Source: Olleya sp. Bg11-27 (GTDB lineage: Bacteria; Bacteroidota; Bacteroidia; Flavobacteriales; Flavobacteriaceae). From it: a DNA stretch of 64,000 bases. The stretch is from NCBI RefSeq assembly GCF_002831645.1, contig NZ_CP025117.1, positions 1,681,514 through 1,745,513 of the forward strand. Direction: 5' to 3'. Below the pieces are notes generated by a model. It saw nothing but the letters and a program-made list of their open reading frames with translations. It made no database searches and was not told the DNA's origin. The position numbers and the translations under genes were made by a program. This document shows, in pieces, positions 1 to 64,000 of the stretch; position 1 is the stretch's first letter; the number at the start of each line of letters is the position of its first letter.

Positions 1-209
1 TTACTAAACCATTATTTGTAATTCAAGGTGCTAATGATCCAAGAGTTAATATAGACGAATCTGATCAAGTTGTAAAAAGTATGAGAGCTAGAAGTATAGA
101 GGTGCCTTATATGGTAAAGTATGATGAAGGACATGGATTTTCTCATGAAGAAAATAGAGTAGCATTGTACAAAGCGATGTTAGGTTTTTTTGCACAACAT
201 TTAAAGTAA
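1..209 (+). CDS. C-terminal end of an S9 (prolyl oligopeptidase-type) peptidase, partial
   Basis: Reading frame open from base 3 to a TAA at 207-209; the gene begins before the window. The 68 visible residues show the two C-terminal catalytic landmarks of the S9 alpha/beta-hydrolase fold: the loop GANDPRVN, which carries the catalytic Asp, and DEGHGF, which carries the catalytic His. The serine elbow lies upstream and is not seen. Family members cleave oligopeptides and in Bacteroidota are usually exported; location cannot be judged from this fragment. The assignment rests on these two motifs and the spacing between them. Followed by a strong intrinsic terminator at 259-289. Confidence 0.75.
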   Translation, partial: TKPLFVIQGANDPRVNIDESDQVVKSMRARSIEVPYMVKYDEGHGFSHEENRVALYKAMLGFFAQHLK

Positions 210-227
210 ACCAGCCAAAACCAATCA

Positions 228-517
228 AAACCAACCAATCAATTTAGTTAGTAAAAAGCCTTTTAAGTGTAATCTTAAAAGGTTTTTTTATGACTTAAAA
301 CCTCTTGTTTCCGCTTAGCATAAGCTATTTACCACTCGTCATATTATCACTTTTAAATGCCTAATGTGTCTGTATATTTATACTATCAATACAAAACGAG
401 TAGTAATTATCAATCAAAAACAACAGTGTTATGATCAATTTAGTAAAAGCAGTCGTTCAATTAATCATTGACGTCGTTTTAAATTAAAATCAATAATTAA
501 CCTAAAACCAATACACC
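228..517 (+). repeat. Direct repeat copy 1: terminator plus leader of the first duplicated gene
   Basis: This gene-free stretch of about 300 bp aligns without gaps to 1081-1370 (constant offset of 853) with only scattered substitutions. It contains a terminator hairpin and then about 225 bp of A/T-rich leader running to the ATG at 518. The alignment runs into the first codons of both downstream genes (MTTS in each), so a unit of leader plus gene was tandemly duplicated. No clear TAnnTTTG promoter could be assigned, although the conserved leader presumably holds one. Confidence 0.9.
259..289 (+). terminator. Intrinsic terminator after the S9 peptidase
   Basis: Perfect 9-bp stem CCTTTTAAG / CTTAAAAGG with a 6-nt loop followed by seven T residues. 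A run of A residues in front of the stem can pair with the T tract, so it could work on both strands. Confidence 0.85.
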
Positions 518-1033
518 ATGACAACATCAAAAACAAACAGAACAGACACATTTGAACAACAATTATCAAAATTTAAAAAGTTACTTATAGGAGCTAAACT
601 GGCAAAACTATCATCAATTGTTTTGATAACTATTTCATTAGCGTTAGCATTTAAATCTAGAGATAATAACCTATCTGTAATGCTATTATTAATGGGGGCT
701 TTAGCTATAATCTTTTTTATAGATAAATTTATGTCTCTAAAAGATATAAGACAAAAATCCTATACACAAATGTCCTTATTGGCAAGTATTACAAAACTTA
801 AGACTTATATGTCTAGACGTAAAAAATATGAAATGTATTTTATTGCTTTTTGGATGTTAACTCTAATGCCTTTTTCAGCGACTTATTTTAGTTCAAATGT
901 CTATGGTATTTTAGGTGTTGTTCTTTATATAGCTGTTGTTGGCTTTTTAGGTAACTTAGCTTATAAAAAATCAGATAAAGAGATTTTAGAGCTAGAAATG
1001 ACTATGAGTAAAGAACTAGAAAATTTTATATAA
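518..1033 (+). CDS. Small four-helix membrane protein, duplicated gene copy 1
   Basis: 171 residues, family not recognised. A polar N-terminus (about 25 residues) is followed by two hydrophobic segments (about 31-46 and 52-70), a basic stretch around 95-104 (MSRRKKYE) and two more segments (about 105-124 and 128-148), with an acidic C-terminal tail. It is paralogous to the next gene: both start MTTS, share the xxQLxxFKxLL N-terminal pattern, and share the QKxYTQxSL and KYEM stretches in the middle. The ATG at 518 follows the duplicated leader, which supports this start. The gene has its own terminator at 1112-1142, so it is probably transcribed alone. Possibly an accessory membrane protein of the nearby LytS/LytTR system, but that is only inferred from position. 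Confidence 0.75.
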   Translation: MTTSKTNRTDTFEQQLSKFKKLLIGAKLAKLSSIVLITISLALAFKSRDNNLSVMLLLMGALAIIFFIDKFMSLKDIRQKSYTQMSLLASITKLKTYMSRRKKYEMYFIAFWMLTLMPFSATYFSSNVYGILGVVLYIAVVGFLGNLAYKKSDKEILELEMTMSKELENFI

Positions 1034-1080
1034 TTACATATTACTGTAAATAGAGAAAATATTAAGCACAGAAACAACTA

Positions 1081-1370
1081 AAACCAACCAATCAATTTAG
1101 TCAGTAAAAGGCCTTTTAAGCGTAATCTTAAAAGGTTTTTTTATGACTTAAAACCTCTTGTTTCCGTTTAGCATAATCTATTTACCATTCGTCATATTAT
1201 CACTTTTAAATACCTAATGTGGCTGTATTTTTATACCATCAATACAAAACGAGTAGTAATTATCAATCAAAAACAACAATGTTATGATCAATTTAGTAAA
1301 AGCAGTCGTTCAATTAATCATTGAAGTCGTTTTAAATTAAAACCAGTAATTAACCTAAAACCAATAAACC
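1081..1370 (+). repeat. Direct repeat copy 2: terminator plus leader of the second duplicated gene
   Basis: Second copy of the 290-bp unit at 228-517. This otherwise empty stretch holds the terminator of the upstream paralogue and the leader of the gene at 1371. Identity to copy 1 is high by eye although the two coding regions have diverged far more. That suggests the leader is constrained or has been homogenised by gene conversion. Confidence 0.9.
1112..1142 (+). terminator. Intrinsic terminator after duplicated gene copy 1
   Basis: Same hairpin as at 259-289, with stem CCTTTTAAG / CTTAAAAGG at 1112-1120 and 1127-1135 and a T tract after it. Confidence 0.85.
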
Positions 1371-1871
1371 ATGACAACATCAACAACAACAATAGACCTT
1401 TTTCAAGACCAATTAAAAAATTTCAAAGCATTATTAAATGGCTCAAAAATGGCAGAAGTATCTTCTATAATTTTAGCTGTATTCTCAGTAGGGGCTGCTT
1501 TTATATCTCGAAATAATTTAGAGCAGGCAATTCCATTGCTATTGGGGGCATTGGCACAAATAATTTATGCCATTAAATATTTGCAAATAAATAATATAAA
1601 ACAAAAAGCATATACACAAACCTCTTTAAATAGTGGTGTCTTAAAGTTTAAACAATACATATTAAAACGTGAAAAATACGAAATGTCTGTTATGGCTTTC
1701 TATATGGTAACTTTGGTACCTTTTGCATTAAGCTATAAGTCTATAACTGTTGTGATTACCGTATGCTTAATTAGTTTAGCTTTCGTTTCCTTTTTAGGTT
1801 TTTTAGCTTTTAAGAAAGTAGATAGTAATATTGAATTATTGGAAATTACATTAAAAAATAAGCCTCAGTAA
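1371..1871 (+). CDS. Small four-helix membrane protein, duplicated gene copy 2
   Basis: 166 residues, a diverged paralogue of the protein at 518-1033. It has the same plan: short polar N-terminus, hydrophobic segments near 30-46 and 52-70, a basic KREKYEM stretch near 100, two more hydrophobic segments near 105-145, and a charged tail. Start chosen at the ATG that closes the repeated leader. The next gene begins 52 bp downstream with no terminator between, so it may be cotranscribed with the histidine-kinase operon. Function unknown. Confidence 0.75.
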   Translation: MTTSTTTIDLFQDQLKNFKALLNGSKMAEVSSIILAVFSVGAAFISRNNLEQAIPLLLGALAQIIYAIKYLQINNIKQKAYTQTSLNSGVLKFKQYILKREKYEMSVMAFYMVTLVPFALSYKSITVVITVCLISLAFVSFLGFLAFKKVDSNIELLEITLKNKPQ

Positions 1872-1923
1872 TACTAGAATAGTAATATATTACGATTGCT
1901 TAATCTAATAAGTCTTGTTATTA

Positions 1924-2340
1924 ATGAAGAAAATAAATTCTAAACGCGTATTTCTATTAATCACTGTATTTGCTCTGTTTTTAGTGGGACTCTTTTTTGT
2001 AGGTACCTTTACTTTGGGTATGGGAAAAGGTTACACATCCGCTAGAATAGAAAACACGATTAATAAGCAATGTAAGTGTGAAACTATTGAAAGTGCAAAG
2101 TTGCAATTCAAAGAATCAATGCTTGTTGATCAAGAAAAAATGAAAAAACATACCAATGCTTTCATGTTTATATTGTCAAACTGTGATTATCTTTCTGTAT
2201 CAGATTTAAAATCAGATGTTGTTAGTCTCTTAGTTAAAGCGCGTATATGTGAAGATTATAACTTTCAATTTATAGTTAAAAATTTTAATGGTCAAGACCA
2301 GCGTTTTATAATAGATAACTGTAACCTAATAGAAAATTAA
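1924..2340 (+). CDS. Small single-pass membrane or exported protein ahead of a LytS/LytTR pair
   Basis: 138 residues from the ATG at 1924; a TTG at 1915 would add three residues and is less likely. An N-terminal hydrophobic segment (about 9-30) behind a basic start (MKKINSKR) looks like a signal anchor. The remainder, with five cysteines (for example CKCET), would lie outside the cytoplasm. Its stop overlaps the next start (TAATG), so it is translationally coupled to the sensor kinase. I do not recognise the family; a role with the sensor is inferred from coupling only. Confidence 0.7.
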   Translation: MKKINSKRVFLLITVFALFLVGLFFVGTFTLGMGKGYTSARIENTINKQCKCETIESAKLQFKESMLVDQEKMKKHTNAFMFILSNCDYLSVSDLKSDVVSLLVKARICEDYNFQFIVKNFNGQDQRFIIDNCNLIEN

Positions 2341-3404
2341 TGAAAACTAAATCAATTTACTACTGGTCACTGCAAATCATAATCTGGTCTTTATTAAGCG
2401 GAGTTGCTGCTTTTTCTTATTGGATTTCAGGTAACGAATTTAAATTAGAGATCTGGCAATTACTCTTAGATTTTGTAGCACTAGCAATTTTATCTATCTT
2501 AATAACACATTTGCTTAAAAAATTTATAAATAAATATTTAGAATTTGATGCGCTAAAAGTAATCGATGGTTTTAAAATCATGGGGCTTTTGTTTTTAGCT
2601 AGTGCACTTTTAATTCTTTCGTATACCATTTATATCAGGTTGACTTATACTTTTTTGTATGATCGGGTAGATGTTTTAAATCATGCTTCTCAAAGTTTAA
2701 AAAATCATATTATTTTGTTTTTAAATTACGGTATTTACTTTATGGTTTGGACTGTGTTTTATGTCGCTATCAAAGGATTAATGCAGCTTAATAGAACAAG
2801 AGAAAAACGTTTGGAATTGGAGACTAGTTTAAAAGAGTCTCAGCTTAATACTTTAAAAGGTCAAATTAACCCACATTTTATGTTTAATAGCTTAAATAAT
2901 ATTCGTGGATTAATGTTAGAAGATGTTGATAGAGCAAGAAATATGTTAACCAATTTGTCTGAAACCTTAAGGTATTCATTAACCAAAAGTGAAGAAAATG
3001 CCATCTTGTTAGAAGACGAAGTAGAGATGGTAGAAAGTTATATCGAAATTTCTAAAATTCAGTTTGAAGATCGTTTGCAGTTTACAACTAATATTGACGA
3101 GGCTTCTTTGAATAAGCAAATCCCACCTATGATTATTCAGATGTTGGTAGAAAATGCACTTAAGCATGGTATTTCAAATTTAAAAAAAGGAGGTCAAGTA
3201 TGTTTATCTACAACTATAAAGGATAACCAATTGCAAATTGAGGTATCTAATTCTGGGACATTACAAACCCATGAAGACTCAACCAAATTAGGTTTAAAAA
3301 ATATTAAAAGACGTTTGGAGTTACTGTATGATAAAAACGCAACATTTTCTTTAAACGAAATAGATAATCAAGTGGTTGCCACTATTAAAATGCCATTACT
3401 ATGA
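2340..3404 (+). CDS. LytS/YehU-type sensor histidine kinase
   Basis: 354 residues. Four hydrophobic segments (about 8-30, 40-60, 76-100, 122-146) form a membrane sensor without an obvious extracytoplasmic domain. A short coiled stretch leads to the His_kinase core (PF06580): phospho-acceptor His179 in QINPHFMFNSLNNIR, then a HATPase domain with the N box MLVENALKHG and the G-rich GLKNIKRRLELLY. This is the cytoplasmic core of LytS/YehU kinases, whose partners are LytTR regulators. It overlaps the preceding gene by 1 nt and the following regulator by 4 nt (ATGA), so the three genes form a tightly coupled operon. Signal unknown. Confidence 0.92.
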   Translation: MKTKSIYYWSLQIIIWSLLSGVAAFSYWISGNEFKLEIWQLLLDFVALAILSILITHLLKKFINKYLEFDALKVIDGFKIMGLLFLASALLILSYTIYIRLTYTFLYDRVDVLNHASQSLKNHIILFLNYGIYFMVWTVFYVAIKGLMQLNRTREKRLELETSLKESQLNTLKGQINPHFMFNSLNNIRGLMLEDVDRARNMLTNLSETLRYSLTKSEENAILLEDEVEMVESYIEISKIQFEDRLQFTTNIDEASLNKQIPPMIIQMLVENALKHGISNLKKGGQVCLSTTIKDNQLQIEVSNSGTLQTHEDSTKLGLKNIKRRLELLYDKNATFSLNEIDNQVVATIKMPLL

Positions 3405-4129
3405 AAATATTAAAAGCAGTTATTGTTGAAGATTCTAGATTGGCTAGAAATGAGTTAAAAGAACTTTTAAAAGCACATAAAGAAATTGAGCTCATTGGCG
3501 AAGCTGAAAACGTAGACGAGGGGTTTAAACTTGTAAATGAAACTAATCCAGACTTACTTTTTTTAGACATTAATATGCCGGAAAAAGACGGGTTTGAGCT
3601 TTTAGAAATGTTAGACGAAGTACCAACTACTATTTTTACAACCGCTTTTGACGAATATGCTATTAAATCGTTTGAGTATAATGCGTTTGATTATTTATTA
3701 AAACCTATCAATCAAAAACGCTTTTCTGCAACAATAACAAAAGTCTTGGAAAAAAGTCATGACGCTCCAAAAACAGAAACCAAAGAAGTCGGCTTGAGCT
3801 TGGATAAAAAGATTTTTATCAAGGATGGCGAAAAATGTTGGTTGGTAAAAGTCCAGGATATCTCGTTATTTGAAATTGTTGGTAATTACACCCGAGTCTT
3901 TTTTAATGGTAACACCCCATTAATTTATAAATCGCTTGCTCAAATAGAAGAGAAATTACCTTCAGATATCTTTTTTAGAGCCAATAGACAACAGATTATA
4001 AATATCAATCACGTTAAAAAAGTAGTCTCTTGGTTTAATGGAAAATTAAAAATAGAACTGAATTCTGGAGAAGAAATTGAAATCTCAAGAAGACAGTCCT
4101 ATATATTTAAAGATCAGTTAAGTTTTTGA
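3401..4129 (+). CDS. LytTR-family DNA-binding response regulator
   Basis: 242 residues. The N-terminal receiver domain has the acidic pocket ED (10-11), phospho-acceptor Asp56 in LFLDINMPEKDG, and conserved Lys101 in YLLKPI. From about 135 a LytTR domain follows, with the typical FFRANRQQIININHVKKVV core and a basic ISRRQSYIFK end. Such proteins bind imperfect direct repeats upstream of target genes, often for membrane or cell-envelope functions. Partner of the kinase that overlaps its start. Its 3' end is 11 bp from the convergent alpha-2-macroglobulin gene. Confidence 0.93.
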   Translation: MKILKAVIVEDSRLARNELKELLKAHKEIELIGEAENVDEGFKLVNETNPDLLFLDINMPEKDGFELLEMLDEVPTTIFTTAFDEYAIKSFEYNAFDYLLKPINQKRFSATITKVLEKSHDAPKTETKEVGLSLDKKIFIKDGEKCWLVKVQDISLFEIVGNYTRVFFNGNTPLIYKSLAQIEEKLPSDIFFRANRQQIININHVKKVVSWFNGKLKIELNSGEEIEISRRQSYIFKDQLSF

Positions 4130-4140
4130 TGGCTTATTAA

Positions 4141-7100
4141 TTATTCTACCTCAATACGAACACCTTCACTATGACTACTAAATTCTGGTGCATACATACT
4201 TTGTATGGTTGTCATACCATTACTCATATTACCAGCGTTGTTAACGCGTAAATCATATTCAAAAATATAAATACCTTTTGGTAAATAGTCAAAAAAGAAA
4301 TTTGTTGACGCATCCTTAGTGGCTTCGTAATATCCTAAACCATCTTGATACTTATATTTACTTAAGACATTTACAGGTTCTAAACCTGCAGCACGCATAT
4401 CTTTCATGTGTACAAATTCCATAGCACGATCACTTCTTAACTCTATACGGACTCTCACTAAATCGCCAACCTTAAGTTTGCTGTCTTTAGTGATTGCAGT
4501 AATAAGTTCGCCTGTATCTGTATTGGTTTTTAAATACAATTGCTTTTTCAGTTTTAAAGGGGTTTCAGCAGAAGTTATTTTATCTAAATCTTCAAAATAT
4601 TGCCAGTATAAACTTCCCCAAGCAATACCATCTCCTTTTTTAGTCAGCTTGACATCTGCCATTTTTGGTGTAATTTCAGCTCCAGACCAAGACGTTTTGT
4701 AGTAACCTGTTCCAGCTTCTACTTTAACATCTTCTAAAGTAGTAGGTGTTATTTTTTCGCCACCTAAAACCACATCAACCATATCTGTAACACTTAACCA
4801 GTCATTACCCTGTAATAGTAATGCATACACCGCATCTGTAGTGGCTTTAGTTGTTTTCCATCGGTTGGTCTGCTTATTTTTAAGTAACCAGATTTTAAGA
4901 TTGTCAATAGTTTTTGTTTGTTCTGCTTGTGCTTCGACTGTGCTCAGTGTGGCATCAGTACTTGTTAGATCTATTTCAGCAAAAGCTTCAATCATTAAGG
5001 CTTGTGTTTCGATAGACGCTTGATACCAGTAGTAAGAATTGGTGTTTTCTTTCCAATACATACCTAATTCGTCAGACGTAATACTGTTTTCTTTTACAGA
5101 TTTCAAAATAGCATTAGACGTTGTTTTGTCCTCGTTTCTATTCATAATTAGTGCCATCATTCCTTTTGCATATAAAGAACGTTTTAGCCAGTAATTTCTA
5201 ATTTGAGACAAATAATATTGGTGTATGTCTTGCTGCTTTTTAGATAACTTGTATTCCGGGAAAAAGCTTCGCATGTATAGATAATGTAACTGCGTATAAC
5301 TTAAATGATCTTTGGTGTAATCTATTTCGTTACTATACTTTGTTAAATCGTTATATTCTTTTTCAAATGCAGCATCTAAATAATCTAAAGCATTTTCAAC
5401 CATGTCCGTAATGTCTTCATCTTTATCACTAACCACATTTAGTTTTTTAAGATGTCCAAAACCTGTAATAATATGTTGTGTGATGTAGCGGTTAACGCGG
5501 TAATCTCCAAACCAAGACCAGCCACCGTTGCTCATTTGGTTGTTGCGTAGTTTTTTCTTGGCACGTTTTAATTCGCTATTCATTTTATTTAAATCAAATA
5601 ACAATGCGATACGTTTTTTCTGTTCCGTTTCTGACTGAGCATCACGTAACCATGGTGTTTCCTGAATTAAAATAGATTTTAATTCTTGATTTTTTTCAAG
5701 GTTACTTAATAACGCATCTGTATTTTTCCATTGGCTAAACACCTCTTTTATGCGTGGATTGCTATTTACAATATGACTAGCTAAGGCATTAGCGTAAAAT
5801 CGGCTAAACGTTTGCTCGTTACACTCGTATGGATATTCCATTAAGTATGGTAACGCTTGTACTGCGTACCAAGCAGGATTGCTAGTCATTTCTAAGGTTA
5901 ATTTATGGTGCTTTAAAGTGGTAGACGTGTTAGTCTTTAATTTATCTAAAGTAAAAGTTCTGCTCTCGTTACTTCTAATCCACATGGGTAAGGTCTCTGT
6001 TACTAACATACGGTTAGTTAAAACGGGTAAAGCGTTTTGTTCACCATCACTAAAATCGCCTGATTTAGCTAATATTTTATATTGTACCGCACTTACATTA
6101 TCAGGAATAGACAACGTCCATGTGACTTGTGTGTTGCCTTTCGCTTTCGCGGAAAATGATTGCTGGTTTAAAGTATTGGCTAATTCCGAATCTATAGATT
6201 TCCCGGTCAATGCATCAAACAACTGAAGGACTGCCGTACCTGTTAAATCTTTTGTACTAAGATTAGAAATTTTTGTGCTAATCTGTATTTGATCACCTTG
6301 ACGTAAAAAACGTGGTGCATTAGGTAACACCATCAAGTCTTTTTGCGTGACTGTTTGCATGGTTTTTTTAGCATAATTACCTTGCTTATCATGTGCAAAC
6401 AAATTAAGATTCCATCTAGTCAAAGCTTCAGGAGTTGTAAAGTTAAACGATACATTGCCCTCTTTATCTGTGGCTAATTGTGGAAAGAAAAAAGCAGTTT
6501 CTTGTAAGTTGGTTCTTGCTTTTACATCAGAAAACGCTTCTTTTGCTCCATTTTTTGTGGTTATTATTACCACTCCGTTAGCGCCTATACTTCCGTATAA
6601 AGCGCTTGCTTCTGTTCCTTTTATAATAGACATGCTTAATATGTCATTTGTATTTAAAGCGGAAAGGTCTCCATTGAATATTACACCATCAACAACATAT
6701 AAAAGTGTATTAGACGCATTTATGCTTCCAACGCCTCGGATTCTAAGAAAAGCTGTTTGTCCAGGCTTACCATTTCCAGATACAACTTGGAGTCCTGAAG
6801 CTTGTCCCTCAAGCATCATATCCATTTCAGCTTCAGGAGCAGGAGAAGCAGCTCGGCCTAGAGATCTTTTCTCTTTTTTTGTGCCATAACCAGTCACTAC
6901 AACCTCTTCTAATGTGCTATTTGGATTAAGAGAGATATTAATAACATTATCAGACCCAACAGTTTTTTCGATAACTGAATAACCGACATAATTATAAATT
7001 AAAACATCGCCTTTTTTTACTTTAATTATATACTTTCCATCAAAGTCAGTACTTGTTCCTGTATCCGTTCCTTTTACTTGTATTGTAGCACTAGGAAGAG

Positions 7101-10100
7101 GTACTCCATTTTCGTCGTTAACAGTCCCTGCCACAAATCCTTTTTTAATTGCACTATCATAGGACGTTACAACGCGATCAATTCTAAGTTTATTTAAATA
7201 CTGATTGTACACCCAACGGTTATTATTAATAGTAAATCCAAACCAATTGAATTGATCAAAGCTTTTTAAGTTAATATAACGCTCAAAAGAATAAGGATTA
7301 GTAATGTTAAAAGTGGTGGTTGCAAAACTATTGCCATTACCATGTCTGTAAGATGCGTAGTAGCTTCTTGGTGTAAAGTTGGAGTAGTTCCAGTTGTGTG
7401 GTTTAAATTGGTCTAAAGACGCATCGTACATACTCGCTAATACTTCGGATGCTATTTTTTCGCCTTTAGTGCCTTTAATTTTAAAACACCAAGTTTCATC
7501 TGTTCCTGGTTGTAGTTTATCTCTAAAGGTTAAGGTTTCAATCTCTAATTCTGTTTTCGGGTAGGGTACATTTATAGTCATACTACCGCCTTCATAGCTA
7601 TTAAAAGCTGCTGTACTGTAATGGATCCCAAAACCTCCTAAATCGTTTTTTTCAATAGGAATACTTATGGTCTTTTTATTGTTATTTAATTGAATAACAT
7701 AATTTTTTTTGATTTGAAACTCACGCTCTACACTAACAGTAACAGTAACATCTTTTGCAGCACTTGTTAAAGTGAGTATCAGGTTATCACCAATCTGATA
7801 ATTGGTTTTGTCAGCAGTTACAGATAATAATTGCTGGTCTGCTAACGTTTTGTCTTTATCAGAATATAAGGTTGTTTTGACTTCATCTTTCACGTCTTGA
7901 CCAAACTTGTCTTTTGTGTTTAGCTCAATAAAATAAGCACCCGATAACCATTTTTTAATATTTTTAAAATCAATAGTTTTAGATTTCTCGGTATCAAAGG
8001 TTTTACTTAATACTAAATCGCCTTTTTTCCAATGTTCTGGATTATCTTCATTAGTGTAAGCGTCGTGGGGAAAGTAGTCTTTAAAAGCACCTTCTGTAAA
8101 ACCAGGATAATCTGGAGCTGTCCAAGGACGTGTTCTTAATACCGTGTTTGGAGCTTGTAATTTATAAATTTTCAACGTTCCTTTTGCAGCTACAAATTGA
8201 CCATTTAGATTTTGTGTTGTAATAGTAATTTGATTATCCTTTTTAGATTTATCAATAACGGGACTAATACCAATAGAGGCTGTTAAAGCATGGTATCCCA
8301 CTTTTACAATAGTTGAGGTGCTTCTCGTTTCTCCGTTAATATCTGTGACATCTGCAGTGACTTCATAACTAAAAACAGGTAAGCCCGATTTATCTACTTT
8401 TTCATCAGGTATTGCTTTAAAAACGATATCATAATTCCCATTGGCATCTGTAGTCGTTTCGCCATGTGTGATTTCTTGCGTGTCACTATTGTAATTTGGT
8501 CTATACCATCTATACCATGCAGGGTATTGTACGTTTCTAACCACGCGATATACTACTTTTGCATCTGTAATTTTACTTCCAGCAAATGCGATAGCTTCTC
8601 CTTTTACAGTAATACTATCGTTAACCTTTATAGTTTCGGTAATGGGATTAAAATTAGTTTCGAATTTAGGACGCTTATATTCTTCAACAGAAATACTAGT
8701 GTTTCCATAAATCTTATTATCACTAATAGTAATGCTATAATTACCCGTCAGTCCATCGTTTGGTAAAATAAATTCCCCAGAAATGGATCCAAAGTCATTA
8801 GTTATAAGGTCTAAATCACTTACTTTTTCGCCATTAACATTGTATAGTACTACGGTTACTTTTTTGTTAGTAATAACTTCCGTTTTATTGTTTTTATTTT
8901 TTAAAGCGATGGCTTTAAAATAAACGGGTTGTGATGGTCTGTAAATACTACGGTCTGTAAAAATAAAAGCTTGATAATTAGCATCGTTATTAGCGCGATT
9001 TTTGTAGTAGTTATTAATATAATAATTGCCAAAATAACCAGTGTCTGATTTTGTCTTAATAGTAAGGTTAACATTGTTACGGTTGTAATTTGTGCCTTTG
9101 TTTAATGTAATAAGACCTTCTGCATTTGTTGTTTGGCTTGTGGTTTTTACGACTTCATTACGGCTGATATGTTCAATCTCTACTTTGATATTTGCTAAAG
9201 GTTGTCCATTATTACGATCAATAACTTGGTAGAATTCTTGATTTTGATCTTCAAAATCCACAATAGCAATGTCTGTAACTTGTGTTAATGTGGTTGCGAA
9301 AAAGTTGTCTCTTAGGTCCTTCGATTTTCCAACAATTAAATATAGACCTTTATCTAATTTTGGGACTAACGTTTCTGTGGTGTGTTGTTGGTAATCGGAT
9401 TCGCTTTTTAAATTTGAATCCCATGTTTTTTCAACTTTAAGTTTGTTAATAAATGTTGTTTTTTCGTCTTCCTTATACAGTTTTGAAAAAGCATCACGTT
9501 GTTTTCTAGTTAGTTTAAAAGCTTGAAAGGTTAAATTTTGGATGTTTTTATAACTAATTAAAAAACGCGAATGCGTATTGACTGGCACAAACTGTTCTGC
9601 AGTAATATTTAATAGGGGTTGCTGTATTTGTGACTGTAAAATTTTGCATAAACTAGCACCTTTACTATCTGGAAAGTCGGTAATAACTTGTTTGCTTAAT
9701 GTTAACGCTTCCTTGATTTTATATTGAACCTCTGGATTAGTCTCTTTATTATAACCATTACCTTGCACATTGTATACTGTTGCTATTTTAAAATTGTAAA
9801 GTGCAGAGACTTGGTGTGTTTTATGTTTTTCAGCAGCAGCTTTAAGTGTGTTTAAATAGATAGTCTCTTTATTGTTTAAAGTCGCATGGTTGTATACATA
9901 CTCTAAACGGTCTATATTAACTTCGGTTAAAGCGTATGGGTTTTTATCTTTTAAATGAAATTTAATTAAATTCTGATAGATTTTTAAAGCTTGTAATTGT
10001 AATGATGTCGCATCTTTTGAGGTAATAGTTGTTCTAGAAAAGGTGTTTGAGTCTGTTAAATAGTCGGCATTGTCAATTACAAATTTATAAGCTGGTTGTG

Positions 10101-10722
10101 TGATTCTATTTTCAGATGTTTTATAAAAGGTTAAAGCATTATGATTTAAAAAATCGAATAACGTTGGTCTGTAAACTTCAGAATCTTTCCCTTTGGTAAT
10201 AATAGCACTAAATTGGCTCGTGTCCGTTTGTTGTAACATTAATCCATTGCGTAACGAGCGGTCATAAAGTGTCTGGATTTCGGAGAATAAGGTTTCTAAA
10301 TCCCAAGTTCTGAAATCAATAGCGTCTGTTTTGTCTTCGGTTTTAGTACGGTTGTAAAACTGATATCTATTTTGCTGAAAATATTGCCAATACAAAGTCG
10401 CTAACATGTTTTCTAACACATTTTTAGTTGGTGCTTGACTTTTAGCGATTTCAGCTTTAAAATTATTGACTATACTCAGTTGCGCATCTTCTTCTAGTAA
10501 TAAAGCAAATTTGCTTTTAAATAGTAAAACTTTTATACGTTGCTCTGTGTTATTTTCAGCAACAGTTTTAGTCTCGATAGTCGTGAGAATATCTAATGCA
10601 CTTTTTGGTAAACCGTTAATCTCATGCGTTTCCACTTCGGACCACAGTTGGGAATACTTGTTGGTTTGAGAATAGGAGGTTGCAAATAGTAAAATCATTA
10701 TATAGGTTGGTATGTGCTTCAT
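4141..10722 (-). CDS. Alpha-2-macroglobulin family lipid- or membrane-exported giant protein with inserted CarboxypepD/TonB-plug module
   Basis: About 2193 residues. Start set at the ATG at 10722, which begins the signal peptide MKHIPTYIMILLFATSYSQ; an upstream in-frame ATG at 10767 would add 15 unlikely residues. The MG2 region is near residues 585-690 (FTDRSIYRPSQPVYFKA), the A2M domain near 1430-1530, and a thioester-type motif CNEQ at Cys1634 sits in the MEYPYECNEQTF context, followed by a long all-helical thioester domain and a C-terminal receptor-like region. Between MG domains, residues about 1194-1395 carry a carboxypeptidase-like regulatory domain (GTVNDENGVPLPSATIQVKG) and then a SusC-type plug (LRIRGVGSIN, YVVDGV, ALYGSIGANGVVIITTK). 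Bacterial A2Ms are thought to trap attacking proteases in the envelope. The plug insert is unusual and may tether or dock the protein at the outer membrane; that is inference. Confidence 0.9.
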   Translation of the reverse strand: MKHIPTYIMILLFATSYSQTNKYSQLWSEVETHEINGLPKSALDILTTIETKTVAENNTEQRIKVLLFKSKFALLLEEDAQLSIVNNFKAEIAKSQAPTKNVLENMLATLYWQYFQQNRYQFYNRTKTEDKTDAIDFRTWDLETLFSEIQTLYDRSLRNGLMLQQTDTSQFSAIITKGKDSEVYRPTLFDFLNHNALTFYKTSENRITQPAYKFVIDNADYLTDSNTFSRTTITSKDATSLQLQALKIYQNLIKFHLKDKNPYALTEVNIDRLEYVYNHATLNNKETIYLNTLKAAAEKHKTHQVSALYNFKIATVYNVQGNGYNKETNPEVQYKIKEALTLSKQVITDFPDSKGASLCKILQSQIQQPLLNITAEQFVPVNTHSRFLISYKNIQNLTFQAFKLTRKQRDAFSKLYKEDEKTTFINKLKVEKTWDSNLKSESDYQQHTTETLVPKLDKGLYLIVGKSKDLRDNFFATTLTQVTDIAIVDFEDQNQEFYQVIDRNNGQPLANIKVEIEHISRNEVVKTTSQTTNAEGLITLNKGTNYNRNNVNLTIKTKSDTGYFGNYYINNYYKNRANNDANYQAFIFTDRSIYRPSQPVYFKAIALKNKNNKTEVITNKKVTVVLYNVNGEKVSDLDLITNDFGSISGEFILPNDGLTGNYSITISDNKIYGNTSISVEEYKRPKFETNFNPITETIKVNDSITVKGEAIAFAGSKITDAKVVYRVVRNVQYPAWYRWYRPNYNSDTQEITHGETTTDANGNYDIVFKAIPDEKVDKSGLPVFSYEVTADVTDINGETRSTSTIVKVGYHALTASIGISPVIDKSKKDNQITITTQNLNGQFVAAKGTLKIYKLQAPNTVLRTRPWTAPDYPGFTEGAFKDYFPHDAYTNEDNPEHWKKGDLVLSKTFDTEKSKTIDFKNIKKWLSGAYFIELNTKDKFGQDVKDEVKTTLYSDKDKTLADQQLLSVTADKTNYQIGDNLILTLTSAAKDVTVTVSVEREFQIKKNYVIQLNNNKKTISIPIEKNDLGGFGIHYSTAAFNSYEGGSMTINVPYPKTELEIETLTFRDKLQPGTDETWCFKIKGTKGEKIASEVLASMYDASLDQFKPHNWNYSNFTPRSYYASYRHGNGNSFATTTFNITNPYSFERYINLKSFDQFNWFGFTINNNRWVYNQYLNKLRIDRVVTSYDSAIKKGFVAGTVNDENGVPLPSATIQVKGTDTGTSTDFDGKYIIKVKKGDVLIYNYVGYSVIEKTVGSDNVINISLNPNSTLEEVVVTGYGTKKEKRSLGRAASPAPEAEMDMMLEGQASGLQVVSGNGKPGQTAFLRIRGVGSINASNTLLYVVDGVIFNGDLSALNTNDILSMSIIKGTEASALYGSIGANGVVIITTKNGAKEAFSDVKARTNLQETAFFFPQLATDKEGNVSFNFTTPEALTRWNLNLFAHDKQGNYAKKTMQTVTQKDLMVLPNAPRFLRQGDQIQISTKISNLSTKDLTGTAVLQLFDALTGKSIDSELANTLNQQSFSAKAKGNTQVTWTLSIPDNVSAVQYKILAKSGDFSDGEQNALPVLTNRMLVTETLPMWIRSNESRTFTLDKLKTNTSTTLKHHKLTLEMTSNPAWYAVQALPYLMEYPYECNEQTFSRFYANALASHIVNSNPRIKEVFSQWKNTDALLSNLEKNQELKSILIQETPWLRDAQSETEQKKRIALLFDLNKMNSELKRAKKKLRNNQMSNGGWSWFGDYRVNRYITQHIITGFGHLKKLNVVSDKDEDITDMVENALDYLDAAFEKEYNDLTKYSNEIDYTKDHLSYTQLHYLYMRSFFPEYKLSKKQQDIHQYYLSQIRNYWLKRSLYAKGMMALIMNRNEDKTTSNAILKSVKENSITSDELGMYWKENTNSYYWYQASIETQALMIEAFAEIDLTSTDATLSTVEAQAEQTKTIDNLKIWLLKNKQTNRWKTTKATTDAVYALLLQGNDWLSVTDMVDVVLGGEKITPTTLEDVKVEAGTGYYKTSWSGAEITPKMADVKLTKKGDGIAWGSLYWQYFEDLDKITSAETPLKLKKQLYLKTNTDTGELITAITKDSKLKVGDLVRVRIELRSDRAMEFVHMKDMRAAGLEPVNVLSKYKYQDGLGYYEATKDASTNFFFDYLPKGIYIFEYDLRVNNAGNMSNGMTTIQSMYAPEFSSHSEGVRIEVE

Positions 10723-10984
10723 TTTATTAATTTTTAAACAAGATACTTTGGTTTTTAGGTCCGCCAAAACATAAATGCGTAAAGTAAACGTTTGAGTGAG
10801 TGACGTGGTATAAATTTAAAGTTAAATAATATTTAACAATTTAAACAAAAACAATACCAAGAGAATGCTATTTTTGTTAACCTTTATTATTCACTATAAA
10901 ACAAGTATGTTAAATAATTTATCGTCTAATACAATCATTAATAGCCAACAACCAGTAACTTATAATAACAAGATCTATAAACAC

Positions 10985-11929
10985 ATGAAAACATTTTTAA
11001 TCGCTTTATTATTTCCTGTTACTATTTTTGCACAGACTTCCATAGAAAAAGGACAAACCTATATTGCTAATAAGCAGTTTGCTAAAGCTGAAAAAGAATT
11101 GATAGCCTACGTCACTTATCATGAAGATAATTTACAAGCTATAGAGTTGCTTGGTGATGCGTATGGACATCAAAAAAAATGGGATGAAGCAGCGACAGAA
11201 TATAAAAAGCTTATTGCAGCTAAGCCAAAGTCTGCAAATTATCACTACAAAGTTGGTGGTGCTTTAGGAATGAAAGCCTTATCGGTTAATAAAATATCTG
11301 CTTTAGGAATTATCGGAGATGTCAAATCGTCTTTTTTAAAGGCTGCAGAATTGGATGCAAGTCATATTGAGGCACGTTGGGCTTTAGTGGAGTTGTATAT
11401 GCAATTGCCAGGTATTATTGGTGGAAGCAAAAAGACGTCCTTAAAGTATGCTAATCAGTTAGAAAATTTATCTAAAGTAGATGGCTATTTGGCTAAAGGT
11501 TATATTTATGAATATGATGATGAACCAGAATTAGCAGAAACGTATTACCTGAAAGCCATTGAAGTTGGCGGTTCTATAACGTGTTATGATAAATTGGTTG
11601 CTTTATATGAAAAAGAAAATCAGCCAGACAAAGCTATTGGTGTTATTGAGTCTTCCGGGGTAAAGCATCAGCGTAATGGCTTGAATTACCAAATAGGAAA
11701 AGTTTGTGCAGATTATAATGTACAATTGGATAAAGGGGAGCGTTGTCTAGTAAAATATATTGATAATTATTCAGCTAAAGATGGTGTGCCAAAAGCATGG
11801 GCCAATTATCGTTTAGCACAAATCTACAAACATAAAAGTGATAAAAAGAAGGCGTTAAAATATATTAATTCAGCTATAGCTGAATTGCCAAATATTGACG
11901 TGTTTCAAGATTTTAAAGACGATATCTAA
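10985..11929 (+). CDS. Exported tetratricopeptide-repeat protein
   Basis: 314 residues from the ATG at 10985, which opens a clean signal peptide (MKTFLIALLFPVTIFAQ). An upstream in-frame ATG at 10865 would put 40 nondescript residues in front and is rejected. The mature protein is built of TPR-like helical pairs (AKAEKELIAYVTYHEDNLQAIELLGDAYG region, then DEAATEYKKLIAAKPKSANYHYKVG). TPR repeats mediate protein contacts; no catalytic domain is visible. It is divergent from the alpha-2-macroglobulin gene with a 262-bp shared upstream region, so the two may be coregulated. Partner unknown. Confidence 0.8.
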   Translation: MKTFLIALLFPVTIFAQTSIEKGQTYIANKQFAKAEKELIAYVTYHEDNLQAIELLGDAYGHQKKWDEAATEYKKLIAAKPKSANYHYKVGGALGMKALSVNKISALGIIGDVKSSFLKAAELDASHIEARWALVELYMQLPGIIGGSKKTSLKYANQLENLSKVDGYLAKGYIYEYDDEPELAETYYLKAIEVGGSITCYDKLVALYEKENQPDKAIGVIESSGVKHQRNGLNYQIGKVCADYNVQLDKGERCLVKYIDNYSAKDGVPKAWANYRLAQIYKHKSDKKKALKYINSAIAELPNIDVFQDFKDDI

Positions 11930-12082
11930 TAGCTAGTCATGGTGATATTATTTGGTCAATCATCAGCGTCTAATGCTAATCGAAACCCTTGGTTGTCTTG
12001 TGATATTTGACTTATTTATTGGTCAAATCCATGTCAAAATTAAATCCAATACTTATCTTTACTTTTTATTTATAAAAACTCT

Positions 12083-13438
12083 ATGAACGTACATTTTATA
12101 GCAATTGGTGGAAGTGCCATGCACAATTTAGCATTAGCATTACATAACAAGGGATATCAAGTTACAGGAAGTGACGATACTATTTTTGAACCTTCAAAAT
12201 CAAGACTTGAAGTTAAAGGATTACTACCTGAAACATTTGGTTGGTTTCCTGAAAAGATCACTGCTAATTTGGATGCTATTGTTTTAGGGATGCATGCTAA
12301 AGCTGATAATCCTGAGTTGTTAAAAGCGCAAGAATTAGGCTTGAAAATTTATAGCTATCCTGAGTTTTTATACGAACAATCTAAGCATAAAACTAGAGTT
12401 GTCATTGGTGGAAGTCATGGTAAAACAACTATTACATCAATGATATTACATGTGATGCATTATCATGATCGTGATGTTGATTATATGGTTGGAGCACAAC
12501 TAGAAGGGTTTGATGTTATGGTTAAACTAACCGATGATAACGATTTTATAGTTTTAGAGGGGGACGAGTATCTAAGTAGTCCTATTGATAGACGCCCAAA
12601 ATTTCATTTATATAAACCAAATATTGCATTGTTAAGCGGAATTGCTTGGGACCATATTAATGTGTTTCCAACGTATGAAAATTATGTAGAGCAGTTTAGC
12701 ATATTTGTAGATAGCATTGTTAAAGGCGGAAGTATTAATTATAACGAAGAAGATGCGGAGGTAAAACGTGTGGTTGAAGCTTCAGAAAACCCAATCCGTA
12801 AGATTGCTTATAATACACCAGAATATACTGTTGATAATGGTGAAACACTGTTAGAAACTCCAGAAGGTCCAATGCCTATTGAAGTATTTGGAAAACATAA
12901 TTTAAACAATTTAGCAGGCGCCAAGTGGATTTGCCAACATATGGGAATTGACGAAGACGATTTTTATGAAGCTATCTCTACTTTTAAAGGTGCTAGTAAG
13001 CGTTTAGAGAAAATTGCGGAAAGTAAAACGAGTGTGGCTTACAAGGATTTTGCACATTCGCCAAGTAAGGTTAAAGCAACAACAAATGCGGTTAAGGAAC
13101 AATATGAGAATCGTACGTTAGTGGCTTGTCTAGAACTGCACACGTATAGTAGCTTAAATGCTGAGTTTTTAAAAGAATATAAAGGCGCTTTAGATGCAGC
13201 AGATGTTGCGGTTGTCTTTTATAGTCCGCATGCAGTAGAAATTAAAAAACTAGATTCAGTTTCTGAACAACAAATAGCGGATGCTTTCCAACGTGAAGAT
13301 TTAATTATTTACACCAATCCTGAAGATTTTAAAAACTATCTATTCTCTCAAAAAATTGATAATAAAGCTTTGTTATTAATGAGTAGTGGAAATTATGGCG
13401 GATTAGATTTTGATGGGGTAAAGGAGTTGATTGGGTAG
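12083..13438 (+). CDS. mpl: UDP-N-acetylmuramate:L-Ala-gamma-D-Glu-meso-Dap ligase, peptidoglycan recycling
   Basis: 451 residues, Mur-ligase fold. The N-terminal Rossmann-like UDP-binding domain begins MNVHFIAIGGSAMHNLA; the ATP loop is GGSHGKTT near residue 110, followed by the central ligase domain (LEGDEY, HINVFPTYENY) and the C-terminal domain with AYKDFAHSPSK and the LELHTYSS stretch. Mpl joins recycled murein tripeptide to UDP-MurNAc in the cytoplasm, bypassing MurC, D and E. The GGSAMHN start and the short second domain match the Mpl branch rather than MurC. Its last 110 bp recur downstream at 14969-15078. Confidence 0.88.
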   Translation: MNVHFIAIGGSAMHNLALALHNKGYQVTGSDDTIFEPSKSRLEVKGLLPETFGWFPEKITANLDAIVLGMHAKADNPELLKAQELGLKIYSYPEFLYEQSKHKTRVVIGGSHGKTTITSMILHVMHYHDRDVDYMVGAQLEGFDVMVKLTDDNDFIVLEGDEYLSSPIDRRPKFHLYKPNIALLSGIAWDHINVFPTYENYVEQFSIFVDSIVKGGSINYNEEDAEVKRVVEASENPIRKIAYNTPEYTVDNGETLLETPEGPMPIEVFGKHNLNNLAGAKWICQHMGIDEDDFYEAISTFKGASKRLEKIAESKTSVAYKDFAHSPSKVKATTNAVKEQYENRTLVACLELHTYSSLNAEFLKEYKGALDAADVAVVFYSPHAVEIKKLDSVSEQQIADAFQREDLIIYTNPEDFKNYLFSQKIDNKALLLMSSGNYGGLDFDGVKELIG

Positions 13439-13441
13439 TGT
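13332..13441 (+). repeat. Direct repeat, left copy (true 3' end of mpl)
   Basis: The last 35 or so codons of mpl and its TAG. The same 110 bp occurs at 14969-15078 with six mismatches and no gaps. Together the two copies flank the gene at 13558-14970. Confidence 0.95.
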
Positions 13442-13557
13442 ATTTCTTTTAAAAAGGACTCTTAATTAAAATGTTCCTGCTTTCGTAGGAAACACAAAAT
13501 GGTTTTTGCTTGTAACATTTGTGTCTGAATGTCTACTTATTGGAATAAGACATTGGT

Positions 13558-14970
13558 ATGCAATTTAAACGACTATTTTTTGATTCTTCAATATCTCCGA
13601 AGTCTGTATCTAAGGGAAGATTTATATCTGCCTTAATTATAGGGTTAATTTCTGCAGTAATAATTTATACTTTTTTTTATGGTCTAAGAGAATTTTACAG
13701 AGTATTATCTGTTCAAAATTATATGCCTATTATTTTAAGTGAAGATAAAAGATCGTTTTATAATTTGTTCTTTGCTGGGCTTTCAATGATTTTTGGACAA
13801 TCAATAATGTTAAGCATTCTTATTAGTCGACCACAGAAAGTATTTTCAAGAAGAAATAATAAACGCCAAAGAATATTAAATGATCAAGTATTTTTAAATT
13901 TTAATGTTGCATTTTGGATATTTGAAATGGGACTTTTTTTTGCAGATTTTCTTACGTTTATTGATTTGTTTTATCCTTTAATACTTCTTATAATTGTCAT
14001 GTACCTTGATGTATGGAAGGTTTTACTTCAAGTGATTGGAAAAAAGAGATATAAGTATTTATTTATACATTTTGTTGTTTTTTGCTTATTGACGTTTGGA
14101 TTGTCAAAAATTAATAATATCAATTATCAAACGGTAGATGCATTTAGTTTAAAAAGTTACACTAATATTAATTTGCCAAGGTCAAATTATAAAACTGTAA
14201 ATAGAGGATATGTAGATGATTATGATTTAAATTATGTTTTAATAAATAATCCTGACGGAACATTATCTGTTAAGAATTATGAAAATAAAGTAGTAAATAT
14301 TAATGAAATACGTTCTGAGTTAGTTGATCAAAAAAAAGGCATGCGAGAAGTAATGATTCCAAGACTTGCTGTTAATATATTTGCGGATAGTACAACGAAT
14401 TTGGTGAAACTAAAAGCTTTTGAAGAACGTTTATTTGCAATACAACAAGGCATAGTGAATTATGTGGTTTTTAATGAAGATGATTACTCTCGACGATTTG
14501 AAAAAAAATATGTTTATAATCGATTAAATCCAGATGTTGAGGCTTTTAAAAATACTAATAGTACTTTCTATAAAGAGTTGCCTCCTTTTTTATTCAATCC
14601 AATTTCACTTTCAGGAATAGACATTAGTGACTATTATAAAAATATATTGAAGGTTAACCTTAATGGAAATGGTGTTTTTATTGATGGGTATAAGGTGTTT
14701 AATGACTTGTTAATTAGGATTTTGAAAAATAATATTGCTGAGGATATTTTAATTGAATACGTGATTTCTGAAGAGTCAACTTATCAAGATTATATATGGG
14801 TGTTATCTTCACATAAAAAAGTAGTTGAAGAATTACGACAACAACATCAAACTATTAAGTTGGAATACGATGATAAATATAGATGTTTAAATAAAAAAGC
14901 TTTTGAAGCGGAAAGGGATTCTTTAAGGGAATTATATCCTTTTATCAAACGAGAAGTTTTAAAGAATTAA
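13558..14970 (+). CDS. Unrecognised membrane protein inserted between two copies of the mpl 3' end
   Basis: 470 residues, family not recognised. Hydrophobic segments near 22-43, 68-90, 112-150 and 162-185 fill the N-terminal 40 %. The rest (about 200-470) is hydrophilic and rich in N, K, D and Y, and is probably one soluble domain. It is more A/T-rich than mpl next door. Start ATG at 13558; no Shine-Dalgarno, as normal here. The stop TAA lies at the first bases of the second mpl 3'-end copy, so gene plus repeat look like one inserted unit. A recent acquisition at this locus is likely; function unknown. Confidence 0.7.
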   Translation: MQFKRLFFDSSISPKSVSKGRFISALIIGLISAVIIYTFFYGLREFYRVLSVQNYMPIILSEDKRSFYNLFFAGLSMIFGQSIMLSILISRPQKVFSRRNNKRQRILNDQVFLNFNVAFWIFEMGLFFADFLTFIDLFYPLILLIIVMYLDVWKVLLQVIGKKRYKYLFIHFVVFCLLTFGLSKINNINYQTVDAFSLKSYTNINLPRSNYKTVNRGYVDDYDLNYVLINNPDGTLSVKNYENKVVNINEIRSELVDQKKGMREVMIPRLAVNIFADSTTNLVKLKAFEERLFAIQQGIVNYVVFNEDDYSRRFEKKYVYNRLNPDVEAFKNTNSTFYKELPPFLFNPISLSGIDISDYYKNILKVNLNGNGVFIDGYKVFNDLLIRILKNNIAEDILIEYVISEESTYQDYIWVLSSHKKVVEELRQQHQTIKLEYDDKYRCLNKKAFEAERDSLRELYPFIKREVLKN

Positions 14971-15078
14971 AACTATCTATTCTCTCAAAAATTTGATAAT
15001 AAAGCCTTGTTGTTAATGAGTAGTGGTAATTATGGCGGATTAGATTTTGATGAGGTTAAGGAGTTGATTGGGTAGTGT
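14969..15078 (+). pseudogene. Orphan second copy of the mpl 3' end
   Basis: Encodes the Mpl tail in a frame with no start (from NYLFSQKFDNKALLL to DEVKELIG and TAG). Four of the six differences from the intact mpl end are synonymous; the two others change Ile to Phe and Gly to Glu. The pattern says this copy evolved as coding sequence, so it is the tail of another mpl allele left after an exchange, not a fresh duplication. Confidence 0.9.
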
Positions 15079-15105
15079 TCAATTAGAATAGACTACTGTG
15101 AATTA

Positions 15106-16287
15106 TTATAATACAGTCGTTTTTTGTTTACGTCCCAAAGCAATCAAACCTAATAAAGGTCCTAAAGCCAGTATAAAATAGATACTGTTGGAGTTGGATA
15201 ACTCAACTAAGGAAGTCATAACCTGAATACTAATTATGGTAATAGTAAACCCAAGACAGTTAACTATGGTAAGTGCAGTTCCTTTTAATTCTGAGCTTGC
15301 GTTTTGAGCCACTAAAGTAGATAGTAAGGGCGAATCAGCAACCACTACCATTCCCCAAAATATAAGAAAACCAATAAGAAATATTTCCGAAGTTGTAGTA
15401 AACACTAAAGGAGATATTAAACAACAGAGACACGACAAAAGCAGCACGATAAACGCTGTTTTTTTTGTGCCTATCATTTGTGCTATATAACCACTAAAGA
15501 TACAAGCTAATCCTCCTAGTCCTATAATTATAAAGGATAATAAAGGGATGTTAAAGGTGACGTCTGCGTTTATAATTGTGTATTGTTTTAATATTAGGGG
15601 TACAAATACCCAAAAAGTATATAATTCCCACATGTGACCAAAATACCCAAAAGCAGCAGCTCTAAAATCTCGTTTTTGAAAAACGTTAAAAAAGGCACTT
15701 AAATTGGTGTTTTGGCTAGGTTTTCGAAAAGGTCCATCAGGCACTAATGCTAATAATGCTATGCCTCCAAAAACGGCTAATGCAGATGTTGTGATTAATA
15801 CCGATTTCCAAGGATAGGTAGTCGTGAGGTCTTTTAGTAGATGTGGGAAAGCGGTACCCAACACTAAGGCGCCTACTAAAAAGCCAAGTGATTTGCCAAG
15901 TCCTTTGTTGTAATAGTCCGTTGCAATTTTCATTCCTACAGGGTAAATTCCAGCAAGAAAAAAACCAGTCAAAAACCGAAGTGTAAGTAAGCTTATCAGA
16001 CTATTGCTATCCCAAATGATACACATGTTAAAAAAAGCGCCAAGTAAAGCACTTATAAAAAAGACTTTTGAAGGCGAAAACCGATCTGCAATGGTTAAAA
16101 TAGCAAAAAGTAATGTGCCAATAATAAATCCAAATTGGACTGCTGAGGTTAAATGCCCTAAAGCACTTTCGTTAAGATCAAAATTTAAAACAAGCTCATT
16201 TATAACGCCATTACCAGCAAACCAAAGCGAAGTACAACAAAATTGAGAGAGGACAATTACGGGAAGTATTATTTTTGAGTGTTTCAA
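15106..16287 (-). CDS. Major facilitator superfamily transporter
   Basis: 393 residues with about 12 hydrophobic helices in two halves. MFS marks include the loop after TM2 (ADRFSPSKVFF, in place of the usual GxxxDRxGRR) and RFLTGFFLAGIYPVGMKIATDYY around TM4, which resembles the CynX/NimT-type and related Bacteroidota MFS carriers. It is inner-membrane; substrate not predictable. It is convergent with the mpl-side insertion and separated by 132 bp from the next minus-strand gene, so probably a single-gene unit. Confidence 0.88.
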   Translation of the reverse strand: MKHSKIILPVIVLSQFCCTSLWFAGNGVINELVLNFDLNESALGHLTSAVQFGFIIGTLLFAILTIADRFSPSKVFFISALLGAFFNMCIIWDSNSLISLLTLRFLTGFFLAGIYPVGMKIATDYYNKGLGKSLGFLVGALVLGTAFPHLLKDLTTTYPWKSVLITTSALAVFGGIALLALVPDGPFRKPSQNTNLSAFFNVFQKRDFRAAAFGYFGHMWELYTFWVFVPLILKQYTIINADVTFNIPLLSFIIIGLGGLACIFSGYIAQMIGTKKTAFIVLLLSCLCCLISPLVFTTTSEIFLIGFLIFWGMVVVADSPLLSTLVAQNASSELKGTALTIVNCLGFTITIISIQVMTSLVELSNSNSIYFILALGPLLGLIALGRKQKTTVL

Positions 16288-16419
16288 TGCTATTACAGGA
16301 TTGTGTTTAATACAAATATAAAGTGGGTTTGTTAGACTAAGTTAAAGTAAAGGTTTTTTAACGAAAATTTGAGGACGCATTCAAGTTGCTTCTTTTGGGT
16401 AATGGGTTTAAATGCATTT

Positions 16420-17559
16420 TTATCTATTCCTTCTATCAAGTTCGTCTTTTGTAATATAACCATCTTTGTTTTTATCTCGATTATTAAAATTATCTTTTAA
16501 CTTACCTTTTACTTCAGATTTAGAGAGTTTACCATCAGCATTCGTATCCATTTTTTCTAGCATTTTATCAAAAGAAGGCGCTGTATTGTCTTGATTGGCT
16601 TCAACCTGTTTAGTTTTAGTGACTTCTTGGTTTAAAATGGTATTAGAAGTCGTGTTTTGTGTAATAGGTAATAACATTAAGTCTTCAGCGTATATAACTA
16701 CACCAGGATAATTTTCACGTATTTGAGCAGTTGTAGCGGTTTCATCAATAGTTGTAAAGTTAAAATGGGTTAGGACTAAATGTTTGGCATTAGCTTCTTC
16801 AGCCATTTGCGAGCTTTCTGCTAAATTAACATGTGCTTTGTGTTGTGTTCCATGGTTGTTTTTTTTATTCTTTTTTTTGGAGCTAGCTTTTGAGTCTTTG
16901 GCAATCGCACCGCCAGAATCCATTATTAGATAATCTACATTTTTAGCCAAAATAGGTAAGGATTTAGAGTATGTTAAATCGCCAGAAATGACAATCGACT
17001 CATTACCCACATCAAAACGATAGGCAGTTGTAGCAATAGTATGATTAACGGGTGTGTAACTAATTTTTATATCTCCGATAGTAAATGTGCCATTTCCAGT
17101 GAGGTTTTTGGCAGTAAAATTGGAAGTTACATCGCTTAAGCTTCTTTCGGATTTTGATAATCTATAGTCAATATCTTCTTCATAGATGTCAAGGATATTA
17201 TCAATTATTGAAGTGGTTTGTTCTGGACCTGCAATAATGGTTTGATTTCCTCCAAGCAACGATTGAATAAATAGGGGTGCAAACTCTTCATTGTGGTCTA
17301 AATGATGATGCGTAAATAGCAACCCATCTAAGTCTTTGATTTTTGTGTTAATTTGGTTTAGGTTGGCCTGTGTGCCGTTCCCCATATCTACCAAGATTTG
17401 AGTGTTTTTATAAGATATAAGCACAGATGGTCCAGAGCGCTGTGTATTAAATTTTGGTGATCCAGATCCAATGATTGTGGCAGTCAAATGGTCATTAACC
17501 TCTTGTGCGAATAGTGTTGTCCCTATAAAAAAAAGTAGTAAAGCTAAATGTCCTTTCAT
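16420..17559 (-). CDS. Exported MBL-fold hydrolase with C-terminal EF-hand pair
   Basis: 379 residues. Signal peptide MKGHLALLLFFIGTTLFAQ, then a metallo-beta-lactamase fold with the zinc motif HHHLDH at 84-89, a second His site in TPVNHTIATTAYRF, and a DSGG metal-ligand region. The pattern resembles the RNase Z/arylsulfatase (AtsA)-like branch. An Ala/Lys-rich linker leads to two EF-hand loops, DTNADGKLSKSE and DKNKDGYITKDE, near residues 338-373, so calcium binding is expected. Substrate unknown; periplasmic or outer-membrane location from the signal. The fusion of an exported MBL domain to EF-hands is worth noting but not unheard of. Confidence 0.85.
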   Translation of the reverse strand: MKGHLALLLFFIGTTLFAQEVNDHLTATIIGSGSPKFNTQRSGPSVLISYKNTQILVDMGNGTQANLNQINTKIKDLDGLLFTHHHLDHNEEFAPLFIQSLLGGNQTIIAGPEQTTSIIDNILDIYEEDIDYRLSKSERSLSDVTSNFTAKNLTGNGTFTIGDIKISYTPVNHTIATTAYRFDVGNESIVISGDLTYSKSLPILAKNVDYLIMDSGGAIAKDSKASSKKKNKKNNHGTQHKAHVNLAESSQMAEEANAKHLVLTHFNFTTIDETATTAQIRENYPGVVIYAEDLMLLPITQNTTSNTILNQEVTKTKQVEANQDNTAPSFDKMLEKMDTNADGKLSKSEVKGKLKDNFNNRDKNKDGYITKDELDRRNR

Positions 17560-17705
17560 CTTATTATTGTTTAAGACTTTGACACTTACTTGTGGTGATA
17601 GTTTAATTGGGGGCTGTTTTATTTAGTTAAAGTGAAACGATTGTGAGACAATAGACGTTCTAAAGAAAAGGAGAAATTAATAACGCTTAATGGATAGTAT
17701 TTATA

Positions 17706-18461
17706 CTAGTGTTCTACTTTTTCGACAAAATTATTACTTATCCAACCTCTTAATTTTTGATTGTCGTATTCATAATCTATTGGATTATTACAGGTTGTAG
17801 TGTTTAGGCTTGCGCTATCAATTTCGACAAACAGCCACGTTCTATTTTCCTTAATTAGTTCTGCTAAAACTTTAATATTACTATTGGCCTTTAATTTGCC
17901 AATAATATTAGTTTTTGATTCGCATGAAAACATGGCGTCGTCTTCAGAATATTCTTTTATATTCGGAGAAAATCGTACATTATAATTGTTATTTATGACC
18001 TTAACAATATAGGTGGAACTTAAATATATTTCGGGTGAGATAAGTTCGTAAGTACTATTAAAAAGAACATAGTTTTCTTTAATGACTATGTTGTCAGCAT
18101 TAAAATTGAAAACTCTGGTGGAAGTAAACGGGCTTTCTCCACAACAGTGATTCAATTTTACGATTAAATCTTTTTTTAAATCTTGATATAAAAAGTAATT
18201 ATAACAAAATTCTGAAATGACTTTGTCTAAGTTGTTATCTACATTTAAGTAAACCTCGATACATTTGGGCTCGGAGCATTGGTATAAGTAGATGTAGTCT
18301 AAATCATTATCGTTATCTAAGTCTATTTCTAGTTTTTGATAGTCGGGAATGCCATTGGATATAATGGTTTTTTCTATCAATTCTAGTTGTGTCTGTATTT
18401 TATTTTGTGATACACTACAAAACGAAATAAAAAATAAAATCAAGCAAGTAATTGGTCGCAT
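17706..18461 (-). CDS. Exported protein with C-terminal SH3-like domain
   Basis: 251 residues. N-terminal signal peptide (MRPITCLILFFISFCSVSQ). The middle has acidic D/N repeats (LDNDNDLDYIYLYQCSEPKC) like FG-GAP or calcium-loop proteins. The C-terminal 75 residues (TNIIGKLKANSNIKVLAEL, then TWLFVEID and GWISNNFVEKVE) have the spacing of a bacterial SH3 fold. Such domains bind peptidoglycan or peptides. Only 2 bp separate it from the upstream gene, so the two are surely cotranscribed. Function unknown. Confidence 0.7.
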   Translation of the reverse strand: MRPITCLILFFISFCSVSQNKIQTQLELIEKTIISNGIPDYQKLEIDLDNDNDLDYIYLYQCSEPKCIEVYLNVDNNLDKVISEFCYNYFLYQDLKKDLIVKLNHCCGESPFTSTRVFNFNADNIVIKENYVLFNSTYELISPEIYLSSTYIVKVINNNYNVRFSPNIKEYSEDDAMFSCESKTNIIGKLKANSNIKVLAELIKENRTWLFVEIDSASLNTTTCNNPIDYEYDNQKLRGWISNNFVEKVEH

Positions 18462-18463
18462 TG

Positions 18464-19186
18464 TTATTCTTTTTTTAGTAATTCTTTCGAAATTTGTTCA
18501 AAAGGAAGTATGCCTGAAATTTCTCCATCTTTAATTACAAATAAATCTTCACATAAGATTTTGGATTTATTAGCTTTATCTAGCATAATATAATTGTGTA
18601 TTGCCAGAAAATGACTGAAGTTGTCATCATTTAAGTCTTGTCTTACCACAAAAATAACATCTGATAAAGGTATTGAAACAAACAATTCATCTGTGCCTAG
18701 CATTTTGTGGGCTTCTAACATGTGTTTTTTGCTAAGAATTTTTGAAGTAGATGAAGGGGAAATGGGGCATGATAAAATTTTATAATCTAATTTGTGACCG
18801 GTTTCATTCCAAAAAGAAAAAGGTAAATCCAATTTATCAAAATTAATTTCGCTGTTTATTCTAAGCGTATGTACATAATCTTCGTTTTCATTTTCGGTGA
18901 TAATTTGAAATGCGTCCACTTGTCCGTTAGCATCAGAAGTCTCAGGATCCATAAAAATATAAATACAAATTAGATCTGCATACATGTTTTCTCTTTGATG
19001 TACTGTTCTAACAAACTCATTATTTAGTTTGTATTCGGTAGTTTTTCCTGTAGTTAAAATAGGATAGACATTATCCATATTATAATTAATGGTGCTTTCT
19101 TTTATTGTGGATTGTGTTGCTGGTTTAGGCCTTACGTTTGACAGCGCTTTGGGACCTAGTCCTAATAATTTTCTGAAAAAATTCAT
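18464..19186 (-). CDS. Hypothetical cytoplasmic protein
   Basis: 240 residues, not recognised. No signal peptide or membrane span. A basic N-terminus (MNFFRKLLGLGPK) precedes a mixed alpha/beta body with an acidic patch (DPETSDANGQ, ITENENEDY) and a C-terminal half with KKHMLEAHKMLG and VIFVVRQDLNDDNF. The start ATG at 19186 is the first in frame and is followed by the basic stretch. It is the first gene of the pair with the SH3-like protein (2-bp gap) and lies 101 bp after the EcsC-family gene, possibly a three-gene unit. Confidence 0.6.
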   Translation of the reverse strand: MNFFRKLLGLGPKALSNVRPKPATQSTIKESTINYNMDNVYPILTTGKTTEYKLNNEFVRTVHQRENMYADLICIYIFMDPETSDANGQVDAFQIITENENEDYVHTLRINSEINFDKLDLPFSFWNETGHKLDYKILSCPISPSSTSKILSKKHMLEAHKMLGTDELFVSIPLSDVIFVVRQDLNDDNFSHFLAIHNYIMLDKANKSKILCEDLFVIKDGEISGILPFEQISKELLKKE

Positions 19187-19287
19187 GATATTTTTATTAT
19201 ATTATTGTGTTATACAAAGTGCATTGGTGCGATTAAATGTTGTTTTGCTTTATCAAAATCATTGATATATGGGGTTGGTTATTGCCT

Positions 19288-20067
19288 TTAAAGTTCTTCG
19301 TACAGTGTTTTTATATACGTAGCATCGTATTTGTTTTCAATTTTCCTCATTATAAAATGTCCTTTTGCCATATCTTGAAAGTGATCCATAAACATTGTGT
19401 TTATTAATGCGCCTCCAGCAGCCCCAATTATTGGAACAGATTGGCTTATCATTTTTTCCGAAATTTGTATACTAAACCTTTCAGATATTTTGGCGATTAA
19501 CTTTAATAGTATGGGAGCACCTTCTTCAATAATTCCTTTTTCAGCTATAAATTTTGCTGTTTCAGAAATTGATTTAGCTAATATTGCTTTGATAGCGTAA
19601 TAGCCTGTTTCTGTGCCATCATCAGATTTAGATTTTCCTCCAAGAGCAAAGACCTCCAAACAGGCTAGTTTTGTTTCAATAGCGTTAATTGGTTCGCCTT
19701 GTTCTCGTGCTATATCTGCTATTGACCGTAACATTATGGTTGTAGAAATTGGTAACTCAATAGCTAAACCCGCTAGTCCAAAAAATCCTCCAACGCCACC
19801 ACTTGCAGCTACTGCTATTTTATGAGTTATATTAGAAGATTTAGTACTGGGTTTATCCTTCATTGTAAAAACAGCAACATTGGCTGCTTTGAGTAAAGAT
19901 TTTTGTGTTATATCGACTAGTTTGTCTTTCCAATCTTCAGGCAGTATTTCTAATCCTTTTTCAAAAGGTTTTCCTATAAAATTCGTGATTTTTGCTGCAA
20001 ATCCAGGGTTTTCTAATAAAGCTTTAGCGTCTTTTAATTCTTGTAAGTCTTGTTGTGTAATGTTCAT
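19288..20067 (-). CDS. EcsC-family protein
   Basis: 259 residues. It matches the EcsC family (PF12787) by overall plan: an amphipathic N-terminal helix bundle (LQELKDAKALLENPGFAAKI), a Gly/Ala-rich hydrophobic hairpin (GGVGGFFGLAGLAIELPISTTIMLRSIADIAR), KLACLEVFALGG, and a second Gly/Ala hairpin near the end (VPIIGAAGGALINTMFMDHF). The name comes from the third gene of the Bacillus ecs operon; the biochemical role is unknown, membrane association is likely. Last clear resident gene before the mobile region. Confidence 0.85.
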   Translation of the reverse strand: MNITQQDLQELKDAKALLENPGFAAKITNFIGKPFEKGLEILPEDWKDKLVDITQKSLLKAANVAVFTMKDKPSTKSSNITHKIAVAASGGVGGFFGLAGLAIELPISTTIMLRSIADIAREQGEPINAIETKLACLEVFALGGKSKSDDGTETGYYAIKAILAKSISETAKFIAEKGIIEEGAPILLKLIAKISERFSIQISEKMISQSVPIIGAAGGALINTMFMDHFQDMAKGHFIMRKIENKYDATYIKTLYEEL

Positions 20068-20439
20068 TTATTTTAATTTTATAAAAGACAAGGGATTTGG
20101 TTTAAAGAAAGATTTTATATCGAGATACATTTTTGTGCTTACAAGATATTATTCAATTTTCCATTCTACAAGAACTAGTGATAATATTATTTTACTTTTA
20201 AAGTTCAATTGATTGTTTTAATTGATTTGATTTTTCAGGGCTTTCCTTGTGGAGCGAGATTTATAGATAAGCCCAGTTTACATCGGATAGAAAAGGGGTG
20301 TAGATTGTCTTCCGGAATTAGTTTGAGTGAAAGACGCACATCAAGATGTTTTAACCTACTTGAAAGTATTCCTAATAATTGATGGCAAAATAATTTTATT
20401 GTTAATGGTTTTAACCGATGGATTTGATCGTTTTATAAG

Positions 20440-20760
20440 TAGAAGTGAATGATGTCGTTATGCAGGATTAACGTCTGTTATCAAGCGGAGTGGAAGTGGC
20501 GTAAAAGGGCGACCATTAATTAGTGAAAAAGGCAATCAAAAGCTTAATAATTTATTATTTATGTGAAGTTTTAGCGCTTGCAAATATAATGATGTATGTA
20601 AAGCAATTTATGAACGATTAGTTGCCAAAGGAAAGCGCAATAAACTTAGCCTTAATAAGTTTGTAATAAGCTATTAGAATAGGTGTTTACTATTGCTAAA
20701 TCAGGGTTAATATTTGATAAAGACTATAAAAGTACTTTAGTTAAAAATGAATCAGATTTC
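20440..20760 (+). pseudogene. IS110-family transposase remnant, C-terminal part
   Basis: The 720-bp gap between the EcsC gene and the Fic remnant is not empty. From about 20453 the plus strand encodes RYAGLTSVIKRSGSGVKG and GRPLISEKGNQKLNNLLFM, then a TGA at 20564-20566, then SFSACKYNDVCKAIYERLVA and a frameshift before the tail FTIAKSGLIFDKDYKSTLVK. This is the Transposase_20 domain of IS110/IS1111-type elements, inactivated by at least one nonsense and one frameshift mutation. Bases 20208-20440 probably belong to the same decayed element, but I find no clear frame there. Confidence 0.8.
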
Positions 20761-20790
20761 ACTTTTTTTTTACAGCAGTACTTTTTGGCT

Positions 20791-21394
20791 TTAGTTTTCT
20801 GCAAATTTTATTAAAGCTTTTATATTTCCATTGTCAGCTTCTCTCAAAGCTTTTATATATTGATTTCTTGTTTCGTTAGCTTTAATCATATTTGATTGAT
20901 GCCACGAAAATATTTCATTGCCAAATATTGATTCCATAATTATATCAGCCATCATCCTTGAGTGTCTTCCATTTCCATTTGGAAAGCAATGAATGGATAC
21001 TATGCGATGTTTAAATTTTATAGCTATTTCTTCAGGTGGAAAAGTGTTGTTATCTATCCAATATTTAGTGTCGTCCAATAAGTTTTTTAATTCAATTCTA
21101 ATTTGTGTCCATTTTATTCCAATGTTCTTTTCAGTCTTTCTAAATTCTCCTGCCCATTTCCATACATCACCATACATTTTTTTGTGTAAGTCTTTCATAA
21201 ACTTTTCAGTTAAAATTTTTTCAAGTTTGAATTTTGAATGAATAGTCCATTCAACTGCTTTTTCAATGTTCAATGTTCAATTGCTCAAATTCATCAAGTT
21301 CTCCTTGAGTAGAGATAGACTTTATTTTAAGACCTTCCTTTTCTTCTTCGTCTAAAGGTGTTTGTCCATCTTTATAATCGAATTCTAATCCCAT
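20791..21394 (-). pseudogene. Frameshifted Fic-domain protein, 'mobile mystery protein B' family
   Basis: The family start is at ATG 21394: MGLEFDYKDGQTPLDEEEKE and onward for 43 codons to a premature TGA. A 7-bp tandem duplication (caatgtt twice, 21264-21277 on the plus strand) shifts the frame. Removing one copy gives one continuous protein of about 198 residues joining EFEQLNIE to KAVEWTIHS. The Fic motif is HCFPNGNGRHSR, with the usual Asp/Glu replaced by Asn as in this family. Fic enzymes transfer AMP or similar groups to proteins. The ATG overlaps the end of the HTH partner gene by 10 nt. A restart at TTG 21273 could give a 160-residue product without the N-terminus. Confidence 0.85.
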
Positions 21395-21846
21395 AACGAT
21401 TTTTTCATCTCTCGTTTTATTTCGCTAGCAAGCTCCTTTATGGTTTTGGCTATCTTTTCATCTCCAATTCCTTGGTCCTCTAATTTCATATTTTGGTTAG
21501 TTCTCAAAACTATTTTTCGGGCCAGCTTTTCTGCTTTTATTTGAATTAAATCGTTTATGGTTCCATTTAGTGGGACCAGTGCATATACTAATTTCAAGTC
21601 AATTGCATTGGCTACACCTTTTAAAGAATTGAGCGTTATCGTACCATTAGCTTCACTGTCCTCTATTCTTTTTACGCCTTGTCTTGTTATATTTAATTTA
21701 GCACCAAGTTGTGCCATTGTCATATTTAGTGATGTCCGAATTGTATTTATCCATCCACGTTCTGGGACCAGGACCTTTCTGGTTTCAGAGAATGGTTGAA
21801 GTTTTTGGTCCAATTGCTCAATTAAAAGTTTTTGCTTATTTCTCAT
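21385..21846 (-). CDS. HTH protein, 'mobile mystery protein A' family
   Basis: 153 residues. The family-typical start (RNKQKLLIEQLDQKLQPF) is followed by an XRE-type helix-turn-helix at about 35-70 (LNMTMAQLGAKLNITRQGVKRIEDSEANGTITLNSL) and a helical tail. This family is nearly always encoded directly upstream of a Fic-type 'mobile mystery protein B', as here, with the two frames overlapping by 10 nt. By analogy with HTH/Fic pairs it may be antitoxin or repressor of the Fic protein. The promoter region carries inverted repeats that could be its own operator. Confidence 0.88.
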   Translation of the reverse strand: MRNKQKLLIEQLDQKLQPFSETRKVLVPERGWINTIRTSLNMTMAQLGAKLNITRQGVKRIEDSEANGTITLNSLKGVANAIDLKLVYALVPLNGTINDLIQIKAEKLARKIVLRTNQNMKLEDQGIGDEKIAKTIKELASEIKREMKKSLWD

Positions 21847-21862
21847 TTTTGTAACTCTTTAA

Positions 21863-21932
21863 GTTTACAAAACGATATAATTGTAAACATATGAATTTAC
21901 AAATATATAAAAAAGTAAACAATTAAGTTTAC
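21863..21932 (-). promoter_or_regulatory. Candidate operator/promoter of the mobile mystery pair
   Basis: Four GTTTAC/GTAAAC half-sites in 70 bp just upstream of the HTH gene, including the palindrome GTAAACAATTAAGTTTAC at 21915-21932 and a wide inverted pair at 21863-21868 / 21883-21888. Between them the minus strand reads TATATTTG (21907 to 21900), a good TAnnTTTG -7 box; no well-spaced -33 box was found. Autoregulation by the XRE protein is the likely use. Confidence 0.6.
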
Positions 21933-21956
21933 TTTGAGTTATTCTGTTAAATTAAT

Positions 21957-22093
21957 GCCAACGTGATTGTGTATGGTTAGTGGCGTATTTGTGCGCGAGG
22001 ATTTTCCGAAGAAAAATCAGAAGCTAGCAAACAAAGCAACTAACATAGGTTTAGGATAAAAATAGCAATTTTTTATATACTGTGTTGTGTGTA
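21957..22093 (-). other. attC-like site of cassette D
   Basis: Imperfect inverted repeat: left box GCCAAC then GTGTATGGTTAG, right arm TATATACTGT then box GTTGTGT. The cassette box GTTGTGTGTA at 22084-22093 is the same as the box at the other edge of cassette D (reverse complement at 22552-22561). The middle has the shared segment GCGAGGATTTTCCG also found in other sites of the array. The end of gene D runs into this site. Confidence 0.8.
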
Positions 22094-22519
22094 GTTTTTA
22101 TTTATCCGTTCAATTAATTTCTTTCTTACTTTGTCAAATTCTTTGCTTTTCATCCATTGTTTTTCAATCAGATGAAAGTCTTTTTCGCTTTCAATTTCAA
22201 TTACTTGGTCATAAGTATCTATTTCTCTGATATTTTTGATTTCCGAAAATTTTAGTTTAGTTCGTTTCTTCCAACGACCTGGAATTTCTATAAAGTCCTC
22301 TCCAATTTTCAGTTTTCCAACACTAAACTTACTAATAAATAGTGCAAGAAATCCAATTCCGAGAGCTGATGTCATTAGAAAAAATATGAACGTAATTATG
22401 CGAAACCATATTTCGCCTTTTTCCAAAGTCACTCCACCAAAAATTGTAGCCATTAAAATCCCACCTATTCCAACGAATAGATATTTAAAAGGTGGTCGAT
22501 ATTTAAATTCGTTTATCAA
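22073..22519 (-). CDS. Cassette D: small membrane protein with PH-like domain
   Basis: 148 residues from a TTG at 22519 (MINEFKYRPPFKYLFVGIGG). Two hydrophobic helices (about 13-32 and 36-62) are followed by a compact beta-rich domain (KLKIGEDFIEIPGRWKKRTKLKFSEIKN) like bacterial PH/YcxB-type membrane proteins. The last residues (NYTQHSI) are encoded by the attC box itself, a common consequence of cassette structure. Single gene with matching boxes on both sides (10 of 10 bases). Function unknown. Confidence 0.7.
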   Translation of the reverse strand: MINEFKYRPPFKYLFVGIGGILMATIFGGVTLEKGEIWFRIITFIFFLMTSALGIGFLALFISKFSVGKLKIGEDFIEIPGRWKKRTKLKFSEIKNIREIDTYDQVIEIESEKDFHLIEKQWMKSKEFDKVRKKLIERINKNYTQHSI

Positions 22520-22551
22520 TTATTTCTTATTAATATCGCTGGTGCTCAAAT

Positions 22552-22577
22552 TACACACAACTTGATTGTGTATGGTT
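22552..22577 (-). other. Half attC site of cassette C, cut by IS debris
   Basis: Left half only: box ACACAAC followed by TTGTGTATGGTTAG. The right half of the site was replaced by IS110, IS3 and IS1182 remnants; the matching box CGGT-GTTACCTACA appears beyond them at 23842-23855. Confidence 0.7.
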
Positions 22578-22655
22578 AGATTCTGTGTTAATTTACAACA
22601 AAAAATTCATGTTTTTTTTATGTTTTTATTTTTCAAAACGGCTTCGAGCTAGTTT

Positions 22656-23085
22656 CTAAAGGGCAGTTTCTATTTCTAATAGAGTTGCTCTTTTTTGTTG
22701 CTCATAATTTTGAATAAAACCTTCTTTATTTTTATAAACGACGTAAATTAATTCTAATAATTTTCTTTGAACAGCAATCAGTCCTTTCATTTTCACACCA
22801 CTTTTAGCCGTTAATCTCAAATATAATTCTTTATGGGTTTTATTATATTTTACTGCAGATAATGATGGTAAATGCATCGCTTTTCTCAAATTACGATTTC
22901 CTTTTTTTGATATCCTTGTTTTAGACCTTATAGATGTTCCAGATTGTTTTTCTTTTATATCTAAACCTGCATAACTGGTGATTTGTTTTTTATTTCTAAT
23001 CAGTTCAAATCCATTTGTTTCTGCTATAACAATTACCGCTGTTAGCATCCCTACACCAGGAATTGTGCAAATATTTTTTAATTCT
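22656..23085 (-). pseudogene. IS110-family transposase remnant, C-terminal half
   Basis: Minus strand encodes CTIPGVGMLTAVIVIAETNG, ITSYAGLDIKEKQSGTS and ISKKGNRNLRKAMHLPSLSA, the Transposase_20 domain of IS110-type recombinases, to a normal stop at 22656. The N-terminal RuvC-like part is missing; upstream the frame runs directly into IS3 OrfA sequence. It differs in sequence from the plus-strand IS110 remnant at 20.4 kb. Confidence 0.85.
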
Positions 23086-23288
23086 TCTTCTGCCTGTTTA
23101 TGTTCTTTACTTTTAGTATCATAAGTGACTTTTAAGCCTGCTTCTCCTTGGCTCTCATGTTTCTTCTTCCAACTATAAAAAGTACCTGTACTAACTCCGT
23201 ATTTACGACAGGTTTCTACGATACCTATTGCTTCTGAACTGGAGAGAATTTCTAACTTATGATCTAAGGTTCATTTCTTGTATTTCAT
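23086..23288 (-). pseudogene. IS3-family OrfA remnant
   Basis: ATG at 23288, then MKYKK, a TGA, and LDHKLEILSSSEAIGIVETC, RKYGVSTGTFYSWKKKHESQ, GEAGLKVTYDTKSKEHKQAE. This is the helix-turn-helix OrfA of an IS3-group element with an early nonsense codon. It is fused in frame near 23086 to the IS110 fragment, so one element was truncated by the other or both by a deletion. Confidence 0.85.
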
Positions 23289-23348
23289 ATCTCAAATATA
23301 TTAATTTTGAAATTTAAAATATCACTCCGATCTTATTGGGGGCTAAAC

Positions 23349-23841
23349 TACTTATCAATGTAGAGATTGTCCAATAAAAAAGAGTTGTTTAGGTAAAACC
23401 GCAAAAGAGAAAAAGTTTTCAGTGACCTATTTTAAAGCAGAATACGAACGTAATATTGCAAGTGTCGAGAGTAATCGTGGTCGTTATATGAAAGGTAAAC
23501 GTCAAAGCACTGTAGAACCTGTTTTTGGTACACTGACTCAGTTTATGGGGTTAAGAAAAATAAATACCATTGGTATTAAACAGGCCAACAAGGTTATGCA
23601 TCTGTCTGCAATAGCTTACAATCTTAAAAAGTATTTAAAGTTTGGACAAAAACGAACAAAAAGTGAAGGCAAAGCACTTGGCGTTTTGCTTTTTGAAATA
23701 ATGGCACTTTACAAGGCTATAAACTTCCATTTAAGCGTATCAAAATTAAGGTGAATCTTAATAAATAATAAAAATTGAGCCTCTTAAAAAGGCTTATTTT
23801 GCTTATTCTATTAGAAAATTATGGGGTTGTGCAACGGTTAC
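23349..23841 (+). mobile_element. 3' remnant of the IS1182-family element
   Basis: Near-identical to bases 40022-40514 of the intact copy, including the last 110 codons of the transposase (stop at about 23754), the hairpin after it and the right end TTGTGCAACGGTTAC. The 5' two thirds are missing; homology begins at tacttatcaatg. Beyond the right end lies CGGT and then the attC box GTTACCTACA, exactly as at the intact copy. Confidence 0.92.
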
Positions 23842-23855
23842 CGGTGTTACCTACA
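23842..23855 (-). other. Right box of the attC site of cassette C
   Basis: CGGT followed by GTTACCTACA. The same ten bases, reversed and complemented, stand at 24441-24450 at the 5' edge of cassette C, so the box pair is intact in spite of the IS insertion. Confidence 0.8.
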
Positions 23856-23861
23856 TTATTT

Positions 23862-24437
23862 TTAATTCAATGTGGTGTATATAAAATCCAAAAATAATTT
23901 CCTATACATTATTAATTGAAATTTATCTTCTGGAATTTTATTCAATACATCAATTAAATATTCGCTTTCTCTTTCTAAATTTCCGTAAGCCTCAAATTTA
24001 TTAAAAGCTAAACAAAATTGATATTGCCAACTAGATTTGTCCAGAATATGCAATTGTTCAAATAAATAACCGTAACAAGATAAATGAGAATTTTTCGGAA
24101 ATAACGAATATGGGTCAAACCCTATATCTGATTTAAGTTTCTCAAAAAAATCAGGTTTTATTTCTTTCTGATTCACTTTTTTTAATAATTCTGAATACCC
24201 GATTTTGTCTATTTCAGTCAGATATTTTTCTTTAAGTAGTGAATTTTCTAATAAACTATGAATATTCTGTTTGTAAATCAGTTTTCCTGCAATCGGTCCA
24301 ATTTCCGTTACGCGTCGATTATATTTGATTTCAGAGCATAATTCAAACTTTTCATCCGCAATTAAGTCAATCGTATTTTTAGTTGAATCACAAGCTGTGA
24401 TTAAAGTCAGAATTATTATTTGAAGCAGTTTTTTCAA
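23862..24437 (-). CDS. Cassette C: small lipoprotein
   Basis: 191 residues from a TTG at 24437 (read as Met, then KKLLQIIILTLITAC). The lipobox LITAC with Cys16 marks a lipoprotein. The frame is open further upstream to 24608, but those codons lie in the attC repeat and precede the cassette edge at 24450, so the TTG is preferred. The mature part is mainly helical and charged (DEKFELCSEIKYNRR, EYLIDVLNKIPEDKFQL). Family not recognised. The TAA is 7 nt from the attC box. Confidence 0.65.
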   Translation of the reverse strand: MKKLLQIIILTLITACDSTKNTIDLIADEKFELCSEIKYNRRVTEIGPIAGKLIYKQNIHSLLENSLLKEKYLTEIDKIGYSELLKKVNQKEIKPDFFEKLKSDIGFDPYSLFPKNSHLSCYGYLFEQLHILDKSSWQYQFCLAFNKFEAYGNLERESEYLIDVLNKIPEDKFQLIMYRKLFLDFIYTTLN

Positions 24438-24440
24438 TAT

Positions 24441-24645
24441 TGTAGGTAACGGAATTGTATAAGAATAGTAGGGCTGAAAATAGACAGTTACTATTCGGTT
24501 AAACACAAGCCGAATTTTTAAATTTTTCTTATTATCTTTTTTTCTCAATAAGCCAAATTTAAAAATTTGGCTACTTCGAAAAAGTGCCCAAGCCATTGAA
24601 TTAAGCACCTAATTACCCTATTATTTTTATACGGTGTTAGCAAAC
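24441..24645 (-). other. attC-like site of cassette E (long form)
   Basis: About 200 bp. Left box GTAGGTAAC, then GTATAAGAATAGTAGGG; right arm CCCTATTATTTTTATACGGT, then box GTTAGCAAAC. The inner arms are complementary over 17 bp with few mismatches. An internal hairpin (GCCAAATTTAAAAATTTGGC) makes up much of the loop. The right box agrees with the edge of cassette E at 25529-25538 in 9 of 10 bases. Confidence 0.8.
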
Positions 24646-24650
24646 GTATT

Positions 24651-25526
24651 TTATTCTTTTTCAAAACATTGTTGTCCGACTGCTCCACCTCCAAATTCTA
24701 AAACAATATTTCTCTCATAATAGATATATGAACAACCATCATTATATTTTGCTTGTTCTTCTTTATTTAAATCGTTTTTCAAGAATTTATATGAATATTT
24801 TCCCATTCCACTTCTAGCAAAACCAACAGTTGATATTTCTCCATTTTTTATTGAGCTACAATTCGCAATATCTATTAAGCTTTTAATATCCATTAAAGTC
24901 TTTTCATTCCAACCCAAAATCTTTATTTGTTCCAATAAAACTTCTGAATTATAGGGCAAATTTGATTCTCTAAAGATTTGGTCGGTTCCGCCATTTTCAT
25001 TTATTCGATTTGAGTAAATTCGTAAGTCAATGCTTTTTTCTGTACTTAAAACAATATCTTTTGGATTGAACTCAATATAAACGATAAGGCTATCAGGAAC
25101 TAAGTCAGAATATTCTTTGATAAGCTTTTTTATATTATCCTCATTTATTTTCAAGTTGTTTATTTGCTCCGATTTACTGCTTTTATTCATCGAAAGCACC
25201 ATTAATAAAAATTCCTTCTCTGGATTATTCCCTTCATTAAAAACTTTTGTTAATTCCTCTACTTTAGTTGGATGGACTTTTTTTATAACAACTTGAAATA
25301 GTGAATCCTTGTCAATTTTCTGATTGAATTTAGGTTCACTTTTTTTGATTTTTTGATTTTTTGGAATTGAGTCAAAATCTTTACTCGGTTTTCCAAATAT
25401 AAAATCTCCGACAAGAATTGATTTTTCTAGTTCTTTTTCAGAATCAGCTTTTCTTTGAGTATTTTTTTGAGCGGAACAACCTATAATCAAAAAGCTAATA
25501 AATATGTAGAGAATGTGTTTGGTCAT
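24651..25526 (-). CDS. Cassette E: lipoprotein of unknown function
   Basis: 291 residues. Signal and lipobox MTKHILYIFISFLIIGC. A linker rich in K, S and Q is followed by a mixed domain; a C-terminal stretch (YNDGCSYIYYERNIVLEFGG) has two of the few cysteines. The ATG lies 3 nt after the cassette-edge box (GTTCGCAAAC) and the stop 5 nt before the next, so the gene fills the cassette and has no room for its own promoter. Expression would depend on read-through. Confidence 0.7.
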   Translation of the reverse strand: MTKHILYIFISFLIIGCSAQKNTQRKADSEKELEKSILVGDFIFGKPSKDFDSIPKNQKIKKSEPKFNQKIDKDSLFQVVIKKVHPTKVEELTKVFNEGNNPEKEFLLMVLSMNKSSKSEQINNLKINEDNIKKLIKEYSDLVPDSLIVYIEFNPKDIVLSTEKSIDLRIYSNRINENGGTDQIFRESNLPYNSEVLLEQIKILGWNEKTLMDIKSLIDIANCSSIKNGEISTVGFARSGMGKYSYKFLKNDLNKEEQAKYNDGCSYIYYERNIVLEFGGGAVGQQCFEKE

Positions 25527-25528
25527 AT

Positions 25529-25664
25529 GTTTGCGAACGGTTTTGTGTATGATTAGTGGCGTGTTTAAGCACCTAGTTTAGCAAATAAAAACCGAATAGA
25601 AAATCCGCGATGATTTTCGTAAGTAGGCGAGAACTAGCCATTAATTATACACGGTGTTATGCGC
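25529..25664 (-). other. attC-like site of cassette F
   Basis: Left box TGCGAAC, then GTGTATGATTAGTGGC; right arm GCCATTAATTATACACGGT, then box GTTATGCGC. The arms pair over 16 bp with two mismatches. The right box equals the 5' edge of cassette F at 27519-27527 (9 of 9). The interior has CCGCGATGATTTTCG, close to the segment in the sites of cassettes B, D and G. Confidence 0.85.
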
Positions 25665-25665
25665 T

Positions 25666-27498
25666 TTAATATTTTTTTACCAATTCAAATTTCTTAGATT
25701 CCAACCTGTCAATTGGGTCTTTTCCTATTATTTTTTCTCTTATCATTTCAACTAATTCACTATCATTAAACTCAAGCATTAATTTTCCGTTTCCAAATAA
25801 TTCAGATTGTTCAATTTTTGCTGTTTTGTCAATTCCTTTCCTTGAAAACACAATAGCAAAATCACCAACACCTTTTTTAGTGTATTTTGAAACACTGAAA
25901 AAATTTGTTGAATTAAGTTTGTTTGAATAATTTTTGAAATCAATTATTATTGCTGAGCAGTTATAGTTTCTCTTAACGTCTGACCAAAATGATGTCAAAT
26001 CGGCTGGATTGTTATTTACTAATAAATCTCTTCTATGATTTTTTAAGTTATTCTCTATTTGTTCCTCGCTCAAATATTTTTTGAAGTTATCCTTGAATAA
26101 AAAACTAAAAATATCTACTCCTATAGATTCATATTCAGACCAGTTTTTTTCTCCAGGAACACATTTTTCTAATTTTGAAATTAGATTTTCTCCTTCAAAT
26201 TTCAATTCAAAACTATTTGATTTAATTCTGAGAGTGGGTATTTTAGATTTAATATACCAATGGATAATTTGACTGTTTTCTACTTCAAAATGTTTTCTTA
26301 TCAAATCTTGAAGAATAATCGTTTTAATATTCTCGTCTTTTAGGATTTTATATATTTCTTCTCCGGGAAATGAAGTGAATATAAATGAAGGAATTAATTC
26401 TGATGAAGTTTTCTTTATGTTAGTAATTCGAGCTTTAATCTTTGCTATACTTCTTGATTTATGATGGAAAATTTCAAAAGCAAAAGACTTTTTTTCTTTT
26501 GTAGCAGAAATATCATAGTCAATATCCTTTGATAAGTCTCCTTTATTGATTTTATATTCTTTACACTTTAAAAGAAATGTACAGAATTCTTCAATTTCAT
26601 ATCCACTAGAGTTTTGAATGAATATTTCAATTAATTCCCAATGAATATTACTTATTGAAAATGGATTGCGAAAACTTAAGTCTTCTTTCTTTAGACTTGA
26701 AATATGTGCACCTGCAAATTTATCCGTTATTTCCTCAAGGTTGTGAAAGTAAGATGGATAAAAATCATAAAATTGATGGTGAAGTTTAACAGAGTTGTCA
26801 CCATTAGTTGAGAAATATGAATGAATTCGGAATTCAAAAATATCAGAAGACATTGCCTCAGTAATATAAGCTATAACTTTTTTATTGCAGAAAGAAAAAT
26901 TATCGGCTAAAGATGGATAATGTTCCATTATATATCCTCTATAGTTACTTATATTAGTAATAAGGATGTTTTCGAGGTCAGTGTAATCTTTTTTCTTTAT
27001 GATTAGCTTTTTCTTTTTAGGGCCTGTTTTTGAAAATGCTCTTATCTTTTTTATTCTTTGATTTTTCTCTTTATCACTTTCGAAATTATAACTCTCAGGG
27101 AAATAATTATGAGTTGGCTCAGTTTTAATTTTTTCAAATAATTCTAATTCCTTAATATTTAAGTTTAGTAAAGCAATTTTAATTTTTGCTATGTATTGGA
27201 TTAATTCTCCGCCAAATCGTAATCGAGTTGTCCAAAGGCACTCAATTAATTCAAAATGCAATTCATTGACTAATGTAATTTTTTGATTATCAAAATCCTT
27301 TATTGATTCTGATTCTAATAAATCAAAAAAGTCACTTGTGAATGTCAATGGGAATAAATCGAATTTTAGTATTCTATTGATTAAATGACTTAGTTCAGAT
27401 TTAGCATCAAAGTACTCTTTTGGTTCGTTTACATTCGATTTATTAATTCGAGTGAAAGCGTCAATTAAGGAATCATAATATTTTCTTGTTGTAGTCAT
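25666..27498 (-). CDS. Cassette F: large protein with probable PD-(D/E)XK nuclease domain
   Basis: 610 residues, no signal peptide. The N-terminal half is helical and unrecognised. The C-terminal third, near residues 480-580, has the layout NHRRDLLVNNNP, TSFWSDVKRNYNCSAIIIDF and DFKNYSNKL, then GVGDFAIVFSRKGID. This RRD-(about 30)-D-x-K spacing is that of restriction-endonuclease-like PD-(D/E)XK folds. An additional stretch near 320-400 (KKSFAFEIFHHKSRSIAKIK) could be another nuclease-like or Schlafen-like strand set. A role in DNA or RNA cleavage, perhaps defence, is inference. First cassette after attI-like copy 1, a position expected to be best expressed. Confidence 0.65.
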   Translation of the reverse strand: MTTTRKYYDSLIDAFTRINKSNVNEPKEYFDAKSELSHLINRILKFDLFPLTFTSDFFDLLESESIKDFDNQKITLVNELHFELIECLWTTRLRFGGELIQYIAKIKIALLNLNIKELELFEKIKTEPTHNYFPESYNFESDKEKNQRIKKIRAFSKTGPKKKKLIIKKKDYTDLENILITNISNYRGYIMEHYPSLADNFSFCNKKVIAYITEAMSSDIFEFRIHSYFSTNGDNSVKLHHQFYDFYPSYFHNLEEITDKFAGAHISSLKKEDLSFRNPFSISNIHWELIEIFIQNSSGYEIEEFCTFLLKCKEYKINKGDLSKDIDYDISATKEKKSFAFEIFHHKSRSIAKIKARITNIKKTSSELIPSFIFTSFPGEEIYKILKDENIKTIILQDLIRKHFEVENSQIIHWYIKSKIPTLRIKSNSFELKFEGENLISKLEKCVPGEKNWSEYESIGVDIFSFLFKDNFKKYLSEEQIENNLKNHRRDLLVNNNPADLTSFWSDVKRNYNCSAIIIDFKNYSNKLNSTNFFSVSKYTKKGVGDFAIVFSRKGIDKTAKIEQSELFGNGKLMLEFNDSELVEMIREKIIGKDPIDRLESKKFELVKKY

Positions 27499-27518
27499 TT
27501 ATTCGGTTTGTCCTTATT

Positions 27519-27670
27519 GCGCATAACTAGTTATATGGTGACTAAAGTACTCAATATCCTCTAAATATTACGGGATATGTGGAAGTTTTGTTCCTGATTT
27601 CGGTTTTGAAAAGCTATTCTACAATTTATAAAGTAGTCTGAAAACACTCAGAATTACACATTTTTTATAA
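27519..27670 (-). other. attI-like site, copy 1
   Basis: Between cassette F and the gene at 27733 the minus strand ends in ATATAACTAGTTATGC: an inverted L box (ATATAAC), 2 nt, then the R box of cassette F. There is no complementary arm, so this is not an attC. About 145 bp align to the sequence at 41987-42135 without gaps, best in CTAAATATTACGGGATAT and ACAATTTATAAAGTAGTCTG. By position and form it is the primary attachment site heading the array F-E-C-D. A promoter reading into the cassettes may lie in the conserved minus-strand segment CAGACTACTTTATAAATTG. Confidence 0.65.
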
Positions 27671-27732
27671 TTATTAGTCTTAGTGATGACCTTTAATTAG
27701 TTTTTGATTACTCACCTACAACCAATATTGTG

Positions 27733-28595
27733 TTATTTAAAGCGTTCTAAAAGTTGGGCACCTTTATCTTTTAGTTGATCTGCCCATAAATCTAGAATAA
27801 GTAGCTTAGTTGCTTCCTCTTTTATTAATAGGGTTACCATTTTTTTTCTTTCTTTTATAGAGGCTACCAAATATTTGAAGGGTTGTAATGGTCTATCTGT
27901 TGCGACTATTACGCGCTTCTTTATGTTTGATAAATATGGTTGTAGCTCTGCATCGGCCATCAGTTCTTGACACATTAGTGCTAGCATGGTGTATAACATA
28001 AAGTATTCTAAATCGTAAATTTCTTGTTCGCTTTTAGGCCATTCTTGTCTTTCTATGTCTATTAAGTAGCCTTCGTCATCTTCGTATGTATAGCCTCTAA
28101 AATATGATAAACGTCGTTTAAGGAACAGTCGCTTTCGTCAAAAGTTTCATCCGTTATGTATTCGCAATAGTTTTCTTCAATATTTTTTGTAAGTCCTAAA
28201 GCAAAACCTTGACCTGTCCATTGTAATTGCAAGTAGGTATAGTGATCTTTTGGGTAGTTTAAAATAGCACGTTTGTATAGGGGTAATATTTTAGTGTAAA
28301 TCACTTCAAACCATTCTCCTTTTTTTAATGGTTCGTAATTTGTGTCATCATCATCGAATAAAAAGTCATAGCCTTTGTCTGGCATGTCATCGGTAAGCTT
28401 GTCTATTCTGTCTTCGCAATCATCCCAGCTTTCAAACTCGGTGATGGTTTTTTGTCCCTCGTTGCCTACTATACCTTCAGTAGTTATTAGGTTGTTATCT
28501 GGTCGTTCTGCTTTCCGAAATTTATTTGACGTGCGGTCAGTTGTTTCTAAATAGGATTTATTAATTTTTATTTGGAGGTAATTCAACGTCACCAT
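27733..28595 (-). pseudogene. Hypothetical gene apparently split by a frameshift
   Basis: Two consecutive frames belong together. The first (28595-28062, 177 residues, acidic, DDCEDRIDKLTDDMPDKGYD) ends in an ill-fitting tail KMTKAT. At the same bases the second frame reads TYEDDEGYLIDIERQEWPKS and runs on through MLYTMLALMCQELMADAEL to a stop at 27733. The joint lies in a short ATAC/ACAT repeat near 28075, so loss of one 4-bp repeat unit explains the break. Whole product about 285 residues; family not recognised. It overlaps the upstream gene's end by 35 bp if the ATG at 28595 is used. Confidence 0.55.
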
Positions 28596-29046
28596 TAGGA
28601 TGAATACGGCAAATTACTTTATTCGCTTGATCGATTAGATTTAAAACAAAGACTACAGGGCCGTCTTTTGGTAGCCCTATAAATGCGTCACTTTTAGAAA
28701 TAGATTGAAGCCCTTTTAGTAATGCAGAAGCAGCATCTTGAAAGCATTTTTCTATAAAGTCTTCATCATCACTTGCAAAATAATCACCGTCGGAGTCCAG
28801 TGGAAAAAAGGATTCTAAATTTACACCACCGCATTCGCTAAAAGTTTCGCCTTCTGATCCGGCACCATACCCCATAAACTCTAAGTCAGGAGGAGAGGTA
28901 ATCTCTCCTTGCGCAGTAAACATAATTTTGCCAACTGGGCGAATGGGGTCATAGCCAGTATATTCTGTGTTTGCGAATAAGTGTAGGGAGTCTAAAAGTT
29001 CAGTCTTTATTAATTGATGTATAGCGTCATTTTGTGTTGCATTCAT
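28561..29046 (-). CDS. Hypothetical acidic protein
   Basis: 161 residues from the ATG at 29046 (MNATQNDAIHQLIKTELL); an in-frame ATG 60 bp upstream is less likely. No signal peptide. Acidic Gly- and Asp-rich middle (MGYGAGSEGETFSECGGVNL, DSDGDYFASDDEDF) and a short C-terminal strand set. Layout with the next gene resembles small toxin/immunity or SMI1-type accessory genes, but I cannot assign it. Operon with the broken gene downstream. Confidence 0.6.
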   Translation of the reverse strand: MNATQNDAIHQLIKTELLDSLHLFANTEYTGYDPIRPVGKIMFTAQGEITSPPDLEFMGYGAGSEGETFSECGGVNLESFFPLDSDGDYFASDDEDFIEKCFQDAASALLKGLQSISKSDAFIGLPKDGPVVFVLNLIDQANKVICRIHPNGDVELPPNKN

Positions 29047-29106
29047 ATTTTTTAAATTATTTATGATGTTATCAGGCTTATCAGTGTCTTTTGACAAGTG
29101 GTCCAA

Positions 29107-29226
29107 AATTAGTAGATAATATAATTTTACTATACCCTGTTTTCCGTGATATTTTGATACTAAGTGTTTTATTTTTGTAAACGTCTTACGGATTTTTAAA
29201 CGTTTCTACAGACGACGTGTTAGCAA
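29107..29226 (-). other. Weak attC-like sequence after the hydrolase gene
   Basis: The stop codon of the hydrolase lies in the box TGCTAAC (plus strand GTTAGC at 29219-29224) preceded by ACGTCGTCTG, which pairs poorly with an AACGTCTTACG segment near 29178. No matching box was found at the 5' side of the hydrolase gene. Either a decayed attC or a chance box. Confidence 0.3.
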
Positions 29227-30113
29227 ATAGTATTACCTTTAGTAATCCAACGGTCTACAATGGACCATATTTCTTGCTTTGAATTTCTTGATTTTATAAT
29301 CCGACTATGAGTGTAATTTTCTAAATGACCAGCTTCCTTGGAGTAGAAAATGAATTTGTTGTGTTTGTTTTTAAATGCGTTTAGAAATTTTTTACAACCT
29401 TCTTTTGGTGCTATAAAATTATCACCTTTGGCACAAATTGATAATATTGGTATTTTAATTTTATCCATTCTTTTTAGATAATCAAAACCATTGTCACCAA
29501 TAAAATTCTGTTTTAAATTCCAATCAAACCATTGTTTCATAATGTAATAGGGCTCACTGTGTTCGGTTGATCCGGCATTTTTAGAAGGAACTTTACCTAG
29601 AATAGCGGCTGCATATTTACTTAATAGTATTTTTATTTTACTATTCAATCTTTCTGCAGCTCCAAATGCTTGTACTCCAAATAAAGTGATACTGTTAATT
29701 TTAGAATTATAATCGGGGTTATTTATTAAAAATATGGTCAAAACAATCCCGCCACCACTATGAGTAATACAGTCTATACCTTTTACTTTTATAATGTTAA
29801 ACAGGAAGTTAAATACAGATTTGAGATCGTACTTTGCAATAGTTTCAAAATTAAATTTTTGTTTAGTTTTGGAGCTTTTTCCATGATTTCTCCATTCCAT
29901 GATCCAACAAGTAAATCCCTTTTCAGTTAAATAGGCTGCAATACCATCGCATATCTTTCTATTAGAAAAAGTACCATGCGTCAAAAATATATGCTTGTCT
30001 GATCTCTTTTCAGAATTTAGTTTCCAAAGTGCTATGGTTTGATTATCCTCTGTTGTTATATGATAAAGATGTTCTGTCAGGGTTATAGTTTTAAAAGAGT
30101 ATAAAGAGCACAA
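29220..30113 (-). CDS. Alpha/beta-hydrolase fold protein
   Basis: 297 residues, no signal peptide. HGTFSNRK gives the oxyanion region, THSGGGIVL the nucleophile elbow (Ser in HSGGG instead of GxSxG), LSICAKGDNFIAP the acid turn and AGHLENYTHS the catalytic His. The elbow and length fit serine esterase/lipase-like hydrolases. Its TAA sits inside a GCTAAC box, as in some cassettes, but its upstream end lacks the partner. Substrate unknown. Confidence 0.8.
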   Translation of the reverse strand: MCSLYSFKTITLTEHLYHITTEDNQTIALWKLNSEKRSDKHIFLTHGTFSNRKICDGIAAYLTEKGFTCWIMEWRNHGKSSKTKQKFNFETIAKYDLKSVFNFLFNIIKVKGIDCITHSGGGIVLTIFLINNPDYNSKINSITLFGVQAFGAAERLNSKIKILLSKYAAAILGKVPSKNAGSTEHSEPYYIMKQWFDWNLKQNFIGDNGFDYLKRMDKIKIPILSICAKGDNFIAPKEGCKKFLNAFKNKHNKFIFYSKEAGHLENYTHSRIIKSRNSKQEIWSIVDRWITKGNTIC

Positions 30114-30146
30114 ATGTTTAATTAAGGATGCTGTTAATTCTTGTTC

Positions 30147-30704
30147 TTACAAGGTGTTCTCAATGTTTTTATGTCGATCAAATTCAGTTAATATTAATTT
30201 TTCAAGGTCTTCAAAATCATATTGTAAGGTGCTTGAAGTAATCGAAAGCGGTGTGCCATACATTTTCATATTTGATTGCATCAATTTTGCTTTCATTCCG
30301 TTTTGTGCTTTTCCGATATATTTTTCGGGTGCTATGACGTTAATCAGTAAAAATTTTGTGGATAGTACTTGTTTTGTTATTACACTAGATATGTCCTTCC
30401 ATTCAATCAGTCCAATACTGGAAGCGTTTGAGTGGTCCGTTATTCCGGTGGAGTCAATGGTTAATCCGACTTTTTTGTCAAACAGTTTTTTAATTCCAAA
30501 AATACCAGTTGCTCCAAAAATTAAAACGCCTAAAACTCCAATACTTTTTATAACTATTGGAGTTCTTAATAGTTTGAATGGATGCTCTTGAAAATAGTTA
30601 GCATTTAGAAACATCCAAATAGCCAGAACAACAAATAGTACTGACGCTCCAAGTCCTAAAATTAATTTATTTTTGCTTAATGGTATTTCAATTTTTTCTT
30701 TCAT
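30147..30704 (-). CDS. STM3941-type two-helix membrane protein
   Basis: 185 residues. Two hydrophobic helices (about 13-34 and 48-68) are followed by a PH-like domain (KVGLTIDSTGITDHSNASSIGLIEWKDISSV). This plan and the G-ITD-S opening match the STM3941 family seen in many Bacteroidota accessory regions. Likely in the inner membrane; role unknown. It is 23 bp from the lipoprotein gene upstream, so cotranscription is likely. Confidence 0.7.
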   Translation of the reverse strand: MKEKIEIPLSKNKLILGLGASVLFVVLAIWMFLNANYFQEHPFKLLRTPIVIKSIGVLGVLIFGATGIFGIKKLFDKKVGLTIDSTGITDHSNASSIGLIEWKDISSVITKQVLSTKFLLINVIAPEKYIGKAQNGMKAKLMQSNMKMYGTPLSITSSTLQYDFEDLEKLILTEFDRHKNIENTL

Positions 30705-30727
30705 TGTAATTCAGGGTGCTGGTGTTT

Positions 30728-31252
30728 TTAATTTTTGGTTGTTGGTGTTGTTTCTTCAACCTCATTCTCGTCCAAAGATGGCGTCTCTTTTTTCTCGTCG
30801 GTTTGTAAGTCTGTACAACCAGCTAATTTTGCTCTTTTTTTAAAGTCCGATAGCGTCTTGCTTTTCCATAATTTTAAATTTGTAGAATCAATCTCGTCAT
30901 AATCAAATTCAATTTTGTTTAGTTCAAGTTTGTTCCCGCTAGAAGTACTTTTTAATACAATTTTATTTTTAGACTGTAAAATGGCAACCAATGTGTCGTT
31001 ATTTGTGAGTAGTACAGGTCCAGTTTTAAAATTGGATAAAATTAGTGTGTTATCAGAGGTTTTGTTTTTAAAAAGCCAAACGTCATCGTATCGCGTTGTT
31101 AGGTTTATAACATATTTGTCAGTTATTCTATATTCGGTATAATTACCATCCTCAAGGCATTTATACCAAGTTCCAATGGCGATGTGTTTTTTGTCTGCTT
31201 TTTGACAACCAAAAACTAAAAAAAGAATACATATAATTTTTAGATATCTCAT
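30728..31252 (-). CDS. Small lipoprotein
   Basis: 174 residues. Signal and lipobox MRYLKIICILFLVFGC. The mature domain is beta-rich (WLFKNKTSDNTLILSNFKTG) with a Thr/Glu-rich tail (ETPSLDENEVEETTPTTKN). Family not recognised. Probably cotranscribed with the STM3941-type gene. Confidence 0.7.
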   Translation of the reverse strand: MRYLKIICILFLVFGCQKADKKHIAIGTWYKCLEDGNYTEYRITDKYVINLTTRYDDVWLFKNKTSDNTLILSNFKTGPVLLTNNDTLVAILQSKNKIVLKSTSSGNKLELNKIEFDYDEIDSTNLKLWKSKTLSDFKKRAKLAGCTDLQTDEKKETPSLDENEVEETTPTTKN

Positions 31253-31530
31253 GTCTTAAATGTTTGCCACTGTGTTGGCTTTTGTTAGTGTAAAATAAAA
31301 AGTAATTTGCTTTAGAGTAATCACGAATTTAGTAATTTTTTATAAACCTTGCTGTAAGTGATTTTGGTTTATTTTTTCCAATTTTAATTATACAATCTTT
31401 ACGACAATCGATCAATATTTTTTTACTGCAGATTATCTTACTGGTAGCCTTTATAAGTGCTAACCATATACAGATTTCAGTTATCAAATTTGGTTGGTTA
31501 GTATTTGTTTTATTAAGCAGTACAAGTTTT

Positions 31531-32289
31531 TTAGCCCGCAAAAATGAGCTGTATTAAAATTAGCTTACCATTTTTGAATTCAAATTTAGCGCCACTAGTA
31601 CTTTCAGATTCTGAATAGTATGCACTTGGATATTGAAAAGCATCGTTATTATCCATTAAGCTTGAGTGTGTCATAGGTTCTGTATGCATGATCGTTACAG
31701 TATTACCGTTTATATACAGCCCCTTAGATGAAATAGAAAATCCATCATCAATTAATAATTCATATTGCGCTTTTCCTTTGTGCCAGTATATATTTTTAAG
31801 TACTACAGTGTTAAGAATATTATCCATAATATTTACTAGATCAGAATAAAAATTTTCATCTGTATTTTTAATGACACCATTAAAAGTGCTTTTAATAAAA
31901 GCACTGTCATTTTCTTTAAGAGCTAATTTAAATTTTTCTAGTTCATTGATCAATAGTTGTCTGTTCGTTATTATTTTCGCTTCATGTGTTTTGAAAAGAT
32001 CTATGTTATGTTGTTCAATAGCGTTTAAGTTTATCTTATTTATAGGGGTTTTATAATTTGGTTTATACCAATCATATTCTGAATAATATGCTTCTAATCT
32101 TTGATTTTTAAAAATATAATTATGACGAGCAAAAATTTCATTTCTCAATAATTCTATTTCATATAATTTATTATTAATAATATCAGAATCAGAATATGTT
32201 ATAGATGCACACTTAGAACAATCCTTTAATATTTGAGCACTAGAATTAAAATATACTAAGAGTGTAACTAATAATAATAGTTTTTTCAT
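31531..32289 (-). CDS. Exported protein with YARHG domain
   Basis: 252 residues. Signal peptide MKKLLLLVTLLVYFNSSAQ. The YARHG domain (PF13308) is clear: LRNEIFARHNYIFKNQRLEAYYSEYDWYKPNYKT at about 48-82, including the R-N-E-I-F-A-R-H core and the WYKP end. The remaining two thirds is a mixed domain, possibly DUF-type. YARHG is an extracellular domain common in Bacteroidota and Firmicutes, often linked to peptidase or kinase genes; function unknown. Confidence 0.82.
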   Translation of the reverse strand: MKKLLLLVTLLVYFNSSAQILKDCSKCASITYSDSDIINNKLYEIELLRNEIFARHNYIFKNQRLEAYYSEYDWYKPNYKTPINKINLNAIEQHNIDLFKTHEAKIITNRQLLINELEKFKLALKENDSAFIKSTFNGVIKNTDENFYSDLVNIMDNILNTVVLKNIYWHKGKAQYELLIDDGFSISSKGLYINGNTVTIMHTEPMTHSSLMDNNDAFQYPSAYYSESESTSGAKFEFKNGKLILIQLIFAG

Positions 32290-32299
32290 GATAAATGGC

Positions 32300-32436
32300 A
32301 GTGTTTTTCGGGTATAGGATGCTATGTCTGTCTAGTTAAGTACTTAATTTAACAAGTAAATCAAGCTTGACTATTTTAAAGACTTAATAGTAAGTAGACA
32401 GTGAGCAAATTTTTAATTATATACCGCGTTGCGTAA
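32300..32436 (-). other. Degenerate attC-like inverted repeat
   Basis: Right side TTAATTATATACCGC then GTTGCGTAAGG stands 3 nt after the stop of the gene at 32439. Left side has GGGTATAGGATGC and a CTGTCTA/TAGACAG inner arm. The box has no partner at the 5' end of that gene. It looks like an older or recombined member of the same site family. Confidence 0.45.
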
Positions 32437-32438
32437 GG

Positions 32439-33221
32439 CTATCCTATTTTGAATCTAATAAGTATTATCAGTAGTAAAATATTTAAAGGCAATAACCACC
32501 ATACCCATTTTGTGTTATTATTCCCAAAAATTGATTCAGTTATAAAACCGTCCATTTTGTTATATAATTTTGTACTTGCTTCGACTTTATTTCCTTTAGA
32601 AATGTCTTCTTTTAAGTCTGTTAACATTCCGAAAAATGGAATTTTGTTTAGAATTAAAACAATTCCTTTTCGTAAAAATTTTGGTGTTTTTTGATATTTT
32701 GAATTAACCATCGTTCCAAAATCTAGCGCTTTTGTCAGTTTAGTATCTGATAAATCAACTTTACCCTGAAATAAATGTTCGACTTTATCAATAATAAGTT
32801 GAGATATTTTTTGAAAAAAAGAGGAAAGATTTTCGTAAATCACCCTTATTGTATCAATAACAACATAGTGGTAAGTTCTATATGCGGAGTATATCGTTAG
32901 ACTTAAACCAATAATTAAAACAAAACAGACAACTAGTAATTTTCTAAATTCAAAATCTGTTGAGAAAAGTCTATTTATTGAATAAAGGAATAAAAAAGTA
33001 TTTGAAACAGAAAAAAGAAATAAAACTGTAAAAAACCGTTTTACGCCATTTACACCTAGCTTTCCACCTTCCTTTATTAATTGCCAAGGATGATCAAGTA
33101 ATTCTAAAAGCTTGTTGTTTTTTTCTTCATTTTCAGGAACGTTATCATATTCTATTTCAAACTGTTTTTCTTCATTAGTTTTTGTTTGATATGTTCCTTC
33201 AATTAAATATTTTTTTTTCAT
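32439..33221 (-). CDS. Hypothetical membrane protein
   Basis: 260 residues. A charged N-terminus (about 55 residues, TKTNEEKQFEIEYDNVPENE) precedes two hydrophobic helices (about 65-84 and 94-113), a long central amphipathic region with FFQKISQLIIDKVEHLFQG, and a final helix (about 241-258, WVWWLLPLNILLLIILI). Not recognised. Likely cassette-borne, judging by the attC-like sequence right after its stop. Confidence 0.6.
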   Translation of the reverse strand: MKKKYLIEGTYQTKTNEEKQFEIEYDNVPENEEKNNKLLELLDHPWQLIKEGGKLGVNGVKRFFTVLFLFSVSNTFLFLYSINRLFSTDFEFRKLLVVCFVLIIGLSLTIYSAYRTYHYVVIDTIRVIYENLSSFFQKISQLIIDKVEHLFQGKVDLSDTKLTKALDFGTMVNSKYQKTPKFLRKGIVLILNKIPFFGMLTDLKEDISKGNKVEASTKLYNKMDGFITESIFGNNNTKWVWWLLPLNILLLIILIRFKIG

Positions 33222-33237
33222 TACTATTTGTTTTTAA

Positions 33238-33306
33238 TAGTGTATAATGTTTACGTGTGAGAAAATTAGTGCTAAAAAAGTGGATTATTTTTTAGTGTAG
33301 ATTGTT
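33238..33306 (-). other. Degenerate attC-like site
   Basis: TATAATGTTTACGTGTGAG and ATTAGTGC parallel the left arm of the site at 41115, and GTAGATTGTTACCACTAG ends at the gene at 33319. The boxes are decayed; the edge of that gene at 34117-34127 matches only about 6 of 10 bases. Confidence 0.4.
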
Positions 33307-33318
33307 ACCACTAGTTTT

Positions 33319-34107
33319 TTATTCCGCTATTATTTCATTTTCGGATGTTTTGTCCTCCGTTTTTTTACTCATTTTCCAGAACCAATAAAGTCCGCCAAGA
33401 GGTATTCCAAAAGTCCAAGCTGAACTTAAATAACCCATATATGAAAAACTAATCCCGAACAGTATTTGAAAGCTTAATAAACTTAAAGAAAGTCCATAAA
33501 CTGCACTGTATGTGATGGCTGGAACATTTAGAAATATTATAGCTATATATTTTAGCCATTTTTTCTTTAGATTACTTTTCTTAATTTTTCTGATTATCCA
33601 AATATTAAAAACCGGTACGCATATGGCTAAAATTCCGAATAGCCAAAACCAAACCATATTTGGAATTTTCTCTTTTAAGTCGAGAGTTTTAATGTGTAAT
33701 ATTTTATTTGAATTATCAGCAAAAGTGATTTCAAAGACACCAAACTCGGTGTCGTTTGAAAATTCAATTTGGGCTAAAGTTGTGTTTGGTGCAGTACTTT
33801 CTCCTTCTACTGTTGAAAAGGTTTTATTTGCAGTTATAAACTTGTAGTCTAATTCTTTTCCAAAATTGGCTACAATTATTTTTCTAAAATTGACTAAACT
33901 TAATTTTAAAGTGTCAATGTTCGTGTTTTTATAAGCCTCGTTTTCAATTGCCATAAATGAGACACTCTTTTCATAATCTTGTTCTATAAGAGATTCTACA
34001 AATCCCTGAGTTGTGTCTTTATAGGTCGACACATTATTAATGAAATCACAACTTGTAAAAAGTGATATTGTGAATATTAGTAATAAAGTTTGTTGTGGTC
34101 TATTCAT
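33319..34107 (-). CDS. Lipoprotein-like protein with C-terminal membrane helices
   Basis: 262 residues. N-terminal signal with lipobox MNRPQQTLLLIFTISLFTSC. A soluble domain of about 120 residues (FVESLIEQDYEKSVSFMAIE, DUF3887-like opening but not assignable) is followed by three or four hydrophobic helices near 148-250. A lipid anchor plus membrane helices is an unusual combination. The ATG at 34107 lies after the edge of a decayed cassette. Confidence 0.6.
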   Translation of the reverse strand: MNRPQQTLLLIFTISLFTSCDFINNVSTYKDTTQGFVESLIEQDYEKSVSFMAIENEAYKNTNIDTLKLSLVNFRKIIVANFGKELDYKFITANKTFSTVEGESTAPNTTLAQIEFSNDTEFGVFEITFADNSNKILHIKTLDLKEKIPNMVWFWLFGILAICVPVFNIWIIRKIKKSNLKKKWLKYIAIIFLNVPAITYSAVYGLSLSLLSFQILFGISFSYMGYLSSAWTFGIPLGGLYWFWKMSKKTEDKTSENEIIAE

Positions 34108-34120
34108 TTTTAAAATTGAT

Positions 34121-34208
34121 GGATACGTTTATGTACAAGGCTAATGGCGTGCTTAAATAACTAAATTAATAAAAATGGAACGCTTATTACAGTCCTTTGT
34201 TAGCTGTA
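34121..34208 (-). other. attC-like site of cassette L
   Basis: Left box GGATACG and arm ATGTACAAGGCTAATGGCG; right arm CGCTTATTACAGTCCTTT and box GTTAGCTGTA at 34199-34208. The right box is identical (10 of 10) to the 5' edge of cassette L at 34727-34736. Confidence 0.75.
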
Positions 34209-34724
34209 GTATTTTATTTCTTTTTCCTTTAAATTCCCTTTGTAAATTGTCACATCATGTTCAAATTCAAATGAGTTAATAAAATTTCCATTTTCAGGTG
34301 AGAACATTAATGTATAAACAATATTTAGTTTTTCAAAAAGCAAATCGAAGTTCCGAAATAACAATCCTGATTTAATTTCCAACCAGTCAGTTTTGTCGAT
34401 AAGGAACTCATTCTTAATTAAAATTCTATCAGATTTTTGTTCCAAAATCCAGTTTTTGATTTCATTCTGAACATACAATTCCTCGTCAATTGTTTTAAAC
34501 CTTAATTCCGTAAAGATTGTTTTTTGAGGTTTATTAAACAGGGTTGGTTTAGCAATATTTTCAATATCTATGTCCAAAGAAATGATTTTTACTAATCCAG
34601 ATTCCAAATTATTCAATTCGGTCAAAAATTGATTTAGAGCATTCTCTTTTTTCTCGAGATTAATTAGATTTTTATATTCAGCTCTTTTCAGTTTTAAATA
34701 TTCTATTCTGGTCGTGTTGCTCAT
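34200..34724 (-). CDS. Cassette L: hypothetical cytoplasmic protein
   Basis: 174 residues, no signal. The N-terminus is a basic coiled region (YLKLKRAEYKNLINLEKKEN), the rest alternates strands and helices with WLEIKSGLLFRNFDLLFEKL. Not recognised. A textbook cassette fit: ATG 5 nt after the edge box and the TAA inside the attC box (AGCTAAC), so boxes bracket the gene with almost no spare sequence. Confidence 0.7.
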   Translation of the reverse strand: MSNTTRIEYLKLKRAEYKNLINLEKKENALNQFLTELNNLESGLVKIISLDIDIENIAKPTLFNKPQKTIFTELRFKTIDEELYVQNEIKNWILEQKSDRILIKNEFLIDKTDWLEIKSGLLFRNFDLLFEKLNIVYTLMFSPENGNFINSFEFEHDVTIYKGNLKEKEIKYYS

Positions 34725-34730
34725 ATTACA

Positions 34731-35403
34731 GCTAACGGTTTAGGGTGTGGGAAGTTGCGGTTTTGAAATCGCATTTTTCCGTTGTGTGTGCCCAGCATGG
34801 GCATCTTTTATTTACGGAAAGGTAAATAATTAATATAGAGGGTGCAAGTCTCTTATGGGCAGGAGTAACCCTTCAGTTACGCTCAGGACAGGCTTATTGA
34901 AGCATTAGTAAGTCGCAAGAGTGAAAACCGTGAGGTTTTATGTGAAGGCAATTGGTGTTTGATTAATGAGCAAATACCACTACAAAACTCGGTACTGATA
35001 TTATGTAGATACGGCAGTGATTGAGTGAAAGAAGATGCCATTACATGGGGAGATCTTCAAAGTTACGATTTAATTATATGTAGCAATTAGCAGAGGTCAT
35101 AGTACTTACAGGACACGAGTTGAGGCAATACCTCAGAAGGTCTCACAAGTAAGGAAGGACAGAACGTAATGCTCTTCAAAATTCGCATAGGAGCACTAGT
35201 GGTAGCCTATGCCTAAATTAGAAAATGGTGTCAAGGGTGAAAAGCGCTTTGGCGTGATGATTTACGAACCGCCTTATACGTTCCTGAGTGCTATTGCTAG
35301 TAGCAATAGAGATGAAAGGACCCGCGTAGTAGCGTACGTACGTTGGTGTGAAAGGCGCACTCCGGATATTTTAGTCGGAGCCGTCTACTCGATTGGCATT
35401 AGT
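34731..35403 (-). other. attC-like site of cassette H, split by a group II intron
   Basis: Left part 34731-34785: box GCTAAC, arm GGGAAGTTGCG, short loop, arm CGCATTTTTCC, then CGTTGT. Right part begins 35394: TGGCATTAG. Removing 34786-35393 restores GTTGTTGGCATTAG, whose box GTTGGCATTA agrees in 9 of 10 bases with the 5' edge of cassette H (36206-36215). The empty site would be only about 65 bp. Confidence 0.75.
34786..35393 (+). mobile_element. ORF-less group II intron, copy 1
   Basis: 608 bp. Starts GTGTGCCCAGCATGGGC and ends CGTCTACTCGAT, the boundaries of bacterial group II introns. Internal landmarks include GAGGGTGCAAGTCTC, AAAACTCGGTAC, GATACGGCAGTGATTGAGTG and a domain V/VI-like end (GTGTGAAAGGCGCACTCCGG then a CTCCGG/CGGAG-type hairpin). 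The reverse-transcriptase gene expected in domain IV is missing, so mobility needs a protein in trans. Inserted in an attC at GT^T of the R box, on the strand opposite the cassette genes. Class not determined by eye. Confidence 0.82.
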
Positions 35404-35407
35404 TTTG

Positions 35408-36100
35408 TTATTCATAAATATATTCTCTGTTTTGAACAAACCCAGTTAAAGTATGTGTTGAAGTTATTGGAAAATCATTAGCATTATATTCATATGTTGT
35501 TGTTCTATTACCATCTTCACGAAATGTAACGTTATTTGGACCTTTATATTTTATTTTATTGAAAGCTTCTGGGTACATAAAAATTGAAGGATTAATCATA
35601 TTATCATATTGATAAGAATCAATTACTACGGAATCAAATATTTTTTCGCTAACATTTCCTTGATTATCATAATTTAAGAACAAAGTTTCCCCTTGACTTG
35701 TCATAAGACTAATTAATTGGTCGTCAGAATTATATTGATATGTCGTAGTATTACCATTGTTATATACTTCATTTATAATCAAATTATTATTATAAGTATA
35801 ATCTATGGTATATGTATTTCCATTGTCGTTGTTGTATATAACTTCAATTAATTGATTATTAGAGTTATAAGCGTAGTCTAGCGTATATCCTCCAGAAGCT
35901 ATTTCTTTGGAAACTAAATTATTATCATTGTATTCAAAATCGATATATCCATCAGCGATAATAGTTGAACCTGAAGTAGTGACTTCTGAAACTCGGATCA
36001 ATTTTTGTTGACTTTCTTCTGTTATACTATCATCATTTTCACAAGAAGTTGTTAAAGTTATAGTTGTAAATAATAGTAAATAAGTGATTAGATTTTTCAT
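35408..36100 (-). CDS. Cassette H: lipoprotein with YD-type repeats
   Basis: 230 residues. Signal and lipobox MKNLITYLLLFTTITLTTSC. The mature protein is a run of Asn/Tyr-rich beta repeats of about 20 residues (YNDNNLVSKEIASGGYTLDY, AYNSNNQLIEVIYNNDNGN, YQYNSDDQLISLM), the YD/RHS-like repeat seen in Bacteroidota lipoproteins. No toxin domain, so not an Rhs effector; more likely a surface binding protein. The cassette has about 110 bp of leader before the ATG, enough for its own promoter. The TAA is 5 nt from the attC remainder. Confidence 0.75.
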   Translation of the reverse strand: MKNLITYLLLFTTITLTTSCENDDSITEESQQKLIRVSEVTTSGSTIIADGYIDFEYNDNNLVSKEIASGGYTLDYAYNSNNQLIEVIYNNDNGNTYTIDYTYNNNLIINEVYNNGNTTTYQYNSDDQLISLMTSQGETLFLNYDNQGNVSEKIFDSVVIDSYQYDNMINPSIFMYPEAFNKIKYKGPNNVTFREDGNRTTTYEYNANDFPITSTHTLTGFVQNREYIYE

Positions 36101-36209
36101 AATATTTTATTTTTTAATTAATAGTATTTATTCTATAGTCGGAAAAACATAAAAAGGTTGCGTCATTTTATTAAAAATGTGATTAACGACTATGTTCAAT
36201 TTAATTAAT

Positions 36210-36349
36210 GCTAACGTGCTTGTGCATGACTTAGTATGCGTTGTTAAGTCAACTGAATTAATAAATAATAACTAACCATTAGTGAAATTCGACAGAATTT
36301 CACGAGACGCATAAAACAAACATATTAATTATGCACGTTGTTGCCACGC
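36210..36349 (-). other. attC-like site of the ORF-less cassette M
   Basis: Left box GCTAAC, arm GTGCATGACTTAGTATGCG; right arm CATATTAATTATGCACGTT and box GTTGCCACGC at 36340-36349. The right box matches the 5' edge of cassette M (reverse complement of GCTTGGCAAC, 36643-36652) in 9 of 10 bases. The loop has an AGTGAAATTCGACAGAATTTCAC hairpin. Confidence 0.75.
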
Positions 36350-36652
36350 GTGGAATTTCTCTAATTATTTTACGTAATGAATGTAATCCCGATTGAGTGA
36401 AATTCAACACAACAGTTGGAATTCGGCAATAGATTCATTTACTATCAATTCGGTTTTGATTGAGGTTCAACAGTTTGAATTTCATACAATCTCGCTTAAA
36501 TTCCACAAATTATATAAATTCCGTTTGATTAGAATTCTGCAAGATTGAAATTCAGTTCACAGTAATTTATTCGGTGTTTGAGTCGGCAGAAATTCGGTGA
36601 TTTTAAAGTCCAGTTTTTTCAGTTTGAGTGGAATTCCGCTATGCTTGGCAAC
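36340..36652 (-). other. Cassette M: ORF-less cassette
   Basis: A box-to-box unit of about 310 bp with no credible gene; the longest open stretch is about 30 codons without an ATG. It is full of short GAATT/AATTC words, many in the form gaattYnRcag (for example near 36383, 36410, 36462, 36527, 36548, 36588), giving a loose periodic pattern. It may hold a promoter or small RNA, or be the eroded remains of a gene. Confidence 0.6.
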
Positions 36653-37476
36653 GGTTACGTATAAGAATAGTGCGTTTTTGTGTGCGAGGATTTTCCGTAG
36701 AAAAATTAGAAGTAGCAAAAATGTACTGTTCTTTATTTAAGCACTAATCTACGCATTATTTTTATGCGATGTGTGTGCCCAGCATGGGCCTCTTTTAATT
36801 TACCTAAAGGTAAATAATTAATCTAGAGGGCCAAGTCCCTTATGCGCAGGAGTAACCCTTCGGCTACGCTCAGGACAGGCTTATTGAAGCATTAGTAAGT
36901 CGCAAGGGTGAAAACCGAGAGGTTTTATCTGAAGGCTATTTGCGATTGATTATTGAGCAAATACCACTACAAAACTCGGTACAGACCCTTCGTCTACGCT
37001 CAGGACAGGCCAAGCAGCAACCGTATACAGAGGCATAGTTATTCGGGTAAGCAAGCACATCATTGTAACGCCCAACGATTACTAAATGGGTAATTATGTA
37101 GATACGGCAGTGATTGAGTGAAAGAAGATGCCATTACCTGGGAGGTCTCCAAAGTTACGAGTTGACTATATGGAGAAGTCAGCAGAGGTCATAGTACTTA
37201 CAGGACACGAGTAGAGTTAATACATAAGGAAGGACTTAATGTAATGCTCTTCAAAATTCGCATAGGAGCACTAGTGGTAGCCTATTCCTAAATTAGAAGA
37301 TAGTGTCAAGGGTGAAAAGCCCTTTGGCGTGATGATTTACGAACCGCCGTATACGTTCCTGAGTGCTATTGTTAATAACAATAGAAACGAAAGGACCAAC
37401 GTAGTTGCGTATGTACGGTGGTGTGAGAGGCGCACTCCGGTTATTTTAGTCGGAGCCGTCTACTCGATTATAAGCC
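36646..37476 (-). other. attC-like site of cassette G, split by a group II intron
   Basis: Left part 36646-36772: box GGCAAC, arm GTATAAGAATAGTGCG, segment GCGAGGATTTTCCG shared with other sites, arm CGCATTATTTTTATGCGATGT. Right part from 37469: TATAAGCC. Removing 36773-37468 restores GATGTTATAAGCC; the TTATAAG core also stands at the 5' edge of cassette G (38665-38671). Confidence 0.75.
36773..37468 (+). mobile_element. ORF-less group II intron, copy 2
   Basis: 696 bp, same start (GTGTGCCCAGCATGGGC) and end (CGTCTACTCGAT) as copy 1 and closely similar through most of its length, with an extra segment of about 100 bp near 36985-37095. Two copies of a CCTTCG-nCTACGCTCAGGACAGG element lie inside (near 36858 and 36987). 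No reverse transcriptase. Inserted at the same GT^T point of an attC R box and in the same direction as copy 1. Confidence 0.82.
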
Positions 37477-37479
37477 GTT

Positions 37480-38610
37480 TTATTTTTTAGATTCAAGCAA
37501 TTTTTCAATTTTGTATAGCCTTTCCTCTATTAATTTTAAGTTTTCAATTTCTTTTTGTTGTTTTTTTATTTGTGTTTTTTGTTCTCTTATACTTTTTTCT
37601 TGTGAAATAGTGTAGAGGGTTAGTTCTTCTATTTTTTGAAGCAATTTTATTTGAAAATCACCAATATTAACACCATTTTTTTTCATTTCTTTTGCTGGTG
37701 CTATTTCTGGAAGGTGTTTATTTTTTTTTACATAAGTCTCTATTTCTTCCAAGGTGGGTAATTCATAATTATTTTCAAAAACGAAATCAGCTCCTGCATT
37801 TACGGTTACTTTAACTTCTCTAGAATGGATATTTCCTGCTACAGTAAGTTTAGAATCTGGATTTGTTGTGCCAATTCCAATGTTTCCATTTGAGCTAATC
37901 CGTAATCTTTCCAATTCATTGGCATATAGAGCTAATCCTGTATCATTAGCATAAACACTCTCAACAACTGTTGCTATACCACCCCACTTTTTAAATTCAC
38001 TAGAATATCCTCCTGATAACTTAATACCAATAATCTGATCAACATTAATAGCCTTTCCTTTAATATTCTGAAACCAGCCTGTAGCAGTATTATCTTGTAT
38101 TTGCAATTTAGAAGTTGGGTTTGAAGTTCCAATTCCAACATTTCCATTCTCACTAATTCTCATTTTTTCATTACCGTTTAAATCGAAAGCTAAAGGGTTT
38201 ACTGTTCCCGATGTTCCAATAACTTGTCTTCCAGCAGAGCCCTCCCCGTAGATTTGAATCAACCTTCCTACGGTATCTGAAATAGATAATCCTCCATTAT
38301 TATTATCAAGAGGTTGTTTAATGAATAATTTAGATGTTGGTTGTGTAGTTCCTATTCCAACATTTCCATTTAGTTTAATTGTCATTAAGTAATTCACACC
38401 TTTATTAAAGAAATAAATGTCGCCTATAGTTTTTTCTACACTACCGATGTACATATTATTAGATGAGTTAATACCAAACGCTCTAGAAAAATCAGATTCT
38501 CCATATTTTTGTATTCTTATATAATCTGTACTGTTATTCAAATCTATATTTTGTGCATTTAATCCGCATGAAATTGCTATTAGAGCAATTAATAATTTCA
38601 TTTTGTTCAT
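37480..38610 (-). CDS. Cassette G: exported tail-fibre-like repeat protein
   Basis: 376 residues. Signal peptide MNKMKLLIALIAISCGLNAQ. Three to four repeats of the NGNVGIGTTxPxSKL type (for example near 75-90, 155-170, 245-258) belong to the phage-tail-fibre-like or surface-fibre domain common in Bacteroidota. A chaperone-like ending follows (NYELPTLEEIETYVKKNKHL, LPEIAPAKEM) and a long C-terminal coiled coil (EKSIREQKTQIKKQQKEIEN). Probably a trimeric surface fibre. It is large for a gene cassette. Second ATG (MKLL) three codons in is an alternative start. Confidence 0.75.
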   Translation of the reverse strand: MNKMKLLIALIAISCGLNAQNIDLNNSTDYIRIQKYGESDFSRAFGINSSNNMYIGSVEKTIGDIYFFNKGVNYLMTIKLNGNVGIGTTQPTSKLFIKQPLDNNNGGLSISDTVGRLIQIYGEGSAGRQVIGTSGTVNPLAFDLNGNEKMRISENGNVGIGTSNPTSKLQIQDNTATGWFQNIKGKAINVDQIIGIKLSGGYSSEFKKWGGIATVVESVYANDTGLALYANELERLRISSNGNIGIGTTNPDSKLTVAGNIHSREVKVTVNAGADFVFENNYELPTLEEIETYVKKNKHLPEIAPAKEMKKNGVNIGDFQIKLLQKIEELTLYTISQEKSIREQKTQIKKQQKEIENLKLIEERLYKIEKLLESKK

Positions 38611-38789
38611 TAAAAATAAGTGTTTTGTTATTGAAAATTGTTGTCAGAATGTTTTGAGTAATTACTTATAAGGTTTGTGTATAAGATTAGTTGCGTTGAT
38701 TCGGCACTAAGTTAATAAAAACAAACCGAATATAAAATCCGCGAGGATTTTCGTAAGAAGCTTGAACCTAGCAATTAATTTTATACGGT

Positions 38790-40514
38790 GTACCTGTTGC
38801 ACAATCCTGTTGATAAAGTTAGAGCAATGGTTTGTTATTGACAAGATATTATTTTTAAATTACTGTTATGCAAGGAAAAAAGACCTATCAAGAACATTTG
38901 TTTACTCATTTTCTGTTGAGCGAACGTATTCCCCAACACAATTTCTACCGACGCCATAATTCGGTATTGGATTTAGAGTATCTCTATAAACTTACAGCTC
39001 CTTATTATGGGACTAGTGGTCAGAAAAGTATTGACCCACTTGTGTTTTTTAAACTGTGTTTGGTAGGATATCTAGAAAACATAATAACTAATCGTAAGTT
39101 GATACAACATAGTAGTATGTGCTTAGATATTCTGTTTTTTATAGGTTATGATTTAGAAGATGAATTACCATGGCATTCAACAATAAGTCGTACTCGTAAA
39201 CTTTTTCCAGAATCTGTTTTCGAAACTGTATTTACTAAAGTATTAGAGCTTTGTATCTTAAAAGGCATGGTCAGTGGTCATACGCAAACGATAGATTCTG
39301 CACCTATAAAAGCAAATGCTTCTATGGATACTTTAGAGCTAAAAGTTCCTGAAGCGGATCTAGCCTCTCATTTAGAAAAAGTAAGACATATTAGTGCTCG
39401 AGATAAAGCGGCTTTTCGACAAAGTAAAACAAACAAAGCAAATATATCCGATAAGGTTATTAGTGCTACCAGTCAAGAACTAAGCGCTATAAAGAACCGA
39501 AATAAAAAATGGGCAAAAGACCAAGACCAACGCCCCGGAGCAGGAGCTAAAGATAGTCGTTATACCAGTAATAAGACGCATTACAGTCCAACCGATCCAG
39601 ACGCAAGAATTAGTGTAAAGCCAGGTAAGGCGCGAAAACTGAATTACATGAGCCAGTTAAGTGTGGACACAGGTCATCATGTGATTACGGATATTAAAGC
39701 TTACCATGCAGACAAACGCGACAATCAATACCTTCCAGATATTGTAGGACGCTTACGTTCCAGATTAAATTTATTTGGCTTGCTTTGGCGCAACTGCGTC
39801 GCAGATACTGGTTATAGTAGCGGAGAGAATTATGCTTTTTTAGAACAGATAAATTTAGTAAGTTTCATTCCGCCGCATGGCACTTATAAAGGCGGTCCAG
39901 ATGGGTTTGTTCACGATTTAGATCAAGACCACTATGTCTGTCCAGAAGGTGAGATTATTCCTTTTAAAAAAGTCTTTAACGACTACAAGACAGGAAGTTT
40001 GAAAAAGGAATATCGCGGGAGTACTTATCAATGTGGAGATTGTCCAATAAAAAAGAGTTGTTTAGGTAAAACCGCAAAAGAGAAAAAGTTTTCAGTGACC
40101 TATTTTAAAGCAGAATACGAACGTAATATTGCACGTGTCGAGAGTAATCGTGGTCGTTATATGAAAGGTAAACGTCAAAGCACTGTAGAACCTGTTTTTG
40201 GTACACTGACTCAGTTTATGGGGTTAAGAAAAATAAATACCATTGGTATTAAACAGGCCAACAAGGTTATGCATCTGTCTGCAATAGCTTACAATCTTAA
40301 AAAGTATTTAAAGTTTGTACAAAAACGAACAAAAAGTGAAGGCAAAGCACTTGGCGTTTTGTTTTTTGAAATAATGGCACTTTACAAGGCTATAAACTTC
40401 CATTTAAGCGTATCAAAATTAAGGTAAATCTTAATAAACAATAAAAATTGAGCCTCTTAAAAAGGCTTATTTTGCTTATTCTATTAGAAAATTATGGGGT
40501 TGTTCAACGGTTAC
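38790..40514 (+). mobile_element. Complete IS1182-family insertion sequence
   Basis: 1725 bp. Ends are imperfect 18-bp inverted repeats, GTACCTGTTGCACAATCC on the left and the complement of GTAACCGTTGCACAACCC on the right, flanked by a 4-bp target duplication CGGT (38786-38789 and 40515-40518). It carries one transposase gene followed by a terminator-like hairpin (GCCTCTTAAAAAGGC near 40451). It interrupts the attC of cassette B exactly between the inner arm and the R box. Confidence 0.9.
38868..40427 (+). CDS. IS1182-family transposase
   Basis: 519 residues. N-terminal DUF772 domain (HNSVLDLEYLYKLTAPYYGT, then WHSTISRTRKLFPE), a variable linker, and a C-terminal DDE domain: TDPDARISVKPGKARKLNYM gives the first acidic region, VADTGYSSGENYAFLE the second, and RYMKGKRQSTVEPVFGTLTQ the conserved Glu region. 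A CGDCPIKKSCLG zinc-like stretch precedes the last part. Looks intact. Transcribed opposite to the cassette genes. A 110-codon remnant of the same gene lies at 23.4-23.75 kb. Confidence 0.95.
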   Translation: MQGKKTYQEHLFTHFLLSERIPQHNFYRRHNSVLDLEYLYKLTAPYYGTSGQKSIDPLVFFKLCLVGYLENIITNRKLIQHSSMCLDILFFIGYDLEDELPWHSTISRTRKLFPESVFETVFTKVLELCILKGMVSGHTQTIDSAPIKANASMDTLELKVPEADLASHLEKVRHISARDKAAFRQSKTNKANISDKVISATSQELSAIKNRNKKWAKDQDQRPGAGAKDSRYTSNKTHYSPTDPDARISVKPGKARKLNYMSQLSVDTGHHVITDIKAYHADKRDNQYLPDIVGRLRSRLNLFGLLWRNCVADTGYSSGENYAFLEQINLVSFIPPHGTYKGGPDGFVHDLDQDHYVCPEGEIIPFKKVFNDYKTGSLKKEYRGSTYQCGDCPIKKSCLGKTAKEKKFSVTYFKAEYERNIARVESNRGRYMKGKRQSTVEPVFGTLTQFMGLRKINTIGIKQANKVMHLSAIAYNLKKYLKFVQKRTKSEGKALGVLFFEIMALYKAINFHLSVSKLR

Positions 40515-40532
40515 CGGTGTTGTAAACCGTTT

Positions 40533-41102
40533 TTAATTTCGATTTTCAAGTTCCGTTTCTAATTCAATTCTATCTTTTTTAATCATTCTTCTGCCTTTAT
40601 TATACTTGGCATTTTTTTCATCATCTATTAGTTCTTCGATAAGAAATTCAAGTTCAGAATTTGTCAATTCCTTTGCTGTTTTAGTGTAAATACTTTCGTC
40701 AAGTTCCGATTTTTCCAATTGAGAATTTTCTAATTTATTAATTCTTTCTGTCGGTTTTTCGGTATCCAATTCAGTCAATCCGTAACCAGTTTTTGGTAAT
40801 TCAGTTCTTCCAATAATTTGAAGGTAATCGTTTAAAATTCGTTTTTCCACAAAGATTTTTCCTCCACCAAACTTGTGTCGGTCAGACATATTCTTTTTAA
40901 CTCCAGAAATCCAATATTCATTTCCAGTTCCAATTTCGTAATAGTTTCCACCTTCAACTCCAGTTCCGCCTAAACTTTGAAATCCTTTCCCGTTAAAATA
41001 AACTGTTTTTCCGCTTTTAGAAAAGGAAACAAGTCCAATCCACGCAGTTCCTTTATCTGAAAATCCACTCTTTAATTCTATGTATTTTAATTCAGTTCTC
41101 AA
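40533..41102 (-). CDS. Cassette B: hypothetical protein
   Basis: 189 residues from a TTG at 41102, preceded by GAGGAAAA. The N-terminal 75 residues are beta-rich with a Gly/Tyr pattern (TAWIGLVSFSKSGKTVYFNG, GGNYYEIGTGNEYWISGVKK), which resembles a small Bacteroidota family of unknown function. The C-terminal half is helical and charged. Matching boxes on both sides (10 of 10) make it a clear cassette. The start has 13 nt between box and TTG; no ATG nearby fits. Confidence 0.7.
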   Translation of the reverse strand: MRTELKYIELKSGFSDKGTAWIGLVSFSKSGKTVYFNGKGFQSLGGTGVEGGNYYEIGTGNEYWISGVKKNMSDRHKFGGGKIFVEKRILNDYLQIIGRTELPKTGYGLTELDTEKPTERINKLENSQLEKSELDESIYTKTAKELTNSELEFLIEELIDDEKNAKYNKGRRMIKKDRIELETELENRN

Positions 41103-41114
41103 TTTTCCTCAAAT

Positions 41115-41254
41115 GGTTTACAACGTTTACGTATAAGATTAGTGGCGTGTTTAAGTAACTAATTTAGTAAACAAATACTTGCCTGCGGAAAATTCCGCAG
41201 GAATTTTCCAAGTAAGCTCTCACTAGCCATTAATTTTATACTTTGTTAGGCACA
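41115..41254 (-). other. attC-like site of cassette A
   Basis: The clearest site in the window. Left box GGTTTACAAC, arm GTATAAGATTAGTGGC; right arm GCCATTAATTTTATAC, box GTTAGGCACA. The arms pair over 16 bp with two mismatches, and the loop holds the palindrome CCTGCGGAAAATTCCGCAGG (41182-41201). The right box GTTAGGC fits the GTTRRRY consensus exactly and equals the 5' edge of cassette A. Confidence 0.88.
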
Positions 41255-41261
41255 GTATTTT

Positions 41262-41984
41262 TTAATATTTATTCTCCTTTTTTATATTCAAAGTTGTTAA
41301 AGAAATCAGATAATCACAAGCATTATAAAAATCGCCTTTTTCTGGGTAAAAAACACTTACAGCTCTATAGTTTTCGGAATTCACTCCTTCTAAAATCCAT
41401 TCAGAACCATCAGTATCCATTGAATATCGACCTAATTCCATATTCCAAAAATCAGCTTTTTGGACTAATTCATTGAAATTTTTCCATTCCTTTTTAGTGA
41501 TGTTTTTGCTTTCGTTAATTATTATTTCAGTCAGTTTATAATTTTCATCTAATTTGAGTGTTTTCCAATTCAAATTATACTTTTGTTCCGTTTCAGAAAT
41601 TCTGATTATAACAGGTTCGTGGAAAGACCTTAACCAAGTAAAGCGAAATATTTCATTATCAACTTTTCTATTAAATAGTAAAGGTTCTTTCATTCCGAAT
41701 AAATATTCTGAATACCATTCCATTACTGAATTATCGTATTTGTCTTTTGAGTAAATTCTTTTTGCTATATAGCTCGAATCTTTTTGTTGTATGTATTGAA
41801 TCGAATCTATATCAGGAAACATTTCCTTTGGAAAGTAAAATTGATTTTTGTCTAATGGAACATTTAAGGAATCAACTTTAATTGTCTTATCGATATATTT
41901 TTCAATCGGCTTTTTACATTGAAAAAGGAAAATAGATTGAACAAGAAAAATAAATAATATCGATTTCCTCATAGGTTGGTTCAT
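41262..41984 (-). CDS. Cassette A: lipoprotein of unknown function
   Basis: 240 residues. Signal and lipobox MRKSILFIFLVQSIFLFQC, with a possible start four residues earlier (MNQP). The mature part is alpha/beta without familiar motifs (WKNFNELVQKADFWNMELG, DTDGSEWILEGVNSENYRA). It is the first cassette after attI-like copy 2 and thus probably the most recently inserted and best placed for expression. ATG 5 nt after the box GTTAGGC; stop 7 nt before the next box. Confidence 0.75.
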   Translation of the reverse strand: MNQPMRKSILFIFLVQSIFLFQCKKPIEKYIDKTIKVDSLNVPLDKNQFYFPKEMFPDIDSIQYIQQKDSSYIAKRIYSKDKYDNSVMEWYSEYLFGMKEPLLFNRKVDNEIFRFTWLRSFHEPVIIRISETEQKYNLNWKTLKLDENYKLTEIIINESKNITKKEWKNFNELVQKADFWNMELGRYSMDTDGSEWILEGVNSENYRAVSVFYPEKGDFYNACDYLISLTTLNIKKENKY

Positions 41985-41986
41985 AT

Positions 41987-42135
41987 TGTGCCTAACTCGT
42001 TATATCGCTACTAAAGTACTGAATATTCCCTAAATATTACGGGATATCCGCACCTTTAGTTCCTGTTTTTATATTTGAAAAACGAAGCTACAATTTATAA
42101 AGTAGTCTGACAATACGTAGAACTACGTATTTTTT
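41987..42135 (-). other. attI-like site, copy 2
   Basis: The minus strand ends ATATAACGAGTTAGGC: an inverted L box (ATATAAC), 2 nt, and the R box GTTAGGC of cassette A, the simple-site form of integron attI. No complementary arm exists, so it is not attC. It aligns over about 145 bp with 27519-27670. It fills most of the 350-bp gap between cassette A and the gene at 42338; the remaining 42136-42337 shows no feature I can name apart from the leader of that gene. No integrase gene is found beside it. Confidence 0.68.
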
Positions 42136-42337
42136 TTATCGTTTTTCACGGGTCTCCAAACTGTTTTATAGATCACTAGAGATAGTCTTGTTTAATTAGC
42201 GTGCGGCATATGGTAGTAAGCTGTTTCTTGATAGTCGTTTTAGTGTTACTCAAGTTTGTAGTCTTACAATCTGTTGTTTTTCAAATAATTAAAGACTGTT
42301 GTTTGTTAATATCAAACACTAGTCTTACATTTAAACC

Positions 42338-43618
42338 ATGCAAGAAGATTTTCTACAGTATCTATGGAAGCATAAAAAGCTTGACACCTCAAACCTCCAA
42401 ACCACTAATGGAGAGCAGGTCGTTATTAGTAATGTGGGGACGCATAACCATAATACGGGACCAGATTTTTTTAATGGACAACTAACCATTGCTAATCAGC
42501 TGTGGGCCGGAAATATAGAAATCCATATTAAATCCAGTGATTGGTATGTCCATAACCATGAGGTGGATCCTAATTATGATAATGTTATATTACATGTCGT
42601 TTGGGAGCACGATACAGAAGTGTTTAGAAAAGATAATACCCAAATACCAACCATAGTACTTAAAGACTATGTCTCCAAAACAGCATTACATAACTACCAT
42701 AAATTATTTAATAGTAAACAGACCTGGATTAATTGTGACCATACGATTGGTGCTGTTAGTCCGTTTACGGTTACTAATTGGTTAGAGCGTTTGTTTTTTG
42801 AACGTTTAGAACGTAAAGCGAAGGAGATGGAGGGGGTTCTGGACCAATCAAATAATGATTGGGAAGCGGTATTATTTAAATTGTTGGCTAAAAATTTTGG
42901 ACTTAAAATTAATGGCGATTCCTTTTTAAGTTTGGCTAATAGTTTTGACTTTTCAGTAGTTAGAAAACAGCAAAGTAATTTGCAAAGTTTGGAAGCCTTA
43001 TTTTTTGGACAGGCTAATTTGTTAGCGGGGGATGTCCAGGAAGGCTATTACCAAACGCTACAAAAGGACTATGGTTTTTTAAAACAAAAATTTAGTTTGG
43101 ATAATAGCAGTGTTACTCCGTTTCAGTTTTTTAGATTACGTCCTCCAAATTTCCCAACCATTAGATTGTCACAATTAGCTATGGTGTATCATGTGCATCA
43201 CAATTTATTTTCAAAAGTGATTGCTTCAAAAAATATAGCAGATATTTATAACATATTTTCGGTCTCTACCACCGTCTTTTGGGAGACGCATTATACGTTT
43301 GAAAAGGAGTCTAAGGCAAGTAAAAAACAAATCACTAAGGCATTTATTGACTTGTTATTAATCAATACTATTATTCCGCTTAAATTTTGCTACGCCAAAC
43401 AACAAGGTAAATCTATTGAAGCCGATATTGTTAAGTTAATGACGCAATTAAAACCTGAAAAAAATAGTATTGTAAATAAGTTTAAAACATTGAAGGTCGT
43501 GTCAGAATCAGCATTACAAAGTCAAGCTGTGCTTCAGCTTAAAAATAACTATTGTGATAAAAACCGTTGTTTAAAATGCGCCATTGGTAATAGCGTACTG
43601 ACACAAAAGGAGATATAA
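42338..43618 (+). CDS. DUF2851-family protein
   Basis: 426 residues, cytoplasmic. Matches the Bacteroidota-specific DUF2851 family: start MQEDFLQYLWKHKKLDTSNL, the block SNVGTHNHNTGPDFFNGQLT, EIHIKSSDWYVHNHEVDPNY with its HxVWEHD continuation, and a C-terminal Cys cluster CDKNRCLKCAIG. The N-terminal block looks like a PD-(D/E)XK-type fold (GPDF and EIHIKSSDW), so a nuclease role has been a reasonable guess for the family; not proven. Marks the return to conserved chromosome after the cassette region. Confidence 0.85.
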   Translation: MQEDFLQYLWKHKKLDTSNLQTTNGEQVVISNVGTHNHNTGPDFFNGQLTIANQLWAGNIEIHIKSSDWYVHNHEVDPNYDNVILHVVWEHDTEVFRKDNTQIPTIVLKDYVSKTALHNYHKLFNSKQTWINCDHTIGAVSPFTVTNWLERLFFERLERKAKEMEGVLDQSNNDWEAVLFKLLAKNFGLKINGDSFLSLANSFDFSVVRKQQSNLQSLEALFFGQANLLAGDVQEGYYQTLQKDYGFLKQKFSLDNSSVTPFQFFRLRPPNFPTIRLSQLAMVYHVHHNLFSKVIASKNIADIYNIFSVSTTVFWETHYTFEKESKASKKQITKAFIDLLLINTIIPLKFCYAKQQGKSIEADIVKLMTQLKPEKNSIVNKFKTLKVVSESALQSQAVLQLKNNYCDKNRCLKCAIGNSVLTQKEI

Positions 43619-43717
43619 TTGCGGTTTTGTGATTAAATCTTGACATATCTAGACTAGTAGTAGTGCAAAAGCAAGAATCTTATTATAAAATTATTAAATT
43701 TATAATTACCTTGCCGT

Positions 43718-43945
43718 ATGCAATTTTTATATAAACCATTACACTATTTTCAAAAACGAGGGTACCATGTATGCCAACGTATTGCTGACCGTCTAGGGAT
43801 CAGAGCCAAAGTGGTGCGTACCAGTTTTATGTATTTAACATTTGCAACATTGGGGTTTGGTTTTGCATTATACTTATTTCTAGCTTTTTGGATGCGTATA
43901 AAGGATATTGTATATACTAAGCGCTCTTCTGTGTTTGACCTATAA
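43718..43945 (+). CDS. PspC-domain membrane protein
   Basis: 75 residues. The PspC pattern is visible: a basic start, VCQRIADRLGIRAKVVRTSF, then a membrane helix MYLTFATLGFGFALYLFLAFWM. In other bacteria PspC senses membrane stress. It is 3 bp ahead of the potassium-channel gene, so the two are cotranscribed. Confidence 0.82.
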   Translation: MQFLYKPLHYFQKRGYHVCQRIADRLGIRAKVVRTSFMYLTFATLGFGFALYLFLAFWMRIKDIVYTKRSSVFDL

Positions 43946-43948
43946 ATT

Positions 43949-44974
43949 ATGACCAATCCATTAATTACGCTTTACAGATCTAAAATTTATACAGCAGTTG
44001 CATTATTAATACTGTTATTAATAGTCGGCGTCTTAGGGTTTAGATTTATGTCCAACTATACTTGGGTAGATGCCTTATATATGACCGTAATTACCATTAC
44101 AACGGTGGGTTTTGGAGAAGTGCAACCTTTGGATGATGTCTCAAAAATATTTACAATATTCTTAATTTTAAATAGTGTGGTTATTGTTGGGTATGCCTTA
44201 ACAATTATTACCGAGTTTATTTTAAGTAGAAATAATATAGAAGAACTAAAACAAAAGAAAATGCAGAAAAAAATTGATGCTCTTAATAATCATATTATTA
44301 TATGTGGTTACGGTCGAAACGGAAAACAAGCGGCATCCAAATTATTAGCACACAAGCAACCTTTTGTTATTGTTGAAAAAAACAAGGATATTATTGAAAA
44401 GAATCAGGACGAAAACACGCCTTTTATATTTGGTAATGCAAATGAAGACGATGTTTTAATGCAAGCGGGTATTACACGGGCCAGTACTTTAATTTCGGCG
44501 TTACCTAATGATGCAGATAATTTGTTTGTAGTGTTGTCTGCAAGACAAATGAAAAAGGACTTAAGGATTATAAGTCGTGCGTCTCAAGAAACGTCTTATG
44601 AAAAACTAAAATTAGCTGGAGCTAATAACGTTATTTTACCGGATCGTATTGGTGGTGATCACATGGCGTCTCTAGTCGTTGTTCCGGATTTAATCGAATT
44701 TATTGATAATCTGGCCATCGTTGGAGAAAGCAATATTAATATAGAAGAAGTCCAAGTCGAAAAATTATACGATCCTAATACAGGAATTAAATCTATTCTT
44801 GATTTAGATTTACGTCATAAGACAGGTTGTACAGTTATAGGTTTTAAAAACGGTACTGGTGAGTATATAGTTAATCCGGAAGCCGAATTAAAATTAGTGC
44901 CTGGCTCTAAAGTTATTGTATTAGGAAGACCGGAACAAATTAAAAAATTGAATACTGTTTTTAGTTTAGACTAA
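43949..44974 (+). CDS. Potassium channel with RCK/TrkA domain
   Basis: 341 residues. Two transmembrane helices (about 13-34 and 66-92) with a pore loop and selectivity filter TVGFGE at 52-57. After a linker comes the RCK N-domain (HIIICGYGRNGKQAA, with the GxGxxG nucleotide loop) at about 110-230, then a TrkA-C domain (about 250-341). Architecture as in MthK/Kch channels; opens in response to ligand or nucleotide at the RCK ring. Operon with PspC. Confidence 0.92.
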   Translation: MTNPLITLYRSKIYTAVALLILLLIVGVLGFRFMSNYTWVDALYMTVITITTVGFGEVQPLDDVSKIFTIFLILNSVVIVGYALTIITEFILSRNNIEELKQKKMQKKIDALNNHIIICGYGRNGKQAASKLLAHKQPFVIVEKNKDIIEKNQDENTPFIFGNANEDDVLMQAGITRASTLISALPNDADNLFVVLSARQMKKDLRIISRASQETSYEKLKLAGANNVILPDRIGGDHMASLVVVPDLIEFIDNLAIVGESNINIEEVQVEKLYDPNTGIKSILDLDLRHKTGCTVIGFKNGTGEYIVNPEAELKLVPGSKVIVLGRPEQIKKLNTVFSLD

Positions 44975-45065
44975 TGCGGTATTTAACACGTTTTCTTTTA
45001 GAAATTCATCATTTTTTTGCATCTTGCTACTCTTAAATTAAATTTTACTAACTAATAATCAAATT

Positions 45066-46655
45066 ATGAAGAAATACCTTCTTTCAATTTTTACATTAAT
45101 ATTACCGCTTTTGACCTTTGCACAGGACGAAAAAGGTTTAGATCAGATTATCGACGAAAAATTCGGAGATGCTACGGGCTGGTTTGTTGATCTTATTTTT
45201 TATCAAATAGATTTTGGAGGAGGAATTAAAATATTTTGGGTACTATTCCCTTTAATTTTAGGGGCTTTATATTTTACATTCTATTTTAACTTTATCAATT
45301 TTAGAGGTTTTTTTACGTCTATAAACATTGTAAGAGGTAAGTATGACGAGTTAGATCATCATGAGTCAATGATTGCTGCAGGAGATTCTACTCCAGGTGG
45401 TGATAATATAGAAACGATTGCTATCGAAAATCATGAAGGAGAAGTGTCACACTTCCAAGCATTAACTGCGGCTTTATCGGCAACGGTAGGTTTAGGTAAT
45501 ATTGCAGGAGTTGCTATTGCGGTATCCATTGGTGGTGCAGGAGCAACGTTTTGGATGATTGTCGCTGGATTTTTAGGGATGGCGTCTAAGTTTGTCGAGT
45601 GTACACTTGGTGTAAAGTATAGAGATATTGGAGAAGATGGAACCGTATATGGTGGTCCAATGTACTACTTAACTAAAGGTTTAAAGTCTAAAGGAATGGA
45701 AGGCTTAGGTAAAGTCTTAGCAGTTCTTTTTGCGATATTCGTAATCGGAGGTTCTTTTGGAGGTGGTAACATGTTTCAAGTTAATCAAGCGTTTCAATTA
45801 GTAGAAAATATAACAGGTGGTGATCAGTCTTTCTTACATGGTTATGGTTGGGCTTTTGGTCTAGTTATGGCTGTTTTAGTAGGTATTGTAATTATTGGTG
45901 GAATTAAAAAAATTGCCAAAGTAACCGATAAGATTGTGCCATTTATGGTATTAATATATGTATTGGCATCGTTATTTGTAATTTTTGCTAAATATGATAT
46001 GATTGGTGATGCATTTGCTCAAATCTGGAATGGTGCTTTTAGCCCAGAAGGAATGGCTGGTGGTGTTGTTGGAGTCTTAGTACAAGGATTTAGACGTGCA
46101 GCGTTTTCAAACGAAGCAGGTATTGGGTCGGCTTCTATCGCGCATTCAGCTGTAAAAACAAAATATGCTGCAAGTGAAGGGATGGTTGCTTTATTAGAGC
46201 CGTTTATCGATACAGTAGTAGTATGTACAATGACAGCTTTAGTTTTAATTATTACAGGATCTTTAGCTGGAGCAGGACCTTCAAGTGATGCAGAAGCTAT
46301 TTTAATGACTTCAGGAGCTTTTGGTAGTGTTATTAGCTGGTTTCCTTATGTGTTAACAGTAGCAGTTGTATTATTTGCTTTTAGCTCAATGATATCATGG
46401 TCTTACTATGGTTACCAAGGATGGTCTTTCCTTTTTGGAAGAACTAAAAAAGCAGAGTATACATATAAAGTAATCTTTTGTGTCTTTGTAGTGATTGGAG
46501 CAGCAGCAAGTTTAAATTCGGTTATTGGATTCTCTGATGCAATGGTATTTGCAATGATGGTTCCAAACATGATTGGATTAGTGTTGTTAGCGCCAAAAGT
46601 AAAGGCTGAACTTAAAAAATATATGGGCGTAATTAAAGCGTTTAAAGCGTCATAA
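45066..46655 (+). CDS. AGCS-family alanine/glycine:cation symporter
   Basis: 529 residues. Signal-like start (MKKYLLSIFTLILPLLTFAQ), about 11 membrane helices. Family signatures: FQALTAALSATVGLGNIAGVA, the GGPMYYL stretch, RAAFSNEAGIGSASIAHSA, and the C-terminal FGRTKKAEYTYK. Moves alanine or glycine with Na+ or H+. A long hydrophilic insert near 90-125 is common in Bacteroidota homologues. It ends 10 bp before the helix-hairpin-helix gene. Confidence 0.92.
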   Translation: MKKYLLSIFTLILPLLTFAQDEKGLDQIIDEKFGDATGWFVDLIFYQIDFGGGIKIFWVLFPLILGALYFTFYFNFINFRGFFTSINIVRGKYDELDHHESMIAAGDSTPGGDNIETIAIENHEGEVSHFQALTAALSATVGLGNIAGVAIAVSIGGAGATFWMIVAGFLGMASKFVECTLGVKYRDIGEDGTVYGGPMYYLTKGLKSKGMEGLGKVLAVLFAIFVIGGSFGGGNMFQVNQAFQLVENITGGDQSFLHGYGWAFGLVMAVLVGIVIIGGIKKIAKVTDKIVPFMVLIYVLASLFVIFAKYDMIGDAFAQIWNGAFSPEGMAGGVVGVLVQGFRRAAFSNEAGIGSASIAHSAVKTKYAASEGMVALLEPFIDTVVVCTMTALVLIITGSLAGAGPSSDAEAILMTSGAFGSVISWFPYVLTVAVVLFAFSSMISWSYYGYQGWSFLFGRTKKAEYTYKVIFCVFVVIGAAASLNSVIGFSDAMVFAMMVPNMIGLVLLAPKVKAELKKYMGVIKAFKAS

Positions 46656-46665
46656 AAACTATACA

Positions 46666-47553
46666 ATGAATATTAAATCCCACTTTGTGTTTTCTAAAAA
46701 ACAACGAAGTGGGATTTTTTTATTGATAGCTATTATCATAATCTTATTTGGGTGTTATCATTTTGTGCTACCTAAAGTCATGAATACCAACCCTGATTTT
46801 TCTACAAGCAGTACCGAAGTGGCTCCCTTTATAAAACAAATAGATTCGCTTAAAGCTATTGCAATAGAAAAACGTAAACCAAAAATCTATCCGTTTAATC
46901 CTAATTTTATTACCGATTATAAAGGCTACACTTTAGGGATGACTACTCAAGAGATTGACAGGTTATTAGCCTTTAGAAAACAAGAGCAATGGGTCAATTC
47001 TGTTAATCAGTTTCAGCAGGTAACTAAAGTTTCGGATTCGCTATTAGCACAAATAGCGCCCTATTTTAAATTTCCGGAATGGGTTACTCATCCAAAGTCC
47101 CAAAAGAACGGAAGTACTAAGCCATTTTCCAAGACACCAAAAACAGAACGTCAGAAGTTAGATTTAAATTCAGCTACAGCTGGACAGCTTCAAAAAGTAT
47201 ATGGTATTGGGCCTTCGTATTCAGAACGGATTGTAAAATACAGACAAAAAATAAATGGCTTTCATGCGTTTATAGAACTACAAGAAGTCTATGGCTTGAC
47301 ACCAGAGGTTATTCAAAATGTAAAAGATAACTTTACTATCAAAATACCAAGAACAATTACTAAAATTGCTTTAAACACAGCAACTAAAGAACAGCTGGTC
47401 ACTATTAAGTATATAGATTACGAAGTGGCGCACCATATAATCGAAGAACGGACCTTGCGTGATGGGTTTAAATCCATTGAAGAATTAACAAAAGTTAACG
47501 GTTTTCCTGTTAATAAAATACAGATAATTAAGTTATCTTTACGTCTAGATTAG
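46666..47553 (+). CDS. Helix-hairpin-helix (ComEA-like) membrane-anchored DNA-binding protein
   Basis: 295 residues. One membrane helix (about 15-35) anchors it. Three HhH units are visible: GYTLGMTTQEIDRLLAFRKQ (weak), LDLNSATAGQLQKVYGIGPS with RIVKYRQKINGF, and IALNTATKEQLVTIKYIDYE with the VNGFPVNKIQIIKLSL end. ComEA-type proteins bind DNA during uptake or repair. The terminator of the upstream gene lies inside its first 18 codons, which limits read-through from the symporter. Confidence 0.88.
   Translation: MNIKSHFVFSKKQRSGIFLLIAIIIILFGCYHFVLPKVMNTNPDFSTSSTEVAPFIKQIDSLKAIAIEKRKPKIYPFNPNFITDYKGYTLGMTTQEIDRLLAFRKQEQWVNSVNQFQQVTKVSDSLLAQIAPYFKFPEWVTHPKSQKNGSTKPFSKTPKTERQKLDLNSATAGQLQKVYGIGPSYSERIVKYRQKINGFHAFIELQEVYGLTPEVIQNVKDNFTIKIPRTITKIALNTATKEQLVTIKYIDYEVAHHIIEERTLRDGFKSIEELTKVNGFPVNKIQIIKLSLRLD
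46675..46722 (+). terminator. Intrinsic terminator inside the start of the HhH gene
   Basis: 11-bp perfect stem AAATCCCACTT (46675-46685) / AAGTGGGATTT (46707-46717) with T residues after it. It lies within the coding sequence of codons 4-18 of the gene at 46666. Confidence 0.8.
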
Positions 47554-47577
47554 AACTTAACAATAACACAACGGATT

Positions 47578-48747
47578 ATGGAGAATATGTACTTCAGCGA
47601 AGAGCATAATTTATTTAGAGACAGTTTACGCGATTTTTTAAAAAAGGAGGTCGTACCACATATTGATAAATGGGAAAAAACAGGAAGTATAGAACGCTTT
47701 ATTTGGAAGAAATTTGGCGATATGGGCTTTTTTGGTATTAGTTACCCAGAGCAATATGGCGGAATGGATTTAGATATTTTCTATATGGTTATTTTGCTTG
47801 AAGAATTACAGAAAATTAATTCGGCTGGTTTTGCTGCAGCAATGTGGGCACATGCTTATCTTGCAATGACGCATTTAAAAGCGGAAGGAAGTGATGCTAT
47901 AAAAGATAAATATTTAACAGCTAGTATAACAGGAGACATGATTGGTTGTCTTTGTATTACAGAACCGTTTGGAGGTAGTGATGTTGCAGGAATGCGATCT
48001 ACAGCGGTTAAAAAAGGAGATACTTATGTTATTAATGGGTCTAAAACGTTTATTACAAACGGAGTCTATAGCGATTACCTAGTAGTAGCAGCAAAAACAA
48101 ATCCTGAATTAGGAAACAAAGGCATTAGTATTTTCTTAATTGATAGAGATACACCGGGTGTATCTGCAACTAAATTGGATAAATTAGGTTGGAGAGCGTC
48201 GGATACTGGAGAGATTGCATTTGATAATGTAACCATACCAGCGTCTAATTTAATGGGAGAGGAAAACAAAGGATTCGCATATATTATGCAACATTTTGCT
48301 ACAGAGCGTTTAATAATGGGCGTGAATGCACATGCTAGAGCAGAGTTTGCTATAGAGTATACCATGCAATATATGTCAGAACGTACGGCTTTTGGAAAAA
48401 CTATAGATCGTTTTCAAGCTTTAAGACATCGTTTAGCAGATCATATTACGGAAGTTGAAATCTGTAAAACATTTAATTATACAATTGCAGCTAGATTAGG
48501 TAAAGGCGAATATGTTGTAAAAGAAGCAACAATGTCTAAATTAAAATCAACTAAGGTTGCAGATGATGCAATATATGATTGTCTTCAGTTTTTAGGTGGT
48601 TATGGTTACATGGAAGATTATCCATTGGCACGACTATTAAGAGATAGTAGATTAGGTCCAATTGGTGGTGGTACTTCTGAAATTTTAAGAGAAATTATCG
48701 CCAAAATGGTAATAGATGGTAAGGATTATAAACCAGCGACTAAATAA
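47578..48747 (+). CDS. Acyl-CoA dehydrogenase (long-chain or isovaleryl-type)
   Basis: 389 residues. Family blocks: CITEPFGGSDVAGMRSTAVK (FAD and substrate), TERLIMGVNAHARAEFAIEY, LQFLGGYGYMEDYPLARLLR, and the GGGTSEILREIIA end. The MCAD/SCAD-type catalytic Glu before the GTSE motif is Gly here, so the base is likely the Glu of RAEFAIEY near 252, as in LCAD and isovaleryl-CoA dehydrogenase. Catalyses the first oxidation of acyl-CoA with ETF as acceptor. Its last 16 codons are repeated in tandem downstream. Confidence 0.93.
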   Translation: MENMYFSEEHNLFRDSLRDFLKKEVVPHIDKWEKTGSIERFIWKKFGDMGFFGISYPEQYGGMDLDIFYMVILLEELQKINSAGFAAAMWAHAYLAMTHLKAEGSDAIKDKYLTASITGDMIGCLCITEPFGGSDVAGMRSTAVKKGDTYVINGSKTFITNGVYSDYLVVAAKTNPELGNKGISIFLIDRDTPGVSATKLDKLGWRASDTGEIAFDNVTIPASNLMGEENKGFAYIMQHFATERLIMGVNAHARAEFAIEYTMQYMSERTAFGKTIDRFQALRHRLADHITEVEICKTFNYTIAARLGKGEYVVKEATMSKLKSTKVADDAIYDCLQFLGGYGYMEDYPLARLLRDSRLGPIGGGTSEILREIIAKMVIDGKDYKPATK

Positions 48748-49060
48748 ATAGTGTTATCGTTTTGGCGAAAATCAAATACTGATTATCGCTAAAATGGTAA
48801 TAGACGGTAAGGATTATAAACCAGCGACTAAATAAATAGTGTTATCGTTTTGGCGAAAATCAAATACTGATTATCGCTAAAATGGTAATAGACGGTAAGG
48901 ATTATAAACCAGCGACTAAATAAATAGTAGTATCTTTTTGGCGAAAATCAAATATAGGTTAGCGCTAAAATGGTAATTGATGGCTGGTATTTTAAGCCAT
49001 CTAGTATATAAAAAAGTTATTATTTTGGCGAAAATCACAATGTTGATTTTCGCCAAAATT
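48694..49060 (+). repeat. 88-bp tandem repeat derived from the end of the acyl-CoA dehydrogenase gene
   Basis: The 350-bp gap is filled by three near-identical units (stop-codon context GCGACTAAATAA at 48736, 48824 and 48912, spacing exactly 88) and a fourth diverged unit. Each unit has the last 16 or so codons of the gene plus a segment TTTTGGCGAAAATCA that pairs with the ATTATCGC(C/T)AAAATGG of the next unit, so a row of hairpins can form. Not CRISPR: no spacers. Confidence 0.93.
49022..49059 (+). terminator. Perfect 16-bp hairpin ending the repeat series
   Basis: ATTTTGGCGAAAATCA / TGATTTTCGCCAAAAT with a 6-nt loop. A T run is absent, so it may act as a 3' RNA stabiliser or a weak bidirectional terminator. 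Confidence 0.6.
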
Positions 49061-49104
49061 ATAAATAATGGGACGGGTTTTGCACCCACTACCAAATAAT
49101 AAAA

Positions 49105-50544
49105 ATGTTTAAGATGAAAATAACCCAAATCAAATCCTCAGTATTTATTCTTTTTTTACTAGTAGGAAGCTTCGCAACAGCTCAAACCGAAATTAAAAAT
49201 AAGGTCGCAGATTTTATGAGCATGCTACCTATTGAAAATGCAAGTGTCTATGTGCAAAATACAACTATAGGTACAATAACAAATGCAGATGGTAAGTTTG
49301 TATTATTAATACCTAAAGCATATGAGAATGATACTATTGTAGTGTCTTCTATTGGATATAAGAGTTTTAAGACAACGGTAACCGAGTTTGATAATGATTT
49401 TGATATACTACTTGAAGAAGATATTGCGTCTTTAGACGAAATTTTGATAGTTGCAGATAACAGACCTAAAACAGGAAACGATATAATGCTTCGTGCATTA
49501 AAAAGATTACAAGGAAACAGTCCTGAGGAACCGTATTTGCAAAAAGGGTTTTTAAGACATAAAGAGCGCAACAAAAAACAATTTAAGTGGTTAGTAGAAA
49601 GTGCGATTACATTGTATGACGATTCGAGTTATGTTTCTGGAGGAAAAGATAACCTTAAAATTAATGTTGATCAGGTAAGAAAAAGTTACGATTTGCGTGA
49701 TGTTGATAGTTTGTTTTCTTATTCTACTTATCTAAAGTACAATGCAAACGTCAATTTAAAGCCTAGAAACTTAAGGAGAGATACCATTAAAACAGAAGCT
49801 TTGATCAAGTCTATTAAATGGAATGACACTCGTGTTAACGGCTTAGAAAATTTATTTAAGGGTAAACTTAATTTAGTTAGAAACTCAAAAAGCCCTAAAG
49901 CCTTATTTGGTGATGCTATTTTAAAAACGCATCTATTTAAATTAGATACTGTTTTAGTAGATAACGAAAGGAAGATTTATAAAATAAAGATTGAGAAAGC
50001 TGAAGAGTTTGTAGGGCTAAATACAAAAGGAATTTATAATGAAGGTTATATTGCTGAAGGATGGGTGTATGTCTATTGGGATAATTTTGCGATAAAAAAG
50101 ATCGAATATCAATTAAGAGCGGGTTCTAATGCCCAAAAAAGTAGAAGTAAGACCTTATTTGATACACAAGTCAATCATAAATTGGTAATATCTTATATGG
50201 AGTATCAAGATAAGATGTATCCTAATTATATCTATTATGAAACGCCAAAGCTAGTTAACGTTGGATACAAGCCAAGTGGTAAAATTAATAAAGAAGAAGA
50301 AGCACTGTTTAATAAAGAAGAACGCTTTTATTATACGATTCAGGAAATATTATTTACAGAGATAATTCAAGATCCACAAAAAATAGAAAGTGCCTTGCAG
50401 GAAGATTGGGATCCTGATATCTTTTCTGTAAAACCTTATAATAAAGAATTTTGGGACGATTATAATACCTTGTTAGAGAGTGAAGAAGATGAAAAATTGA
50501 TTCAGGATTTAACAAAAAGATCTTCTTTATTTAAGAAAGAGTAA
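49105..50544 (+). CDS. Exported CarboxypepD_reg-like domain protein
   Basis: 479 residues. Signal peptide (MKITQIKSSVFILFLLVGSF; a start three residues earlier is possible). Residues about 30-115 form a carboxypeptidase-like regulatory domain (IENASVYVQNTTIGTITNAD, GYKSFKTTV). The remaining 360 residues are unassigned but typical of Bacteroidota 'carboxypeptidase-like regulatory domain' outer-membrane-associated proteins. Own terminator follows at 50558. Confidence 0.82.
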   Translation: MFKMKITQIKSSVFILFLLVGSFATAQTEIKNKVADFMSMLPIENASVYVQNTTIGTITNADGKFVLLIPKAYENDTIVVSSIGYKSFKTTVTEFDNDFDILLEEDIASLDEILIVADNRPKTGNDIMLRALKRLQGNSPEEPYLQKGFLRHKERNKKQFKWLVESAITLYDDSSYVSGGKDNLKINVDQVRKSYDLRDVDSLFSYSTYLKYNANVNLKPRNLRRDTIKTEALIKSIKWNDTRVNGLENLFKGKLNLVRNSKSPKALFGDAILKTHLFKLDTVLVDNERKIYKIKIEKAEEFVGLNTKGIYNEGYIAEGWVYVYWDNFAIKKIEYQLRAGSNAQKSRSKTLFDTQVNHKLVISYMEYQDKMYPNYIYYETPKLVNVGYKPSGKINKEEEALFNKEERFYYTIQEILFTEIIQDPQKIESALQEDWDPDIFSVKPYNKEFWDDYNTLLESEEDEKLIQDLTKRSSLFKKE

Positions 50545-50557
50545 ATAATTAAAAACA

Positions 50558-50588
50558 GGTTGATTCTTAGAATCAACCTTTTTTTTTG
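50558..50588 (+). terminator. Intrinsic terminator
   Basis: Perfect 9-bp stem GGTTGATTC / GAATCAACC, 3-nt loop, followed by a T run of about ten. Confidence 0.92.
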
Positions 50589-50714
50589 TCGATTTACTAA
50601 TTTAATCAGGTCTTATTCGATTATTTATTAACACGAAAACGTTTGCGTAACGTGTTTTATTTTGTTACCACTGGGTATTGGGTTAGCTTTAGGTATAATA
50701 TAATCCCGTATAAC

Positions 50715-52091
50715 ATGAAAAAACTAAAATTAGTAGTCCTATGCGTCTCAATTATCTTTGCTTATAGTTGTAGTAAAGAAGACGTATCTGTAGAGCAAGT
50801 AAAAGATAAATCCGTCACCCCAACCGTAAGTGCACAAAGAGCAGGATTAAAACCGATAGGTTCTGGTGTTATGATGCAGGCCTTTTATTGGGATGTTCCC
50901 GCAGGTGGTACTTGGTGGAATACAGTCAAAGTAAAAGTTCAAGACTGGAGTGATGCTGGTATTGATGCTATTTGGTTACCTCCGGCGTCCAAAGCACAAA
51001 ATGGACCATTCTCTATGGGGTATGATCCGTTTGATTATTATGATTTTGGAGAATATGACCAGATGGGAAGTATTGAAACGCGATTTGGTTCTAAAACAGA
51101 ACTGGTGTCCTTAATTGACACAGCGCATCAAAATGGATTAAGTGTCATTGCAGATATTGTGATTAATCATAATAGTGGCGGAGATAGTGAAGCAAATCCG
51201 TACGCAGGAGGAAACACATGGACGGAATTTAATCCGCTTTCAGGTAATTTTTACAGATCTGCAACAGATTTTCATGCCAATAATGTGCATTCAAATGATT
51301 CTGGTGCTTTTGGAGGTTTTCCTGATTTATGTCATCATCAAACATATGTTCAAGATTGGTTATGGAATAATCCAAATAGTGTCGCTAAATATTACAGAGA
51401 TGTTATTGGTTTTGACGGTTGGCGTTTTGATTATGTCAAAGGTTTCGAACCATGGGTGGTTAAGGCTTGGAATGATGAAGTCGGTGGTTTTTCTGTTGGA
51501 GAATATTGGGATAGTAATGTCTCTACTTTAGATTGGTGGACAGGCTCAGCAGACGCAAGTGCTTTTGATTTTGCTTGTTATTACAAAATGAAAGATGCGT
51601 TTGTAGGTAATAACCTAAATGCTTTAAGTGACAATATGCTATGGAAGCAAAATGCGTCAAGAGCAATGACATTTGTGACCAACCATGATACAGACGAGAT
51701 TATAAATAATAAAATTTTGGCCTATGCTTATATATTAACGCATGAAGGGTATCCAACCATTTTTTATAAGGATTACGAAGAATGGTTAAATAAAGAAAGA
51801 TTAAATAACTTAATCTGGATTCATAATAATTTGGCTAGTGGAAGTACTTCTATTCTTCATGTTGATAACGACGAGTATATCGCTAAACGTAATGGTGATA
51901 ATGCTTCAGGATTAATCGTGTACATTAATAATTCTGATGTTTGGCAAGAAAGATGGGTAGAAACTAACTGGTCCAGTGCAACATTAAAAGATTATACAGG
52001 GCATTCAAATTGGCAGCCAGTAACACAATCTGGTAAATGGGTTAAAATACAAGCGCCGCCAAAAAGTTATACTGTGTGGTCTACTTTTTAA
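50715..52091 (+). CDS. GH13 alpha-amylase lipoprotein
   Basis: 458 residues from the ATG at 50715, which opens the lipoprotein signal MKKLKLVVLCVSIIFAYSC; an upstream in-frame ATG at 50643 adds 24 residues and is rejected. The GH13 conserved regions are in order: ADIVINH, GWRFDYVKGF with the nucleophile Asp near 238, VGEYWD with the acid/base Glu near 264, and FVTNHDTDE near 323. Closest in pattern to bacterial plant-like alpha-amylases (GH13_6 and relatives) with a C-terminal beta domain. It would hydrolyse alpha-1,4-glucans at the cell surface. Confidence 0.93.
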   Translation: MKKLKLVVLCVSIIFAYSCSKEDVSVEQVKDKSVTPTVSAQRAGLKPIGSGVMMQAFYWDVPAGGTWWNTVKVKVQDWSDAGIDAIWLPPASKAQNGPFSMGYDPFDYYDFGEYDQMGSIETRFGSKTELVSLIDTAHQNGLSVIADIVINHNSGGDSEANPYAGGNTWTEFNPLSGNFYRSATDFHANNVHSNDSGAFGGFPDLCHHQTYVQDWLWNNPNSVAKYYRDVIGFDGWRFDYVKGFEPWVVKAWNDEVGGFSVGEYWDSNVSTLDWWTGSADASAFDFACYYKMKDAFVGNNLNALSDNMLWKQNASRAMTFVTNHDTDEIINNKILAYAYILTHEGYPTIFYKDYEEWLNKERLNNLIWIHNNLASGSTSILHVDNDEYIAKRNGDNASGLIVYINNSDVWQERWVETNWSSATLKDYTGHSNWQPVTQSGKWVKIQAPPKSYTVWSTF

Positions 52092-52139
52092 GTCCAAAAG
52101 TATTTTTAAAATAAAAACAGAGTGTTTTAAATATCTTTT

Positions 52140-52174
52140 TATATTTGCACTTCAAAATTTTAAAAGAGAGGAGG
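52140..52174 (+). promoter_or_regulatory. Promoter -7 box and strong Shine-Dalgarno of rpsU
   Basis: TATATTTG at 52140-52147 fits TAnnTTTG; no well-spaced -33 box. GAGGAGG at 52168-52174, 10 nt before the ATG, is the only strong Shine-Dalgarno I saw in the window. In Flavobacteriia the anti-SD of 16S rRNA is sequestered with the help of bS21, and a strong SD on rpsU serves autoregulation, so this site is expected to control the gene. Confidence 0.75.
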
Positions 52175-52184
52175 TTAAGGCACT

Positions 52185-52379
52185 ATGTTAGTAATTCCAA
52201 TAAAGGACGGAGAACATATAGACAGAGCATTAAAACGTTACAAACGTAAGTTTGATAAAACAGGTACAAGACGCGCTTTACATAATCGTAAGCAGTTTGT
52301 AAAACCTTCTGTAGATAGTAGAGAGAGAGTTCAAAAGGCTCAATATGTACAACGATTAAGAGATCAAGAAGCGATTTAA
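52185..52379 (+). CDS. rpsU: 30S ribosomal protein bS21
   Basis: 64 residues. Starts MLVIPIKDGEHIDRALKRYK and has the family basic helices (TRRALHNRKQFVKPSVDSRE). It sits next to 16S rRNA's 3' end in the small subunit, where in this group it helps hide the anti-SD. ATG chosen 10 nt after GAGGAGG. A terminator stands between it and xerC. Confidence 0.97.
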   Translation: MLVIPIKDGEHIDRALKRYKRKFDKTGTRRALHNRKQFVKPSVDSRERVQKAQYVQRLRDQEAI

Positions 52380-52396
52380 TTAGTTTCTTATATTAT

Positions 52397-52428
52397 AAAA
52401 TCCCACTAATTTTTTTAGTGGGATTTTT
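52397..52428 (+). terminator. Intrinsic terminator after rpsU
   Basis: Stem AAAATCCCACTAA / TTAGTGGGATTTT with a T loop and T tail. Close in sequence to the hairpin at 46675. Confidence 0.88.
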
Positions 52429-52492
52429 GTTTGAATACTTTTCCGTTTCAAAAACGGTATATTTATCGTCATTAAAATATGTCACGCCACTC

Positions 52493-53383
52493 ATGTTATT
52501 AAAAGCCTTTTTAGATTATTTACTGCTCGAAAAAAAATATTCAGAGCTAACGGTTAATGCCTATCAAAAAGATATTACATCATTTTTGTCTTTTTTAGAG
52601 GAGGAAGAACAAAGTAATACGATTAAAGTGGTTAATTATTCTCAAATTAGATCCTGGATTGTTTTTTTAGTCGAAAAAAATATAGCCAATCGGAGCATTA
52701 ATAGAAAAATATCAGCATTGAATAGCTTTTATAAATTTTTATTAAAAATTAATGAAGTTGATATAAATCCACTAGCAAAACACAAAGCACTTAAGGTTAG
52801 TAAAAAAGTGCAGATCCCTTTTTCTGAGAAAGAAATAACGACCGTTTTAGATCAAATAAATCACAATCAAGATTTTGAAGGTGTAAGAAATAAATTAATC
52901 ATAGAATTATTTTACTCGACAGGAATTAGACGTATCGAATTGATAAACATTACCTTAAAAGATGTTGATTTAGAAAATAAAACAATTAAGATTTTAGGGA
53001 AAAGAAATAAAGAGCGTATTATTCCATTATTACCAATGGTTATTGAAAGTATCAATAGTTATATTTTAGAGAAAAATAAACTTGAAATTATTGAGGATAA
53101 AGCGCATTTATTTTTAACAAAAAAAGGCGTTAAAATTTATGAAACTCTTGTTTACAGAATTATAAATGATTACTTTAGTAAAGCTTCCAGTAAAGTAAAG
53201 AAAAGTCCACATATACTTAGACATTCTTTTGCGACACATCTTTTAAATCAAGGTGCAGAGTTAAATGCTGTTAAGGAGTTATTGGGACATTCAAGCTTAG
53301 CTGCAACTCAGGTGTATACGCATAATAGTATTGCAGAGTTGAAAAAAGTGTACGCGAAAGCGCACCCACGAAGCAAAAAATAA
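52493..53383 (+). CDS. xerC: Tyrosine recombinase XerC
   Basis: 296 residues from the ATG at 52493 (MLLKAFLDYLLLEKKYSELT); an in-frame start at 52418 lies in the terminator and is rejected. SAM-like N-terminal core-binding domain, then the catalytic domain with Arg of GIRR near 145, Lys in GKRNKER, HILRH near 240, the second His in LLGHSS, and Tyr of TQVYTH near 274. It resolves chromosome dimers at dif with XerD. It has no IntI-type extra helix between the catalytic boxes, and its place between rpsU and hpf is the usual one in flavobacteria; so it is not the integron integrase. Confidence 0.92.
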   Translation: MLLKAFLDYLLLEKKYSELTVNAYQKDITSFLSFLEEEEQSNTIKVVNYSQIRSWIVFLVEKNIANRSINRKISALNSFYKFLLKINEVDINPLAKHKALKVSKKVQIPFSEKEITTVLDQINHNQDFEGVRNKLIIELFYSTGIRRIELINITLKDVDLENKTIKILGKRNKERIIPLLPMVIESINSYILEKNKLEIIEDKAHLFLTKKGVKIYETLVYRIINDYFSKASSKVKKSPHILRHSFATHLLNQGAELNAVKELLGHSSLAATQVYTHNSIAELKKVYAKAHPRSKK

Positions 53384-53408
53384 ATGTTTAACCACAAAAA
53401 ATTAAAGT

Positions 53409-53723
53409 ATGAAGGTAAACACACAGGCTGTAAATTTTAATGCCGATCCCCAATTATTAGCGTTTATTCAAAAGCGAATGGATAAGCTAGAGACGTATTA
53501 TGATAAAGTAATACAATCAGAAGTCTATTTAAAAGTAGAAAAAAGTAGTAATAAACTCAATAAAATATTCGAAGCTAAAATAAATGTACCAGGAGATAGT
53601 CTAATTGTAAAGAAGCAATGTAGGACGTTTGAAGAGGGTGCGGACATAGCTGTAGCGTCTTTAGAGCGTCAGTTAAAAAAGCGAAAACAAAAAATAAGAG
53701 AAAATTTTAAAAATATTTCATAA
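53409..53723 (+). CDS. hpf: Ribosome hibernation-promoting factor, short form
   Basis: 104 residues, HPF/YfiA fold (KVNTQAVNFNADPQLLAFIQ, KRMDKLETYYDKVIQSEVYL, then a basic tail LERQLKKRKQKIREN). Binds the small subunit in slow growth and blocks translation. It follows xerC by 25 bp and is likely in the same transcript. Confidence 0.93.
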   Translation: MKVNTQAVNFNADPQLLAFIQKRMDKLETYYDKVIQSEVYLKVEKSSNKLNKIFEAKINVPGDSLIVKKQCRTFEEGADIAVASLERQLKKRKQKIRENFKNIS

Positions 53724-53728
53724 AAATG

Positions 53729-53759
53729 TTTTGAATAATTAAATAAATATTTACATTTG
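53729..53759 (+). promoter_or_regulatory. Promoter of the tRNA-tuf cluster
   Basis: TTTTG at 53729-53733 and TACATTTG at 53752-53759 with an 18-nt spacer, a good match to the Bacteroidota TTTG/TAnnTTTG promoter. Transcription should start near 53766, before tRNA-Thr. Confidence 0.75.
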
Positions 53760-53760
53760 C

Positions 53761-53791
53761 AGTCCGTTAGAAATAGCGGGCTTTTTTTAGA
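53761..53791 (+). terminator. Terminator-like hairpin just after the promoter
   Basis: AGTCCG / CGGGCT (one G-U pair) with a 10-nt loop and seven T. It ends the hpf transcript or attenuates the tRNA transcript. Confidence 0.6.
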
Positions 53792-53811
53792 AGTAAAAAC
53801 TGCAGAAAAAA

Positions 53812-53885
53812 GCCGATGTAGCTCAGCTGGCTAGAGCAGCTGATTTGTAATCAGCAGGTCGTGGGTTCGAGTCCCTCCATCGGCT
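53812..53885 (+). tRNA. tRNA-Thr (anticodon TGT)
   Basis: Acceptor stem GCCGATG / CATCGGC, D loop, anticodon arm CTGATTTGTAATCAG with TGT, TtsyC arm GTGGGTTCGAGTCCCTC, discriminator T. CCA not encoded. Confidence 0.96.
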
Positions 53886-53961
53886 CAAAATAAAGTAAGA
53901 ATAAATTAATTTTTGTTTTAGCTTTGTATAAGTTCTTTAAAAGAGTGAAAAGTTTAAAATT

Positions 53962-54043
<82 letters not shown>

Positions 54044-54098
54044 CTTTTTTTTACCATAAAAAAAGTAAGTTTTAAACACTAAAGGAATTTAAATAATT

Positions 54099-54171
54099 GC
54101 GAGAGTAGCTCAGTTGGTAGAGCGTCAGCCTTCCAAGCTGAATGTCGCCGGTTCGAACCCGGTCTCTCGCT
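54099..54171 (+). tRNA. tRNA-Gly (anticodon TCC)
   Basis: Acceptor stem GCGAGAG / CTCTCGC, anticodon arm CAGCCTTCCAAGCTG with TCC, discriminator T. Confidence 0.96.
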
Positions 54172-54182
54172 CTAATATTTAA

Positions 54183-54254
54183 GCCGGTGTAGCTCAGGGG
54201 TAGAGCGTTTCCTTGGTAAGGAAGAGGTCACGGGTTCAATTCCCGTCATTGGCT
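54183..54254 (+). tRNA. tRNA-Thr (anticodon GGT)
   Basis: Acceptor stem GCCGGTG / CATTGGC (one G-U pair), anticodon arm TTCCTTGGTAAGGAA with GGT, discriminator T. Directly before tuf, as usual. Confidence 0.95.
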
Positions 54255-54321
54255 CTGAATAAAGATTAAAAATTGAGAATACACTAATATTATTATATAA
54301 CTAAGATTAAATTATTAAAAC

Positions 54322-55509
54322 ATGGCAAAGGCAACTTTCGATCGTTCAAAACCACACTTAAATATTGGTACAATTGGACACGTAGATCACGGTAAAACAA
54401 CTTTAACTGCTGCTATTACTAAAGTATTAGCTGATGCAGGTTTATCAGAAGCAAAATCTTTCGATCAGATTGATAACGCTCCAGAAGAAAAAGAAAGAGG
54501 TATTACAATTAACACTTCACACGTTGAGTATTCAACAGCTAATCGTCACTATGCACACGTAGATTGTCCAGGTCACGCCGATTACGTTAAGAATATGGTA
54601 ACTGGTGCTGCACAAATGGATGGAGCTATTTTAGTGGTAGCTGCAACTGATGGACCAATGCCACAAACTCGTGAGCATATCCTTTTAGGTCGTCAGGTAG
54701 GAATTCCTCGTATGGTTGTATTCATGAATAAAGTGGATATGGTTGATGATGAAGAGTTACTTGAATTAGTAGACATGGAAATCAGAGAATTATTATCATT
54801 CTACGAATATGATGGTGATAATGGACCTGTTATTGCTGGTTCTGCTTTAGGAGCACTTAACGGTGAGCAAAAATGGGTAGATTCTGTAATGGAATTAATG
54901 GAAGCTGTTGATAACTGGATCGAAGAGCCAGTTCGTGATATGGACAAGCCATTCTTAATGCCTATTGAAGATGTATTTTCAATTACTGGTCGTGGAACTG
55001 TAGCTACAGGTCGTATCGAAACTGGTGTTGGTAATACAGGTGATGCTGTTGAAATCATTGGTATGGGAGCTGAAAAGTTAACATCTACAATTACAGGAAT
55101 TGAAATGTTCCGTCAAATATTAGATAGAGGTGAAGCTGGAGATAATGCAGGTATCTTATTAAGAGGAATTGAGAAGTCTCAAATCTCTAGAGGTATGGTT
55201 ATTGTTAAGCCAGGTTCTGTAACACCACATGCTAATTTCAAAGCAGAGGTTTATATCCTTAAAAAAGAAGAAGGTGGACGTCACACGCCATTCCATAATA
55301 ACTACCGTCCTCAGTTCTATGTACGTACAACTGATGTAACAGGAAACATTAAGTTACCTGAAGGAGTAGAAATGGTTATGCCTGGTGATAACTTAACAAT
55401 TCACGTTGAGTTAATCCAAAAGATCGCAATGAATATTGGTCTACGTTTCGCAATACGTGAAGGTGGTAGAACAGTAGGTGCTGGTCAGGTAACTGAAATT
55501 TTAGACTAA
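54322..55509 (+). CDS. tuf: Elongation factor Tu
   Basis: 395 residues. G1 GHVDHGKT (19-26), switch II DCPGH, NKVD, then the two beta-barrel domains ([16 protein letters not shown]; the end [13 protein letters not shown]). Delivers aminoacyl-tRNA to the ribosome. Lies after four tRNAs and before tRNA-Trp, the typical bacterial arrangement; likely in one long transcript with the tRNAs. Confidence 0.99.
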
Positions 55510-55532
55510 TTTATAGTCATTAAAATAAAAAA

Positions 55533-55568
55533 CTAAGGCACTTCGTTAGCGTAGTGTCTTGGTTTTTA
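55533..55568 (+). terminator. Imperfect terminator after tuf
   Basis: CTAAGGCACTTCG / CGTAGTGTCTTGG, a 13-bp stem with one mismatch and two G-U pairs, followed by TTTTTATTT. It partly separates tuf from tRNA-Trp and secE. Confidence 0.75.
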
Positions 55569-55571
55569 TTT

Positions 55572-55644
55572 ACGGGCGTAGCTCAGTTGGTAGAGCACTG
55601 GTCTCCAAAACCAGGTGTCGGGAGTTCGAGTCTCTCCGCCCGTG
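55572..55644 (+). tRNA. tRNA-Trp (anticodon CCA)
   Basis: Acceptor stem ACGGGCG / CGCCCGT, anticodon arm CTGGTCTCCAAAACCAG with CCA, discriminator G. Confidence 0.96.
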
Positions 55645-55730
55645 CAAATTGAGGTAAGCGATATTATTCGTTTACCTCAAAATAGAATAAAGTGGTCCGC
55701 TCCAATAGGAAGACATTTAAATAAAGACAT

Positions 55731-55931
55731 ATGGCTGGAATAGTAAACTATATAAAAGAATCATTTGGAGAATTAAAAAACAACGTAACTTGGACGCCTT
55801 GGTCTGAAGCACAAAGTTTAACAATCCTAGTGGCTGTCTTTTCAATTATTTTCTCTTTAGTAATATGGGGAATTGATACTGTTTTTGGTAAAGTTATTAG
55901 TACTTACTTTAATCTTATAACAGGTAAATAA
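55731..55931 (+). CDS. secE: Preprotein translocase subunit SecE
   Basis: 66 residues with one membrane helix (about 28-50) and the conserved amphipathic N-terminus (YIKESFGELKNNVTWTPWSE). Part of the SecYEG channel. Two bp before nusG, its universal partner in this operon. Confidence 0.96.
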   Translation: MAGIVNYIKESFGELKNNVTWTPWSEAQSLTILVAVFSIIFSLVIWGIDTVFGKVISTYFNLITGK

Positions 55932-55933
55932 TT

Positions 55934-56488
55934 ATGGCTGAAGTAGGAGAGAAAAAGTGGTACGTAGTTAGAGCTGTAAGTGGTCAAGAAAATAAAATTA
56001 AAACGTATATTGAGAACGAGATTTCTCGATTAGGTTTACAGGATTACGTTGAGCAGGTTTTAGTACCTACTGAAAATGTAGTTCAAATTCGTAATGGAAA
56101 AAAAGTAAATAAAGAAAAAGTTTACTTTAGTGGTTACATTATGATTAAAGCAAATTTAACTGGAGAAGTACCTCATATTATTAGATCAATAACTAATGTT
56201 ATTGGTTTTTTAGGTGCAACAAAAGGTGGAGATCCATTACCTTTAAGACAGTCTGAAGTAAACAGAATGTTAGGTAAGGTTGATGAGCTTTCAGTAGATG
56301 CAGATGTTAACGTTGCCATTCCTTTTACTAAGGGAGAAACGGTTAAAGTTATTGATGGACCATTTAATGGTTTTGATGGTACTATTGAAAATATTAATGA
56401 AGAAAAGCGTAAGCTTGAGGTAATGGTTAAGATTTTCGGTAGAAAGACACCATTAGAATTAAGTTATATGCAAGTAGAAAAAATATAA
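55934..56488 (+). CDS. nusG: Transcription termination/antitermination factor NusG
   Basis: 184 residues. NGN domain (KKWYVVRAVSGQENKIKTYI) and C-terminal KOW domain (GETVKVIDGPFNGFDGTIEN). Couples RNA polymerase to Rho or ribosomes. Coupled to secE by a 2-bp gap. Confidence 0.98.
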   Translation: MAEVGEKKWYVVRAVSGQENKIKTYIENEISRLGLQDYVEQVLVPTENVVQIRNGKKVNKEKVYFSGYIMIKANLTGEVPHIIRSITNVIGFLGATKGGDPLPLRQSEVNRMLGKVDELSVDADVNVAIPFTKGETVKVIDGPFNGFDGTIENINEEKRKLEVMVKIFGRKTPLELSYMQVEKI

Positions 56489-56558
56489 TAATTGTTACAA
56501 TAAAGAATGCTTTTTTTAGGCTTCCACTTAAAATGAGTATAAAACTAAATTAATTAAA

Positions 56559-56999
56559 ATGGCAAAAGAATTAGGTAAAGTAGTTAAGCTACAAGTTAGG
56601 GGAGGTGCAGCGAATCCGTCGCCACCGGTTGGACCCGCTTTAGGTGCTGCTGGAGTAAATATCATGGAATTCTGTAAGCAATTTAATGCAAGAACCCAAG
56701 ATAAAGCTGGTAAGGTTTTACCAGTTGTGATTTCTGTTTACAAAGACAAATCATTTGACTTTGTAATCAAAACACCTCCTGCTGCAGTACAATTATTAGA
56801 AGCGGCCAAATTAAAAAAAGGTTCAGGAGAACCACACGTTAAAAAAGTAGCAAAAGTTTCTTGGGATCAAGTCAAAACTATTGCAGAGGATAAAATGGTA
56901 GATTTAAATGCATTTACTATCGAGTCTGCAATGAAGATGATTGCTGGTACTGCAAGATCTATGGGTATAACTGTTAAAGGTGGTGATGCACCAAATTAA
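56559..56999 (+). CDS. rplK: 50S ribosomal protein L11
   Basis: 146 residues, with [20 protein letters not shown] and the C-terminal rRNA-binding domain ([10 protein letters not shown]). Second gene group of the operon, 70 bp after nusG. Confidence 0.98.
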
Positions 57000-57018
57000 C
57001 CTAAAAAGATTTTAAAAA

Positions 57019-57708
57019 ATGGCAAGATTAACAAAGAAACAAAAAGAATCTGTAGCAAAAATTGAAAAGGATAAAGTATATTCTATCAAAGAAGCTTCAG
57101 CATTAGTAAAAGAAATAACTAATACAAAGTTTGACGCTTCTGTAGATTTAGCAATTCGTTTAGGGGTTGACCCAAGAAAAGCTAATCAAATGGTTAGAGG
57201 TGTAGTATCTCTTCCTCATGGTACAGGTAAAGACGTTAAAGTTTTAGCATTAGTAACTCCAGATAAAGAAGCAGAAGCAAAAGAAGCTGGTGCAGATTAC
57301 GTTGGTTTAGATGAGTACCTTGATAAAATCAAGAGTGGTTGGACAGACGTTGATGTAATTATCACTATGCCTAGTGTTATGGGTAAATTAGGTCCTTTAG
57401 GACGTGTATTAGGTCCTCGTGGTTTAATGCCTAACCCAAAGACAGGAACTGTAACAATGGATGTAGCAAAAGCTGTAACTGAAGTTAAAGCTGGTAAAAT
57501 TGACTTTAAAGTTGATAAAACTGGTATCGTTCATGCTTCAATTGGTAAAGCATCTTTTAGTGCTGACAAGATTGAGGACAATGCAAATGAATTATTAACA
57601 ACAATAATGAAACTTAAACCAACTACTGCTAAAGGTATTTATGTAAAAAGCATTTTTATGTCTTCTACAATGAGTCCTAGTATAGCTGTAGATACTAAAA
57701 TAGGTTAA
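57019..57708 (+). CDS. rplA: 50S ribosomal protein L1
   Basis: 229 residues, with the family block [20 protein letters not shown] and the [12 protein letters not shown] start region. Forms the L1 stalk; in many bacteria it represses its own operon by binding the mRNA leader. Confidence 0.98.
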
Positions 57709-57728
57709 TTAGTTAAAAACTTTAGATT

Positions 57729-58250
57729 ATGACAAGAGAAGAAAAATCACAAGTAATTAAAGACTTAACTGTACAATTAGCTGAAAATTCAAATATCTAC
57801 ATAGCAGATATTTCAGGTTTAAACGCAGGAGTTACTTCGGACTTACGTCGTGCTTGTTTTAAAGCAAACATTAAGTTAGCTGTAGTTAAAAATACATTAC
57901 TTGAGAAAGCAATGGAAGCTTCGGATAGAGAATTCGGAGACTTACCATCGATATTAAAAGGAAATACATCTGTGATGTATTCTGAAACTGGAAACGCTCC
58001 AGCTAAATTAATCAAAGCGTTCAGAAAAAAATCTGAAAAGCCTTTATTAAAAGGTGCTTTTATTGAAGAAGCTGTTTATTTAGGAGACGATCAGTTAGAT
58101 ATGTTAGTAGACATCAAGTCTAGAGAAGAGTTAATTGGTGATATCGTAGGATTATTACAATCGCCAGCTAAAAACGTTATATCGGCTCTTAAATCTAGCG
58201 GTGGAACACTTTCAGGTATCTTAAAGACATTATCTCAGAAAGAGGGATAA
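57729..58250 (+). CDS. rplJ: 50S ribosomal protein L10
   Basis: 173 residues; N-terminal rRNA-binding domain (MTREEKSQVIKDLTVQLAEN, KNTLLEKAME) and a C-terminal helix that carries L7/L12 dimers. 20 bp after rplA, with no separate leader seen. Confidence 0.97.
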   Translation: MTREEKSQVIKDLTVQLAENSNIYIADISGLNAGVTSDLRRACFKANIKLAVVKNTLLEKAMEASDREFGDLPSILKGNTSVMYSETGNAPAKLIKAFRKKSEKPLLKGAFIEEAVYLGDDQLDMLVDIKSREELIGDIVGLLQSPAKNVISALKSSGGTLSGILKTLSQKEG

Positions 58251-58308
58251 TTCAAACATTACGCACTTTTACAATTATATATTATTAAAAAATTAAAACG
58301 ATAGAAAA

Positions 58309-58683
58309 ATGGCAGATTTAAAAGATTTCGCAGAACAATTAGTTAACCTTACTGTTAAAGAAGTAAATGAGTTAGCTACTATTTTAAAAGATGAATATGG
58401 TATCGAGCCTGCTGCTGCTGCAGTAGCTGTTGCAGCTGGTCCTGCTGCAGGAGGTGAAGCTGAAGAAGCTCAAACTGAATTTGATGTTATTTTAAAAGCG
58501 GCTGGTAGTTCTAAATTAGCAGTAGTAAAATTAGTTAAGGAATTAACTGGTTTAGGTTTAAAAGAAGCTAAAGGTTTAGTTGATGATGCACCAAGTGCAA
58601 TCAAAGAAGGAGTTACTAAAGATGAAGCAGAAGCTTTAAAGACTTCTCTAGAAGAAGCTGGAGCAGAGGTTGAGCTTAAGTAA
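58309..58683 (+). CDS. rplL: 50S ribosomal protein L7/L12
   Basis: 124 residues; N-terminal dimer helices, Ala-rich hinge ([20 protein letters not shown]), and the C-terminal factor-binding domain ([20 protein letters not shown]). Confidence 0.98.
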
Positions 58684-58705
58684 GCTTACCAAATAATTTT
58701 ACAAA

Positions 58706-58742
58706 GGTTTAGGTCTGAAGCATACGCTTTACGACCTAAACC
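58706..58742 (+). promoter_or_regulatory. Stem-loop between rplL and rpoB
   Basis: 10-bp perfect stem GGTTTAGGTC / GACCTAAACC with an inner AAGC/GCTT stem and no T run. Placed where other bacteria have an attenuator or RNase site that lowers rpoBC relative to ribosomal-protein expression. Confidence 0.65.
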
Positions 58743-58807
58743 ATTTGTCGTATATAGTGATTAGCTATATAAAATAATATTTTTTTTAATCAAAATTTCG
58801 TCCATTG

Positions 58808-61800
58808 ATGTTAGTAACACAAGCTGAAAGATTAAATTTCTCGTCTATTGTAAATAGAACGGAATACCCAGATTTCATGGATATTCAGATTAAATCCTTT
58901 CAGGATTTTTTCCAGTTAGAAACAAAATCTGAAGAAAGAGGTGATGAAGGTTTATACAACACCTTCATGGAAAACTTTCCAATTACAGACACACGTAATC
59001 AATTCGTTTTAGAATTTTTAGATTACTTTATTGATCCGCCAAGATATGCTATTGATGAGTGTATTGAAAGAGGACTAACCTATAGCGTTCCGCTTAAAGC
59101 AAGGTTAAAGTTATATTGTACAGACCCTGAACATGAGGATTTCGAGACCATTGTCCAGGATGTGTATTTAGGAACTATACCTTACATGACTCCATCTGGT
59201 ACTTTTTGTATCAATGGTGCAGAACGTGTGGTAGTATCTCAATTGCATAGATCACCGGGTGTCTTTTTTGGGCAATCTTTCCATGCAAATGGTACCAAAT
59301 TATATTCAGCTAGAGTTATTCCTTTTAAAGGATCATGGATAGAGTTCGCTACAGATATTAACCAAGTAATGTATGCGTACATTGATAGAAAAAAGAAGTT
59401 ACCTGTAACAACTTTATTTAGAGCAATTGGTTTTGAGCGTGATAAAGATATTTTAGAGATTTTTGACTTAGCCGAAGAGGTTAAAGTGTCAAAGTCTGGA
59501 CTTAAAAAGGTAATTGGTCGTAAACTTGCTGCACGTGTATTAAACACTTGGCATGAAGATTTCGTAGATGAAGATACTGGTGAAGTAGTATCTATTGAAC
59601 GTAACGAAATTGTATTAGACCGTGATACAGAATTAGACAAAGATAATATTGAGGAAATCCTTGACATTGATGTAAAAACTATTCTTTTACACAAAGAAAG
59701 TGCACAACAAGGAGATTACGCAATTATACATAATACACTTCAAAAGGATCCAACAAATTCTGAAAAAGAAGCTGTAGAACATATTTACCGTCAACTACGT
59801 AATGCTGAGCCGCCAGATGAGGAGACAGCACGTGGTATTATTGACAAATTATTCTTTAGTGATCAACGTTACTCTCTTGGAGAAGTAGGTCGTTATAGAA
59901 TGAATAAAAAACTACAATTGGATATCGGAATGGATAAGCAAGTGCTTACCAAAGAAGATATCATTACTATAATCAAGTATTTAATTGAGCTTATTAACTC
60001 TAAAGCTGAGATTGATGATATTGATCACTTATCTAACCGTCGTGTACGTACAGTTGGTGAGCAATTATCTTCTCAATTTGGTGTTGGTTTAGCACGTATG
60101 GCACGTACTATTCGTGAACGTATGAACGTTCGTGATAATGAAGTGTTTACGCCAATTGATTTAATTAATGCAAAGACGTTATCGTCTGTTATTAATTCTT
60201 TCTTTGGTACAAACCAATTATCTCAATTCATGGATCAAACCAATCCACTTGCAGAAATTACGCACAAGCGTCGTTTATCAGCATTAGGACCAGGTGGTTT
60301 ATCTAGAGAGAGAGCAGGTTTTGAGGTACGTGATGTTCACTATACTCACTACGGAAGATTATGTCCAATTGAAACTCCTGAGGGGCCTAACATTGGATTA
60401 ATTTCATCTTTATCTGTTTACGCAAAAGTAAACTCTATGGGATTCATTGAAACGCCATATAGAAAAGTTACAGATGGTGTTGTAGATATTAAAAGTGAAC
60501 CTATTTACTTAAGTGCAGAAGAGGAAGAAGATAAATTAATTGCTCAAGCAACGGTTAAAGTTGATGAGAATGGTAAGATTTTACATGATAAGGTAATTGC
60601 ACGTATGGAAGGTGACTTCCCAGTAATGGATCCAAAAGATATTCATTATACTGATGTTGCACCAAATCAAATTTCATCTATATCAGCGTCTTTAATTCCT
60701 TTCTTAGAACATGATGATGCCAACCGTGCATTGATGGGATCTAACATGATGCGTCAGGCCGTACCATTATTACGTCCACAAGCACCAATTGTTGGTACAG
60801 GATTAGAAAGACAAGTAGCATCTGATTCTCGTGTTTTAATTAATGCAGAAGGAGAAGGTGTTGTACAATATGTTGATGCTAATGAGATTGTTATTAAGTA
60901 TGAAAGATCAGAAGATGACGCTAAAGTTAGCTTTGAAAGTGATGTTAAATCTTATGCATTAGTAAAGTTTAGAAAAACTAACCAAGGGACTTCGATTAAC
61001 TTAACACCAATCGTAAAGAAAGGTGACAAAGTAAGCAAAGGACAAGTGTTATCTGAAGGTTATGCAACTCAAAAGGGTGAATTAGCATTAGGTAGAAACA
61101 TGAAAGTAGCCTTTATGCCTTGGAAAGGGTATAACTTTGAGGATGCGATTGTAATTTCTGAGAAAGTTGTTCGTGAGGATATCTTTACTTCTATTCATAT
61201 TGACGAATATTCTCTTGATGTTAGAGATACAAAATTAGGTAACGAAGAACTAACTAACGATATTCCTAACGTTTCTGAAGAGGCTACTAAAGACCTTGAT
61301 GAAAACGGTATGATCCGTATTGGTGCTGAAGTTAAACCTGGTGATATATTAATTGGTAAGATTACTCCTAAAGGAGAATCTGATCCAACTCCAGAAGAAA
61401 AATTATTACGTGCTATCTTTGGTGACAAAGCAGGAGACGTAAAAGATGCTTCATTAAAGGCATCACCATCATTACATGGAGTTGTAATTAATAAAAAATT
61501 ATTTTCTAGAGCTGTAAAGGATAAACGTAAGAGAGCTCAGGATAAAGAAGATATTAATAAATTAGAAAATCTTTATTATACTAAGTTTGATGATTTACAA
61601 GCGGTTTTAGTAGAGAAACTATTCACTATTGTAAATGGTAAAACGTCTCAAGGTATATTTAATGATTTAGGAGAGGAAGTTTTACCTAAAGGTAAAAAAT
61701 TCACTTTAAAAATGTTAAATGCTGTTGACGATTATACTCACTTAACAGGAGGTACTTGGACAACAGATGATCATACTAACAAGTTAGTTGCTGATTTAAT

Positions 61801-62620
61801 TCACAATTACAAGATTAAAGAAAACGACTTACAAGGGTCTTTAAGACGTGAGAAGTTTACAATCTCTGTAGGGGATGAGTTACCAGCAGGTATCATTAAG
61901 TTGGCTAAAGTTTATATCGCTAAAAAACGTAAGTTAAAAGTTGGTGATAAAATGGCAGGACGACATGGTAACAAAGGTATTGTTGCACGTATCGTACGTC
62001 AAGAGGATATGCCATTCTTAGAAGATGGAACTCCGGTTGATATCGTATTGAATCCATTAGGTGTACCATCGCGTATGAACATTGGACAGATATATGAAAC
62101 TGTTTTAGGATGGGCTGGTCAAGATTTAGGTCGTACGTATGCAACACCAATTTTTGATGGTGCTACAATTGATCAAATTAACGCATTAACAGACGAAGCA
62201 GGTATCCCTAGATATGGACATACTTATCTTTATGATGGTGGAACAGGAGATCGTTTTGATCAACCTGCAACCGTTGGAGTTATCTACATGCTTAAATTAG
62301 GGCATATGGTTGACGATAAGATGCACGCACGTTCTATTGGACCGTACTCATTAATTACGCAACAACCTTTAGGAGGTAAAGCGCAGTTTGGAGGGCAACG
62401 TTTTGGAGAGATGGAAGTTTGGGCACTTGAGGCTTACGGAGCATCTGCAACGTTAAGAGAAATCTTAACTGTAAAATCTGATGACGTGGTTGGTAGAGCT
62501 AAAACTTACGAAGCTATCGTTAAAGGAGAGCCAATGCCAGAACCTGGATTACCAGAATCTTTCAACGTATTAATGCACGAATTGAAAGGGTTAGGATTAG
62601 ACATTAGATTAGAAGAATAA
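58808..62620 (+). CDS. rpoB: RNA polymerase subunit beta
   Basis: 1270 residues from the ATG at 58808 (a TTG three bases earlier is ignored). Start [13 protein letters not shown]; the rifampicin region [20 protein letters not shown] with [17 protein letters not shown]; the C-terminal [20 protein letters not shown]. The rif region has wild-type residues at the usual positions as far as I can see. Followed closely by rpoC. Confidence 0.99.
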
Positions 62621-62635
62621 TTTTAAGTGAGTCGA

Positions 62636-62664
62636 GCAGTCTATAAATTTATTTTTTAGACTGC
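62636..62664 (+). promoter_or_regulatory. Stem-loop between rpoB and rpoC
   Basis: GCAGTCTA / TAGACTGC, 8-bp stem with an A/T loop of 13 nt. No strong T tail; probably an RNA-processing or stability element. Confidence 0.5.
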
Positions 62665-62690
62665 TTTACAAACTGAACACTATAAGAATT

Positions 62691-64000
62691 ATGGCAAAAA
62701 AACAAGATAAGAATACAGTACAGAGGTTTAACAAAATCTCTATTGGTTTAGCATCACCAGAATCTATTTTAGCAGAATCTAGAGGTGAAGTTTTAAAACC
62801 AGAAACTATCAATTATCGTACACATAAACCTGAACGTGATGGTTTATTCTGTGAGCGTATTTTTGGTCCTGTAAAGGATTACGAATGTGCTTGTGGTAAG
62901 TATAAGCGTATTAGATATAAGGGTATTGTTTGCGACCGTTGTGGAGTTGAAGTTACTGAAAAGAAAGTACGTCGTGATAGAGTAGGACACATTAACTTAG
63001 TGGTTCCTGTGGCTCATATCTGGTACTTCCGTTCTTTACCAAACAAAATTGGATACATTTTAGGGTTACCATCTAAGAAATTAGATATGATCATTTACTA
63101 CGAACGTTATGTAGTAATTCAAGCAGGTAATGCTAAAAATGAAGAAGGAGAGCCTTTAAAAAAATTAGACTTTTTAACTGAAGAAGAGTATCTAAATATA
63201 TTAGAAACACTTCCTCAAGATAATCAATATTTAGATGACACGGACCCAAGCAAGTTTATTGCTAAGATGGGTGCTGAGTGTTTAATCGATCTATTGTCTC
63301 GCATTGATTTAGATACGCTATCATACGAGTTACGTCATAAAGCAAATACAGAAACGTCTAAACAACGTAAAACTGAGGCTTTAAAACGTTTACAAGTTGT
63401 TGAAGCATTACGTGAATCTAATGAGCACAGAGAGAATCGTCCTGAATGGATGATCATGAAAGTTGTGCCAATCATACCACCAGAATTAAGACCTTTAGTG
63501 CCTTTAGATGGTGGACGTTTTGCAACTTCAGATTTAAATGACCTGTATCGTCGTGTAATTATCCGAAACAACCGTCTTAAAAGATTAGTTGAGATAAAAG
63601 CACCAGAAGTGATTTTACGTAATGAAAAACGTATGTTACAAGAATCAGTAGATTCTTTATTTGATAACACACGTAAATCATCAGCAGTAAAAACAGATTC
63701 TAATAGACCATTAAAATCATTATCAGATTCACTTAAAGGTAAGCAAGGACGTTTCCGTCAAAACTTACTTGGTAAGCGTGTTGATTATTCTGCACGTTCT
63801 GTAATTGTTGTTGGACCAGAACTTAGATTATTCGAGTGTGGTTTACCTAAAAATATGGCGGCAGAGCTTTACAAACCTTTCGTAATTAGAAAATTGATTG
63901 AAAGAGGTATTGTAAAAACAGTTAAGTCTGCAAAGAAAATTATAGATAAAAGAGAACCAGTAGTTTGGGATATTTTAGAGAATGTTTTAAAAGGACATCC
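62691..64000 (+). CDS. rpoC: RNA polymerase subunit beta', N-terminal part
   Basis: Open to the end of the window (about 436 codons seen). Start [20 protein letters not shown]. The zinc ribbon [20 protein letters not shown] is near residue 65-85; the clamp and lid regions and the [20 protein letters not shown] block, with SVIVVGPEL after it, follow. Catalytic NADFDGD lies beyond the window. Confidence 0.99.

Follow-up and report, generated by a model that had tools for sequence, protein, structure and literature searches.

Sedentary chromosomal integrons, such as those of Vibrio and Xanthomonas, consist of an IntI integrase, one attI site and a large array of one-gene cassettes running in a single direction, each with an attC hairpin of the form R''-L''-L'-R' and inserted at G|TT. 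This triplet is the integron cross-over, and the hallmark of an integron cassette is that its first bases recur as their reverse complement at its own attC. Canonical IntI reads the folded attC via its I2 helix, which is regarded as the step that enabled the use of single-stranded attC sites and whose study is hampered by missing intermediates (PMC7790495). A survey of tyrosine recombinases found the IntI insertion to be incompletely conserved in an integron-like subgroup, yet deemed it essential for integron function (PMC8138268). The position of attI downstream of intI is already known in Treponema and Archaea (PMC3607928, PMC9668308). Within Bacteroidetes proper, IntegronFinder 2.0 reported one complete integron, in Salinibacter (PMC9024848).

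The locus analysed here lies in a 64,000-nucleotide stretch of DNA (the window, taken at its whole length) of a 4.31-Mb, single-contig Bacteroidota genome (G000), which we compared with a sister genome (G005), another congener (G003) and further relatives. Like the Vibrio and Xanthomonas integrons, it has attI, attC hairpins and large single-direction arrays of one-gene cassettes, with probable insertion at G|TT, but the integrase falls outside the IntI clade and lacks the IntI-specific insertion, the integrase gene carries attI at its 3' end, and attI is present in dozens of copies instead of one. An attI downstream of an integrase gene that is transcribed toward it is also the layout in Treponema and Archaea, although those integrons have one attI each and the archaeal IntI is reported to retain the additional domain (PMC3607928, PMC9668308). 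Like CALINs, which are attC clusters without integrase (PMC9024848), the arrays of the window have attC sites and no adjoining integrase; unlike them, they are headed by attI, a recognisable copy of the site of a distant integrase. Finally, attI sites at the 3' side of cassettes and within arrays recall the delta-attI cassettes of class 1 integrons (PMC12901181), whereas the copies described here occur chromosome-wide and also alone at core-gene boundaries. We consider it highly probable that the blocks described below serve as attI for cassettes inserted at G|TT by a non-IntI tyrosine recombinase of Bacteroidota, the 3' end of whose gene has been copied widely in the genus. Sequence comparison shows directly that the blocks recur as copies, that these derive from the 3' end of the integrase gene, how the cassettes and attC sites are built, and that orthologous sites hold differing cassettes.

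An earlier note on this DNA had reported two attI-like blocks at 27519-27670 and 41987-42135, and both are present there. The gap-free alignment of about 145 bp, some three quarters identical, that it described by eye was borne out: the last 145 bp align without gaps at 79% identity. When both blocks are anchored at GTT, ungapped identity over 165 bp is 73%, and BLAST gives 78.8% over 165 bp with an E value of about 2e-34 (79% and 3e-34 in the whole-genome search), which is far past chance and rules out a fortuitous similarity. The block ends had been described accurately but listed in reverse order relative to their coordinates. On the minus (cassette) strand, block 1 ends in ATATAACTAGTT-ATGCGCAA, with GTT at 27527-27525, and block 2 in ATATAACGAGTT-AGGCACAA. 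The end common to both is ATATAACNAGTT, followed by the start of the cassette (GTTATGCGCAA at 27527 and GTTAGGCACAA at 41996). A tRNA, a riboswitch or another known RNA was rejected as an identity for the blocks, since the Rfam matches in the window comprised tRNAs and group II intron pieces only. The features of the two blocks are as follows.

27525-27536, minus strand: core ATATAACTAGTT of attI copy 1, with the recombination point G|TT at 27527/27526
27525..27621, minus strand: attI copy 1, conserved 97-bp core, homologous to the integrase-gene 3' end plus attI in G005 and G003
27554..27578, no strand assigned: imperfect inverted repeat ATATCCCGTAATATTTAGAGGATAT (as read on the minus strand) in attI copy 1, from the sequence
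27622..27670, minus strand: left extension of attI copy 1, degenerate dyad ATACGTAGTTCTACGTAT + TTTATAAATTGTAG, from the alignment of 25 copies
41994..42138, minus strand: attI copy 2 with left extension (dyad ATACGTAGTTCTACGTAT), head of array 2, GTT at 41996-41994, from the block alignment

The inverted repeat at 27554..27578 occurs in perfect form in another attI copy (L103), as ATATCCCGTAA-TAT-TTACGGGATAT, and is a candidate protein-binding site. The left extension at 27622..27670 is possibly a cassette promoter region.

Each block is followed on the cassette strand by an array, whose features are given below.

16325..27527, minus strand: array 1 and remnants, full extent; synteny with G005 resumes at 16324
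25539..27527, minus strand: first cassette of array 1, 1989 bp, start GTTATGCGCA / R'' AGCGCATAAC
25666-27498, minus strand: 610-aa ORF of this cassette, no Pfam match
25532..25664, minus strand: attC of array 1 cassette 1 (model R1, 118.5 bits, E 1.3e-19)
24444..24644, minus strand: attC of array 1 cassette 2, with a longer loop (44.8 bits, E 3e-6)
21956..22092, minus strand: attC of a later array 1 cassette that starts at 22561 (91.8 bits; start/R'' pair)
29160..42273, minus strand: 13.1-kb segment with attI copy 2 and array 2, missing in the sister genome G005
41125..41996, minus strand: first cassette of array 2, with a 240-aa ORF at 41262-41984 (start/R'' pair)
41118..41253, minus strand: attC of array 2 cassette 1 (107.1 bits)
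38666..38798, minus strand: attC of array 2 (82.4 bits)
36646..36779, minus strand: attC of array 2 (94.4 bits)
36209..36348, minus strand: attC of array 2 (61.1 bits)
38868..40427, plus strand: IS DDE transposase (Pfam DUF772/DDE_Tnp); the IS splits the attC that belongs to cassette 2 of array 2 (R'' at 40527)
36911..37235, plus strand: group II intron pieces in array 2 (Rfam RF02001, RF01998)

In both arrays, the attC of cassette 1 opens with the reverse complement, exact or with one mismatch, of the first 9-10 nt of that cassette (25664 and 41253). The same relation holds widely: among the 76 attI copies with enough downstream sequence, 59 had, within 3 kb, a reverse-complement match (at most one mismatch) to the first 10 nt of their cassette, compared with a mean of 9.2 and a maximum of 14.6 when the starts were permuted among sites, and exact matches numbered 32 versus 0.7 in the permuted control. 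At many of the matching sites an IS or a group II intron piece follows R'', and for 17 of the 76 no R'' partner could be detected in the first 3 kb, which ISs, introns or decay would explain. The alignment of 23 uninterrupted attC sites of about 134 nt each showed an L''/L' stem paired in 94% of cells. This stem covaries (34 both-side changes versus 12 when shuffled, 0/500), and the signal collapses when the alignment is slid by one column. An A.C mispair is conserved at each of two fixed positions, in 22 and 21 of the 23 sequences respectively; by analogy, these mispairs may be the counterparts of the extrahelical bases in canonical attC sites. These sites thus have what defines an integron attC: an imperfect hairpin, an R'' complementary to the start of its own cassette and a paired L''/L'. 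Covariance-model searches identified 7 strong attC sites in the window and 65, 76, 68, 108 and 94 in five genomes of the genus, the first figure being that of the window genome.

Other elements also reside in the arrays. Group II intron pieces lie at attC sites immediately after R'' (36911-37235 and 34780-35400 in the window, and in the arrays of L030 and L099), many of them short remnants, and an R'' occupied by an intron ends in ...AAT where ...AAC would otherwise stand (e.g., GTAGCCAAT|CGAGTAGACGG), in line with class C introns that target attC. ISs inserted at attC include the DUF772/DDE element of the window and another one at 23422-23854, as well as those of L026 and L030, with the signature ACCGGTAACCGTTGCACAACCCC after R''; IS110-like elements seem to be recurrent at attC sites too. 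At 20791-21846, neighbouring cassette genes encode a Fic/DOC protein (PF02661) and an HTH protein, an arrangement that resembles a toxin-antitoxin pair.

The earlier note had proposed a duplicated platform. This description is too narrow, as the two blocks are only two of at least 32 attI copies dispersed in the genome. BLAST returned 17 matches of the block in G000, and core motif plus homology gave no fewer than 32 copies for G000 and 37 for G005, both of which are lower bounds drawn from examined regions and pattern matches. The core pattern alone is noisy (29 matches in G000 versus 7 in a reversed control); its matches are strongly biased toward one strand (24 minus versus 5 plus), which perhaps relates cassette orientation to the direction of replication. 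Every copy aligned is conserved as far as ATATAACNAG|GTT and then diverges suddenly into the cassette. Copies of the block away from cassette boundaries were sought and none was found, in a site search that demanded a core ending in GTT. The name attI given to the blocks by the earlier note is well supported: all copies examined mark cassette starts, orthologous copies hold differing cassettes, and, as described below, one copy overlaps the 3' end of a recombinase gene. Non-classical genomic sites of cassette insertion without homology to attI are termed attG, a term that does not suit the dispersed copies, which share their core with the integrase-borne attI.

To the left of the core, a conserved extension containing the dyad ATACGTAGTTCTACGTAT is present in most copies, and in the alignment of copies this upstream dyad is accompanied by an AT-rich stretch near attI. 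The dyad is also present without attI in congeners and is therefore a separate element, perhaps part of a promoter. At about 2790 in L155 and L157 (G009 and G001), the dyad AATACGTAGTTATACGTATT, which is the left part of most attI blocks, stands without attI upstream of a homologue of window 42338-43618, possibly as a regulator site or a mobile promoter element. Some copies have no left extension and directly abut the 3' ends of core genes. Solo copies at core-gene 3' ends were seen at L028, L103, L025 and L020, those of L028/L103 at an identical location in three congeners (G000, G003 and G005). The left junctions of the solo copies are of several types, and no single mechanism common to them was found.

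The origin of the blocks can be read from the one copy, among the at least 32 in G000, that still adjoins an integrase gene. In this copy, the block and the 3' end of a tyrosine recombinase gene overlap, the gene being broken by a frameshift in G000. Intact orthologues in G003 and G005 (84-85% identical) terminate in the same block sequence, with the stop codon within the block and ATATAACTAGTT 30-40 bp beyond the stop, so that in all three genomes an attI with G|TT overlaps the integrase gene. The right 97 bp of the dispersed blocks, those of the window included, consist of the last ~15 codons of the recombinase gene plus attI, and they are therefore copies of the integrase-borne attI; a solo copy in G007 retains an even longer piece of the gene. 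An attI core followed by cassette starts occurs in about 30 genomes. Among 42 Bacteroidota loci, an exact 10-nt cassette start/R'' pair begins at most 260 bp after the recombinase gene in 24, a count that is our own and in which at least one locus resembles a chance match; such pairs were seen at 1 of 41 loci in an upstream control and at 4 of 42 in an opposite-strand control. The 24 loci include Zunongwangia mangrovi, Winogradskyella ursingii, Seonamhaeicola aphaedonensis and Algoriphagus ornithinivorans. The dispersal of attI is a trait of only part of the genus; in G001, many attC sites are clustered beside the recombinase, which is the classical layout.

The search for an intI gene beside a copy of the block, suggested in the earlier note, thus led to an integrase gene, although one of another recombinase family. 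G000 encodes three PF00589 genes only, XerC/D-like genes and the broken recombinase, and IntI was rejected there because all scored below the curated cut-off of TIGR02249 (265 bits). Six Bacteroidota enzymes scored 195-204 bits with this model, compared with 457 and 473 for the IntI controls of Nitrosomonas and Geobacter. The alignment to the solved IntI4 (2A3V) breaks at the IntI-specific region, and the insertion of ~42 residues (the I2 region, between the catalytic K and H-R) is missing in 21 of 21 aligned relatives, in keeping with a K-to-H spacing of 63-69 in the measured Bacteroidota enzymes versus 106-107 in IntI. These 21 sequences all retain the catalytic residues R231, K256, H320, R323, H346 and Y355 (the R-K-H-R-H/W-Y set), which, together with a match to PF00589, identify the enzyme as a tyrosine recombinase. 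In a quick tree, the IntI-type rows formed their own clade (SH-aLRT 99, branch 0.87), with the Bacteroidota enzymes outside. By the defining features of IntI, this recombinase is not an IntI.

The relatives of the recombinase also share an N-terminal domain of ~80 residues (pLDDT of the structure model, 85), for which no convincing sequence match was found in Pfam or PDB. The best Foldseek matches were the HARP domain of SMARCAL1 (probability 0.92) and XPB (0.85), with E values of 0.08 or worse. Proteins with HARP and XPB domains recognise DNA junctions or damage. Since Foldseek alone suggests it, with a best E of 0.08, the HARP/XPB identity is hypothetical, as is the idea that this domain may substitute for I2.

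Comparison with sister genomes revealed a turnover of cassettes. At nine orthologous pairs of attI in G000 and G005, recognised by matching left flanks of 0.7-1.7 kb, the first cassette was shared by none (0/9), and conservation ended at GTT, which is comparative evidence for a putative cassette insertion at this point. Site 1 of the window is orthologous to G005 568363, where the first cassette differs. The first cassette of array 2 recurs in G005 in first position at a different attI, which is orthologous to that at G000 4010470, with 95% identity from GTT. The gene of this shared cassette (window 41118-41260 versus L095 5358-5490) has an identical R'' and an attC core that differs between the genomes. 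Exchange seems to have a boundary at R'' in addition to the one at GTT, and the differing attC core argues against a simple transfer of the cassette, which does not predict such a difference. An all-against-all BLAST for shared cassettes retrieved largely IS elements and few informative cassettes. The proposal of the earlier note that an array was captured with its attI fits site 2, as the whole 13.1 kb of 29160-42273 is absent in G005. In G003, the core genes flanking at window 42274 and 16288 are adjacent, with neither array present. Array 2 was therefore either added at this locus or lost in G005.

How the attI copies spread is the point on which a further reading, compatible with the one preferred here, can be offered: some cassettes may have a terminal tail that bears attI where others have a simple attC, thus carrying a new docking site with them. 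We hold this as a tentative possibility, somewhat short of an even chance. Two cassettes of G005 have similar tails of ~420 nt from R'' to a new attI (3840106 to 3841073 and 3843759 to 3845248), and delta-attI cassettes recombine in class 1 integrons (PMC12901181). Most gaps between neighbouring attI copies, however, hold a normal attC or no clear R'', and such tails fail to explain the solo copies that abut core genes at several distinct left junctions.

Alternatively, the arrays could be CALIN remnants of a lost classical IntI integron, the XerA-like recombinase being an unrelated neighbour or the integrase of a resident mobile element. Integrase-free CALINs are common in genomes (PMC9024848), and the recombinase of G000 itself is broken. 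Yet among 60 relatives none encodes an IntI above the TIGR02249 cut-off, while 37 have attC sites. The recombinase is itself encoded by 37 of the 60: 34 genomes have both, 20 neither and 3 each alone (Fisher test; P = 6e-10, a value that overstates independence because relatives share ancestry). Moreover, about 30 genomes from many genera have cassette starts downstream of this recombinase, and the attI copies contain recombinase codons, which makes a lost IntI very unlikely. Less credible still are cassette-borne promoters or regulatory repeats that merely precede cassettes and are no recombination sites, for, although the left part with its dyad is found without attI in congeners and many copies lie within arrays, conservation ends exactly at GTT, solo chromosomal copies carry differing cassettes in sister genomes, and the right part of the block comes from the end of the integrase gene.

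We therefore retain the reading of the blocks as copies of an integrase-borne attI. In this system, the tyrosine recombinase would put circular gene cassettes into attI at G|TT. From known integron chemistry and the anatomy of the sites, the integrase would bind attI at the 3' end of its own gene or at any dispersed copy, take the cassette via its folded attC and then insert it at G|TT. We infer that this recombinase carries out the cassette reaction. With its own attI at the 3' end of its gene, the gene and the cassettes are read in one direction. The 3' end, as the last ~15 codons plus attI, has been copied to dozens of chromosomal places in the genus, by a route that we also infer, and each dispersed copy heads or interrupts an attC cassette array; one integrase would therefore serve many attI sites in trans. 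Since the integrase gene of G000 is frameshifted, its arrays are probably static unless the enzyme is supplied from outside. Against this explanation stand the broken gene of G000, the presence of XerC/XerD-like enzymes as well, the 17 of 76 sites without an R'' partner, the differing attC core of the shared cassette, and its derivation from sequence. On its anatomy, the whole system is of the integron type, with an integrase other than IntI and with numerous attI sites dispersed in the genome.

Within open-licence literature, we found no description of an I2-less Bacteroidota integron integrase with arrays or of dozens of attI per genome, which is weak evidence of absence. In contrast to the survey of simple tyrosine recombinases that deemed the insertion essential (PMC8138268), here a whole insertion-less group heads attC arrays. 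More speculatively, and with less than even confidence, there may be a second kind of integron in Bacteroidota, in which an XerA-like recombinase without I2 recombines folded single-stranded attC sites, the HARP/XPB-like N-terminal domain reads the fold, and the enzyme acts in trans on dozens of scattered attI in some genera. If true, this system would either have survived from a stage of integrase evolution that preceded I2 or have arisen as an independent solution. With a phylum-wide group of I2-less enzymes at attI that tracks attC arrays, the question of the I2 step becomes directly testable. These results also suggest that Bacteroidota are missed by integron surveys that rely on the IntI domain. 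Because the integrase family is unlike any known integron integrase, the finding bears on integron evolution, and dispersed attI would show one integrase building cassette arrays at many chromosomal addresses.
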